Assembly: GCA_028683955.1 (NCBI GenBank)
Contig: JAQUGR010000010.1
Location: 1 to 45,300, forward strand
Source: Bacillota bacterium
Lineage (GTDB): Bacteria; Bacillota; TC1
Length of the DNA stretch: 45,300 bases
Direction: 5' to 3'
The notes beneath the pieces were generated by a model. It was not told the origin of the DNA and made no database searches. It worked only from the letters and a program-made list of their open reading frames with translations. Numbering within the stretch: the stretch's first letter is position 1; each line of letters begins with the position of its first letter. Positions 1 to 45,300 of the stretch are shown piece after piece. The position numbers and the translations under genes were made by a program.

Positions 1-124
1 ACAACAATAAAAGGTACCAAGCTAAATACAAAGGCCTGGCTCCACTACAAGCGAGAAACCAGGCTTTGGCAGCATAATATTAAATTTTTCATTTTTCACT
101 GTCTACTTGACAGGGAGCAGTTCA
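1..124 (+). mobile_element. 3' end of an IS3-family insertion sequence (IS150-like), truncated by the window edge
   Basis: Two signs agree. The first 77 bases encode the C-terminal end of an IS3-type OrfB transposase. They are followed by a typical IS3-family right end: the segment at about 98-124 reads, on the minus strand, TGAACTGCTCCCTGTCAAGT followed by AGACAG, which has the TG...CA terminus and internal GTCAAGT-GACAG character of IS150-group ends. The rest of the element lies left of the window. The target-site duplication cannot be judged because the left end is not visible. The element ends about 50 bp from the htrA stop codon, in the convergent orientation. Confidence 0.75.
3..77 (+). 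CDS. IS3-family transposase OrfB, C-terminal fragment
   Basis: Only the last 24 codons are inside the window. Frame 3 reads NNKRYQAKYKGLAPLQARNQ followed by ALAA and a TAA stop. This matches the usual end of IS150/IS3-group OrfB transposases, where a Tyr-Asn-Asn-x-Arg-x-Gln segment is followed by Lys-Gly-Leu-(Ser/Ala/Thr)-Pro-(Val/Leu)-Gln and an Arg-x-Gln-x-Leu tail. The DDE catalytic core lies outside the window, so it cannot be judged whether the element is intact. The right terminal repeat starts about 20 bp after the stop, which is the normal spacing for this family. Confidence 0.72.
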   Translation, partial: NNKRYQAKYKGLAPLQARNQALAA

Positions 125-174
125 CTTGTGAGGGGTATTTTTTGTATATATTATGTTATTGTTAATTTTAAATA

Positions 175-1233
175 TTATTTTAAAACAACATATAGTGTAA
201 TATAGCTTTTATCTCTATATACTTTAATTCTTAAATCATCACCAGGATTAAGTTTATTAATTGCTGCTCTTAATTGTGCAGTATTTTCCACTTTTGTTTG
301 ATTAATATAGGTAATAATATCATTAACTATAACACCTGCATTGCTTGCATTGGAATTTGGAGCAACTTCACCAACTAGAATGCCTATTGGTAGTTTATAG
401 TAATCTGACATCTCTTGAGTAATATTAGTCAAATTACTTACCCCAAGATAGGGGTTTGAAACAGTACCAGTTTTAATTATTTCCTCGATTATTGGTTTAG
501 CATCATTAATTGGAATTGCAAAGCCTAAACCTTCAATACCAGTTTGTGAAACTTTAATACTATTTATGCCAATTAATTGACCAAGAGAGTTTATTAAAGC
601 ACCACCACTATTACCTGGATTTATAGCAGCATCAGTTTGAATGACATTAATCACAATATCATTACCACTAGGAGCAGTATAAGTGATTTCTCTAGAGACA
701 GCACTTATTACGCCAACAGTTACACTATTGGCTAGATCTGCGCTAAGGGGTGATCCAATAGCTATAGCTAGTTGACCAGTTTTTAAAATACCTGAATCTC
801 CAAGTTCAATGGATGTTAAATCTGAGGTATCTGCAAGCTTGATAATTGATATATCTAAATCTTGATCTGAGCCTACTCTGGTCGCTTTAATTACTCGTCC
901 ATCTAATAAGGTTACAGTTAAATCTCCTGAACTACCAGTTACATGATAATTAGTAACAACATAACCTAAAGTAGCATCAATTATAACACCTGAACCTAAA
1001 GTAGAAGAGTTTATGCCAGCGCTTCTTGATATTTGTACAACAGAAGGAGATGTTTTTTCTACTATTTTAGGGATTGATACATTTTCTCCCACCAGTACTT
1101 CATCAACTTGTGTCACTGTACTATTATCAGTTACTTTATAACGGTCAGTTATTGAAATTATGCCAGTATAAAGTACAATAGCTATTAATGCCCCAATAAT
1201 ACCAGCAAGTATCATTTTAAAATATTCTTTCAT
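175..1233 (-). CDS. htrA: HtrA/DegP-like membrane-anchored serine protease with PDZ domain
   Basis: A 352-residue trypsin-fold protease for protein quality control at the outer face of the membrane. One hydrophobic helix (about residues 8-28) anchors it. The protease domain spans about 60-250 with the triad His97 (TNYHV), Asp127 (SDQDLDIS) and Ser219 (INPGNSGGAL). One PDZ domain follows (about 258-350). This is the usual layout and length of Firmicute HtrA/YyxA-type proteins. The ATG at 1233 is preceded by GGAGT at a good distance. It is the last gene of a minus-strand group, 13 bp after trxB; no clear terminator follows it, and the next DNA is the end of an IS element. The exact paralogue name is not assigned. 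Confidence 0.93.
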   Translation of the reverse strand: MKEYFKMILAGIIGALIAIVLYTGIISITDRYKVTDNSTVTQVDEVLVGENVSIPKIVEKTSPSVVQISRSAGINSSTLGSGVIIDATLGYVVTNYHVTGSSGDLTVTLLDGRVIKATRVGSDQDLDISIIKLADTSDLTSIELGDSGILKTGQLAIAIGSPLSADLANSVTVGVISAVSREITYTAPSGNDIVINVIQTDAAINPGNSGGALINSLGQLIGINSIKVSQTGIEGLGFAIPINDAKPIIEEIIKTGTVSNPYLGVSNLTNITQEMSDYYKLPIGILVGEVAPNSNASNAGVIVNDIITYINQTKVENTAQLRAAINKLNPGDDLRIKVYRDKSYITLYVVLK

Positions 1234-1246
1234 TATGTGACTCCAT

Positions 1247-2161
1247 CTATAATTTGCTTAAATATTCATAAGCCATTTGACCTGCTATAGCGCCATCTCC
1301 TACAGCAGTTGAAACTTGTCTTAAATCTTTTGTTATAACATCTCCACAGGCAAAAAGACCAGGCGTTATTGATTCCATTTTTTCATCAACAACAATATGC
1401 CCTGAATCATCTGTAGCAAGAGAATCCTTAACAAAATCACTATTCATTATTTGTCCGATTGCTAAAAATACACCATTCACAAACAAACTAGTTATTGATT
1501 CAGTTTTTACATCTTTAACTACAATTTCAGAAACTTTTGTATCTCCTTTTATTTCAACTGGTACCTTTTCTAATACTAGATGAACATTGCTAATACTTTT
1601 AATTTTATCTACTAAAATCTTACTTCCACGAAAGTTATTTCTTCTATGAATTAAATATACTTCTTTTGCAATGCTGGAAAGATACATAGCATCCTCTAAA
1701 GCAGTATTACCACCACCAATAACTGCAACAATTTTATCTTTAAAGAAAAAACCATCACAAATAGCACAATAAGAAACACCTTTACCAGAATATTCTTTTT
1801 CTCCTGGTATATCTAATGTTCTTGGATAACCACCAGTAGCAATAATTACTGTTCTTGACTCTACTGTTCCAGAAGATATATCAACAATAAAACTATTTGA
1901 TGACCTTGTTATCTTTTTGGCAGTATCATTGATTAGCTTAAAACTATCAAAATTACTTATTTGCATAAACATATTAGTAGCCAAATCCATTCCTAAAACA
2001 CCATCAGCAAATCCTGGATAATTATCTATTTTTTCTGTTTTTAATAATTGACCTCCAGGAGCACCTTGTTCTATCATTCCTACTTTCAGGCCACTTCTTA
2101 ATGCGTATAGAGCTGCTGTCATACCAGCAGGACCTGCACCTATAATTGTTAAATCTAGCAT
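1247..2161 (-). CDS. trxB: thioredoxin reductase (NADPH)
   Basis: FAD-dependent disulfide reductase that passes NADPH electrons to thioredoxin. The protein has 304 residues from the chosen start. The FAD-binding GxGxxG motif (IIGAGPAG) is at the N-terminus, the redox-active CAIC pair is at Cys132/Cys135, and the NAD(P) motif VIGGGNTALE and the C-terminal GDV FAD motif follow. The frame can be extended seven codons upstream, but those codons (IIRSDN) are the translated ribosome site AAGGAGTGATAAT, so the ATG at 2161 is the better start. It lies 27 bp after the SCIFF maturase and just before htrA, probably in one transcript. It is not a dihydrolipoamide dehydrogenase: length and CxxC position fit the low-Mr thioredoxin reductase type. 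Confidence 0.96.
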   Translation of the reverse strand: MLDLTIIGAGPAGMTAALYALRSGLKVGMIEQGAPGGQLLKTEKIDNYPGFADGVLGMDLATNMFMQISNFDSFKLINDTAKKITRSSNSFIVDISSGTVESRTVIIATGGYPRTLDIPGEKEYSGKGVSYCAICDGFFFKDKIVAVIGGGNTALEDAMYLSSIAKEVYLIHRRNNFRGSKILVDKIKSISNVHLVLEKVPVEIKGDTKVSEIVVKDVKTESITSLFVNGVFLAIGQIMNSDFVKDSLATDDSGHIVVDEKMESITPGLFACGDVITKDLRQVSTAVGDGAIAGQMAYEYLSKL

Positions 2162-2188
2162 ATTATCACTCCTTATTATCATATAGAT

Positions 2189-3556
2189 TTATTTTAACAT
2201 ATCTATTATCTTTTCCTTAGTGATCTTATCACTTGTTTTTAAATTCTTATCTGACATTTCATTCAATAATTTTTGTGTTTGCACATAAATTGCTGTTTCC
2301 AGTCTAATTTTTTGTATTTCACAACTTAAATCATCGGGAGAACTAAGGTCTCCGCCATATTTTAAATTATTACTATGACAACCACCACTGCAATAAAATC
2401 TAGCCCAACATTTAATACATTTTTCTTTTGTGTATATATTAATATTTTCAAATTTAGTACTTAAATTATTATCAAAAGTACCATTCATTATATTGCCAAG
2501 GCGATACTCCTTGTTTTCGATCAATTGATGGCAAGGGAAAATATCACCAATAGGGGTAATAGCTAAGTACTCAAATCCTGCTCCGCAAGCAGTTATCCTC
2601 TTATAAATACAAGGGCCACCCTTCAAATTAATATTAAAATGGAAAAAGTCCAATGGTTTTTCTTCTTTTAACCAATTTAGGTATTTTTCGGCTAAAATAT
2701 CATAACTTTTTCTAATATCATCTAAATCTTCGTAAGTTAAATCTCCACCGATTACTGGTTCCATAGATAAATGATCAAATCCAAGATTTTTTAACACTTC
2801 TATATCATTATAAAAGTCCAGATTAGATTTAGTAAAGGTACCTCTAGCCACGTAATCATCACTATATTCTTTAAACCTTTGATAATTTGATACTATTTTA
2901 TCATAACTACCAGATTTATCTTTGAAATATCTATATTTATCATGAACTTCTTTACGACCATCAATACTTAAGACGGTACCAACATTATGTTTTTCTAAAA
3001 AATCACAAACTTTTTCATCAAGAAGAACCCCGTTAGTAGTCATTGACCATTTAATAGATTTATTTAATTCTTTAGCTTTGCTTTCCCCATAGGCAACAAC
3101 ATCTTTTATTAATTGAAAGTTTAAAAGTGGTTCACCACCAAAAAAATCTACTTCAACTAATTTTCTACCTATACTATTATCGAGAAGGTAATCAATAGCC
3201 TTTTTACCAACTTCTAAAGTCATTAATGCTTCATCACCTTTGTAACTACCACCTGAAGCAAAACAATAAGGGCAGGCTAGATTACAAATATGAGCTACAT
3301 TTAAACATATTGATTTTAAACTTTTATTTACTAATTTAGGTAATTCGCCAGTATCTTTCGATAATAAGCTACCTTCATTTATTAGAACTTCAATTTCTTG
3401 TAAGGCTTCTTTTTCTCTTGTATCAGTTATTTCTTCAGCTTTAATATGTTTTAGCAGTGTATTTTTACTTATTTCATCAAATATATGTATTGAGCCACTA
3501 TTTACATCAAGGACAATATTCATCCCGTTTTTTTCAATTATTTTTATATCTTTCAT
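2189..3556 (-). CDS. scfB: radical SAM/SPASM maturase of the SCIFF peptide
   Basis: Enzyme of 455 residues that installs Cys-derived thioether crosslinks in the SCIFF precursor peptide. It has an N-terminal peptide-recognition region (about 1-75), a radical SAM core with the CxxxCxxC cluster motif at Cys91, Cys95 and Cys98 (CNLACPYC), the GGEPLL motif, and a Cys-rich SPASM region at the C-terminus (CGAGFEYLAITPIGDIFPCH and a later CIKCWARFYCSGGCH). The frame could start at a TTG at 3568, but GAGGAA of those codons is the ribosome site GGAGGAATTA, so ATG at 3556 is chosen. The partner peptide gene lies immediately upstream. Family knowledge: the pair is near-universal in Clostridia; the biological role of the mature peptide is unknown. 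Confidence 0.94.
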   Translation of the reverse strand: MKDIKIIEKNGMNIVLDVNSGSIHIFDEISKNTLLKHIKAEEITDTREKEALQEIEVLINEGSLLSKDTGELPKLVNKSLKSICLNVAHICNLACPYCFASGGSYKGDEALMTLEVGKKAIDYLLDNSIGRKLVEVDFFGGEPLLNFQLIKDVVAYGESKAKELNKSIKWSMTTNGVLLDEKVCDFLEKHNVGTVLSIDGRKEVHDKYRYFKDKSGSYDKIVSNYQRFKEYSDDYVARGTFTKSNLDFYNDIEVLKNLGFDHLSMEPVIGGDLTYEDLDDIRKSYDILAEKYLNWLKEEKPLDFFHFNINLKGGPCIYKRITACGAGFEYLAITPIGDIFPCHQLIENKEYRLGNIMNGTFDNNLSTKFENINIYTKEKCIKCWARFYCSGGCHSNNLKYGGDLSSPDDLSCEIQKIRLETAIYVQTQKLLNEMSDKNLKTSDKITKEKIIDMLK

Positions 3557-3570
3557 TAATTCCTCCAAGT

Positions 3571-3594
3571 AAAAAAGGCCCTTAATGGACCTTT
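3571..3594 (-). terminator. hairpin with T-run between SCIFF peptide gene and its maturase (attenuator)
   Basis: AAAGGCCC (3574-3581) and GGACCTTT (3587-3594) form a stem with one C-A mismatch around a TTAAT loop. Read on the minus strand the stem is followed by TTTTTT. It sits between the peptide gene and the maturase gene, so it probably lets most transcripts stop after the small peptide gene and only some run on into the enzyme. Confidence 0.65.
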
Positions 3595-3603
3595 AGGGAT
3601 TGT

Positions 3604-3750
3604 TTATTCATTTATGCATAGCTGATTGGCTACAGTGCAAGACGTCTTGCAAGCGGATTGACAAGCTGATTGGCAGTTGCCACATCCTCCAGTTTCCTTT
3701 GTTGCTTGTAGCAAAGGTTTTGCTAATGTAATTATATGTTTTTTTGTCAT
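3604..3750 (-). CDS. scfA: SCIFF (six cysteines in forty-five residues) RiPP precursor peptide
   Basis: A 48-residue peptide. It begins MTKKHIITLAKPLLQATKET and has six Cys at residues 23, 26, 30, 34, 38 and 45 within GGCGNCQSACQSACKTSC and the tail. This is the SCIFF family signature: Lys-rich start, leader, then six cysteines. It is directly upstream of its radical SAM maturase. A second ATG lies one codon upstream (3753); AGGAGG ends 4 bp before that ATG and 7 bp before the one used here, so 3750 is the better start. A hairpin separates it from the maturase gene. Confidence 0.93.
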   Translation of the reverse strand: MTKKHIITLAKPLLQATKETGGCGNCQSACQSACKTSCTVANQLCINE

Positions 3751-3773
3751 CATACAACCTCCTAACTAAATAA

Positions 3774-3782
3774 ATTATACCA
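3774..3782 (-). promoter_or_regulatory. extended -10 promoter element for the SCIFF-trxB-htrA group
   Basis: On the minus strand TGG-TATAAT is an extended -10 (TGn-TATAAT), about 20 bp before the ribosome site of the SCIFF gene. No good -35 hexamer was found at 16-18 bp, which is usual for extended -10 promoters. Confidence 0.5.
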
Positions 3783-3833
3783 CATAATATCTTGAAAAGG
3801 TTAAATGATGTTCCTATTTTTTTAAAATTAAGA

Positions 3834-3839
3834 TATAAT
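3834..3839 (+). promoter_or_regulatory. candidate -10 box for asnB
   Basis: TATAAT lies 16 bp upstream of the AAAAAGGAGGG ribosome site of asnB. No convincing -35 was seen. The minus-strand SCIFF promoter is about 55 bp away, so the two divergent units share this short spacer. Confidence 0.45.
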
Positions 3840-3868
3840 TAAGAGGTTAAAAAAAGGAGGGTTATCAT

Positions 3869-5710
3869 TTGTGCGGTTACGTTGGCTTTGTAAATAGCAA
3901 TATGGTTACAAAAGAACCTATCATAAAAAAGATGATGGATAGAATTATCCATAGGGGACCTGATAGCGAAGGCAGTTATACAGATGAATTCGTAGCTTTG
4001 GGTTTTAGAAGACTTAGTATTATAGGAATTGAAGATGGTATGCAACCAATTTTCAATGAGGATAAAAGTCTAGTTTTAGTATTTAATGGAGAAATATATA
4101 ATTATCAAATTTTAAAAAGTGAACTAATTGAAAAAGGACATGTTTTTTATACACATGCCGATTCAGAAGTTTTAATACATTTATATGAAGAAGAAGGCAA
4201 CAATATGCTTAATAAATTAAGAGGTATGTTTTCTTTTACCATATACAATAAGAAAGAAAAAAGTTTATTTATTGCTAGAGACTATTTTGGAATAAAACCT
4301 TTATATTATGGGCAAGCCGGAGATAGTTTTCTATTTGGTTCAGAAATTAAAAGTTTTCTAGATCATCCAGACTTTAAGAAAGAACTTAATTATGATGCTT
4401 TAGAAAGTTATTTAAGTTTCCAATATTCAAACTTACCAGAAACTTTTTTTAAAGGAATCTATAAATTGACTCCTGGGCACTATATTGTCTATAAAGATGG
4501 AAAAATTGAGATAAATAGATTTTTTCAAGCAGACTTTGATTGTAATGACCAGCTTGAACTTGAACCATTAGTTGATGATATTGAAAATGTGTTTTTAGAT
4601 TCAATAAAAGCTCATAAAATAAGCGATGTTGAAGTTGGCTCATTTCTATCAAGTGGTATAGACTCAAGTTATGCGGCTACAGTTTTTGAAGGTGATAAAA
4701 CTTTTACAGTAGGATTTAATTATGATAAATATAACGAGGTAGAATACGCAAAGGAATTATCTGAAATTATAGGTATTAAAAATGAAAGCAAGATGATTGG
4801 GGATGAAGAGTATTGGGACTCATTGTCAAAAGTTCAATACCATATGGATGAACCACTAGCAGATCCTTCAGCTGTAGCTCTATATTTTGTTAGTGAACTA
4901 GCAAGTAACTATGTTAAAGTTGTTTTATCAGGTGAAGGGGCAGATGAGCTATTTGGGGGTTACAATATATATAGAGAACCATTTAGTTTAGCAGCATATA
5001 GTAAAGTACCCTTTCCTATAAGAAAGTTAATAGGTAAATTTGCTAATGTATTACCTGATGTTAAGGGAAAATCATTTTTACAAAGAGCTGGGCAGAAGAT
5101 AGAAGATAGATATATTGGTAATGCTAGAGTATTTAATAATAAGGAAAGAAAGAAAATTCTTAATATAAAAACTAATGCTCCTGAAACTAATCAAGTAACA
5201 AAGGAATTCTATAAATTAGGTGAAAACTATGATGATACTACAAAAATGCAAATAGTAGATATTAATACATGGTTAATAGGGGATATTTTATTAAAAGCTG
5301 ATAAAATGAGTATGGCCCATTCACTTGAATTACGAGTACCCTTTCTTGATAAAGAAGTGTTTAAGTTAGCTAGAACAATACCTTTAAAGTATAAAGTGAA
5401 TGATGAAAACACTAAATTTGCTTTACGATTAGCAGCAAGAAGAGTAATTCCAAAAAAAGTTGCAGATAAGAAAAAACTTGGATTTCCTGTACCTATAAGA
5501 TTATGGTTAAAAGAGAAAAAATATTATGATAAAGTGGAATCGTATTTCTCGAAACCTATTGCAAGAGAAATATTTATTTATGAGGAATTGATGAGTTTAT
5601 TGGATCATCATTTTCAAGGCAAGAAGGATAACAGTAGGAAAATCTGGACTATATATATTTTCTTATTATGGTATGAAGTATTTTTTGAGAAGGAGAATAA
5701 ATTAGCATGA
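3869..5710 (+). CDS. asnB: asparagine synthase (glutamine-hydrolysing)
   Basis: Makes asparagine from aspartate, ATP and glutamine. The 613-residue protein has an N-terminal class II glutaminase domain (about 2-210) whose nucleophile is Cys2 (MCGYVGFVN), with the RGPDSEG and NGEIYN glutamine-binding motifs. A synthetase domain follows (about 215-600) with the PP-loop SSGIDSS and the SGEGADELFGGY motif. The start codon is TTG, preceded by AAAAAGGAGGG with good spacing; this start puts Cys directly after Met as the mechanism demands. The stop overlaps the next gene by four bases (ATGA), suggesting translational coupling with that unknown protein. Confidence 0.95.
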   Translation: MCGYVGFVNSNMVTKEPIIKKMMDRIIHRGPDSEGSYTDEFVALGFRRLSIIGIEDGMQPIFNEDKSLVLVFNGEIYNYQILKSELIEKGHVFYTHADSEVLIHLYEEEGNNMLNKLRGMFSFTIYNKKEKSLFIARDYFGIKPLYYGQAGDSFLFGSEIKSFLDHPDFKKELNYDALESYLSFQYSNLPETFFKGIYKLTPGHYIVYKDGKIEINRFFQADFDCNDQLELEPLVDDIENVFLDSIKAHKISDVEVGSFLSSGIDSSYAATVFEGDKTFTVGFNYDKYNEVEYAKELSEIIGIKNESKMIGDEEYWDSLSKVQYHMDEPLADPSAVALYFVSELASNYVKVVLSGEGADELFGGYNIYREPFSLAAYSKVPFPIRKLIGKFANVLPDVKGKSFLQRAGQKIEDRYIGNARVFNNKERKKILNIKTNAPETNQVTKEFYKLGENYDDTTKMQIVDINTWLIGDILLKADKMSMAHSLELRVPFLDKEVFKLARTIPLKYKVNDENTKFALRLAARRVIPKKVADKKKLGFPVPIRLWLKEKKYYDKVESYFSKPIAREIFIYEELMSLLDHHFQGKKDNSRKIWTIYIFLLWYEVFFEKENKLA

Positions 5711-6210
5711 ATGTAAAAATAAATACTGAGGTTCTTGAACTATTTATCTATTATTGGCAGGCAACTGCAGACCGTGAAAAAGTTAGTGATATTTTCTTAA
5801 CAGAATTAGCTGCTAGGAAAGAATTAAAAGTCTTATTTAATGAAGATTTTACACAAGATTCAATTAGAAAAGTTTTAAGTAGTATTACAAATAGAGAAAT
5901 TCTTTCTGAAAAAACAAAGACAGAAGGACGTTTTTGGAATAATAATATGTGGATGTTGGAAGATCTAGGCATAACAATGGGAATGCTTACACCAATTAAA
6001 AAACTAAATGGTGAACAATTCAATGCTTATGTAAATAAAGATATAACTATTAATTTTATTCCTGGACATATTAAAACTTTCTATGTAGAAGGTAATCAAC
6101 TGTATATTAATTTCTTTAAATTATCTACAGATTTTGGTACAGGTGAAGTAGAAATTGAAGGTAAGAATTTAGAAGATTTTATTAAAGAAATTTTACTAGC
6201 AAATAAGTAG
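5707..6210 (+). CDS. conserved-looking hypothetical protein, coupled to asnB
   Basis: I do not recognise a family. The 167-residue protein is soluble, with no signal peptide or membrane helix. The first 100 residues look helical and charged and contain the aromatic stretch EGRFWNNNMWMLEDLG; the C-terminal 60 residues alternate beta-like segments (DITINFIPGHIKTFYVEG, LYINFFKL) with acidic turns. Its ATG overlaps the asnB stop (ATGA), and a strong terminator follows, so it is the second gene of a two-gene operon. Codon use looks like its neighbours. A role beside asparagine synthesis is possible from context only. Confidence 0.75.
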   Translation: MNVKINTEVLELFIYYWQATADREKVSDIFLTELAARKELKVLFNEDFTQDSIRKVLSSITNREILSEKTKTEGRFWNNNMWMLEDLGITMGMLTPIKKLNGEQFNAYVNKDITINFIPGHIKTFYVEGNQLYINFFKLSTDFGTGEVEIEGKNLEDFIKEILLANK

Positions 6211-6230
6211 TACTTTATTATATGATATAA

Positions 6231-6264
6231 AAATGGATTGAATTTTATTCAATCCATTTTTTTG
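6231..6264. terminator. bidirectional intrinsic terminator
   Basis: A perfect 12-bp stem (AAATGGATTGAA at 6231-6242, TTCAATCCATTT at 6248-6259) with a 5-base loop, T-rich on both outer sides. It sits between the convergent asnB unit and the Dabb gene and serves both. Confidence 0.9.
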
Positions 6265-6269
6265 TTATT

Positions 6270-6560
6270 TTAGAATTCGTAGTCTAAAACTTTTACATCA
6301 ATAACAACTGTATCCATATACTTTAAAAATTCTATATGTGGTTCTGTTTTTCCATATACTTTTAAATCTTCTAAAGTATCAAATGTTGCAATTAAGGAAA
6401 CATCATAATTTCTGGGACCTTCTATAATGTTAGCCCCTACTTCATAACTTCGAATAAGGTCAATTTTTTCAGGAAGTTTCATTAATTTATCCATTAGGAT
6501 TTTAGTGTCACTTTCTTTTTTGTTTTCAAAAAATTTGAATAAAACAATATGCTTAATCAT
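6270..6560 (-). CDS. Dabb (stress-responsive alpha/beta-barrel) domain protein
   Basis: A 96-residue dimeric alpha-beta barrel protein. It begins MIKHIVLFKF and keeps the family pattern: a first strand with His4, a helix rich in Lys, a central SYEVGANI strand, then NYDVSLIATFDTLEDLKVY and PHIEFLKYM near the end. Dabb proteins are small ferredoxin-fold proteins of mostly unknown function in bacteria. The ATG at 6560 is preceded by AAGGAGGTGATTTA. It is a single-gene unit closed by the bidirectional terminator. Confidence 0.88.
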   Translation of the reverse strand: MIKHIVLFKFFENKKESDTKILMDKLMKLPEKIDLIRSYEVGANIIEGPRNYDVSLIATFDTLEDLKVYGKTEPHIEFLKYMDTVVIDVKVLDYEF

Positions 6561-6842
6561 TAAATCACCTCCTTATCAGGCAATTATACCATTAAAAGAA
6601 TAAAGGTCAAGAAAATTACGATTAGAAAATATCTACTTGAAAATATAAAAATAATAACGTATCATTTAGTAATTAATAAAAAAGAACATAACACGGAGTA
6701 ATTTATGGTAAAAGAAATTAGAGTTAACAAACTAATATTTGACATACCCCCACAAATTATTGTGGTTTATGTTCGTCTGTTAAATGTCTTCTGAGTTTAA
6801 CCTTTTATTTTTTTAGTTAACTATAAATTAGGAGGAATTAAA
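6561..6842. other. intergenic region upstream of the accessory cluster
   Basis: About 280 bp without a gene. The left part is AT-rich and carries the ribosome site of the leftward Dabb gene. The right part (6700-6800) holds a hairpin and repeated short inverted words, described separately, and is followed by the AGGAGG site of the RibD_C gene. Confidence 0.6.
6742..6772 (+). promoter_or_regulatory. stem-loop in the leader of the accessory cluster (possible operator or RNA element)
   Basis: CCACAA (6750-6755) and TTGTGG (6760-6765) form a perfect stem with an ATTA loop, extended by ACATA (6742-6746) and TATGT (6768-6772) after a small internal loop. It overlaps a TTGACA (6739-6744), but no matching -10 was found at 16-18 bp. 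GTTAA-like words flank it on both sides (6723 and about 6779). No T-run follows, so it is not a simple terminator. No known riboswitch consensus was matched by eye. Confidence 0.4.
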
Positions 6843-7808
6843 ATGGAATTTCCAAGTATTGAATTTAATAAAAATAAGGTTACAACAACCAATTGCTATA
6901 AAAACATAGATTTATTATCTGAAATAAATAGTAAGGCCGATAATAGCAAGTATTCACCTAAAGTAGAACAAACATATGGTAGATTATCTTTTCCTGATGG
7001 AAATGAGTATCCATATTCTTTCGCTTCGATAGCTTTATCAATGGATGGGAAAATGGCATATCCAGAAAGACCTGAAGGACCGTTAGTTGCTATATCAAAC
7101 AGGCTGAATCCAGATGGAGCTTTAACAGACTTTTATATTTTGAATTTTTTGAGAGCATATAGCGATATTATAATTCAAGGGAGTAATACACTAAAAGCAG
7201 AAGAAGATTTATGGAATGTTGTATTTGACAAAGATCTAGTTGAAGAACGAATAAAATATCTTGGTAAAAAAACAGAGCATCCTGGCACTGTTATAATTAC
7301 CCTTGATGGTACGGATATACCATTAGATCATCAGCTATTCAGCCAAAACAAACTACCATTATGTATATTTACAACAACTAGAGGAGCAGAATACCTAGAA
7401 GCAAAAGGAAATGGTAAATTCAAACACGTTTTGAATCTTGTAGAAGGAAATAGTGATATTGGGGTTAAGATGAAAGTGATTTTAAAGGAAGTAAGTAATA
7501 TAATCCCAGTTATAAGTGCTGATAAAGGAAATGCAACGGATCTTAAGCTATTTATGAAGAGTTTAAAATTAGGTGGAGTTAATCAAGCAATTGTTGAATC
7601 ACCTACAATAACTTGGCTATTAATGAAAGAAAAAATAATGAATGAGTATTTCTTAACACATACAAGTGTATTTATTGGTGGCCAATTAAGCCCGGGATGG
7701 AATATGCCTTTTAGTTACGATAATCATCCACATGCAGAAATTTTACAAATTAATAACCATAAATCGTCATTTATTTATACTAGGCAAGCTATAAAGTATG
7801 ATAAATAA
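6843..7808 (+). CDS. RibD C-terminal / DHFR-fold reductase-like protein
   Basis: A 321-residue protein with the dihydrofolate-reductase-like RibD_C fold but no deaminase domain. An N-terminal extension of about 65 residues precedes the core. Family marks are FASIALSMDGKMA (about residue 60-72), the AISNRLNPDGALTDF segment, the nucleotide-loop region around IIQGSNTLKAEEDLW, and AIVESPTITWLLMKEKIMNEYFLTH followed by VFIGGQ, which mirrors the VEGGPTL...VDE...APxLxGG end of RibD_C. Known relatives reduce diaminopyrimidine or dihydropterin-type substrates with NAD(P)H. It opens the accessory cluster, has a strong AGGAGG site, and is separated by 115 bp from the amidohydrolase, which has its own promoter. 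The substrate is unknown; it is probably not riboflavin biosynthetic, since no rib genes are near. Confidence 0.78.
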   Translation: MEFPSIEFNKNKVTTTNCYKNIDLLSEINSKADNSKYSPKVEQTYGRLSFPDGNEYPYSFASIALSMDGKMAYPERPEGPLVAISNRLNPDGALTDFYILNFLRAYSDIIIQGSNTLKAEEDLWNVVFDKDLVEERIKYLGKKTEHPGTVIITLDGTDIPLDHQLFSQNKLPLCIFTTTRGAEYLEAKGNGKFKHVLNLVEGNSDIGVKMKVILKEVSNIIPVISADKGNATDLKLFMKSLKLGGVNQAIVESPTITWLLMKEKIMNEYFLTHTSVFIGGQLSPGWNMPFSYDNHPHAEILQINNHKSSFIYTRQAIKYDK

Positions 7809-7869
7809 ATGGCATAAAAATTTTCACATAAAAAATTTAAAAAAAGGTGTTTATTTTGTGAAAACCGTG

Positions 7870-7875
7870 TATAAT
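7870..7875 (+). promoter_or_regulatory. -10 element upstream of the amidohydrolase
   Basis: TATAAT with a weak -35 (TGTTTA at 7848-7853, 16-bp spacer). It lies about 50 bp before the amidohydrolase ATG and just upstream of a perfect palindrome. Confidence 0.55.
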
Positions 7876-7888
7876 GTGTTTAAGGCAA

Positions 7889-7906
7889 CATCCTGCATGC
7901 AGGATG
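7889..7906. promoter_or_regulatory. perfect 18-bp palindrome, candidate operator
   Basis: CATCCTGCATGCAGGATG is its own reverse complement. It begins 13 bp after the -10 box, so it covers the expected start of transcription, and ends about 17 bp before the amidohydrolase ATG. That position fits a repressor site. The GntR-family regulator encoded within the cluster is the natural candidate ligand; this is inference. Confidence 0.6.
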
Positions 7907-7923
7907 CAAGAAAGGAAAGTTAA

Positions 7924-9321
7924 ATGATTAAGGTTGATTTAATAATTAAAAATATAATGATTGTTACAGTTAATGAAAAAAGAGAACTTATAAATAATGG
8001 ACTAGTGGCTATTAAAGGTCAAAAATTTGTAGCCGTTGGAAAAACAGAAGAACTTGAAACTAAATACGAAGCTGATAAAGTAATAGATGGAGAAGGTAAA
8101 GCTCTTTTTCCAGGGTTTATAAGCTTACATAGTCATTTATTCCAAAATTCTTTAAAAGGATTAGGAAGAGATAAAAGTTTATTTGATTGGTTAGATGCAT
8201 CAGTTAGAAAAGCCTATGGCTTTATAGATTATAATCTTATTCTTGCCGCAGCTACTGCAGGTTGTTTAGAGAATTTGAATACAGGTGCAACCACAATTCT
8301 AGATTACCAATATTGCCACGCCCATGAAATGGGTCTAGACAATGCGGTTGTTGAAGCATTCAAGCGAACAGGCATAAGAGGGATATTAGGCAGAGGACAT
8401 ACAAAAGTAGTTAATTACCCAGGCTTACCACCTTGTCCTATTGATGAAACAGAAGATATGTTTTTTGCAGATGTTGATCGTCTGCTTGATGAATTAAAAG
8501 ATGAAGAACGTATCTCTCTTGCCTTAGCTCCTGGAATTATCTGGGACTTGAGCGAAGAAGGCTTTAAAAAGTGTGCAGAATATTCAGAAAAATATAATAT
8601 GAATGTTACCATGCATACTTTAGAATCTGGTGATGATGATGCTTTTTCAATTGAAAAGTATGGTAAAACTACAATGGAATTTCTAGAATCAACAGGAGTA
8701 TTATCCAATCGTTTTATAGCAGTACATTGTGTACAAATGAATGAAAGCGATTTCAATATATTTAAGAAACATGAATTAAATGTTTGTCATTGTCCAATGT
8801 CTAATATGATTCTTGGTAGCGGTTTTGCACCAGTACCAAGAATGATAAAGGAAGGCTTGAATGTAGGACTTGGGGCTGATGGTTCAGCTAGCAGTGATAC
8901 TCAAAGCTATTTAGAACAACTAAAAGCGGCATCTCTAGTACATAAAGGGAATCTTAAAGATCCTACTGTAATGCCTGCTGAATTAGTGATAGAGATGGCA
9001 ACTATAAATGGAGCAAAAGCTCTAGGGTTGTCCGATAAAATTGGTTCAATTGAAGTTGGCAAACTTGCAGATTGCTTTATTTTTACACCACATACATTGT
9101 CTTCATGTCCGGTTGCTGATCCGATAGCTGCTATTGTATATTCGTCAGAACCAGACAATATTGAAACAGTTATAGTTGGTGGTGAAATAGTAAAAGAAAA
9201 CAATATATTAATAAAATGGTCTAAGGACGATGCAATAAAAGATTTGGTTGAAAGAGCCAAAGACTTAAGAGAAACTGTTTCTTTAGAAGAAACAAAATGG
9301 GGCCAAATTTCATCACTATAA
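7924..9321 (+). CDS. COG0402 amidohydrolase / aminohydrolase (guanine- or pterin-deaminase-like)
   Basis: A 465-residue metal-dependent deaminase of the amidohydrolase superfamily (SsnA / TRZ-ATZ / SAH-deaminase branch). A small beta-sandwich surrounds a TIM barrel. Metal and catalytic residues are visible: His69-x-His71 (LHSHLFQ), His231 and Glu234 (MHTLE), His268 (AVHCVQ), and Asp319 (GLGADGSASSD). Family members deaminate guanine, 8-oxoguanine, isoxanthopterin, cytosine, SAH or triazines, so a ring C-NH2 or C-Cl substrate is likely, but the exact one cannot be read from the sequence. It has its own -10 box and operator-like palindrome and is followed by the BMP transporter genes. The ribosome site is GAAAGGAAAG. 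Confidence 0.9.
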   Translation: MIKVDLIIKNIMIVTVNEKRELINNGLVAIKGQKFVAVGKTEELETKYEADKVIDGEGKALFPGFISLHSHLFQNSLKGLGRDKSLFDWLDASVRKAYGFIDYNLILAAATAGCLENLNTGATTILDYQYCHAHEMGLDNAVVEAFKRTGIRGILGRGHTKVVNYPGLPPCPIDETEDMFFADVDRLLDELKDEERISLALAPGIIWDLSEEGFKKCAEYSEKYNMNVTMHTLESGDDDAFSIEKYGKTTMEFLESTGVLSNRFIAVHCVQMNESDFNIFKKHELNVCHCPMSNMILGSGFAPVPRMIKEGLNVGLGADGSASSDTQSYLEQLKAASLVHKGNLKDPTVMPAELVIEMATINGAKALGLSDKIGSIEVGKLADCFIFTPHTLSSCPVADPIAAIVYSSEPDNIETVIVGGEIVKENNILIKWSKDDAIKDLVERAKDLRETVSLEETKWGQISSL

Positions 9322-9432
9322 TTTCCATTCCTGGATTTCGCTGTATGTGGTCAAAAGACAACATTACAGATTAAATCATATAAATCAGTCAATCTTGGTA
9401 ATAAAATTACCGAAAAAAAAGGAGGAAAGAAA

Positions 9433-10482
9433 ATGAAAAAAATTATTTCCCTATTACTTGTTCTATTAGCAGGCTTAATGGTTACTGCTTGTAGCGGAAG
9501 TGACACAAAGACAGAAACCCTAAAAGCTGCTTTGTTAACTGGTGGACCAGTTAATGACGGTGGTTGGAACCAAATGGCTTATGAAGGCCTAATGGGACTA
9601 GAAGACATTGGCTATGAAGTGAGCAATACTGAAAATGTTCAACAAGATGGCCAAAAACAAGCACTTCAAGCTTATTGTGATCAAGGCTATAACTTAGTTA
9701 TAGGTCATGGTTATGAGTGGGGCGATGCTTTAACAGAAATGGCTAACAAATACCCAGACATTAAATTCTTGCAAATTGGCGGGAATGCTGGTGGTAAAGT
9801 TCCTAACTTAACATCAGGTGAGTTCAAATCTTACGAACTAGGTTATATTGGTGGTAAAATTGCCGCTGCTACAACTACAACTAAAAAATTCGGATTTATT
9901 GGAGCTGCAAAAATACCTACATTAATTGCTGAAATTACAGCTATTAAAGGCGCTATCAAAGATTCTGATCCTACAATAACAGTAGCAGAAATTTATACTG
10001 GTAGCTGGACAGATGTTGCTGCTGGTAAAAAAGCTGCAGAACAAATGATAAATCAAGGTATTGATACTATTTTAGGAATTGGTGATGCATGCGATGCTGG
10101 TGCTATTCAAGCAATTGATGAAGCTAATGCTGCAGGCAAAGATGTTAAATTTATTGGTTGGACTGGTGATTTCTACAGTGCTTACCAAAAAGACTTTATT
10201 GTTACTTCATGTATACAAGATGTACAAGGCGTAATTAAAACAATTGGTCAAGAAGTTAAAGATGATAAATTTGTTTCAAGATACTGGTTACCAGATGTTG
10301 CATCAGGAATGCTACACATTGGTGAATGGTCACCAACAGCTACAGATGCTCAAAAAGCAGCTGGAGAAGCAGCTGTTCAAGACATAAAAGACGGTAAAGT
10401 TACACCTAGATCAATATTTGATCTTGCTGGTGTACCTGCTAGTGAATACTATGATGCACAAGAATTAGTTTATTCAAAATAA
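9433..10482 (+). CDS. BMP-family ABC transporter substrate-binding lipoprotein
   Basis: A 349-residue extracytoplasmic solute receptor. The signal peptide ends in a lipobox (VTAC) with the lipid-anchored Cys20. The mature part has the BMP/PnrA/Med family features: GGPVNDGGWNQMAYEGL near the N-terminus, IGHGYEWGDALTEMA, the GFIGAAKIPT hinge segment, and GIGDACDAGAIQAIDEA. Characterised relatives bind purine nucleosides (TmpC/PnrA) or riboflavin (RfuA), so the ligand is probably a nucleoside-like heterocycle. The strong AAAGGAGGAAAG ribosome site and the downstream hairpin suggest higher expression than the rest of the transporter, as usual for binding proteins. Confidence 0.93.
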   Translation: MKKIISLLLVLLAGLMVTACSGSDTKTETLKAALLTGGPVNDGGWNQMAYEGLMGLEDIGYEVSNTENVQQDGQKQALQAYCDQGYNLVIGHGYEWGDALTEMANKYPDIKFLQIGGNAGGKVPNLTSGEFKSYELGYIGGKIAAATTTTKKFGFIGAAKIPTLIAEITAIKGAIKDSDPTITVAEIYTGSWTDVAAGKKAAEQMINQGIDTILGIGDACDAGAIQAIDEANAAGKDVKFIGWTGDFYSAYQKDFIVTSCIQDVQGVIKTIGQEVKDDKFVSRYWLPDVASGMLHIGEWSPTATDAQKAAGEAAVQDIKDGKVTPRSIFDLAGVPASEYYDAQELVYSK

Positions 10483-10490
10483 TATAAGTT

Positions 10491-10518
10491 GGAGATAAGA
10501 GGGTTACCTCTTATCTCC
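10491..10518 (+). terminator. intercistronic hairpin after the binding-protein gene (partial terminator or mRNA stabiliser)
   Basis: A perfect 12-bp stem: GGAGATAAGAGG (10491-10502), GTTA loop, CCTCTTATCTCC (10507-10518). Only a short non-T stretch follows, so read-through is expected. Such hairpins after binding-protein genes commonly protect the upstream mRNA from 3' decay and lower downstream expression. Confidence 0.65.
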
Positions 10519-10542
10519 TCTTAACCTAAGGGGAGGTTAGTA

Positions 10543-12066
10543 ATGGAAACTGTTTTAAAGGTTGAAAACCTATCTAAAATATTTCCAAAAGTTGTAGCTA
10601 ACGATAATGTATCCTTTGATTTAAAAAAGGGCGAAATTGTTGCGATACTAGGAGAAAATGGTGCTGGTAAAAGCACTCTTATGAACTGTCTATATGGAAT
10701 TTATCATCCAACAAAGGGCGATATTTATATTAAAGGTGAAAAAGTTAAATTAACAAAAATTGAAGATGCAGAAGCATTAGGTATAGGGATGGTTCACCAA
10801 CACTTTATGTTGGTTGAAGACCTTACGGTTGCTGAAAATATAATTTTAGGCAGAAAAACTGGAATTACACCATATTTAGATTTAAAAAAAGTTGAAAAAG
10901 CTGTTAAAGAACTATCTGATAGATATAATTTTGGTTTAAATCCAAAATCTAAAATTAAAGATTTATCTGTAGGGACTAGACAGAGAGTAGAAATTTTAAA
11001 AATGTTATATAGAAATGCTGATATTTTAATTCTTGATGAGGCAACAGCAGTTCTTACACCACAAGAAACTGTGGAACTATTTAAAACTTTAAAACATTTT
11101 GTTGATGAAGGCAAATCTATTTTAATGATTACTCATAAACTTGAAGAAGTTATGGAATTAGCAGATAGAGTAGTAGTTTTAATTGATGGTAAAATGGCTG
11201 GATCAGTTAATAGGGTTGATACAAACCCTAGACAATTAGCGAATATGATGGTTGGTCGAGACGTTCTAATGGATTTTGATATCAAACCGGTTGTTCATGA
11301 CAATTTGATCTTACAGGTTAAAAACCTGACTGTAAAAAACAACCATGGACTAGAAAAAATTAAAAATTTATCTTTCGAAATAAAACAAGGCGAAATATTA
11401 GGAGTTGCCGGAGTTGATGGTAACGGACAAGCGGAGCTAGCAGAAGCCTTAACCGGCTTAATGAAAATTGACAAAGGTGAGATAGTAATAGGCGAAAAGG
11501 TGTTTACACACTTGAAACCTAAGATGATATATGAACAAGGAATGTCTCATATTCCTCAAGATAGACATGAAAGAGGATTGGTTCTAGATATGACAGTAAA
11601 TGAAAATCTAGCATTGGAAGGCATATCACATGTTCCTTTTAGTTACAATGGAATTATTGATTTCAAGTATATAAAAAGTCACGGTAAAGCAATGATAAAA
11701 GATTATAATATTAAATGCTATGATGGTTCTTGTCCAACAAAGGAATTATCTGGTGGCAATCAACAAAAAGTAATTGTAGCTAGAGAAATTGATAGAAAAC
11801 CTAATATAATTATAGCAGTCCAACCAACTAGAGGTCTGGATATTGGTGCTACAGAATTTGTTAGAAATAAACTATTAGAAGAAAAAGAACGAGGCGCAGC
11901 AGTATTACTTATTTCTACAGAATTAGAAGAAATATTGATGGTTTCAAATAGGATAGCTGTTATTCATGAAGGAGAATTTATGGGAGTTATCGATAATAAA
12001 AATGTAGATATTCTTGAATTAGGATTAATGATGACTGGTATGAGGGGGGATAAGGATGAAAAATAG
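10543..12066 (+). CDS. BMP-type ABC transporter ATP-binding protein (two fused ATPase domains)
   Basis: A 507-residue protein with two ATPase halves, like YufO/NupA and sugar RbsA-type ATPases. The first domain (about 1-235) has Walker A GENGAGKST, signature LSVGTRQRVEIL, and Walker B ILILDEATAVLTP. The second (about 250-500) has the degenerate Walker A GVDGNGQAEL, signature LSGGNQQKVIVARE, and IIAVQPTRGLDIGA in place of Walker B, all normal for this family. It energises uptake by the two following permeases. Its 3' end overlaps the first permease gene by 11 bases. Confidence 0.94.
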   Translation: METVLKVENLSKIFPKVVANDNVSFDLKKGEIVAILGENGAGKSTLMNCLYGIYHPTKGDIYIKGEKVKLTKIEDAEALGIGMVHQHFMLVEDLTVAENIILGRKTGITPYLDLKKVEKAVKELSDRYNFGLNPKSKIKDLSVGTRQRVEILKMLYRNADILILDEATAVLTPQETVELFKTLKHFVDEGKSILMITHKLEEVMELADRVVVLIDGKMAGSVNRVDTNPRQLANMMVGRDVLMDFDIKPVVHDNLILQVKNLTVKNNHGLEKIKNLSFEIKQGEILGVAGVDGNGQAELAEALTGLMKIDKGEIVIGEKVFTHLKPKMIYEQGMSHIPQDRHERGLVLDMTVNENLALEGISHVPFSYNGIIDFKYIKSHGKAMIKDYNIKCYDGSCPTKELSGGNQQKVIVAREIDRKPNIIIAVQPTRGLDIGATEFVRNKLLEEKERGAAVLLISTELEEILMVSNRIAVIHEGEFMGVIDNKNVDILELGLMMTGMRGDKDEK

Positions 12067-13162
12067 AGAAAATATTATCGCTCCAATATTTGGTCTGGTT
12101 GTAGGTATTCTAGTTTCAAGTTTATTGCTAATAATGTGGGGATCTAGCCCGCTAAAAGCATTTGAAGGACTTTATATAGGGTCATTTGGTACTTTAGGAG
12201 CTATATCAAACACACTAATAAAAGCCATCCCATTAATTATTGGTGGATTGGCAGTAATAATATCCTACAAGTCAGGTATCTTTAATGTTGGGGTAGAAGG
12301 ACAATTATTCTTTGGAGCTATGGGTGGTGCTGTTATTGCAACATTACCAATGTTTCAAGATTTACCTCCATTCATTTCAATACCATTATCAATAGTTGTT
12401 GCTATGATGTTTGGTGCAATACTAGGTTTTATTCCAGGTTATTTAAAAGCATATAGGGGAATAAACGAAGTTGTAGTTACCATGTTATTAAACTATATAA
12501 TTATATTCTTTTTAAGCCAACAAGTTCAACCTGGAGGATTTTTGCATGAACCAGGTGTTACAGCAAATCAATCAGCATATATACATGAAGGTATGAAATT
12601 ACCTTTGTTATTTAGTGGTGTGTTAACTAAGGTTCACATTGGTTTAATAATAGCTATAGTACTTGTTGTTATTGTATGGTTTGTTATGTCTAGATCATCT
12701 ATTGGCTTTAAGATGAAAGCTATTGGATTAAATCCAAAAGCTGCCCAATATGCAGGGATGAATATGAATTTCATACAAACTAATGTAATGATAGTAAGTG
12801 GTGCTATGGCTGGATTAGCCGGTGCTATTGAACTATTAGGTTATCACTATAGATTGGTAGAAAATTTCTCTCTTGGAATTGGATATAATGCAATAGCAGT
12901 AGCTCTCTTGGCTAACTTAAGCCCTATTGGTGTTGTACTTTCAGCAATTTTCTTTGGTGCCTTACAGGCAGGCAGTATTACAATGCAAATAGTTGCTGAT
13001 GTACCGGAGTCATTTACTAAACTGGTACAAGGTATTGTAGTTTTCTTTGTAATTGCCGGTGCAGTATTGCCAAAGATAATAAATAAAAAATTAACTATGA
13101 ATAGATTGGCAAAAGAAGCTCTTGAAGCTAATCAATTAGAGGAGGGTCAAGAAGATGCTTAA
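12056..13162 (+). CDS. ABC transporter permease (BPD_transp_2, nucleoside/riboflavin type), subunit 1
   Basis: A 368-residue integral membrane protein of the LivH/RbsC-type permease family, related to YufP/NupB. It has about 9-10 hydrophobic helices, the motif FNVGVEGQLFFGAMGG near residue 75, RGINEVVVTMLLNYI in the middle, and the EAA-like segment FKMKAIGLNPKAAQYAGMN with the following helices. The C-terminus is a charged cytoplasmic tail (EEGQEDA). It overlaps the ATPase gene by 11 bases and the second permease by 8 bases, so translation of the transporter is tightly coupled. Confidence 0.93.
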   Translation: MKNRENIIAPIFGLVVGILVSSLLLIMWGSSPLKAFEGLYIGSFGTLGAISNTLIKAIPLIIGGLAVIISYKSGIFNVGVEGQLFFGAMGGAVIATLPMFQDLPPFISIPLSIVVAMMFGAILGFIPGYLKAYRGINEVVVTMLLNYIIIFFLSQQVQPGGFLHEPGVTANQSAYIHEGMKLPLLFSGVLTKVHIGLIIAIVLVVIVWFVMSRSSIGFKMKAIGLNPKAAQYAGMNMNFIQTNVMIVSGAMAGLAGAIELLGYHYRLVENFSLGIGYNAIAVALLANLSPIGVVLSAIFFGALQAGSITMQIVADVPESFTKLVQGIVVFFVIAGAVLPKIINKKLTMNRLAKEALEANQLEEGQEDA

Positions 13163-14069
13163 TGCAATAATTTTATTTATATTAAGTGGATTGGTTATGG
13201 GTACACCTTTATTGATTATGAGCATGGGTGGAGTAATAACTGAAAGAAGTGGAACTCTTAATCTAGGACTTGAAGGAACTATGTTAACTGGAGCATTTTT
13301 TTCTTACTATTTTGCTATAACAACAGGAAGTGTTTGGTTAGGACTACTAGGTGGTATAGCTGGTGGACTTGTTATAGCTTTATTCCATGGTATAGCAATG
13401 ATTTACTGGAATACAAATCAGGTAGTAACAGCTGTTGCAATAAATATGGCAGCGCTTGGTATTACCAATACTTTGATGGGAAAATTCAGTATGACTACCT
13501 CAGCTGGTAATAACATTTCACCTGGATTTGAACCTCTATTTAAAATTAACCTTGGTGAAGCTATTATTGGTGTTAACTGGTTTTTTATTTTAGCACTTAT
13601 AATGATTCCACTAACTTGGTTTGTGATTCAAAAAACCACTATAGGTTTGGCTATAAGAGCAGTAGGAGAATATCCTACAGCAGCAGCAACTATGGGAATT
13701 AGAGTTAGAAGAGTAAGAATGTTATGTTTTCTTTATAGTGGAGCAATAGCAGCTTTAGCTGGTGCAGCCCTAACTATTGGTGATGTAAGGGTTTTTGTAA
13801 ACAACATGACAGCTGGTAAAGGTTTTATCGCTTTTGCTTGTATAGTATTTGGCCGTTATACTGCTATGGGAACAGCTTTTGGAGCATTGGTATTTGGTAT
13901 ATCAGAAGCTTTTAGAAACTACATTCAGATATTTGCTTGGTCTATTCCAGGTGGATATATGACCTCAATTATGATACCTTATATAATTACTTTATTATTA
14001 TTGATATTTTCTAAACAAGGAAATGCTCCTAAAGCATGGGCTATACCTTATGAGGGTGATGATAATTAA
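13155..14069 (+). CDS. ABC transporter permease (BPD_transp_2, nucleoside/riboflavin type), subunit 2
   Basis: A 304-residue membrane protein with about 8-9 helices, paired with the preceding permease (YufQ/NupC-like). Family marks are ITERSGTLNLGLEGTMLTGA near residue 30 and AIRAVGEYPTAAATMGIRV in the cytoplasmic coupling loop. The ribosome site GAGGAGGGTCAAG lies inside the end of the upstream gene. The lipoate-ligase-like gene starts 3 bp after its stop, tying the transporter transcriptionally to the catabolic genes. Confidence 0.93.
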   Translation: MLNAIILFILSGLVMGTPLLIMSMGGVITERSGTLNLGLEGTMLTGAFFSYYFAITTGSVWLGLLGGIAGGLVIALFHGIAMIYWNTNQVVTAVAINMAALGITNTLMGKFSMTTSAGNNISPGFEPLFKINLGEAIIGVNWFFILALIMIPLTWFVIQKTTIGLAIRAVGEYPTAAATMGIRVRRVRMLCFLYSGAIAALAGAALTIGDVRVFVNNMTAGKGFIAFACIVFGRYTAMGTAFGALVFGISEAFRNYIQIFAWSIPGGYMTSIMIPYIITLLLLIFSKQGNAPKAWAIPYEGDDN

Positions 14070-14071
14070 TT

Positions 14072-14716
14072 ATGAAAATAGAGAAATTCCCGGAATATAT
14101 TTTAGATGGATATATTAAGGAAAAACTAATTCATGAAGATATGTTTATCAATATTGAATATCAGAACAATACTTCTGTTGTATTAGGCAGAGTAACACCT
14201 CATACAAGTGATGTTAACTCGGAAAATTGTAAAACTGATAATATTTCGATATTTAGACGAAAAGGTGGAGGAGGCGCAGTCCTCCTTTTCCCTGGAGTTA
14301 CTATTATTAGCTGTAGCTTTAAAAAAGATCACAGAGTTGTAGACTTAATGAAATGCCTAGATGTTGCTGTGGAGAAAATTAAAGAAGGAATACTAAATTA
14401 TATACAGATACCTCTTGAAATTAGAGGTAATGGAGATTTATGTATTGAAGATAAAAAAATACTAGGTTCTAGTATATATAGTACAAAGGAATATATTACA
14501 TATTATTGTACTCTTATTATAAGAGGGAATATTAATTCTATTTCAAAATATCTTACCCATCCTTCTAAGGAACCTGATTATAGAAAAGGTAGAAGTCATG
14601 AAAATTTTATTACTACGATTGAAGCAAATGCAAAAATTAATAATGATAATGAACTATTCACTTCAATTAGAAAGTCTTTAGAGACTATTAAAATAAAAGA
14701 CATTTACCTAGATTAA
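14072..14716 (+). CDS. short lipoate-protein ligase / octanoyltransferase family protein
   Basis: A 214-residue BPL/LplA/LipB-fold protein that probably attaches lipoate or octanoate to the E2 subunit encoded downstream. It shows the RRKGGGGAV ligand-loop motif (62-70) and the catalytic-type Lys129 in EDKKILGSS. It lacks the C-terminal accessory domain of full LplA (about 330 residues), as in short ligases and octanoyltransferases. The position where LplA usually has HGTLL reads YYCTLII with Cys146; LipM and LipL use a catalytic Cys in this fold, but I cannot confirm that this Cys aligns with theirs. The gene is 3 bp after the permease and 21 bp before the regulator. Confidence 0.8.
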   Translation: MKIEKFPEYILDGYIKEKLIHEDMFINIEYQNNTSVVLGRVTPHTSDVNSENCKTDNISIFRRKGGGGAVLLFPGVTIISCSFKKDHRVVDLMKCLDVAVEKIKEGILNYIQIPLEIRGNGDLCIEDKKILGSSIYSTKEYITYYCTLIIRGNINSISKYLTHPSKEPDYRKGRSHENFITTIEANAKINNDNELFTSIRKSLETIKIKDIYLD

Positions 14717-14737
14717 CTAGGGGGGAAAAGAGGGGCT

Positions 14738-15394
14738 ATGGTTAAGAAATTTATGACAAAAACAGAATTTGCTTATAATGAGATAAAAGATAAAATTGGT
14801 CAAGGAATATATAAAATACATAATCTTTACACAATTGTTGATGTAGCTAATGAAATAGGAGTTAGTAGAACACCTGTAAGTGGGGCAATAAAAATTCTTG
14901 AATCTGAAGGATATGTAACTATATATCCAGGAGTAGGATTTAGGATAAAAGACTTATCACTTAGTGAAATTAAAGAAAGTTTATTGATTTCTGGCGCATT
15001 AGAAATAGTTGCTATGGATTATATTATTGACAGTAATATGATTTCTGAGAGTAAAAAAAGATTATGTAATGAGTATGTTGAAAATAGTATGAAAGCAATC
15101 AAAACTAGAGATGGTAAAAGCTATGTTGAATGCGCTGATAGATACCATGAAGTTCTATATGACATGGTAGATTTACCTAGTGTAAAAAATATATTAGCGG
15201 ATCATACATTCCTTCATAAATCCTTATATATAGAAGGAGTTAATAAATTTCCTGATGATGCTAATGAACTTGCAATAGATCATTTAAAAATTTTAGAAGC
15301 TATAATTGAAAAAAATAAGAAAAAAATCAGAGATGTTATTGAGGAACATGAACTCCATTGTTATATAATATTGGAGAAAGTTCTAGAAAGTTAG
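14738..15394 (+). CDS. GntR-family transcriptional regulator (FCD/FadR subfamily)
   Basis: A 218-residue one-component regulator. The winged-helix domain (about 8-75) contains IVDVANEIGVSRTPVSGAIKILESEGYV. The ligand-binding FCD domain (about 85-215) is all-helical and keeps the likely metal-binding pattern: Asp/His in CADRYHEVLY, His in IDHLKILEAI and His in EEHELHCY. Such regulators usually sense an organic acid or a pathway intermediate and repress their own cluster. The gene lies inside the operon. The 18-bp palindrome at 7889-7906 is the best candidate operator. The ligand is unknown. Confidence 0.9.
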   Translation: MVKKFMTKTEFAYNEIKDKIGQGIYKIHNLYTIVDVANEIGVSRTPVSGAIKILESEGYVTIYPGVGFRIKDLSLSEIKESLLISGALEIVAMDYIIDSNMISESKKRLCNEYVENSMKAIKTRDGKSYVECADRYHEVLYDMVDLPSVKNILADHTFLHKSLYIEGVNKFPDDANELAIDHLKILEAIIEKNKKKIRDVIEEHELHCYIILEKVLES

Positions 15395-15401
15395 GTGTAA
15401 A

Positions 15402-16133
15402 ATGAGAAGATTTGAAAACAAAGTAGCAATAGTAACTGGAGCAGCAAGAGGGCTAGGCGCACAGTATGCAACTGATTTAGCAAATGAAGGTGCAACAGTT
15501 GCCTTAATAGACATGGATGTTAATGGACTAGAGAACATGAAAAAAACTATAGAAGCAGCTGGTGGAAAAGCTTTAATTTATAAGGTTGATGTTAGTAATG
15601 CCAAAGCTGTAAAAGATTGCGTAGATGATATTGTAAAAACCGCAGGTGGTGTGGATATATTAATTAACAATGCAGCCTATTACAAAGGACAACCAGTGGT
15701 AGAAACATCTGTTGAAGATTGGGAGAAACAAATAAATATCAATTTAAATGGAACGTTCTACTTCACGAAAGCAGTTATACCATATATGCTAGAAAAGAAA
15801 TATGGAAAAGTATTAAATATTGCTTCAGCTGGAGCAAAAGTATTCTTCCCTGGTTTTGCAGCATATGGTGCTTCAAAAGGAGGTATAATAACCTTCTCAA
15901 ATATTCTTTCAGAAGAAGTTAAATACGATAACATTAATGTTAATTCAATATATTTAGGAATGGTAAACACAGAAAAAACTAGAGAAAGAATTGATTCAGA
16001 TTCTGCAGTGGTAATTCCTTTAGAGGAAATGTTACAACCACCAGAAGTATCAAAAGTAGTTCTTTTCTTGGTTTCTGACGATGCTGCTCCAATCAAAGGT
16101 GCTGCAATCGATGTATTCGGCAACAGATATTAG
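15402..16133 (+). CDS. short-chain dehydrogenase/reductase (SDR)
   Basis: A 243-residue classical SDR that oxidises or reduces an alcohol/ketone with NAD(P). Visible marks are the cofactor loop TGAARGLG (12-19), Asp37/Asp39 after the second strand (LIDMD; acidic, favouring NAD over NADP), NNAA (89-92), and the catalytic Ser142, Tyr155 and Lys159 (YGASK). Length is normal. It follows the regulator by 7 bp and precedes the first Mch-like gene by 13 bp. In this setting it may oxidise a hydroxyl on the substrate's side chain before cleavage by the E1 component; this is inference. Confidence 0.92.
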   Translation: MRRFENKVAIVTGAARGLGAQYATDLANEGATVALIDMDVNGLENMKKTIEAAGGKALIYKVDVSNAKAVKDCVDDIVKTAGGVDILINNAAYYKGQPVVETSVEDWEKQININLNGTFYFTKAVIPYMLEKKYGKVLNIASAGAKVFFPGFAAYGASKGGIITFSNILSEEVKYDNINVNSIYLGMVNTEKTRERIDSDSAVVIPLEEMLQPPEVSKVVLFLVSDDAAPIKGAAIDVFGNRY

Positions 16134-16145
16134 GGGGATAAGATA

Positions 16146-17108
16146 ATGGCTTTAAGCATTAACAAGGAGGCTATGAAAGTAGTCAGAGCAATGATAGAAG
16201 ATAGTGAAAAAATTGGTGTTAAAGTTGTTAATATGGATTGTGGTGCAACTTTAATTGATTGTGGATTAGAAGCTAAAGGCTCATATGAAGCAGGGATTAT
16301 GTTCACAAAAGTTACAATGGGTAATACTGGTACAGTTCAATTAAGTACTTGGAAACTTGATGATGATATATCATTTAGTGCAGTTGAACTATTTGTAACA
16401 GAACCACTAATTACATGCTTGGGATCACAAATTGCTGGTTGGCAGTTAGGTGAAGGAAACTTTGCAACAATAGGTTCAGGACCGGCTCGAGCACAAGCTG
16501 TAGTTCCAACAGACATGTATTTAGATATGACACCTTATAGAGATAGAAATGATGAAGTTGTTTTATGCATACAAGATATAAAATATCCGTCAGATGAAAT
16601 AGCTAAAGAAGTGGCTGCAGCATGTAAAGTAGATGTTAAAGATGTATATCTTCTACTAGCACCTAGTGCTTGCATAGTTGGTAGCGTTCAAGTGGCAGCA
16701 AGGCTTTTAGAGCAAGTATGTCACAAAATGCATGAAAAAGGTTTTGAAGTAAGCAGTGTTGTAAATTGTAGAGGTATTGCACCTATAGCACCATTAGTAA
16801 ATGATGAAATAAAAGCTATGGGTAGAATTAATGATGCAATTTTATATGGTGGATCAACAGAGTTTTGGGTAGATGCAGATGATGTAGAATGTCAAAAAGT
16901 AGTTCATCAACTAGTTTCAAGTACTTCATCACCTTATTATCCAGAACCATTTGCTAAAGTATTTGAAGATTGTGGTTGTGACTTCTATAAAGTTGATCAT
17001 GATTTTCATTCAATTGCTCGAATTCAGCTGCAAAGCGTAAGATCCGGAAAGTGTTTTACAGCTGGTGAGATAAATAAAGAAGTTATTAGAAAAAGCTTCT
17101 TAAATTAG
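16146..17108 (+). CDS. methenyl-tetrahydromethanopterin cyclohydrolase family protein (Mch-like 1)
   Basis: 320 residues, the normal Mch length, and similar from end to end to archaeal Mch. Recognisable blocks are GATLIDCGLEAKGSYEAG (33-50), SQIAGW (94-99), the GSGPARA motif (110-116), LLLAPSACIVGSVQVAARLLEQ with Arg186 and Glu189 (the R-x-x-E pair corresponds to residues implicated in archaeal Mch catalysis), IAPIAPL, KAMGRINDAILYGGST and DFYKVDHDFHSIAR. Mch opens the methenyl bridge of a tetrahydropterin cofactor by adding water. No other methanopterin-pathway gene is nearby, so the true substrate is probably different. The gene lies directly before the E1-E2 genes. AAGGAGG is absent here; the weak site is GGGGATAAG. 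Confidence 0.88.
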   Translation: MALSINKEAMKVVRAMIEDSEKIGVKVVNMDCGATLIDCGLEAKGSYEAGIMFTKVTMGNTGTVQLSTWKLDDDISFSAVELFVTEPLITCLGSQIAGWQLGEGNFATIGSGPARAQAVVPTDMYLDMTPYRDRNDEVVLCIQDIKYPSDEIAKEVAAACKVDVKDVYLLLAPSACIVGSVQVAARLLEQVCHKMHEKGFEVSSVVNCRGIAPIAPLVNDEIKAMGRINDAILYGGSTEFWVDADDVECQKVVHQLVSSTSSPYYPEPFAKVFEDCGCDFYKVDHDFHSIARIQLQSVRSGKCFTAGEINKEVIRKSFLN

Positions 17109-17124
17109 AAAGGAGGATGTAATA

Positions 17125-18111
17125 ATGGCATTAAGTAAAGAACATCTATTAAAAGTTTACGAGGACATGTTGCTTATACGACGTTTTGAAGAAGAAGTTG
17201 AAGTATATGCAAAAAATGGAACTATACCAGGATTTATACATTTGAGCATTGGACAAGAAGCAGCACAAGCTGGGGTTGTCGATGTTTTAAAAGATACAGA
17301 CTACAAGTTCCCAGATCACAGAGGACACGGTGCAATCGTGTTATCAAGCAAACCTGAGGAAAGAAAAAGATGCATGTCAGAAATTTTCGCTAAGGCGACT
17401 GGAATCAATGGAGGTAGAGGTGGAAGTATGCACGTTCACGATCTATCAGTTAGAAACATGGGATTCAATGGCATTCAAGGCTCTACAGTTGTTACAGCTT
17501 TAGGTACAGCCTTTAATTCTGTTTATAGAAAAAATGATGATGTAACTGTAGTATTTATGGGTGATGGTACTCTAGGTGAAGGAACATGTCACGAGAGTCT
17601 TAACATGTCTGCTACCTGGAAGTTGCCTTTAGTTTATGTATTGATTAATAATCAATATGCTATATCTACTCACTACACAGAAGCTCATCCACAAAAACAA
17701 TTATCAACTTGGGGATTAGGTTATGAAGTTCCTAGTATGACAATTGATGGAAATGATATTGAAGAAGTAATTGAAGTTACACAACAAGCAGTTGACAGAG
17801 CTAGACGTGGTGAAGGTCCAACACTAATTGAAATGATGTCTTATAGATGGCAAGGTCACTTTTCAGGAGACCCTGCAGCATATAGACCAGATGGAGAATT
17901 AGAAGCTTGGAAGGAAAAAGATCCTTTAAAACTTGCTAAAGAAAAACTACAAGAAAAACATGGAGTAAGTGATGCTGAAATTCAAGCTATTTCTGATAGA
18001 GTTGAAGTTGAAATTGCTGAATATGTTAAGTTCTCATTAGAGTCTCCAGTTCCAAAACCTGAAGACGCAGTTAAATATGTGTATACTGACAGAGAAGTGG
18101 AGGGAAGATAA
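17125..18111 (+). CDS. E1-alpha of a thiamine-diphosphate 2-oxoacid/acetoin dehydrogenase
   Basis: A 328-residue alpha subunit like AcoA/PdhA. The ThDP-Mg motif runs from GDGTLGEG (146-153) to INNQYAIST (174-182). HRGHGA and GGRGGSMHVHD are typical of this family, closer to acetoin dehydrogenase in the HRGHG segment. With the beta subunit it decarboxylates or cleaves a 2-oxo or alpha-hydroxyketone substrate and transfers the acyl unit to E2 lipoate. The ATG follows AAAGGAGG. Its last base overlaps the first base of the beta gene (TAATG). Substrate cannot be assigned: the flanking Mch paralogues argue against plain pyruvate or acetoin. Confidence 0.92.
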   Translation: MALSKEHLLKVYEDMLLIRRFEEEVEVYAKNGTIPGFIHLSIGQEAAQAGVVDVLKDTDYKFPDHRGHGAIVLSSKPEERKRCMSEIFAKATGINGGRGGSMHVHDLSVRNMGFNGIQGSTVVTALGTAFNSVYRKNDDVTVVFMGDGTLGEGTCHESLNMSATWKLPLVYVLINNQYAISTHYTEAHPQKQLSTWGLGYEVPSMTIDGNDIEEVIEVTQQAVDRARRGEGPTLIEMMSYRWQGHFSGDPAAYRPDGELEAWKEKDPLKLAKEKLQEKHGVSDAEIQAISDRVEVEIAEYVKFSLESPVPKPEDAVKYVYTDREVEGR

Positions 18112-19088
18112 TGGCTAGAATAATATCATTTAGCAAGGCTCTTAACGAAGCTATGACACAAGAAATGGAACGTGATGAAAACGTTTTTATATTAGGAGAA
18201 GATGTTGCCAAAATGGGTGGCGATTTCGGTATTACAACAGGAATTTGGGAAAGATGGCCAAATAGGGCTTTTGATACAGCTTTATCAGAGTCTGCAATTA
18301 CAGGTTTATGTTGTGGTGCAAGCGTTTGCGGTCTTAGACCAGTAGCTGAATTAATGTTCGCTGATTTTATAACAGTATGTTATGATCAGTTAGTAAATAA
18401 TGCAGCTAAATTAAACTATATGTACCAAGGTGAGGCTAGTGCTCAAATGGTTGTTAGAGCAGTAACTGGTGGTGGCATAAGATGTGCTTATCATCATTCA
18501 CAATGTATTGAGCCATGGTTGATGAATATACCTGGTCTAGTAATTGTGGCACCAGCAACTCCATACGAAGCTAAAGGTTTATTAGTTGCTTCTATTAGAA
18601 ATAATAACCCTGTTGTGTTCTTAGAACATAAACACTTATATAACGTAAAAGGTGAAGTTCCTGAAGAACTATATGAAATACCTCTATATGAGGCTCATGT
18701 TGAAAGAGAAGGTACGGACATCACTATAGTTGCAGCAATGAGCATGTTGAAATTCGCTCAAAAAGCAGCTGATGAAATGGCCGCTAAAGGAATTTCAGTT
18801 GAAATTATTAATCCAAGAACAATTTTCCCATTAGACAAAGAAACAATTAAAGAGTCAGTTGCTAAAACTGGTAGATTGATTGTAGTTCAAGAAGGTCCTA
18901 AAGTAATGGGTTATGGTGCTGAGATTGGTGCTATGTTAGGTGAAGAATTATTCGAATATCTAAAAGCGCCTATCAAAAGAGTAACTTCTCTTGATACACC
19001 AGTACCTTTTGCTCCAGGAATGGAAGATTATGTCTTGCCACATTATGAGGATGTAATTACAGCTTGTAATGAAGTAATGGCATATTAA
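18111..19088 (+). CDS. E1-beta of a 2-oxoacid/acetoin dehydrogenase
   Basis: A 325-residue beta subunit like AcoB/PdhB, with a pyrimidine-binding half and a transketolase C-terminal half. Marks are LGEDVAKMGGDFG (28-40), DTALSESAI in place of the common DTPISE, CAYHHSQCIEPWLMNIPGL with the conserved HHSQ, and NPRTIFPLD followed by VVQEGP. It forms the alpha2-beta2 E1 with the upstream gene (stop-start overlap TAATG). Two Cys residues in GLCCGASVCGLRP are a local peculiarity. The next gene (E2) begins 12 bp after its stop behind AAGGAGGAAATTG. Confidence 0.92.
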   Translation: MARIISFSKALNEAMTQEMERDENVFILGEDVAKMGGDFGITTGIWERWPNRAFDTALSESAITGLCCGASVCGLRPVAELMFADFITVCYDQLVNNAAKLNYMYQGEASAQMVVRAVTGGGIRCAYHHSQCIEPWLMNIPGLVIVAPATPYEAKGLLVASIRNNNPVVFLEHKHLYNVKGEVPEELYEIPLYEAHVEREGTDITIVAAMSMLKFAQKAADEMAAKGISVEIINPRTIFPLDKETIKESVAKTGRLIVVQEGPKVMGYGAEIGAMLGEELFEYLKAPIKRVTSLDTPVPFAPGMEDYVLPHYEDVITACNEVMAY

Positions 19089-19100
19089 GGAGGAAATTGT

Positions 19101-20597
19101 ATGTCTACAATAATCGAAATGCCTCGTTATGGGGCTAACATGGATGAAGGGACTATTGCTACTTGGCTTGTTACAGAGGGAGAATCAGTAACAAAAGGTC
19201 AGGCAATTGCTGAAATAGCGATTGAAAAATTAAGCAACGAGCTTCTTGCGCCTGAAGATGGAGTGATTTTAAAATTAGTAGGTACTGAGGGTGAAACATA
19301 TGATTGTGGAACTACTATTGCCTATATAGGACAAGCAGGTGAAAATGTTGAAGAATCTACATCAGTAGAAATTGAAACATCTAATGCTGCTGATACCATA
19401 GAATTATCTAGTGATGCAACTATAATAGTTATGCCTAGATATGGTGCTAACATGGAAGAAGGCACTGTTTCAACTTGGTTCTTCTCAGATGGAGATATGG
19501 TTGAAGAAGGTGATGTTATCGCTGAAATTTCAATCGAAAAGCTTACAAATGAATTGTTGTCTCCAACTGCTGGACCTTTTTATCCTTTAGTTGATGAAGG
19601 TTCTACTGTTAAATGTGGAAAGACAATCGCTAAAATAGGTGAAGGTGATGTTGCTGAAGAAGGTGAAGTTGTTTCAAAATGTTCTCCTAGCGAAATGGAT
19701 GATGTAATAACTGGCAAGAAAGAAACTGTTTCAGTTTCTGCAGATTCTGTTGAAACGGTCACTTCTGGCTGTTCAGAACTTACACCTAAAGCTAAGAAAT
19801 TAGCTGATGAACTAGGGGTAGACGCCACGATGTTAAAAGGTACAGGTTATTGCAATATGGTTACCAGAGAAGATATTAAAAAAGCTAATGCTGCTGGTGC
19901 TTTAAGCAAAGCTGGCTCAACATCAGTTCCTATTAATAGAAAAATGACTGCTATGGAAAAAGCTATTGCGGCTGGAATGTACAAAAGTTTGCAAGAAACA
20001 GCACAAACTACTATTACTATGGATATGGATGTTGATAATTTAGTAGCCTTCTATAAGGCTAACAAAACAGATTATGCAGCTATGGGAGTTAAACTAAGTT
20101 ATACTTCAGTTATTATAAACATTGTTGGAAAAGCTTTGAAAGAGTATCCAATTATGAGAACAATTATTGATGGTGATATGTTTAAAGAACTTACTGAGAT
20201 TAATATTGGCATTGCAGTAGATATTGCTGGCGGACTTGTTGTTCCTAACATTAAAAATGCCGACAAGAAATTCTACTCAGCGGTTGCTACAGAACTTGCA
20301 GAATTAGCTAACAAGGCTAAAACTGGTAAGTTATTAGAAAATGATTTGATAGGTGGATCTTTTACAATTACTAATCTTGGAATGTTTGGAATCAAATATT
20401 TCACTCCAGTATTAAATATTGGGGAAAGTGCTATTTTGGGACTTGGAGCAATAAGAAAAGAACTAGTAGCTAAAAAAGGTGGTTTTTTGAAAAAGAAATA
20501 TATGTCATTTAGCTTAACACATGATCACAGAGTGATTAACGGTGCACCAGCTGCTCGTTTTCTAAATAGAATACAAGAATTAATTAACGAATTATAG
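19101..20597 (+). CDS. E2 dihydrolipoamide acyltransferase with two lipoyl domains
   Basis: A 498-residue E2. Two similar lipoyl domains (about 1-78 and 106-182) carry the lipoate lysines Lys43 and Lys147 in IEKLSNEL and IEKLTNEL. A Ser/Glu-rich linker leads to a peripheral-subunit-binding domain (about 225-262, LTPKAKKLADELGV). The acyltransferase core spans about 275-498 and contains SFTITNLGMFG. Its catalytic motif HxxxDG reads HRVING: His476 is kept but the Asp is Asn480. Asp normally supports the catalytic His region, so activity may be altered, though HRVxNG variants do occur among E2-like proteins as far as I recall. No E3 gene follows; the second Mch-like gene starts 7 bp later. Confidence 0.93.
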   Translation: MSTIIEMPRYGANMDEGTIATWLVTEGESVTKGQAIAEIAIEKLSNELLAPEDGVILKLVGTEGETYDCGTTIAYIGQAGENVEESTSVEIETSNAADTIELSSDATIIVMPRYGANMEEGTVSTWFFSDGDMVEEGDVIAEISIEKLTNELLSPTAGPFYPLVDEGSTVKCGKTIAKIGEGDVAEEGEVVSKCSPSEMDDVITGKKETVSVSADSVETVTSGCSELTPKAKKLADELGVDATMLKGTGYCNMVTREDIKKANAAGALSKAGSTSVPINRKMTAMEKAIAAGMYKSLQETAQTTITMDMDVDNLVAFYKANKTDYAAMGVKLSYTSVIINIVGKALKEYPIMRTIIDGDMFKELTEINIGIAVDIAGGLVVPNIKNADKKFYSAVATELAELANKAKTGKLLENDLIGGSFTITNLGMFGIKYFTPVLNIGESAILGLGAIRKELVAKKGGFLKKKYMSFSLTHDHRVINGAPAARFLNRIQELINEL

Positions 20598-20604
20598 GTG
20601 GAAC

Positions 20605-21582
20605 ATGATTAGTTTAAACAACAACGTAAAAAGAAAATTACAAATATTATTAGATAATTATGAAGCATTATCATGTAAAAGCTACAAGTTGCCTTGCGGG
20701 GCAAATATAATTGATATGGGCGTAGAGGCTAAAGGAAGCTTTGAAGCAGCTAGATTGTTTACTGAAATAAACATGGCAGACCTTGGTACTGTAACCTATA
20801 GAGATTATGTTTTAGAAGATGGACACAGCTGTTTAGCAGTTGAGGTTATGACCTCGGAGCCTATTTTGGCTCTGAGGTATAGCCAGATAGCATCTTACCC
20901 AATTGGTGATGGTATGATTGGTTCAGGACCAGGTAGAGCTGTTGCTAGAAATAAGGAAGATTATTGTTTTGATATTCCTGACAGCTACACAGATACTGAA
21001 GCTGAATTAGTTGTACTTGGTGTCCAAGGTCCTAAAATACCAGATGATAAAGTAGCTCTAAAGATAGCAGCAGAATGTAATATGAGTCCTGATAAAATCT
21101 ATTTATTAGTTCATAATAATACATCAATAGTAGCTGCTGTTCAAGTAGCAGCGAGGATCTTAGAACAAACTTTACATAAAATTATGATGCAAGAAGAAGA
21201 GAGCATTGAGTATGCCTTGGAATTTGCAAGAGGGTTTGCATTAGTTGCACCTGTCACACTTGATGATGACGAAGCAATGGGTAAAATTAACGATTCACTC
21301 CTTTATGGAGGTAGATCACAATATTGGGTTAAATGTAATAGTGATGAGGAAATCACTAGAATATTACCTAAATTAGTAACAGAATATTCAAAGGACTATG
21401 GTAGATCATTTAGGGAGCTGTATTTAGAAGCAGATAGAACATACTATAAAATGGATTTAAATATTCATTCACCTGCTAGAGTTGAAATTTTCAATATGAA
21501 TACAGGTAATATTTTCTCACAAGGAAGTATTAGGGAAGACATTATCTCCAGTAGCTTCTTTAAGAACAGAAGGAAGGTATAG
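20605..21582 (+). CDS. methenyl-tetrahydromethanopterin cyclohydrolase family protein (Mch-like 2, diverged)
   Basis: 325 residues; a paralogue of the protein encoded at 16146-17108. Shared blocks are GANIIDMGVEAKGSFEAA (32-49), SQIASY (93-98, where the first copy has SQIAGW), GSGPGRA (106-112), LLVHNNTSIVAAVQVAARILEQ with the Arg184/Glu187 pair kept, KINDSLLYGGRS and YYKMDLNIHSPAR. The LLLAPS segment of the first copy is LLVHNN here, and GSGPARA has become GSGPGRA, so the pocket differs. The two may act on successive intermediates or form a hetero-oligomer. It sits between E2 and the iron-sulfur flavoprotein gene, with 7-bp and 2-bp spacers. Confidence 0.85.
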   Translation: MISLNNNVKRKLQILLDNYEALSCKSYKLPCGANIIDMGVEAKGSFEAARLFTEINMADLGTVTYRDYVLEDGHSCLAVEVMTSEPILALRYSQIASYPIGDGMIGSGPGRAVARNKEDYCFDIPDSYTDTEAELVVLGVQGPKIPDDKVALKIAAECNMSPDKIYLLVHNNTSIVAAVQVAARILEQTLHKIMMQEEESIEYALEFARGFALVAPVTLDDDEAMGKINDSLLYGGRSQYWVKCNSDEEITRILPKLVTEYSKDYGRSFRELYLEADRTYYKMDLNIHSPARVEIFNMNTGNIFSQGSIREDIISSSFFKNRRKV

Positions 21583-21584
21583 TA

Positions 21585-22199
21585 ATGAAAGCAATAGGAA
21601 TTTGCGGGAGTACCAGAAAAAATGGTACAGATTTCGCGGTGAGACGTGCTCTAGAAATACTAGAAAAGGAGTATGGTGTAGAAACTACTTATTTTACAGT
21701 TAGAGGAAAGAAAATCAATATGTGTATACATTGTAATGATTGTGTTAGAAAAAATGCTAAGACGTGTACAATATATACTGATGATATTTCACATATTAAT
21801 GAAGAATTTTTATCAAGTGATGTAATAATTCTAGGATCTCCTATTTTTGAAATGGGTATGTCACCTCAAATGAGTGCGATTTTAAGTAGAACTAGATGTA
21901 ATTACAATGTATTAAAAGAAAATCCAAATGTATTCTATGATAAATTAGGTATGGCAATTGCTGTTGGAGGTGCAAGAAATGGTGGTCAAGAAATGACTAT
22001 CAATTCACTTCATGGTTTTTTTCATACAAATGGTATAATTCCGATTGGAGCTTCAATGGGAGTATATGCTGGAGCTGGGATTTGGAGTAAAGATACCGTG
22101 CCTTTCACTGAAGAAGTTGATGAATATGGAATTAAAAATCTTGATACATTAACTAGAAAATTAGGGGAAACTCTAAAACTTATTAAAGGCATAAAATAA
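21585..22199 (+). CDS. iron-sulfur flavoprotein (Isf) / NADPH-dependent FMN reductase family
   Basis: A 204-residue flavodoxin-fold electron carrier or reductase. The N-terminal FMN loop is GICGSTRKNGTDF (5-17). The compact cluster motif CX2CX2CX7C (Cys47, 50, 53, 61; CIHCNDCVRKNAKTC) matches the Isf family described from methanogenic archaea, which holds one 4Fe-4S cluster and FMN. LGSPIFEMGMSPQMSAILSR and VGGARNGGQE are further family blocks. It ends the operon. With no E3 gene in the cluster it could take part in reoxidising lipoamide or pass electrons from a ring reduction; both are inference. It starts 2 bp after the second Mch-like gene. Confidence 0.88.
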   Translation: MKAIGICGSTRKNGTDFAVRRALEILEKEYGVETTYFTVRGKKINMCIHCNDCVRKNAKTCTIYTDDISHINEEFLSSDVIILGSPIFEMGMSPQMSAILSRTRCNYNVLKENPNVFYDKLGMAIAVGGARNGGQEMTINSLHGFFHTNGIIPIGASMGVYAGAGIWSKDTVPFTEEVDEYGIKNLDTLTRKLGETLKLIKGIK

Positions 22200-22201
22200 A
22201 T

Positions 22202-22330
22202 TTTGATATTTGAAGGGTTAAAGTCCAAATTGAAAATACTCGATATTGATTGATGTCCTCCTTACTCGTATTTCCAACATACAGTAATGTTATTTGATAT
22301 CTAATTTAGGCTTTAATCCTTCGAAATATA
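22202..22330. repeat. imperfect long inverted repeat with internal hairpins after the operon
   Basis: GAAGGGTTAAAG (22212-22223) pairs with CTTTAATCCTTC (22311-22322), with one G-T pair, and the stem can extend outward through ATATTT/AAATAT with a one-base bulge. Inside are AAATAC/GTATTT (22234-22239 and 22268-22273) and AACAT/ATGTT (22276-22280 and 22287-22291). This could be a structured RNA or a small MITE-like remnant about 125 bp long. No coding potential is seen. Confidence 0.4.
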
Positions 22331-22345
22331 ATCCATGCTATTTAA

Positions 22346-22388
22346 AAATAAGGATTGACCATATTTGGTCAATCCTTATTTGTTTTTT
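22346..22388 (+). terminator. intrinsic terminator at the end of the accessory cluster
   Basis: A perfect 16-bp stem (22346-22361 with 22366-22381, arms AAATAAGGATTGACCA and its complement) with a TATT loop, followed by TTTTTT at 22383-22388. It separates the cluster from polA. Confidence 0.93.
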
Positions 22389-22410
22389 ACCTTAAATATC
22401 AATTTTAATA

Positions 22411-22419
22411 TGATATAAT
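22411..22419 (+). promoter_or_regulatory. extended -10 promoter for polA
   Basis: TGA-TATAAT is an extended -10; TTAAAT at 22392-22397 gives a weak -35 with a 16-bp spacer. It lies about 37 bp before the polA start, directly after the terminator of the preceding cluster. Confidence 0.55.
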
Positions 22420-22455
22420 TATTAAGATATTAATAAATGAAGTAAGGGTGAAATT

Positions 22456-25017
22456 TTGGATAAAAAAATAATAATAATAGATGGAAATAGTTTATTACAC
22501 AGAGCTTATCACGGAATGAGACCATTAACTAACAAAGATGGTGAATATACCCATGGTATATATGGCTTTCTTAGAATGCTAGAAAACCTAATTAAGGAAG
22601 AAAAACCAGATGGGCTAGGAGTAGCATTCGATATAGGCAGAACATTCAGACATGATATGTGTGATACTTACAAAGCTGGTCGAAAAGAAACTGATGTGGA
22701 ATTGAAAAGCCAATTTCCTCTATTAAAAGAAGCTTTAAGATATATGGGGATTCCAGTTTTAGAAGCTGAAGGATTTGAAGCTGATGATATTTTAGGCACT
22801 GTTGGTAAAATAGGCTCTGATAATAAAGATAATATAATACTAGTTACAGGTGACAAAGATGCATTCCAGTTAATTAATGACTATACAACCTTATATTTAA
22901 CAAGAAAAGGTTTATCTGAAATAGAAAAACTTACTCCAGATAAGTTATATGAGGATTATGGTTTTACACCTAAGCAAGCTATTGATATAAAAGGTTTGCA
23001 AGGTGATTCATCAGATAATATTAAAGGGGTAATGGGAATTGGAGCAAAAACCGCTTTAAAATTAATAAAAGAATATGGAAGTATTGAAGGAATCTATGAA
23101 AATATAGAAGACTTAAAAGGTAAAGTTAAAGAAAATCTGATTAAATATAAAGATGATGCCTTATTTAGCAGACAATTGGGAACAATTCATCAGGAAGTAC
23201 CAATTGACTATAACCATCTTGAATTTTCTCTGGAAAAACTAGGTGATAAAGACAAGTTAATTGAGTTATTTAAAAGATTAGAATTTAATAATGTATTTAA
23301 AGATCAAGTTGCTATAGAAAAAGAAGAGTTAGCCTATAAAGCTTGTGATTATTGTTATGGACATATAGAATTCATAGAAGCTTTTAATAGAATTCATAAA
23401 GAAAAAATTATTATGGATATAAAAATTGATAATCAGGATATAGTAGGCGTTGAGGTGTTTGATGGAGAAAAACATCTTCTATATGAGGTGGATTTTATAA
23501 ATCCTTCAATAACAAAATCTATATTAGAAGCAGTGATTAATAAAAAAAGTGAAATTGTTTTTTTTGATACAAAATCTATATATCACTTATTATTAAACAA
23601 TGATAAGGATATTTATGGAGTTGATTTTGAAGATTTAAGTTTATTGGCTTATGTGATATATCCTGAGCGAAAATTCACCAGGGAAAATGTAGTAAAAGAG
23701 TTTATTGGCAGTGATGGTGATGAAAAGTTTTACTGTCAGCATCTTTATATAATACTTGATTTACTAACTAATAAGGCTGTAGAGGAAGGGGTATTTAGTG
23801 TTTATCAAGAAATTGAAAAACCTCTAAGCCCAATTTTAGCAAAAATGGAGTATCATGGAGTAGGTATAGATAGGGATTACCTAAAAAAAATGGAAAAAGA
23901 TATTATGGCAAAAATCACTATTTTAACTAATAATATCTGGGAAATTGCTGGTGATAATTTTAATATTAATTCAACCCAACAATTAGGTAAAGTTCTATTT
24001 GAAACTTTACAATTACCTACAGGTAAAAAAACTAAAACAGGTTATTCAACAAATCAAGAAGTTCTAGAAAAACTGGCAGATAAACATGAAATTATCCCTC
24101 AAATATTAGAATATAGAAAACTTTCAAAGTTATATAGCACTTATATAGAAGGTTTGTTAAATATTACTCAGGATAAAAATACTATCCATACAACCTATAA
24201 TCAAACTGTTGCTGTAACTGGACGTTTATCCAGTGAAAATCCTAATTTACAAAATATTCCTGTGAGACTAGCTGAAGGTAAATTAATCAGAAAAGCTTTT
24301 ATACCAATAATTAAAGGAAATGTTTTTTTGTGTGCAGATTATTCTCAGATAGAATTAAGGATTTTAGCACATATGTCTGGTGATGAGGGTATGATTTCTG
24401 CTTTTAAAAGTGGTCAGGATATTCATAGAAAAACTGCCAGTGAAGTATTTGGCGTTAAATATGATGAAGTAGATAGCGAAATGAGAAGAGCCGCTAAGGC
24501 TGTTAATTTTGGCATAGTTTATGGATTGAGCGATTTTGGTTTAAGTAGAGATTTAAATATTCCGATGTCCGAAGCAAAAGATTATATTGAAAAATACTTT
24601 GAAAGATATCCTAAGATTAGAAGTTGGATTGACAAAACTATTTTAGAAGCAAAAAATACACTTAAAGTTTATACGTTAACTGGAAGATACAGACTTTTAA
24701 CTGATTTGAAGAGCAGTCAATATCAAGTTAGAGCAGCAGCTGAACGTATGGCAATGAATGCACCTATACAAGGCACAGCTGCAGATATGATAAAGTTGGC
24801 TATGATTAAAGTAGATAGTAGATTAAGAAAAGAAAAACTTGAATCAAAGGTTGTACTTCAAGTACATGATGAACTTATTTTGGAAGTTATACCTAAAGAG
24901 TTGGAAACTATTAAATCATTAATTAGACTTGAGATGAGTTGCGCTATGGATTTGGATGTTCCTTTAGTTGTTGACTTAAAAGTTGGTGGAAATTGGTTTA
25001 CTGTTGAGGAGGTTTAA
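22456..25017 (+). CDS. polA: DNA polymerase I
   Basis: An 853-residue repair and Okazaki-fragment polymerase. The 5'-3' exonuclease domain (about 1-280) starts KKIIIIDGNSLLHRAYHG and keeps the acidic motifs. The middle 3'-5' exonuclease-like domain (about 300-470) has lost its metal ligands: exo I reads MDIKID (Glu replaced by Lys), and exo II and III are unrecognisable, so proofreading is inactive, as in other Gram-positive PolA. The polymerase domain (about 480-853) has DYSQIELR, RRAAKAVNFGIVYG and QVHDEL. The start codon is TTG behind TAAGGGTG. mutM begins directly after the stop, linking two DNA repair functions. Confidence 0.97.
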   Translation: MDKKIIIIDGNSLLHRAYHGMRPLTNKDGEYTHGIYGFLRMLENLIKEEKPDGLGVAFDIGRTFRHDMCDTYKAGRKETDVELKSQFPLLKEALRYMGIPVLEAEGFEADDILGTVGKIGSDNKDNIILVTGDKDAFQLINDYTTLYLTRKGLSEIEKLTPDKLYEDYGFTPKQAIDIKGLQGDSSDNIKGVMGIGAKTALKLIKEYGSIEGIYENIEDLKGKVKENLIKYKDDALFSRQLGTIHQEVPIDYNHLEFSLEKLGDKDKLIELFKRLEFNNVFKDQVAIEKEELAYKACDYCYGHIEFIEAFNRIHKEKIIMDIKIDNQDIVGVEVFDGEKHLLYEVDFINPSITKSILEAVINKKSEIVFFDTKSIYHLLLNNDKDIYGVDFEDLSLLAYVIYPERKFTRENVVKEFIGSDGDEKFYCQHLYIILDLLTNKAVEEGVFSVYQEIEKPLSPILAKMEYHGVGIDRDYLKKMEKDIMAKITILTNNIWEIAGDNFNINSTQQLGKVLFETLQLPTGKKTKTGYSTNQEVLEKLADKHEIIPQILEYRKLSKLYSTYIEGLLNITQDKNTIHTTYNQTVAVTGRLSSENPNLQNIPVRLAEGKLIRKAFIPIIKGNVFLCADYSQIELRILAHMSGDEGMISAFKSGQDIHRKTASEVFGVKYDEVDSEMRRAAKAVNFGIVYGLSDFGLSRDLNIPMSEAKDYIEKYFERYPKIRSWIDKTILEAKNTLKVYTLTGRYRLLTDLKSSQYQVRAAAERMAMNAPIQGTAADMIKLAMIKVDSRLRKEKLESKVVLQVHDELILEVIPKELETIKSLIRLEMSCAMDLDVPLVVDLKVGGNWFTVEEV

Positions 25018-25821
25018 ATGCCAGAATTGCCTGAGGTTGAAAATGTAATAAGAAGCCTTGTTAAAAAGGTTAGTGGAAAAATAATTATTAACATAGAAAT
25101 TGTGACACCTAATATAATATATAATAGAATGGAATTTAAGGATTTAGTTATAAGTAAAACAATAGTTACATTATTAAGAAGAGGTAAATATATAATAATT
25201 AAACTAAGTGAAGGTAATTTGTTAATTCATTTAAGAATGACTGGGAAATTATTATATAATGGTGAAGTAAATAAACATACACACCTTAGATTTAAATTTT
25301 TAGATGGAGATTATCTTATATATAACGATGTAAGAAAATTTGGTCGTGTAAGTTATTTGAATAATGATGAACTAGAAGTTTATTTAAATACTAAAGTTGG
25401 ACTAGAACCAGGACTTATGGTATTTGATGAATTTAAAGATAAATTGATGAAAAAAACTGGTGCAATTAAGAAGAACTTACTAGATCAAACAGTAATAGCT
25501 GGTATTGGTAATATTTATGCAGATGAGATATTATTTGCATCCGGTATTCATCCTCTGTTTGAAACAAAGAATTTATTAGAAAGTGATTTAGAAAATCTAT
25601 ATAATAATATTAGAGAAATTTTAGAAGAAGCTACTATAGCTGGAGGTTCAACAATAAGAGACTATGTGAACGGGGAAGGTGCTGCTGGTGCTTATCAAGA
25701 TACTCATAAAGTATATGGGAAAAGTGGTAAGGAGTGCATTTCTTGTGGTTGTAAACTAGAAAAAATTAAAGTTGCTGGGAGAACTTCAGTATTTTGTCCT
25801 ATTTGTCAAAGGATTAGGTGA
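25018..25821 (+). CDS. mutM: formamidopyrimidine-DNA glycosylase
   Basis: A 267-residue base-excision repair glycosylase/AP lyase for 8-oxoguanine and formamidopyrimidines. The N-terminus is the catalytic PELPEVE with Pro2 as the nucleophile and Glu3. LLDQTVIAGIGNIYADEILF is the helix-two-turn-helix segment. The C-terminal zinc finger has CISCGCKL and CPICQ. The ATG directly follows the polA stop, with GAGGAGG inside the end of polA. polA-mutM-coaE order is common in Firmicutes. Confidence 0.96.
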   Translation: MPELPEVENVIRSLVKKVSGKIIINIEIVTPNIIYNRMEFKDLVISKTIVTLLRRGKYIIIKLSEGNLLIHLRMTGKLLYNGEVNKHTHLRFKFLDGDYLIYNDVRKFGRVSYLNNDELEVYLNTKVGLEPGLMVFDEFKDKLMKKTGAIKKNLLDQTVIAGIGNIYADEILFASGIHPLFETKNLLESDLENLYNNIREILEEATIAGGSTIRDYVNGEGAAGAYQDTHKVYGKSGKECISCGCKLEKIKVAGRTSVFCPICQRIR

Positions 25822-25825
25822 GTTT

Positions 25826-26413
25826 ATGAGAATTGGAATAACTGGTGGCATTGGTACAGGAAAAACATATATCGGCAAGTATATTAAATCTAAAGGATAT
25901 AGCGTTATTGATGCTGATAATATAGCACGTGAATTGATGTTAAAAGGGAATAATAATTACCTTAATATAATTGAGGTATTTGGCTCAGATATATTAGATA
26001 GTAATTGTGAAATAGATAAAAAGAAACTGAGAAAGATTGTATTTCATGATGAGGTGAAGCGTCATTTATTAAATAGTATTACTCATCCAAATATTATTAA
26101 AAAAATATTGGAAAGTTCTAATGATGATAAAATATATTTTATTGAAATGCCACTAATATTTGAAGAAAACTTAGATAAATATTTCGATTTTATATGGCTT
26201 GTAAATTGTAGTAAAGAAGTTCAGATAAAAAGAGTTATTGAAAGAAATAATTTGTCTGAAGCTGAAGTTCTTGATATAATAAGATGTCAAATGCCAAGTA
26301 GAGATAAAAAGAAAAGAGCAGATATAATAATAGATACAGAACAAAAAAATATAAATAAATATATTGACGAGTTAATTTATAGCTTAGAAAAGCGGGTAGA
26401 AAATGAAAATTGA
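25826..26413 (+). CDS. coaE: dephospho-CoA kinase
   Basis: The last step of coenzyme A synthesis: ATP-dependent 3'-phosphorylation of dephospho-CoA. The 195-residue P-loop kinase starts MRIGITGGIGTGKT with Walker A GGIGTGKT, has the DADNIARELM substrate segment, and the lid RVIERNNLSEAEVLDIIRCQMP. A longer frame begins at 25772 inside mutM, but the homology starts at the ATG at 25826, four bases after the mutM stop, so that is used. The 3' end overlaps rsmA by 11 bases. Confidence 0.95.
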   Translation: MRIGITGGIGTGKTYIGKYIKSKGYSVIDADNIARELMLKGNNNYLNIIEVFGSDILDSNCEIDKKKLRKIVFHDEVKRHLLNSITHPNIIKKILESSNDDKIYFIEMPLIFEENLDKYFDFIWLVNCSKEVQIKRVIERNNLSEAEVLDIIRCQMPSRDKKKRADIIIDTEQKNINKYIDELIYSLEKRVENEN

Positions 26414-27266
26414 AGTTGAAAGTAAATTAAGTGAACTGAAAAATTTAAGGGCTAATTTAGGTGGGAATAGCTTTCATACTAAAAAAGGGCTTGGTCAGAA
26501 TTTTTTAGTAAATGAAAGTATAGCTTTAGAAATTATTGATGGAGCTAATATTGATAAAGATGATATTGTTTTAGAAATTGGACCAGGAGTAGGTTCTCTA
26601 ACTAGATATTTACTCCCACGAGCAAAACAAGTAGTAGCAGTGGAATTAGATAAAAATGCTATTCCTTTACTTAAAAATAATACAAAAGAATTTGATAATC
26701 TTAATATTATTAATGATGATATTTTAAAAGTAGATTTACACAAAATATTTGAAACTAATGAAAAAATTAAAGTTGTAGCAAACCTTCCATACTATATAAC
26801 ATCTCCAATTATTATGTATTTATTAGAAAATGACTTTGGTATGGAAAGTATAACTGTAATGGTCCAAAAGGAAGTGGGAATGAGAATTCTTGCCGATCCA
26901 GGAACAAAAAGCTATGGAGTTTTAACATTAGCTGTTAAATATTATGCAGAGGCTAGTTTAGTAACTAATGTTGGAAAAGAAAATTTCTTTCCAATCCCCA
27001 AAGTAGATTCTGTAGTTATTAAACTAATATTAAAAAATAAATCTGAACTTTTAAGCAAAGAGGATGAATTGAAATTTTTCCAACTTATTAAAAGTGGATT
27101 TGGTATGAGACGAAAAAATATGCTTAATTCTTTTGCCGGTATTTTTGGTGGAGATAAGGAAGCTGTTAAAGAGTTTCTTGATAAAGGTAATATAGATGGT
27201 AAAAGAAGGGCCGAAACCCTATCAATTGAAGAATATTTTAAATTAACAAAATTAAGGAGTGAGTAA
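26403..27266 (+). CDS. rsmA: 16S rRNA (adenine(1518)-N6/adenine(1519)-N6)-dimethyltransferase
   Basis: A 287-residue KsgA/RsmA that dimethylates two adjacent adenines in helix 45 of 16S rRNA. SAM-binding motif I is LEIGPGVGSLTRYL, preceded by KKGLGQNFLVN; the catalytic motif IV is NLPYYI. The C-terminal helical domain includes GFGMRRKNMLNSF and KRRAETLSIEEY. The start overlaps the coaE end by 11 bases, with AAAAGCGGGTAGAA as a modest ribosome site. lgt begins immediately after its stop. Confidence 0.96.
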   Translation: MKIEVESKLSELKNLRANLGGNSFHTKKGLGQNFLVNESIALEIIDGANIDKDDIVLEIGPGVGSLTRYLLPRAKQVVAVELDKNAIPLLKNNTKEFDNLNIINDDILKVDLHKIFETNEKIKVVANLPYYITSPIIMYLLENDFGMESITVMVQKEVGMRILADPGTKSYGVLTLAVKYYAEASLVTNVGKENFFPIPKVDSVVIKLILKNKSELLSKEDELKFFQLIKSGFGMRRKNMLNSFAGIFGGDKEAVKEFLDKGNIDGKRRAETLSIEEYFKLTKLRSE

Positions 27267-28061
27267 ATGAATCCAGTAGCATTTGAAATTTTTGGAGTTA
27301 GTATTATGTGGTATGGGATATTTATATCAATTGGCGTTATGGCAACAATTATATATTCTAGTCTTATGCTTAAAAGAGAAGGAATTTATAATGAAGATGA
27401 TTTTTTCGGTTTAATAATTGCCGTAATTATTAGCGGATTTATAGGTGCAAGATTATATTATGTCATTTTTAATTTAGACTTATATAATTCTTTTTTTGAA
27501 GTGTTTAATTTACGACAAGGCGGATTAGCCTTTCATGGTGGAGTAATATTTGGTCTGATTGCAATAGTTATTTTTACTAGAAAGAAAAAAATGGATACTC
27601 TTAGGTATATGGATATTATTGGTATTGGAACATTATTGGCTCAAGCAGTTGGTAGATGGGGTAATTTCTTTAATCAAGAAGCGCATGGTAGCGAAGTTAC
27701 TAAAGGCTTTATTGAAAAATTCCCTGGTTTTATCCAGAAGGGCATGTTAATTGATGGTAAGTATTATCATCCAACATTTCTTTATGAATCAATAAATGGT
27801 GTTTTATGGTTTAGTCTATTAACAGCTCTATTTTTATTATTTCCTAAGTTAAAAAAAGGAACTTTTATAGCTTTAGCTATAATAGCTAATTCTATTACAA
27901 GGATAATTGTAGAAGGTTTAAGAACTGATAGTTTAATGTTAGGTGAAATGAAAGTTGCTCAATTAGTTGGAGGAGTGGCTATTTTAATGTCGTTAGTATA
28001 TTTATTATATATTTATACTGCTGATATGACTCAAGGTAAAAAGAAAAAGAAGAAAAAATAG
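27267..28061 (+). CDS. lgt: prolipoprotein diacylglyceryl transferase
   Basis: A 264-residue membrane enzyme, the first step of lipoprotein maturation; clients in this window include the BMP binding protein. About seven membrane helices are visible. The Lgt signature is GRWGNFFNQEAHG, and the family residues around RQGGLAFHGG and HPTFLYES are present. The protein ends in a run of lysines (TQGKKKKKKK), a positively charged cytoplasmic tail. It is the last gene of the polA group and is followed by a terminator. Confidence 0.96.
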   Translation: MNPVAFEIFGVSIMWYGIFISIGVMATIIYSSLMLKREGIYNEDDFFGLIIAVIISGFIGARLYYVIFNLDLYNSFFEVFNLRQGGLAFHGGVIFGLIAIVIFTRKKKMDTLRYMDIIGIGTLLAQAVGRWGNFFNQEAHGSEVTKGFIEKFPGFIQKGMLIDGKYYHPTFLYESINGVLWFSLLTALFLLFPKLKKGTFIALAIIANSITRIIVEGLRTDSLMLGEMKVAQLVGGVAILMSLVYLLYIYTADMTQGKKKKKKK

Positions 28062-28081
28062 TAAGGTTTAAAACATATTTT

Positions 28082-28106
28082 AAAAGGCATCCTAGATGCC
28101 TTTTTT
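28082..28106 (+). terminator. intrinsic terminator after lgt
   Basis: A 10-bp perfect stem AAAAGGCATC / GATGCCTTTT with a CTA loop and trailing T-run. Confidence 0.92.
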
Positions 28107-28115
28107 CTATATAAA

Positions 28116-28124
28116 TGATATAAT
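28116..28124 (+). promoter_or_regulatory. extended -10 promoter for pcrA-ligA-gatCAB
   Basis: TGA-TATAAT, an extended -10, lies between the lgt terminator and the pcrA ribosome site. No -35 hexamer is evident because the upstream bases belong to the terminator. Confidence 0.5.
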
Positions 28125-28147
28125 TGTTTTTGTATGAAGGAGGTATA

Positions 28148-30313
28148 ATGAACAAACTTTTATTAGGATTAAATGAAAAACAAAAAGAAGCAGTAATATA
28201 TGGTTCAGGACCTCTTTTAATAATTGCGGGAGCAGGTTCAGGCAAGACCAAAGTACTTACTAATAGGATTGCACATTTAATTGAACAGGGTGTAAGTCCT
28301 TATGAGATTCTTGCTATTACCTTTACAAATAAAGCGGCAGAAGAAATGAAAAATAGAATAGCTAATGCTACAAGTGATTTTACAACAAAAGCTTTATGGG
28401 TTAGTACATTCCATAGTATGTGTAATAGAATCTTGAGAAGAGATATTGATGCATTAGGCTATACAACTCATTACAATATTTATGATTCCAGTGATCAGGA
28501 AAATCTGATGAAAAAAGTTTTAAAAGAAATGAATATTGATGATAAAAAGTTTACAGCAAAAGCAGTTTTATATGCGATAAGTATGTTAAAAAATAATCTC
28601 ATCAGTCCTGAACAAGCATCTAAAAAAGCATCAGATTACTTTGAAGAAATGGTTGCAAAAATATATAAGCATTATCAAAATAAGCTTCATTCTGTTGATA
28701 GTTTGGATTTTGATGATTTAATGTACTTAACTGTAGAATTATTTAAAACGAAAAAAGAAGTTCTTGAGTATTATCAAAATAGATTTAAGTACATATTTAT
28801 TGATGAGTATCAAGATACAAACTATGTTCAATATTTATTAAGCAAAATGCTAGGAGATAAGCATAAGAATATTTGTGTGGTAGGAGACCCGGATCAGTCA
28901 ATTTATGGCTGGAGGGGTGCAGATATGGGCAATATTCTTAATTTTGAAAGAGATAACCCTGGGGCAAAAGTGGTTTTTTTAGAACAAAATTATCGTTCTA
29001 CAGAACAAATTCTAGCAGCTGCCAATTCGGTAATTAAAAATAATAGTGATAGAAGACCAAAAAACTTATGGACGGATAAAAAAGATGGTGACTTAATTAC
29101 TTGTTATGAAGCTGAAACCGAAAGTGAAGAAGCGGTATATCTAGCTAGAGAAATTGAAAGACTTGTTAGAAAAGGATATAAGTATAAGGATTTAGCTATT
29201 TTATATAGAACCAATGCCCAATCACGTATAATTGAAAAAAGTTTAGCTCGTTATGGGATTAACTACAGATTATTTGGTGGTCTAAGTTTCTTTAAAAGAA
29301 AAGAGATTAAAGATATTATAGCTTATCTACAATTTTTGAATAATCCAAAAGACCAAATTGCTTTTGAAAGAATAATTAATACACCGAAAAGAGGAATTGG
29401 AAATACAACAGTAAATAAAATTCTTAACTTAGTAATGGCTGAAGAAGTATCAATTGAAGAGAGTATGTCAAGAGCAAGCGAATATTTAAATAGTGGAAGT
29501 GCCAAGAAGGTTATTGGCTTTTTAGATTTATTTAGAGAGTTTAGAAAAATGGAAGGTTCAAGTCTAACAGATTTGACTGAAGCAGTAATTAATAAAACTG
29601 GTTATTTAAAAGAACTTGAATTAGAAAGAACTGATGAAGCAAAGGATAGAATAGCGAATGTAAAGGAACTTTTGTCAGAAACAAAAGAATTTGATATACA
29701 TGATGAAGAAAAGACCTTAGAGTCATTTTTAGGTAATATTGCACTTTATAGTGAAACTGACGAATTAGATGATGATAATAAGGTGACTTTAATTACATTG
29801 CATATGGCGAAAGGCTTAGAGTATAGAGTTGTATTTATAGCTGGTATGGAAGAAGGTATTTTCCCTCATTTTAGATCTTTGGGAAGTTCACTTGAAATGG
29901 AAGAGGAAAGAAGGCTTTGTTATGTAGGTATAACAAGAGGGAGAGAAAAAGTATATTTAACAAGAGCTTATTTGAGAAATCAATTTGGTATTACCAGGGG
30001 TAATGAAATGTCTAGATTTATAAATGAAATACCATCTACCTTAAAGGATTTCCCTCATAAAGCATTAGCTGAAAGTAAAAAGACCTATGATCGTGATGCG
30101 AATATTTCTAGACAATCTACTGCTGAAGCAGATGAAATGATACTAACTGGATTTAGACTTGGAGATAAGATTTTTCATAGTAAATTTGGTGAAGGTGTAG
30201 TGGTACAAATTGAAGGTGAAGGTAAAGATTTATTATTATCTATAGCTTTCCCAAATGCAGGTATAAAGAAATTATTAGCAATGTATGCTCCAATCAAGAA
30301 ATTATCTAGGTAG
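28148..30313 (+). CDS. pcrA: ATP-dependent DNA helicase PcrA/UvrD family
   Basis: A 721-residue superfamily 1A helicase for DNA repair and replication-fork maintenance. Motif I is GAGSGKT, motif Ia ITFTNKAAEEM, motif II DEYQDTN, motif III GDPDQSIYGWRGA, motif IV QNYRST, motif V TLHMAKGLEYRVVF, and motif VI YVGITRGREKVYL. The C-terminal Tudor-like tail (KIFHSKFGEGVVVQIEG) is that of PcrA. The frame can be extended 8 codons, but those contain the AAGGAGGTATA ribosome site; ATG at 28148 is chosen. ligA follows after 7 bp, a common pairing. Confidence 0.96.
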   Translation: MNKLLLGLNEKQKEAVIYGSGPLLIIAGAGSGKTKVLTNRIAHLIEQGVSPYEILAITFTNKAAEEMKNRIANATSDFTTKALWVSTFHSMCNRILRRDIDALGYTTHYNIYDSSDQENLMKKVLKEMNIDDKKFTAKAVLYAISMLKNNLISPEQASKKASDYFEEMVAKIYKHYQNKLHSVDSLDFDDLMYLTVELFKTKKEVLEYYQNRFKYIFIDEYQDTNYVQYLLSKMLGDKHKNICVVGDPDQSIYGWRGADMGNILNFERDNPGAKVVFLEQNYRSTEQILAAANSVIKNNSDRRPKNLWTDKKDGDLITCYEAETESEEAVYLAREIERLVRKGYKYKDLAILYRTNAQSRIIEKSLARYGINYRLFGGLSFFKRKEIKDIIAYLQFLNNPKDQIAFERIINTPKRGIGNTTVNKILNLVMAEEVSIEESMSRASEYLNSGSAKKVIGFLDLFREFRKMEGSSLTDLTEAVINKTGYLKELELERTDEAKDRIANVKELLSETKEFDIHDEEKTLESFLGNIALYSETDELDDDNKVTLITLHMAKGLEYRVVFIAGMEEGIFPHFRSLGSSLEMEEERRLCYVGITRGREKVYLTRAYLRNQFGITRGNEMSRFINEIPSTLKDFPHKALAESKKTYDRDANISRQSTAEADEMILTGFRLGDKIFHSKFGEGVVVQIEGEGKDLLLSIAFPNAGIKKLLAMYAPIKKLSR

Positions 30314-30320
30314 GTGAAGT

Positions 30321-32321
30321 ATGGATATATTGGAAAAGATAGAAAATCTTAGGAAATTAATTAATCAAGCTAATATGAACTATTATGAAAAAGATATGCC
30401 AACTATCACTGATAGTGAATATGATAAATTAATGAATGAATTGATTCAGTTGGAAAATTCATATCCAGAGTATAAAAAGGCAGACAGTCCAACGAGTAAG
30501 GTCGGTGGAAAAGTTAGTGAAAAGTTCACTTCATATACCCATAGGTATTCACTACTAAGTTTAGGTAATGCTTTTAGTTTTGATGAGTTAAGAGCTTTTG
30601 ATCAAAGAGTTAAGAAATCTATAAATAAAGATGAAATAGAGTATATTGCTGAACTTAAGATTGATGGGTTATCTATTGCTCTAATTTATCATGATGGTAA
30701 TCTGATTGTTGGCGCTACTAGAGGTGATGGCAGTTCTGGAGAAAATGTTACTAAAAATATTATGACAGTAGAAGATATACCTAAAGTAGTTGATGTTAAA
30801 GGAGATTTTGAGGTCAGAGGTGAAGTCTATATGGATAATAAAACGTTCGATGATTTAAATGAAGCAAGATTAACAGAAGGTTTGCCCCAATTTAGGAATC
30901 CTAGAAATGGAGCAGCAGGTTCATTGCGACAATTAAATAGTGAAGTAACAAGAGAGCGACGCTTAAAATCTTTTATTTATGAAATAACCTACAGTAATGA
31001 TTTGGATTATAAGACTCAAGCTGAGGCGCTAAAAATATTAAAGAACTATAAATTCTCAACCAATAATAGGTGGATTAAGGGGAATATTGAGGATATTATT
31101 GAATTCTGTCAACAAATATTAGGAGAAAGAAACAACCTTACATATGGAATTGATGGAGTAGTTGTGAAAGTTAATAGTTTAACTGATCAGCTAGAACTTG
31201 GATATACAGAAAAAAGTCCAAGATGGGCAATAGCCTATAAATTCCCTCCAGAACAAAAAGAGACCATTATTGAAAATATAACTATATCAGTAGGTAGAAC
31301 TGGTGTTCTAACACCAATGGCAGAATTGAGACCAACCTTAATAGGTGGAAGTCAGGTTAAACGTGCAACTCTACATAATGAAGATTATATAATAGAAAAA
31401 GATATAAGAGTTGGAGATTTTGTTGTTTTACAAAAAGCGGGAGATGTTATACCTGAAATAGTTAAGGTGGTAATAGAGAAAAGACCATTTAAAAGTAAAC
31501 CATATATTTTTCCTCAGAAATGTCCAGTTTGTGGCTCAGAGGTCATAAAGATAGAAGCAAGTATAAAATGTACAGGAGAGCTTTATTGTCCTGCTCAATT
31601 GGTAAAAGGCTTAATACATTTTGTTTCTAGAGATGCTATGAATATTGATGGGTTAGGAGAAAAATATATTGAATACTTTGTTGAGGAGGGTTTAATTAAT
31701 ACGCCTGTTGATATATATAAACTGAAAAAAGAAGATATTAGTAGTTTAGAGGGACTTGGTGAAAAATCAGCCAATAATATAATAGAGGCTATTTTAAATA
31801 GTAAAAATAGAGGTCTTGGACCTTTACTTTACGGGTTTGGCATTCCTTTAATAGGCAATAAAGGCGCGAAGTTATTAGCTAAAAATTTTAGAACTATTGA
31901 TAGTTTGATAAGTGCTGATAAAGAAGATCTTTTGAATATAGAAACTGTTGGTGAAAAAATGGCAGACAGTTTAATTGCTTTTTTTAAAGAAAGTAGAAAT
32001 ATCAATATTATTTCTGAATTAAAAGATTTAGGTATATTGATGGATGATGATACTAAAAGCTTAAGTGATGATCTTAAGGGAAAAACATTTGTTATAACAG
32101 GTAGTTTTTCTAATTATGACAGGAAAGAATTGACCAATTTATTAGAATTACATGGTGGAAAAGCAAGTTCAAGTGTTTCTAAGAAAACAACTTATGTTTT
32201 AGCTGGTGAAGACCCTGGAAGTAAGTTGAGTAAGGCAGTTGCTTTGGGGATAAAAATAATATCTATAGATGAGTTTTTAGAAATGATTGGTGAAAGGTTG
32301 AAAAAAGATGAGTATAACTAA
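30321..32321 (+). CDS. ligA: NAD-dependent DNA ligase
   Basis: A 666-residue replicative ligase. The order is: Ia domain, adenylation domain with catalytic Lys in ELKIDGLSIAL, OB fold (QVKRATLHNED), four-Cys zinc finger (CPVC ... CTGELYCPAQL), helix-hairpin-helix region, and C-terminal BRCT domain (GKTFVITGSFSNYDRKEL). Length is normal. Its 3' end overlaps gatC by 14 bases, so the two are translationally coupled. Confidence 0.97.
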   Translation: MDILEKIENLRKLINQANMNYYEKDMPTITDSEYDKLMNELIQLENSYPEYKKADSPTSKVGGKVSEKFTSYTHRYSLLSLGNAFSFDELRAFDQRVKKSINKDEIEYIAELKIDGLSIALIYHDGNLIVGATRGDGSSGENVTKNIMTVEDIPKVVDVKGDFEVRGEVYMDNKTFDDLNEARLTEGLPQFRNPRNGAAGSLRQLNSEVTRERRLKSFIYEITYSNDLDYKTQAEALKILKNYKFSTNNRWIKGNIEDIIEFCQQILGERNNLTYGIDGVVVKVNSLTDQLELGYTEKSPRWAIAYKFPPEQKETIIENITISVGRTGVLTPMAELRPTLIGGSQVKRATLHNEDYIIEKDIRVGDFVVLQKAGDVIPEIVKVVIEKRPFKSKPYIFPQKCPVCGSEVIKIEASIKCTGELYCPAQLVKGLIHFVSRDAMNIDGLGEKYIEYFVEEGLINTPVDIYKLKKEDISSLEGLGEKSANNIIEAILNSKNRGLGPLLYGFGIPLIGNKGAKLLAKNFRTIDSLISADKEDLLNIETVGEKMADSLIAFFKESRNINIISELKDLGILMDDDTKSLSDDLKGKTFVITGSFSNYDRKELTNLLELHGGKASSSVSKKTTYVLAGEDPGSKLSKAVALGIKIISIDEFLEMIGERLKKDEYN

Positions 32322-32592
32322 AAAAGATATTATTCATGTAGCTGATCTAGCAAGATTAGGCTTGAATGATGAAGAAACTATAAAGTATGAAAAAGAGTTA
32401 AATGATGTTTTGAATTTTATGGAAAAGTTAAATGAATTGAATACTGATGATGTCGAACCAACGAGTCATGTTTTAGATATTCATAATGTTTTTAGAAGTG
32501 ACGTGGTTGAAGATAGTCTTGATGTTGAGGATGTTTTAGCAAATGCACCTGATAGAGATGAAGATTACTTTAAAGTTCCAAGTATTTTATAG
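32308..32592 (+). CDS. gatC: Asp-tRNA(Asn)/Glu-tRNA(Gln) amidotransferase subunit C
   Basis: The 94-residue small linker subunit of the GatCAB amidotransferase. It shows the family pattern DIIHVADLARLGLNDEE near the N-terminus, VEPTSHVLD in the middle and the terminal ANAPDRDEDYFKVPSIL. It stabilises GatA and wraps around the A-B interface. The start overlaps the ligA stop by 14 bases. gatA follows after 9 bp. Confidence 0.95.
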   Translation: MSITKKDIIHVADLARLGLNDEETIKYEKELNDVLNFMEKLNELNTDDVEPTSHVLDIHNVFRSDVVEDSLDVEDVLANAPDRDEDYFKVPSIL

Positions 32593-32601
32593 GGGTGAAT
32601 T

Positions 32602-34044
32602 ATGGGAAAAATTAAAGACATTCATAATCAATTATTAAATAAGGAAATCTCTGCTGTAGAATTAATCAAGGAATATTTGGCTAACTTAAAAGTTAGTGAG
32701 AATAAGTTAGGAACATATTTAGCTATAACAGAAGAAAAAGCTATAGCTGATGCTTTAGCTATAGATAAAAAAATATCCAATGGAGAAAGTATAGGGTTAT
32801 TGGCGGGAATACCTATGGGTATTAAAGATAATATATCTACTAAAGGTATTATTACAACTTGTGGATCTAAAATTTTAGAAAATTATAAGCCTGTATATAA
32901 TGCAACTGTTGTTAACAAGCTTTATCATGAGGGTGGTATTATACTTGGAAAGTGTAATATGGATGAGTTCGCAATGGGCTCTTCTAGTGAAAATTCTGCA
33001 TACAAGTTAGTAAGAAATCCTTGGGATATTGATAGAGTTCCTGGCGGTTCTAGTGGTGGTTCAGCTGCTACAGTAGGGGCAGAAGAAGTAGTGTTTTCAT
33101 TAGGGTCAGATACTGGTGGAAGTATTAGACAACCTGCTGGTTTCTGTGGCGTAGCTGGAATGAAACCAACGTATGGTAGAGTTTCAAGATATGGCTTGAT
33201 TGCATATGCTTCTAGTTTGGATCAGATTGGTCCTATTGCTAAAAATGTGGAAGATTGCGCTATTGTTCATGACATTATAAGTGGGTATGACAAAATGGAT
33301 TCTACATCTGCAAATATGCCTTCTACGAAGTCTTTGGATAATATCAATAGAGATATTAAGGGATTAAGGATAGGAGTGCCTAAAGAGTATTTTGGCGGTG
33401 ATGAGAAGGTGTTAAAAACCTTGAAGAAAGCATTGGCAAAATTTGAGGAGATGGGAGCTATAGTCGAGGAAACTTCATTACCTCATACAGAATATGCTTT
33501 ACCAGCTTATTATATAATTGCATCTGCAGAGGCTAGCTCTAACTTAGCCAGATTTGATGGAGTTCGTTATGGTGCCAGGGATTTTGATCAAAATGATGTA
33601 ACTGATATGATGTCTGTAACTAGAGATAAATTTTTTGGCAAAGAGGTTAAAAAAAGAATTATGATAGGTACCTATGCTTTAAGTGCTGGATATTATGATG
33701 CCTATTATTTAAAGGCTCTTAAAGTTAGAACTTTACTAAAAAGGGACTTTGATGAAGCGTTTAAGAAGTATGATGTACTTATAACACCTGTAGCACCTAC
33801 TTTGCCTTTTAAAATAGGAGAAAATATAAAGGATTCTATAACTATGTATTTAGGTGATATTTGCACTGTTACTATTAATTTAGTAGGTATTCCCGGTATA
33901 GCAATCCCTTGTGGATTTGCCGATGGACTGCCTGTAGGTATGCAAATATTAGGTAAACCATTTAGTGAGGAACTATTGTTTAATGTTGCTCATAGATTTG
34001 AACAGAACAATGATTTTCATTTAAGAAAGCCGGAGGTAAAATAG
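32602..34044 (+). CDS. gatA: Asp-tRNA(Asn)/Glu-tRNA(Gln) amidotransferase subunit A
   Basis: A 480-residue amidase-signature subunit that releases ammonia from glutamine. The catalytic Lys is in [10 protein letters not shown], and the Ser-cis-Ser loop is in GGSSGGSAA and [35 protein letters not shown] is also typical of GatA. The presence of GatCAB implies that Gln-tRNA (and perhaps Asn-tRNA) is made by transamidation, as in most Gram-positives. gatB begins directly after the stop. Confidence 0.97.
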
Positions 34045-35493
34045 ATGAATAATAAATATGAAGTTGTTATAGGGCTTGAGGTTCATGTTGAATTAAAAAC
34101 GGCCACTAAAATATTTTGTGGTTGTAAAACAACATTTGGTGGTGATCCTAATACTCATGTTTGTCCAATTTGTTTAGGACTCCCTGGTGTATTACCTGTT
34201 GTAAATGAAAAGGTTGTTGAGTATGGAGTAAGAACGGGTTTAGCTATTAATGCTAAGGTTCCAAATTATAGTAAGTTTGACAGAAAAAATTATTATTACC
34301 CTGATTTAACTAAAAATTTCCAAACTTCTCAGTTTGATTTACCTATATGTGAAAATGGTTATTTAGATATTGAAGTAGATGGAGTGGTTAAAAGGATTGG
34401 AATTACTAGAGCTCATATGGAAGAGGATGCTGGTAAGTTAGTTCATAGTGGAAAAACTATTTCTAGTTCTAATTCGTCAAATGTAGACTACAATAGAGTT
34501 GGTGTTCCATTACTTGAGATTGTTTCTGAACCTGATATAAGATCAAGCGAGGAAGCAAAGGCATATGTAGAGGCTTTGAAAATGATTCTAACTTATATTG
34601 ATGTATCTGACTGTAAGATGGAAGAAGGTTCGATAAGAGCTGATGCTAACGTTTCTATTAGATTGATAGGAGCAAAAGAGTTTGGAACTAGAACCGAAAC
34701 AAAGAACTTAAATAGTTTAAAAGCTTTGCAAAAGGCAATAGAATATGAAGTTGAGAGACAAACTGAGGTTATTGAAGATGGCGGGGTTATAGAACAAGAA
34801 ACAAGAACATGGGATGATGAGCAAGGGATAACCTTGTCTATGCGCAGTAAGGCAGATGCTCATGATTATCGTTATTTTCCTGAGCCAGATCTACCACCTA
34901 TTATTTTAACTGATGAATATATAGACAATATTAGAAGGTTGCTTCCTGAGCTTCCTGAAGCACGTAAGAAGCGTTTAATAGAGATGGATAGTCTTTCTGT
35001 ATATGATGCTAATTTAGTGATAGCAGAGAAGTTTTTGGCTGATTTTTATGATGAGGTAAGGAAGAGTATTGATGATCCAAAGTTGATAGTAAATTACTTG
35101 ATGGGAGACTATTATAGGGAGTTAGTTGCTGTTGGTCTGGACTTTAGTAGTAGCCCGGTTAGTACTAAAGATTTTAGTGAGTTGTTGAAACTATTACAAG
35201 AAAAGACTATTAGTGGGAAGATTGCTAAAGAAATTATTCCTCTAATGGTAAAAGATGGCAAAAGCCCTAAAGTTATTGTTGAAGAAAAGGGCTTAGTACA
35301 AATTTCTGATACTGGAGCTATTGAGGCTATAATTGCAGAAGTAGTAGCTGCAAATCCTAAGGCTGTAGATGATTATAAAAATGGTAAGGGTAATTCTATA
35401 GGTTTCTTAGTAGGACAAGTAATGAAAGCATCAAAAGGCAAGGCTAATCCAGGAATAGTTAATGAATTGTTAAAGTCTGTTTTAGATAAATAA
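34045..35493 (+). CDS. gatB: Asp-tRNA(Asn)/Glu-tRNA(Gln) amidotransferase subunit B
   Basis: A 482-residue kinase and tRNA-binding subunit that activates the mischarged aminoacyl group and accepts ammonia from GatA. Marks: VIGLEVHVEL at the start, the zinc-site cysteines (FCGCK and HVCPICLGLPG), YYYPDLTKNFQTSQFD, EEDAGKLVH and DYNRVGVPLLEIVSEPD. The C-terminal tail domain (IGFLVGQVMKASKGKANPG) binds tRNA. It ends the pcrA group and is followed by a bidirectional terminator. Confidence 0.97.
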   Translation: MNNKYEVVIGLEVHVELKTATKIFCGCKTTFGGDPNTHVCPICLGLPGVLPVVNEKVVEYGVRTGLAINAKVPNYSKFDRKNYYYPDLTKNFQTSQFDLPICENGYLDIEVDGVVKRIGITRAHMEEDAGKLVHSGKTISSSNSSNVDYNRVGVPLLEIVSEPDIRSSEEAKAYVEALKMILTYIDVSDCKMEEGSIRADANVSIRLIGAKEFGTRTETKNLNSLKALQKAIEYEVERQTEVIEDGGVIEQETRTWDDEQGITLSMRSKADAHDYRYFPEPDLPPIILTDEYIDNIRRLLPELPEARKKRLIEMDSLSVYDANLVIAEKFLADFYDEVRKSIDDPKLIVNYLMGDYYRELVAVGLDFSSSPVSTKDFSELLKLLQEKTISGKIAKEIIPLMVKDGKSPKVIVEEKGLVQISDTGAIEAIIAEVVAANPKAVDDYKNGKGNSIGFLVGQVMKASKGKANPGIVNELLKSVLDK

Positions 35494-35527
35494 TTAATAA
35501 TAGATAATTAGTAGTTATTTATCTTAT

Positions 35528-35562
35528 AAAAAAAGAAGAAACATTATGTTTCTTCTTTTTTT
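35528..35562. terminator. bidirectional intrinsic terminator between gatB and the LTA-synthase-like gene
   Basis: Perfect 16-bp stem: AAAAAAAGAAGAAACA / TGTTTCTTCTTTTTTT around TTA. A-rich on one side and T-rich on the other, so it works in both directions. Confidence 0.92.
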
Positions 35563-35580
35563 GTTAATGTTTATACTTAA

Positions 35581-37437
35581 TTAATCTTGTGGATTTATAT
35601 AACTTTCATTATCTTCTATAAACCAATCTTTTGTTTCTAAGTATTTATTATCACCTAGAATATCTCCATTCAACATGGAATATAGATTATAGACTTGTTT
35701 ATATTCTTCACTATCATTATTGTAGAACTGCCCATTCATTACCATATAGGCATTGGTCATAGAATTAATATTTAAGCTTTCAAGATAATTATTAATTTTC
35801 ATATAATTTGGCACTTCAACACCTGTCAGTGAAAGTAATTTAGCAGAAACTAAACTTGCATCAATATTTTTATCTTCTTTACCAACATTTTTATAATTAC
35901 TCCATATAAAAGCAGGCGTAACATGAGTAGTATAATCATTTTCTGGGGTAGTTAAATTTTCAACTAATCCTAAGTCGGTATATGCATTCCCATTTTGATT
36001 GATCTTAGGATAATGATCACCATAAAATAAGACTATGGTAGGAGTAGTTCTTTTGCTTAAATAAGTAATTAAATCACTTAAAGCGTCGTCGCTAGCTTTT
36101 AGATTGGATAAGTATGTATTATATTTTAACAATGTAACGTTATTAGATATACTATCTCCTGTATAACTGATAGAATTTTCATATCCATCAGGAGTTACAA
36201 AAGGTGTATGATTTTGCATAGTTACAGCAAAGATAAATTTATGCTCATCAGATTTTAATTCTAATTCATTTATTACATGGGAATAAAGCATTTCATCAGT
36301 CATATAATCATCAACCGCATCCCAATATCTAGTATCGATATTCACTGCTTTAACACCAGTAAGATATTCTAGTCCATAAAAATTATTAAATCCTAAAAGT
36401 TTATAGGCGTTATTTCTGCTATAAAAACTACTATGGAAGGGATGGAGCAAAGTCGCTGTATATCCATTATTTCTTAGTATACTACCCACAGAAATAGTAG
36501 GGTTAGTCATATAATTGGCATAAACAGTTGCATCACTTGGATAAAAGATTGTAGACATACCAGTCATTACTTCAAACTCTGTATTTGCAGTACCACCACA
36601 AAAACTAGGTACTGAAATTCCAAAACTATATGAATTTTTTTGTAAACTATGGAAATAAGGAATTGGATCTTCTGAAAATTTATCCATTCCGATTAAAGTC
36701 GGATCAGTAAATGATTCACTTTGAATAATAATGATATCCGGTTTAACAGTATCTTCCTTAATAGCAGTTGCATCAACTATTGGTTGTAAATTAGTAGTAA
36801 CATCTTCCTCACTAGGTATTTTAAGACTAGTTGTATTTTGTATTTGTGCCGCAAAATAGTATAGTGATCCAGATTCTTCTATATATAATTTTCTTTTAAT
36901 ACCAGCGCTTTTGATTGTTACGGTATAAGGTCCTAAAAAATAAAGAAATAAAGAAACAAGAATAAAAGCAAGAATTCCATTCCTTCTTATTTTAGAACTC
37001 AATTGAATTTTTGGCATATTTGCGATTAGAAAAATAAACAATATAATAAATATGAAAACCATAATAGAGGCTGTAATTATAAAAGAAGTGGATAAATTAT
37101 TTGTCATACCACCAGCTTCTTTTAAAATAGAAAAATCAAGAATGTTAAGCCCAACGCCTCTGAAATCAATCTTTAATTTTGTCCCTAATCCTATAAATAA
37201 ACTTACTATAGACATAAAAGTAAACACGATAGTTTGCTTTTTAAATAAAGCTAAGAAAAAGTAAGTAATAGATGCAAAAAGCACAGTGTTAAGTAAAAAT
37301 GCAAATGGATTTTTCATTAATAGTGATAATCCATTAAATAAACTTAGATGAGCTAAAATCTCTATAACTAAAATGCTGATTGGGAAATATAACACCAATA
37401 CCATAATTTGGAATTTTTCTGATTTTCTTTTAAACAA
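35581..37437 (-). CDS. LTA-synthase-family sulfatase-fold membrane protein (paralogue A)
   Basis: A 618-residue polytopic enzyme. Five hydrophobic helices (about 10-170) precede an extracellular sulfatase-like domain (about 230-540). The LtaS active-site pattern is kept: Glu241 in IIQSESF, the nucleophilic Thr283 in GGTANTEFE, and Asp474-His475 in FYGDHYP. LtaS-type enzymes polymerise glycerol phosphate from phosphatidylglycerol; related proteins act as primases or modify other cell-surface glycans, so the precise role is open. It is the last of three minus-strand envelope genes and lies 12 bp after its paralogue. Confidence 0.9.
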   Translation of the reverse strand: MFKRKSEKFQIMVLVLYFPISILVIEILAHLSLFNGLSLLMKNPFAFLLNTVLFASITYFFLALFKKQTIVFTFMSIVSLFIGLGTKLKIDFRGVGLNILDFSILKEAGGMTNNLSTSFIITASIMVFIFIILFIFLIANMPKIQLSSKIRRNGILAFILVSLFLYFLGPYTVTIKSAGIKRKLYIEESGSLYYFAAQIQNTTSLKIPSEEDVTTNLQPIVDATAIKEDTVKPDIIIIQSESFTDPTLIGMDKFSEDPIPYFHSLQKNSYSFGISVPSFCGGTANTEFEVMTGMSTIFYPSDATVYANYMTNPTISVGSILRNNGYTATLLHPFHSSFYSRNNAYKLLGFNNFYGLEYLTGVKAVNIDTRYWDAVDDYMTDEMLYSHVINELELKSDEHKFIFAVTMQNHTPFVTPDGYENSISYTGDSISNNVTLLKYNTYLSNLKASDDALSDLITYLSKRTTPTIVLFYGDHYPKINQNGNAYTDLGLVENLTTPENDYTTHVTPAFIWSNYKNVGKEDKNIDASLVSAKLLSLTGVEVPNYMKINNYLESLNINSMTNAYMVMNGQFYNNDSEEYKQVYNLYSMLNGDILGDNKYLETKDWFIEDNESYINPQD

Positions 37438-37449
37438 TAAGTTCGCCTC

Positions 37450-39162
37450 CTAATTAACTGTGTATGATTTATTTTCAAAACACCATTTATCATTATTGGT
37501 GTTGTTAAATACATCATTATTTATATCTTTTACTAGTTTATATATTTTTTTATATTCAGGGCTATCGCTGCCATAAAAACTATCGTTTTTGATAATGAAA
37601 TTTCTAAATAGACCGTTGATACTTTCATTTTCAAAAAGATTCCCTAAGGTTTTTAAATAATCAGGATAATTACAACCTGTTTCTTTTAAAAGCGATGGTA
37701 ATATAGCAGTAGCATCGATATTTTTGAATTTACTTTCAATTTTTACCTTGTTAGACCAAATAAAACCAGGTGATTTACTTAAATCATAATGATATTTCCA
37801 ACTGTCGAATTTTGCCTTAGACCACTCACTTTCTTCATAAAATGATGCATCTTGATTAATAACAGGTAAATGGTCACCATAAAATAACAAGAGTGTTTCC
37901 CTTTTGCGTTTTCGTAATTGATTAATTAAAAACTTTAATGCTTTATCTGTTTCAGCTATTCCATCTAAGAAATTATTAAAATGCAGGTATGTTTCTTTGT
38001 TAGTAAAATCACCTAAATATTTAATATCATTATTGTATCTTTGATTGTTGTAGGGAGTATGGTTTTGCATTGTTACTCCTACTATAAGTTTATTGCCATC
38101 ATCAAGTTCATTTAATATTTTTTTAAAAACATCGATATCATTAATATACTGATTTCCTTCATTGGGAAATGAGTTTCCCGAAAGAAATTTATCAAAACCT
38201 AATCTTTTATAAACTTGCATTCTCTTATAATACCACTCAAGGTATGGATGTATCAATAGGGAATCATATCCTTGTTTTTTAAGAATGCTTCCTATTGATG
38301 GAAGTGGGGCTTTAATATAACTGGAAAATACAGTTGTATCTCTCGGAAACAATATTGTTGATAATCCTGTAAGAATCTCATATTCTGTATGGACAGTCCC
38401 ACCACCAAAAGCTCGTGTTGACATCGAAAATGAGTATGTTTCATTTAATAAAGATCTATAAAATGGTAGAGGATCCTTATTATATTTACTTAAACCAAGT
38501 GTAAGAGGGTCAACAAATGATTCGCTTTGAATAATTATAATATCTGGTCCTTCAAAATCAATGTCCTTGTTATCATCAATTATTCTTTCTCTTTTAGTTA
38601 CTTTGATTTTTGGAGGGTCATTAAGGTAAGAAAAAAAGTAAAAAATTGAACCAACTTTATAAATACTAATCTTTTGATTATACCTAGGACCAAAAATATA
38701 AAAAAATAAAATTAGAAGTATTGATGCGCTTATTATTAGAACAGAAATAGTTTTACTCAAAAGAGTATATTTAATATTCAAAGATGAAACCAATAAAACA
38801 ATCAATGAAAAGGAGGAAGAAACAATGAGATATAACATACTCCTTTTATTTAAAGCTCCAGTCATTGATTTAGCTTCTTTAAATATTAAAAAATCTTTAG
38901 GGGTAAAACCTGTTTGACGATAATCAATTTTAATTCTGTTGGCAATACTAAGAGCTATTATAACTAATATTATAATTTGTAATATAGGGTAATAGTTTTG
39001 ATTTATCATACTAAAAAGCAAGATGATATCAAAAAGTATAAGAATGTTAGCCACAAAATAATGTGGCTTAATCATAAATACTTTTTTGATATCTTTCTTG
39101 CTTAAAAATTCTTGTATTAAAATTAGTATAGACGAAAAGATTAATAGTTTAATAATATTCAT
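37450..39162 (-). CDS. LTA-synthase-family sulfatase-fold membrane protein (paralogue B)
   Basis: A 570-residue homologue of the next gene with the same layout: about five N-terminal helices (1-160) and an extracellular sulfatase-like domain. Active-site residues are Glu214 (IIQSESF), Thr256 (GGGTVHTEYE) and Asp430-His431 (FYGDHLP). It is shorter than paralogue A and its membrane part is clearly diverged, so this is an old duplication. The pair may divide labour as primase and synthase, as described for Listeria LtaP/LtaS, or act on different polymers. It begins 7 bp after the upstream class A PBP gene. Confidence 0.88.
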   Translation of the reverse strand: MNIIKLLIFSSILILIQEFLSKKDIKKVFMIKPHYFVANILILFDIILLFSMINQNYYPILQIIILVIIALSIANRIKIDYRQTGFTPKDFLIFKEAKSMTGALNKRSMLYLIVSSSFSLIVLLVSSLNIKYTLLSKTISVLIISASILLILFFYIFGPRYNQKISIYKVGSIFYFFSYLNDPPKIKVTKRERIIDDNKDIDFEGPDIIIIQSESFVDPLTLGLSKYNKDPLPFYRSLLNETYSFSMSTRAFGGGTVHTEYEILTGLSTILFPRDTTVFSSYIKAPLPSIGSILKKQGYDSLLIHPYLEWYYKRMQVYKRLGFDKFLSGNSFPNEGNQYINDIDVFKKILNELDDGNKLIVGVTMQNHTPYNNQRYNNDIKYLGDFTNKETYLHFNNFLDGIAETDKALKFLINQLRKRKRETLLLFYGDHLPVINQDASFYEESEWSKAKFDSWKYHYDLSKSPGFIWSNKVKIESKFKNIDATAILPSLLKETGCNYPDYLKTLGNLFENESINGLFRNFIIKNDSFYGSDSPEYKKIYKLVKDINNDVFNNTNNDKWCFENKSYTVN

Positions 39163-39169
39163 TTAACAC

Positions 39170-41530
39170 CTATAAACTTATAGTAATTTCACCATCAGCT
39201 GATTTTATACGGTAAGCTTTTGCATCTTTAGGTTCGGTATCTGTATATGTGTTGCCTTTTCTTTTAGCTATTTCAGTTACTTTATCTTTAGCATCAATTC
39301 TATATATAGTATAAACATCAGTTGCTAAGCCCTCCCAGGTTAATTTTATAGAAGTTCCTGACTTAACTGCCTTTCCTTCAGTAGGTAGATTAAGAGTGCT
39401 ACTAGCTTTAGTTGGTAATAAGCCTTTAATGAAAATATCTTTTTTACTAGTGGTTTCTGTTGTTGGTAATCCAGTAATTGGATCAACTCTCATTTCAATT
39501 ATTCCACTTGGTTTAGTAAAGGATAAATAAGGTTCTCCTTGTAAGGCAGTTTTCATTACTTGTGACCATATATATGCTGCTTTGCCACTTCCATATTTTG
39601 ATTTTTGCAGATATGAAGTGCTGCTATTTTTATCATAACCAATCCAAACAGCGGCTGATAATTGTGGGGTGTAACCAACAAACCATAAATCACCATTACC
39701 ATCTTTTTTATTAACGCCATTAACTACTAAATCTGTTGTACCGGTTTTACCAGCGATTTCTCTTTTATAAAGTTTGGCATTAGTACCAGTTCCACTATCA
39801 ACAACATCAATAAGTACGCTATTGACCATATAGGCAACTTCAGGACTTATTGCTTGAGTTGATTTGGGTTTACTCTCATAAATTAAGTTGCCAAAACTAT
39901 CTTCAATTCTTCTAATTGTATTACTTTCTACTAAAACACCATTATTGCCAAAAACTCCAAAAGCTCTAGCCATTTCAAGTGGAGTAACACCATTTTGCAA
40001 ACCACCTAACGCCATTGATAAATTATCTTTCTCATTGGCGCTTAAGTTTGTTATACCAAGTCTTAATGCGAAGTCATAACCATATCTAGGAGTTATTTCA
40101 TTTAAAACTCTTACAGCTACAGTATTTATTGAGTTTTTAACAGCTGTTCTTACTGTAACATTCCCAACATAAGTTCCACTATAATTCTTGAAATCATACA
40201 CCTCTCCATTCCCATCTAAAAGTTTTGGCTCAGCTGTATCTTTTACAATCATTGAAGGACTTAAAACGCCTTTTTCAAATGCAGGACCGTAGACAACAAT
40301 AGGTTTGAAAGTTGAACCAGGACTTCTTTGAGCACTAACTGCTCTATTGAAGCCCATTTCTACTGTATAACTTCTGCCACCTACCATACCTCTTATGGCA
40401 CCAGTGCTTTGGTCTACAACAACCATTGCACTTTCAGGCTCTGATCCACCCATCCCTTGAGGGAAAAGTGAATCATTGTTATATACTGTTTCCATAGCTG
40501 ATTGTACATTAGTATCTAAAGTAGTGTAGATTTTATAACCACCATTATATATACTTTCTAAATTCTTTGAGCTAATAATTTCATCTGCTTCCGAAGTAAC
40601 ATAATCAATGAAATATTGATAATTAGCAAGTTCCTTTTCTTCATTAACTGCTTGATTTGGAACACCTGCTTTTAAAGTTATAGGTGTTTTCTTTAATTCT
40701 GTAGCTTCTTTTTTTGTTATATATCCTACAGCTACCAGACGGTCAAGAACTATGTTCCTTCTTGCTAAGGCTGCTTCTGGATATTTAAATGGATCATAAT
40801 TACTAGGGGCCTGGGGTAAACCAGCCAGTAAAGCAGCTTCAATTAAAGTTAAATCTTTTGCTGATTTATCAAAATATGTTATTGCTGCGGCTTCTACACC
40901 GTATGCTCCATGTCCATAAGGAATAGTATTAACATAATTTGTTAAAATTTCTTCTTTAGTTAATCTATCTTCAATTTGCATGGCTAACAATATTTCTCTG
41001 ATTTTCCTTACATAACTAACAGAGGTAGTATCTTCATTAACTAGTAGAACTCCTCTTGCAAGTTGTTGCGTAATGGTACTTGCACCACCTGGACGACCAG
41101 TAGTAATTAAATTATTAAAAGTTGAACGTATGATGCCCTTTATACTAAATCCATTATGATTATAAAAATCAGCATCTTCCGTTGCTAGAATTGCTTCAAT
41201 AAAATCTGGTGACATTTGACTATAGGGTATAGGTGTTCTGTTTTCATTCTGGAATTTCATGCTCACAACACTATCATCCATATCATAAATTTTCGAAGTA
41301 GTTGATTGATCAAAAGCAGACTCATCCCATGATGGTAATGTCTTAGATAAATAAGATAGGTAGATAATACCACCTGCCGCCATAATTATAGCAAAAGTTA
41401 GAAAACCAATGAAAATTTTCAATATAGTTCTCTTTTTAGATTTTTTCCCATTGTATTTATTATTTTTTTTAGCAGTTGGCTTTGTTTTACTTGAGGCACT
41501 GCTTGATGTTCTTCTATTATTTGAAGACAT
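39170..41530 (-). CDS. class A penicillin-binding protein (PBP1A type) with C-terminal fibronectin-like domain
   Basis: A 786-residue bifunctional peptidoglycan synthase. A Ser/Lys-rich cytoplasmic tail (1-33) and one membrane helix (about 35-58) precede the GT51 glycosyltransferase domain with EDADFYNHNGF and GGASTITQQLARG. The transpeptidase domain has the SxxK nucleophile in SPGSTFKP, SxN in NSINTVAV and KTG in AGKTGTTD. After about residue 700 a beta-rich domain similar to fibronectin type III follows (KLTWEGLATDVYTIYRIDAK). It is the first gene of a minus-strand group with the two LTA-synthase-like proteins, joining wall and teichoic-type polymer synthesis. Confidence 0.94.
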   Translation of the reverse strand: MSSNNRRTSSSASSKTKPTAKKNNKYNGKKSKKRTILKIFIGFLTFAIIMAAGGIIYLSYLSKTLPSWDESAFDQSTTSKIYDMDDSVVSMKFQNENRTPIPYSQMSPDFIEAILATEDADFYNHNGFSIKGIIRSTFNNLITTGRPGGASTITQQLARGVLLVNEDTTSVSYVRKIREILLAMQIEDRLTKEEILTNYVNTIPYGHGAYGVEAAAITYFDKSAKDLTLIEAALLAGLPQAPSNYDPFKYPEAALARRNIVLDRLVAVGYITKKEATELKKTPITLKAGVPNQAVNEEKELANYQYFIDYVTSEADEIISSKNLESIYNGGYKIYTTLDTNVQSAMETVYNNDSLFPQGMGGSEPESAMVVVDQSTGAIRGMVGGRSYTVEMGFNRAVSAQRSPGSTFKPIVVYGPAFEKGVLSPSMIVKDTAEPKLLDGNGEVYDFKNYSGTYVGNVTVRTAVKNSINTVAVRVLNEITPRYGYDFALRLGITNLSANEKDNLSMALGGLQNGVTPLEMARAFGVFGNNGVLVESNTIRRIEDSFGNLIYESKPKSTQAISPEVAYMVNSVLIDVVDSGTGTNAKLYKREIAGKTGTTDLVVNGVNKKDGNGDLWFVGYTPQLSAAVWIGYDKNSSTSYLQKSKYGSGKAAYIWSQVMKTALQGEPYLSFTKPSGIIEMRVDPITGLPTTETTSKKDIFIKGLLPTKASSTLNLPTEGKAVKSGTSIKLTWEGLATDVYTIYRIDAKDKVTEIAKRKGNTYTDTEPKDAKAYRIKSADGEITISL

Positions 41531-41652
41531 TTTTTGCTACTCACTTTCATAATTAAATTATATCCAATTTATTATAGCAAAAAAACAAATAATATTCAAA
41601 AGTAGCTTTTTATGATAAACTTATATAGATTAATCGTTAAGGAGAAATACTT

Positions 41653-42864
41653 ATGGAAATGTCTTTAGAAAAGCAATTAGAGATTATTAAAAGAGGAACT
41701 GTTGAAATTGTACCAATGGATGAGCTGGTTAAAAAACTTGAAAAATCATTAAATGATAAAAAACCTTTGAAGGTGAAGCTAGGACTTGATCCTTCAGCAC
41801 CAGATATACATTTGGGTCATACGGTAGTTTTACAAAAGTTAAAACAGTTTCAAGATTTAGGACATGAAGTTATTCTGATTATTGGAGATTTTACTGGAAG
41901 GATAGGTGATCCTACAGGTAAATCAGCAACAAGGAAACAATTAACAGAAGATGAAATAAATAAAAATGCAGAATCTTATAAGAAACAGATATTTAGAATA
42001 TTGGATCCGGATAAAACTCAAGTTGTATATAACAGTCATTGGTTAGCTAAGTTTAAATTTGAAGATGTTATTAGACTAGCAGCTAAAACAACTGTGGCAA
42101 GAATATTAGAAAGAGACGATTTTAAAAAAAGGTATGATGATAATCAACCTATAGGAATACATGAATTTTTTTATCCTCTAATGCAAGGTTATGATTCAGT
42201 TGAACTTAAAGCCGATATTGAATTAGGCGGAACTGATCAGAAATTCAATTTGCTAATGGGACGAAATCTTCAAAAAGAGTATGGGCAAGAAGGGCAAATT
42301 GCATTGATGATGCCTATTCTTGAAGGCTTAGATGGTGTGTTGAAAATGAGTAAATCACTTAACAACTACATTGGGGTTGAAGATAGTCCGAAAGAGATGT
42401 TCGGAAAGGTTATGTCTATTAAGGATGAATTAATTCTAAGATATTTTACTTTAGTAACACCTTTATCTAATGAAGAAATTAAAATGATGGAAAAAGAAAT
42501 GGTTGCGGGTAAAAACCCTAGGGATTATAAAGTGAAACTTGCTAAAATTATAATTACTCAATATCATAATATTGAAGAAGCAGATAATGCAGAAATTGAG
42601 TTCATAAATATATTTTCTAAAAATCAATTACCAGATGAAATACCAGAAGTAGAATTAGAATTAGGTGGGGAAGGAAACTATTGGATCCCTAAGCTTCTAC
42701 AAAATCTTGGTTTAGTTAGTAGTACATCTGATGGGAAAAGGATGTTAGAACAAGGTGGGGTTAAAGTTAATGGAGAGAAAATAACTGAAGCAAATTTAAA
42801 TATTGAAGATAAAATGGTTGTTCAAGTTGGGAAAAGAAAATTTGCCAAGATTATTATTAAGTAG
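41653..42864 (+). CDS. tyrS: tyrosyl-tRNA synthetase
   Basis: A 403-residue class I aminoacyl-tRNA synthetase. The HIGH motif reads HLGHTVV, KMSKS is [12 protein letters not shown], and a C-terminal S4 domain ([14 protein letters not shown]) binds tRNA. The sequence after HLGH ([20 protein letters not shown]) resembles the TyrZ branch rather than B. subtilis TyrS. The ATG follows AAGGAGAAATACTT; a second in-frame ATG lies two codons later. No T-box leader was found: only about 120 bp lie between it and the divergent PBP gene. Confidence 0.96.
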
Positions 42865-42880
42865 TTATAAGTAAAAAAAG

Positions 42881-42912
42881 AAGGCGCAATGATTTTTATC
42901 ATTGCGCCTTTT
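42881..42912. terminator. bidirectional intrinsic terminator between tyrS and the second PBP gene
   Basis: Perfect 13-bp stem AAGGCGCAATGAT / ATCATTGCGCCTT with a TTTT loop, A-run before and T-run after. Confidence 0.93.
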
Positions 42913-42926
42913 AATTTAAAATTAGT

Positions 42927-44975
42927 TTACGGTGTCGGAGTAGGTTCTGGAGTAGGTTCTGGTTCTGGTGTCGGAGTAGGTTCTGGAGTCGGAGTTGGTG
43001 TTGGTTCTGGCGTTGGTTCTGGTTCAGGTAAACTCACAATATTCTTTTTAACTATAGTTCTTTTTATTATTTCCAAAGGACTTGGTTTTTGGAATTTTAC
43101 TACTTTTTCATCCTTTAAATATTTTTCCATAAAAAGCTTCCAGAATCTTGCTGGATAACCACCACCATATTGATTATAGAATCCGTTTTCTTTGTCTGCC
43201 AAATCAAAGCCCATCCAAACAGCAGCTGAGATATTTGGTGTATAGCCAACAAACCATAAATCTTTATTAGCATTTGTTCCTGTAAGTTGTGAAGTGCCAG
43301 TTTTACCAGCCATATCAAGACCACTTATTTTACTTTGTGCTCCAGTTCCATAACTTGTAACAGATTTTAAAAGATCTGTAATATACCAAGCTACAGTAGG
43401 CGTTATTACTTGTTCAGATTCTGGCTCATATTTATAGACAACTTTTCCATTTTTATTAACAATTTTTGTTATTAAATGAGGCTTTTCTAGAACACCTTCA
43501 TTACCGAATGCACCATATGCTCTAACCATTTCCATTGGTGTAACACCATTTTCAATACCACCTAAAGCTATTGATAAATAATATTTTTCTTCAGGTACCA
43601 ATTCAATACCTAGTCTAGTTGCAAATTCCCAACCTTTTCTAGGACTTATATCATTAAGAATTTGTACTGCAACAGTATTTATGGAGCTTGTTATTCCTTG
43701 GCGTACAGTTACAAGACCTCTATAGGTGCCACCAGAGTTCTGTGGTTGATAACCACTTATATTTATTGGACCGTCTACATAAGTATCATTAGCTGTTAAA
43801 CCCATTTCAATAGCTGGACCATAAGCTGCTATTGGTTTAAATGTTGATCCAGGTTGTCTGCCACTGGCATATACTCTGTTAAGTCCCATCGCTGTATAGT
43901 CTCTGCCGCCTAAAATACCTTTAACTTCACCCGTAGTTTGATCGTAAACTACCATTGCTACTTCGCATTTTTCATTATTTGCGTCTTTTGGGAAGTTAGT
44001 TGGAGTTTTAGCAAGATCTTCTAGAATCTCTTGACCCTTGGAATCCATTGTTGTATATATACTGTATCCACCTACAAATAGTGATGGCAGATTTTCTTCT
44101 TTTAGTATTTGTTCTGCATCCTTTATAGCTGAATCAATAAAGAAGCCATATTTATTATCAACTTTGTTTATTGAAGGGTTTAGCGTAATAGGCAGTGCAA
44201 TTGCAGCATCCATTTCTTCACTTGTTATATATCCTTCTTTTTCCATAGCTTTAAGTACGGAATTTCTTCTTTCTACGGCTTGATCCATATAATCTACAGG
44301 ATTCTTATAATAAGGTGATTGTGGTAAACCAGCTAAAGTTGCACATTCATCTAAAGTAAGATCTTCTAGCTCTTTATCAAAATATTTTTGAGCGGCTGCA
44401 TCTATACCGTAAGCACTTTGTCCAAAGAAGATAACATTAGCATAATATGTAAAAATTTCTTTTTTACTCATTACTTCTTCTATATTAAGAGCTATTAAAG
44501 CTTCTTGGATTTTTCTAGATATTGTTTTAGAAAAACGTTCATCAGGATCTATTAATAAATTCCTTGATAATTGTTGAGTAATTGTACTAGCCCCTTGTGA
44601 GCTATCTTTTGTAACATAGTTAGCAACAAGTGCTCTAACTAAACCATAAAGATCAATTCCACCATGAGTCCAAAAACTTCTATCTTCAATAGCCACCACA
44701 GCATTAATATAGTTAGTTGGTAAACTTTCATAATCAACCCAAACTCTATTTTCAGAATAGAATCTGCTGGAGACTAGAGTGCCTTCATCATCATAAAAAT
44801 CTGAAGTTAATTGTATATCAAAATCTTTAGGGCTAATTGGAGGTACGTTCTTTGCTATAGTTGATACGTAAAGAGTCAGTATGACTACAAAGGTAGATAT
44901 AAGAATTGTTATAGTTAGGAAGATACCTGCAATAATCTTTTTAATTTTATTTTTAATGTTGGAGTTCTCAGTCAT
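42927..44975 (-). CDS. class A penicillin-binding protein (PBP1A type) with Pro/Glu/Thr-rich tail
   Basis: A 682-residue bifunctional peptidoglycan synthase, paralogous to the one encoded at 39170-41530. One membrane helix (about 12-36), GT51 domain with EDRSFWTHGGIDLYG and GASTITQQLSRN, transpeptidase domain with QPGSTFKP, SSINTVAV and AGKTGTSQL. In place of the fibronectin-like domain it ends with about 36 residues of Pro-Glu-Pro-Thr repeats, likely an extended wall-spanning tail. It is a stand-alone gene, closed by the bidirectional terminator, and its start lies about 300 bp from the rRNA genes on the opposite strand. Confidence 0.94.
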   Translation of the reverse strand: MTENSNIKNKIKKIIAGIFLTITILISTFVVILTLYVSTIAKNVPPISPKDFDIQLTSDFYDDEGTLVSSRFYSENRVWVDYESLPTNYINAVVAIEDRSFWTHGGIDLYGLVRALVANYVTKDSSQGASTITQQLSRNLLIDPDERFSKTISRKIQEALIALNIEEVMSKKEIFTYYANVIFFGQSAYGIDAAAQKYFDKELEDLTLDECATLAGLPQSPYYKNPVDYMDQAVERRNSVLKAMEKEGYITSEEMDAAIALPITLNPSINKVDNKYGFFIDSAIKDAEQILKEENLPSLFVGGYSIYTTMDSKGQEILEDLAKTPTNFPKDANNEKCEVAMVVYDQTTGEVKGILGGRDYTAMGLNRVYASGRQPGSTFKPIAAYGPAIEMGLTANDTYVDGPINISGYQPQNSGGTYRGLVTVRQGITSSINTVAVQILNDISPRKGWEFATRLGIELVPEEKYYLSIALGGIENGVTPMEMVRAYGAFGNEGVLEKPHLITKIVNKNGKVVYKYEPESEQVITPTVAWYITDLLKSVTSYGTGAQSKISGLDMAGKTGTSQLTGTNANKDLWFVGYTPNISAAVWMGFDLADKENGFYNQYGGGYPARFWKLFMEKYLKDEKVVKFQKPSPLEIIKRTIVKKNIVSLPEPEPTPEPTPTPTPEPTPTPEPEPTPEPTPTP
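42928..43026 (-). repeat. low-complexity hexanucleotide-like repeat coding the P/E/T tail of the PBP
   Basis: On the plus strand the units GGTGTCGGAGTA, GGTTCTGGAGTA and GGTTCTGGT recur; on the coding strand they give Pro-Thr-Pro and Pro-Glu-Pro units. Nearly identical units make length change by slippage likely. The apparent Gly-Val-Ser-rich frame on the plus strand is only the complement of this repeat. Confidence 0.85.
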
Positions 44976-45122
44976 TTTATGGTCCTTTCAAAAATTACAT
45001 CTAATAATTACTTCCTTAATAATATTATAGGGATGGTTAAAAATCAAGTAAATTGGAAAGTGTACTATTAGAATATTGTTTAGGAAAAAATGCAAATTTA
45101 ATAAAAAAGGTCAAAAAAAGGG
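44976..45122. other. AT-rich spacer between the PBP gene and the rRNA promoter
   Basis: No gene, RNA or terminator is visible. The left end carries the ribosome site AAAGGACCATAAA-ATG of the leftward PBP gene; the right end runs into the rRNA promoter. Confidence 0.5.
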
Positions 45123-45151
45123 TTGACCTAGTAGCTGTAAAATGATATATT
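45123..45151 (+). promoter_or_regulatory. rRNA operon promoter
   Basis: -35 TTGACC (45123-45128), 17-bp spacer and -10 TATATT (45146-45151), close to the sigma-A consensus, about 120 bp before the 16S rRNA. Confidence 0.82.
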
Positions 45152-45274
45152 ATTTAAGCGACCTGAGGAAAAGGGTAGCAAGGTCATTGAAAACTGAACA
45201 ATAGAAGAAGAAGAATTAAAGAAACAACGTCAATGTAAAATAAAGAGTCAGATCTCGAAAGAGGTCACGGATAC
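45152..45274 (+). other. rRNA leader with antitermination-like and processing hairpin elements
   Basis: The leader includes a GACCT...AGGTC stem (about 45160-45185), the segment TTGAAAACTGAACAATAG often found before Firmicute rRNA genes, and a GATCTC-GAAA-GAGGTC hairpin (45251-45266) with a GNRA-type tetraloop, probably part of the processing stem of pre-16S rRNA. Confidence 0.6.
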
Positions 45275-45300
45275 ACAACGAAGAGTTTGATCCTGGCTCA
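45275..45300 (+). rRNA. rrs: 16S ribosomal RNA, 5' end only (cut by window edge)
   Basis: AGAGTTTGATCCTGGCTCA at 45282-45300 is the universal 5' segment of bacterial 16S rRNA (E. coli position 8 onward), which puts the mature 5' end at about 45275. The rest of the gene lies right of the window. Confidence 0.96.

Follow-up and report, generated by a model that had tools for sequence, protein, structure and literature searches.

Gene content of the operon

The window, by which we mean the whole 45,300-nucleotide stretch of Bacillota DNA that was analysed, carries an operon that runs on the forward strand from ~6843 to a terminator-like stem-loop at 22346-22381 and is larger than the sequence-only reading had reported. 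The stem-loop (+ strand; 16-bp stem, 4-nt loop and T-run, identified by pattern match) probably marks the end of the operon, and the genes upstream of the first Mch-family gene, Mch1, are closely spaced and all on its strand. At the 5' end lies a gene for a RibD_C/DHFR-fold reductase-like protein (6843-7808; PF01872, E 6e-10), for which an AlphaFold model built from four sequences was poor (pLDDT 44) and was left unused. It is followed by a COG0402-type amidohydrolase (7924-9321; PF01979, E 5.5e-63), a family of N-heterocycle deaminases, which we propose to be a pteridine 2-amino deaminase. The solved structures nearest to this protein are those of MTA/SAH and 8-oxoguanine deaminases, and its candidate metal-ligand motifs are HSH69, H231/E234, H268 and D318; models for 5'-deoxyadenosine, 8-oxoguanine and TRZ/ATZ deaminases gave approximately equal scores, all below cut-off. 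The next four genes encode an importer, consisting of a BMP/PnrA-type solute-binding lipoprotein (9433-10482; PF02608, E 9e-39), whose structure matches include the atrazine-binding 6PI5, a BMP-type ABC transporter ATPase of a family shared with sister Mch loci (10543-12066), and two permeases recognized by sequence and from the sister loci (12056-13162 and 13155-14069). A lipoate-protein ligase-like protein (14072-14716; PF21948, E 1.7e-22), a GntR/FCD-type regulator (14738-15394; PF00392, PF07729) and a short-chain dehydrogenase (SDR; 15402-16133; PF00106, E 2.9e-55) complete the upstream portion. The SDR retains the YxxxK motif and scored 166 bits against the meso-2,3-butanediol dehydrogenase model, below its cut-off of 270.

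The central portion consists of Mch1 (16146-17108), a thiamine diphosphate (ThDP)-dependent E1-alpha (17125-18111; PF00676, E 6e-74), E1-beta (18111-19088; PF02779, PF02780), an E2 acyltransferase with two lipoyl domains and an E3-binding domain (19101-20597; PF00198, PF00364 twice, PF02817) and Mch2 (20605-21582). These genes are separated successively by 16 bp, a 1-bp overlap, 12 bp and 7 bp, in agreement with the earlier claim that two Mch-family proteins flank a 2-oxoacid dehydrogenase with spacers of a few bases. A flavodoxin-fold FMN reductase-like gene (21585-22199; PF03358, E 4.5e-22), present also in importer-bearing sister Mch loci, lies last. An Rfam scan of the window and 15 sister loci detected no THF or other folate-related riboswitch. 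The sole match in that scan was a purine riboswitch at 3488-3589 of one sister locus (L062), ~5.3 kb from its Mch gene.

E3 is encoded outside the operon (G000:C5:1185-2555), so that the genome possesses the complete component set of a 2-oxoacid or acetoin dehydrogenase (E1-alpha, E1-beta, lipoyl-E2 and E3). Since the genome also encodes pyruvate:ferredoxin oxidoreductase, E1/E2 would be dispensable for pyruvate. E1-alpha scored 310 bits against the PDH model (cut-off 394); the HRGHG motif is present in all nine homologues, the lipoyl lysines of E2 lie within IAIEKL/ISIEKL, and E2 has NG in place of its catalytic DG, both at the window and elsewhere in the order. The lipoate ligase encoded within the operon fits a dedicated lipoyl complex. 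It might be argued that this is an ordinary acetoin or 2-oxoacid dehydrogenase operon into which functionless or misplaced Mch genes have strayed: an SDR beside E1/E2 resembles butanediol/acetoin catabolism, and E1 is ~43% identical to plasmid-encoded E1 proteins that lack an adjacent Mch (the plasmid neighbours of the best E1 matches gave no hint of the substrate). However, Mch genes with intact catalytic residues flank E1/E2 in independent families, and we regard this explanation as very improbable.

Two kinds of Mch in the Bacillota

The matches of Mch1 and Mch2 to PF02289 span the full profile (E 1.1e-105 and 7e-77, respectively), and the motifs quoted in the sequence-only reading are present in their translations. 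Both also score above the cut-off of the NCBIfam model TIGR03120 (228.8 bits), Mch1 with 331 bits and Mch2, barely, with 232.7. The fold is confirmed by an AlphaFold prediction for Mch2 (mean pLDDT 91.9): it aligns with 1QLM at a TM score of 0.91-0.94, and its PDB matches at E <= 0.001 are exclusively Mch entries. These two genes are the only PF02289 members in the entire window genome (1.59 Mb, 98.4% complete).

Across a survey of the Bacillota, PF02289 was found in 25 of 398 genomes, and a reading of the gene neighbourhoods distinguished two settings. In the first, Mch is accompanied by formylmethanofuran dehydrogenase subunits and Ftr, often with MptA or MptN, as befits the tetrahydromethanopterin (H4MPT) pathway; in the second, which we refer to as type II, it is accompanied by an importer and often by the deaminase and FMN reductase. 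The phylogeny reproduced this division: three archaeal and 11 Bacillota Mch sequences, the latter mostly from H4MPT loci, formed one clade, and 27 type II entries formed the other, with support of 100/100 for the split. Within type II, clades A, B, C and D were each supported at 100/99 or 100/100, with Mch1 in clade A and Mch2 in clade B (both 100/99). Clade E comprises short, fast-evolving copies encoded directly after those of clade D and was excluded from a second tree. One further locus (L059, in G160) has a BMP importer adjoining its Mch, but this Mch falls in the H4MPT clade and was not counted as type II.

Neither the window genome nor its two congeners (G001, G004) contains a candidate for Ftr, and we therefore conclude that the window genome has no H4MPT pathway; the sequence-only reading had noted the lack of Ftr, Fwd/Fhc and Mtd in the window itself. 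Likewise, the expectation that the two copies would fall outside the normal Mch clade was upheld by the tree. Mch serves as a marker gene for the H4MPT C1 pathway; four clades whose catalytic residues are intact lie outside that pathway, and the NCBI model labels them as the H4MPT enzyme.

Alignment indicated that Arg183 and Glu186 (Archaeoglobus fulgidus numbering), which we take to be the catalytic, water-activating pair of Mch, are invariant in the archaeal and H4MPT sets and in clades A, B, C and D, Mch1 included. Position 186 is the one mutated to Gln in 4GVR and 4GVS. In clade E, Glu186 is lost from all five copies and Arg183 from four of them, and these proteins may be non-catalytic partners of clade D. 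Other positions have changed in the type II clades: Phe280 is His in A, B and C, Ala169 is His in B, and Pro277 is His in A and Leu in B.

Sister loci and the case for a pteridine

The order SDR-Mch-E1-alpha-E1-beta-E2-Mch recurs in six loci, namely two from the same genus (L021, L022), three from another family of the same order (L024, L025, L048) and one from outside the order (L053, in G083); because of this recurrence, a chance arrangement is excluded. The three loci of the other family have neither deaminase nor importer within the stretch read. The RibD_C gene adjoins the deaminase gene in L021, L022 and L058. The last of these loci (in G158) has the order E2-E1-beta-E1-alpha-Mch-LipB-like-RibD_C-deaminase together with ECF ATPases, the LipB-like call having been made by eye from the sequence, and it has a single Mch; some other sister loci have Mch paralogues and no E1/E2. 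Thus, the proposal that Mch acts just before and just after transfer to lipoate does not hold as a general pairing; the wider system comes in several forms, and the pairing around the lipoyl step is one of them. The relatives are Bacillota MAGs, one of them filed as Fusobacteria, so that the earlier description of the genome as Clostridium-like was roughly right only. Additional relatives of G083, G239 and G055 yielded no new Mch genomes. Taken together, these results show that the Mch arrangement is genuine and conserved and that the H4MPT pathway does not account for it.

In another genome of the window's own family (G005), the cluster is decaying through frameshifts and stops. Its row comprises SDR, GntR, LplA, one permease, the binding protein, the deaminase, RibD_C and Mch1, in an order that differs from that of the window. 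Since RibD_C adjoins Mch1 there, the link between these genes is independent of any single arrangement. The combination of a cyclohydrolase, a deaminase and a RibD_C reductase resembles riboflavin synthesis, and might by the same logic produce a modified pterin or flavin-like cofactor, with Mch as the cyclohydrolase and the amidohydrolase as the deaminase. In contrast, the presence of ABC and ECF importers and GntR/LacI-type regulators in the same operons, the decay in G005 and the absence of Mch from G002 and G003, drafts of 76-79% completeness, are consistent with an accessory catabolic trait, and biosynthesis appears to us rather improbable.

The two clade C loci (L049, L050) encode an ECF importer, an M20 amidohydrolase (AbgB-like by eye, a match at the subfamily level only), a ThiO-like FAD oxidoreductase and a MeTr-type pterin enzyme, a set that together looks like folate breakdown. 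Ftr-like proteins are encoded in other clusters of the genomes that carry sister Mch loci, and a Pterin_bind protein occurs in an Ftr-like locus. Retention of the catalytic residues of Mch, the MeTr-type neighbours in clade C and these Ftr-like proteins would all suit a scheme in which C1 units are stripped from scavenged folates or methanopterins: Mch would open methenyl bridges, and salvage would follow once MeTr-like and Ftr-like proteins had taken off the methyl and formyl groups. Such a scheme leaves E1/E2, the SDR and the two to four diverged Mch copies unexplained, and the window genome has no Ftr-like gene; we consider it improbable.

A purine or nucleoside is the main rival as the substrate, because it is compatible with both the family of the deaminase and the type of importer. 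Guanine and 8-oxoguanine deaminases belong to the COG0402 family, the near-equal model scores of the amidohydrolase leave room for a purine, and purine nucleosides are known substrates of BMP-type importers; that this importer class takes nucleosides and other heterocycles also counts against a pteridine. So do the lack of deaminase and importer in the stretch read of L024, L025 and L048 and the lack of a folate-related riboswitch in the loci scanned. Hydrolysis of a formamidine is, moreover, the chemistry nearest to that of Mch, which would open the formamidine carbon (C8 or C2) in the manner of GTP cyclohydrolases, with the deaminase acting on a guanine-like ring and E1/E2 on a sugar-derived or amino-keto fragment. 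We nevertheless judge purine breakdown unlikely. The MeTr-type and M20 proteins of the clade C loci and the Pterin_bind protein fit pterins better, and FolB proteins with aldolase residues in other sister loci point to a pteridine whose side chain is a polyol.

These FolB genes occur in four clade D/E loci (L052, L056, L062, L065). The copy tested, from L062, scored 98 bits against TIGR00525 (cut-off 72), and its catalytic Glu and Lys and stacking Tyr, as in the others, appear to be kept in the alignment. Three of the four loci have a deaminase of the right superfamily, and the fourth has a cytosine-deaminase-like gene. Glu73 of Escherichia coli FolB binds N3-H and the 2-amino group of the pterin (PMC4176595), and this substrate-binding glutamate is strictly conserved (PMC9937910). 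It is Gln in all four cluster FolBs, and is kept in all four FolBs used for comparison: that of L047, the separate FolB-FolK fusion of the window genome, the G118 copy beside folK, and that of L071 (in G088). G118 thus has one Gln-type and one Glu-type FolB. The substitution leads us to expect that the substrate has lost its 2-amino group and bears an oxo group instead, which fits the deaminase. The window locus itself has no FolB, and the argument for a pteridine is transferred to it from sister loci with the same Mch group.

Clade D/E Mch occurs with FolB in four genomes and with SDR-E1-E2 and no FolB in G083, a member of the same family as G118, which has the FolB form. We infer from this exchange that the SDR and E1/E2 replace FolB for cleavage of the side chain. 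A 1',2'-diol side chain would chemically resemble a butanediol/acetoin-type substrate.

A proposed route and its relation to known systems

Our best explanation, about which we are evenly divided, is that the operon serves the import and degradation of a pteridine, reduced or oxidised, whose side chain is hydroxylated as in neopterin, monapterin or biopterin. That the substrate is a pteridine, and that deamination precedes cleavage of the side chain, we infer from the sister loci. The pteridine would enter via the BMP-type ABC transporter, its redox state would be adjusted by the RibD_C-type and flavin reductases, and the COG0402 amidohydrolase would remove the 2-amino group to give a ring at the lumazine level. 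The SDR could then turn the side-chain alcohol into an alpha-hydroxyketone, or ring opening could expose a ketone, and ThDP-E1 would cut the C-C bond as in acetoin dehydrogenase, with lipoyl-E2 yielding an acyl-CoA and E3 acting in trans. Mch1 and Mch2, through their Arg/Glu pair, would cleave C-N bonds of the reduced pteridine by hydrolysis. The most plausible site is N5 (N5=C6, for example), with one paralogue working ahead of acyl transfer and the other behind it. Adding water across a C-N bond that adjoins N5 would be a natural extension of the known Mch reaction. The order of steps, the bonds cut by each Mch and the identity of the acyl group are speculative.

The deaminase, the importer, the RibD_C-type reductase and the sister-locus FolBs lend weight to the earlier proposal that the Mch fold has been put to new use on an N-heterocycle. 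A reduced pteridine, a molecule already bound by Mch, is a likelier substrate than a small imidazoline. A full H4MPT pathway, grouping in the normal clade and an unconserved gene order were each not found, and that interpretation is therefore unrefuted; overall, we consider it partly supported. The broader suggestion, that anaerobic Bacillota possess an undescribed pathway in which a pteridine is imported and deaminated, its side chain converted to acyl-CoA by a dedicated lipoyl complex and its ring opened by Mch paralogues, with related clusters reusing an Ftr-like formyltransferase, is one we offer tentatively and with some doubt. In the open-licence literature searched, we found no pathway in which Mch is connected to a lipoyl dehydrogenase and none for anaerobic pterin breakdown, which is weak evidence of absence. 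If the pterin interpretation is true, it supplies genes for anaerobic pterin breakdown, and enzymes of a C1 pathway have been recruited to dismantle the type of molecule that once bore their carbon. Concrete and cheap enzyme assays become possible.

Mch1 and Mch2 share with methenyl-H4MPT cyclohydrolase (PF02289/TIGR03120; 1QLM, 4GVQ and the Methanobrevibacter ruminantium enzyme 4FIO) their fold, full length and Arg183/Glu186 pair. Assignment to the functional H4MPT enzyme is indicated by score, but not by clade grouping or by the presence of Ftr: they stand in a separate clade in a genome without the pathway, in a catabolic-looking context with several paralogues per operon, and with altered residues such as His at position 280 (clades A, B and C) and at position 169 (clade B). 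Pterin deaminase and carboxypeptidase G of Variovorax sp. F1 (PMC9513972) provide a precedent for 2-amino deamination by a cyclic amidine deaminase during folate and pterin degradation, although that organism is a soil isolate for which no Mch, FolB or E1/E2 is reported and in which opening of the ring itself was not demonstrated. Dihydroneopterin aldolase (FolB) would, in the sister loci, make the C6 side-chain cut that we propose for the SDR and E1/E2 here; however, the chemistry is different, FolB releasing a free aldehyde instead of an acyl-CoA, and the cluster copies differ from known FolB by Gln at the substrate-binding Glu. Finally, the acetoin dehydrogenase system, with its ThDP-E1, lipoyl-E2 and butanediol dehydrogenase, is the model for how the SDR, E1 and E2 would treat an alpha-hydroxyketone, whereas the window complex has no annotated acetoin function, carries NG instead of DG in E2, and is linked to Mch, a deaminase and an importer.

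Short Mch paralogues

Mch paralogues of 240-271 aa were found immediately after the clade D Mch in five loci read from relatives' genomes (L052, 8722-9537; L053, 14668-15390; L056, 9965-10723; L062, 9897-10703; L065, 8558-9337). All five are missing part of the C-terminal region, and of the Mch pair Arg183/Glu186 (A. fulgidus numbering), Glu186 is gone and Arg183 mostly so. Based on these sequence features, the short paralogues are possibly pseudoenzyme partners.

H4MPT-pathway enzymes elsewhere

Several Bacillota families carry H4MPT C1 operons (L043, L044, L047, L063, L064 and L067), which contain formylmethanofuran dehydrogenase subunits, Ftr and Mch, and often an MptA- or MptN-like gene as well. 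A divergent Ftr-like protein, scoring under the TIGR03119 cut-off, is present in five genomes (G006, G009, G055, G083 and G158). Neighbourhoods were examined in four of these genomes, and in each the Ftr-like gene (L082, 8877-9752; L078, 9007-9933; L080, 3362-4228; L081, 8733-9617) adjoins genes for a Zn-ADH and another amidohydrolase of the COG0402 group. Most of the four also have an ECF transporter, an FGGY kinase and a DeoC-type aldolase encoded close by; a Pterin_bind protein is also nearby in L082. The Ftr-like protein looks like a further case, besides Mch, of an H4MPT-pathway enzyme put to new use.

Variation in and around the window-type operon

At the end of the window E2 (20520-20597), the motif that is usually DHRxxDG reads DHRVING. 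Across homologues, the motif ends in NG within the window's order and in DG in G083 and G158. The window-type cluster of G005, from a sister genus, is a run of pseudogenes (G005:C1:1194800-1202000; L066, 2827-9904), with Mch1 interrupted by TAG. In G006, G007 and G008 (L048, L025 and L024), an E3 gene precedes the operon by ~9-11 kb. Between this gene and the operon, all three genomes encode an AcsE-type methyltransferase, an arrangement that we liken to a Wood-Ljungdahl cluster.
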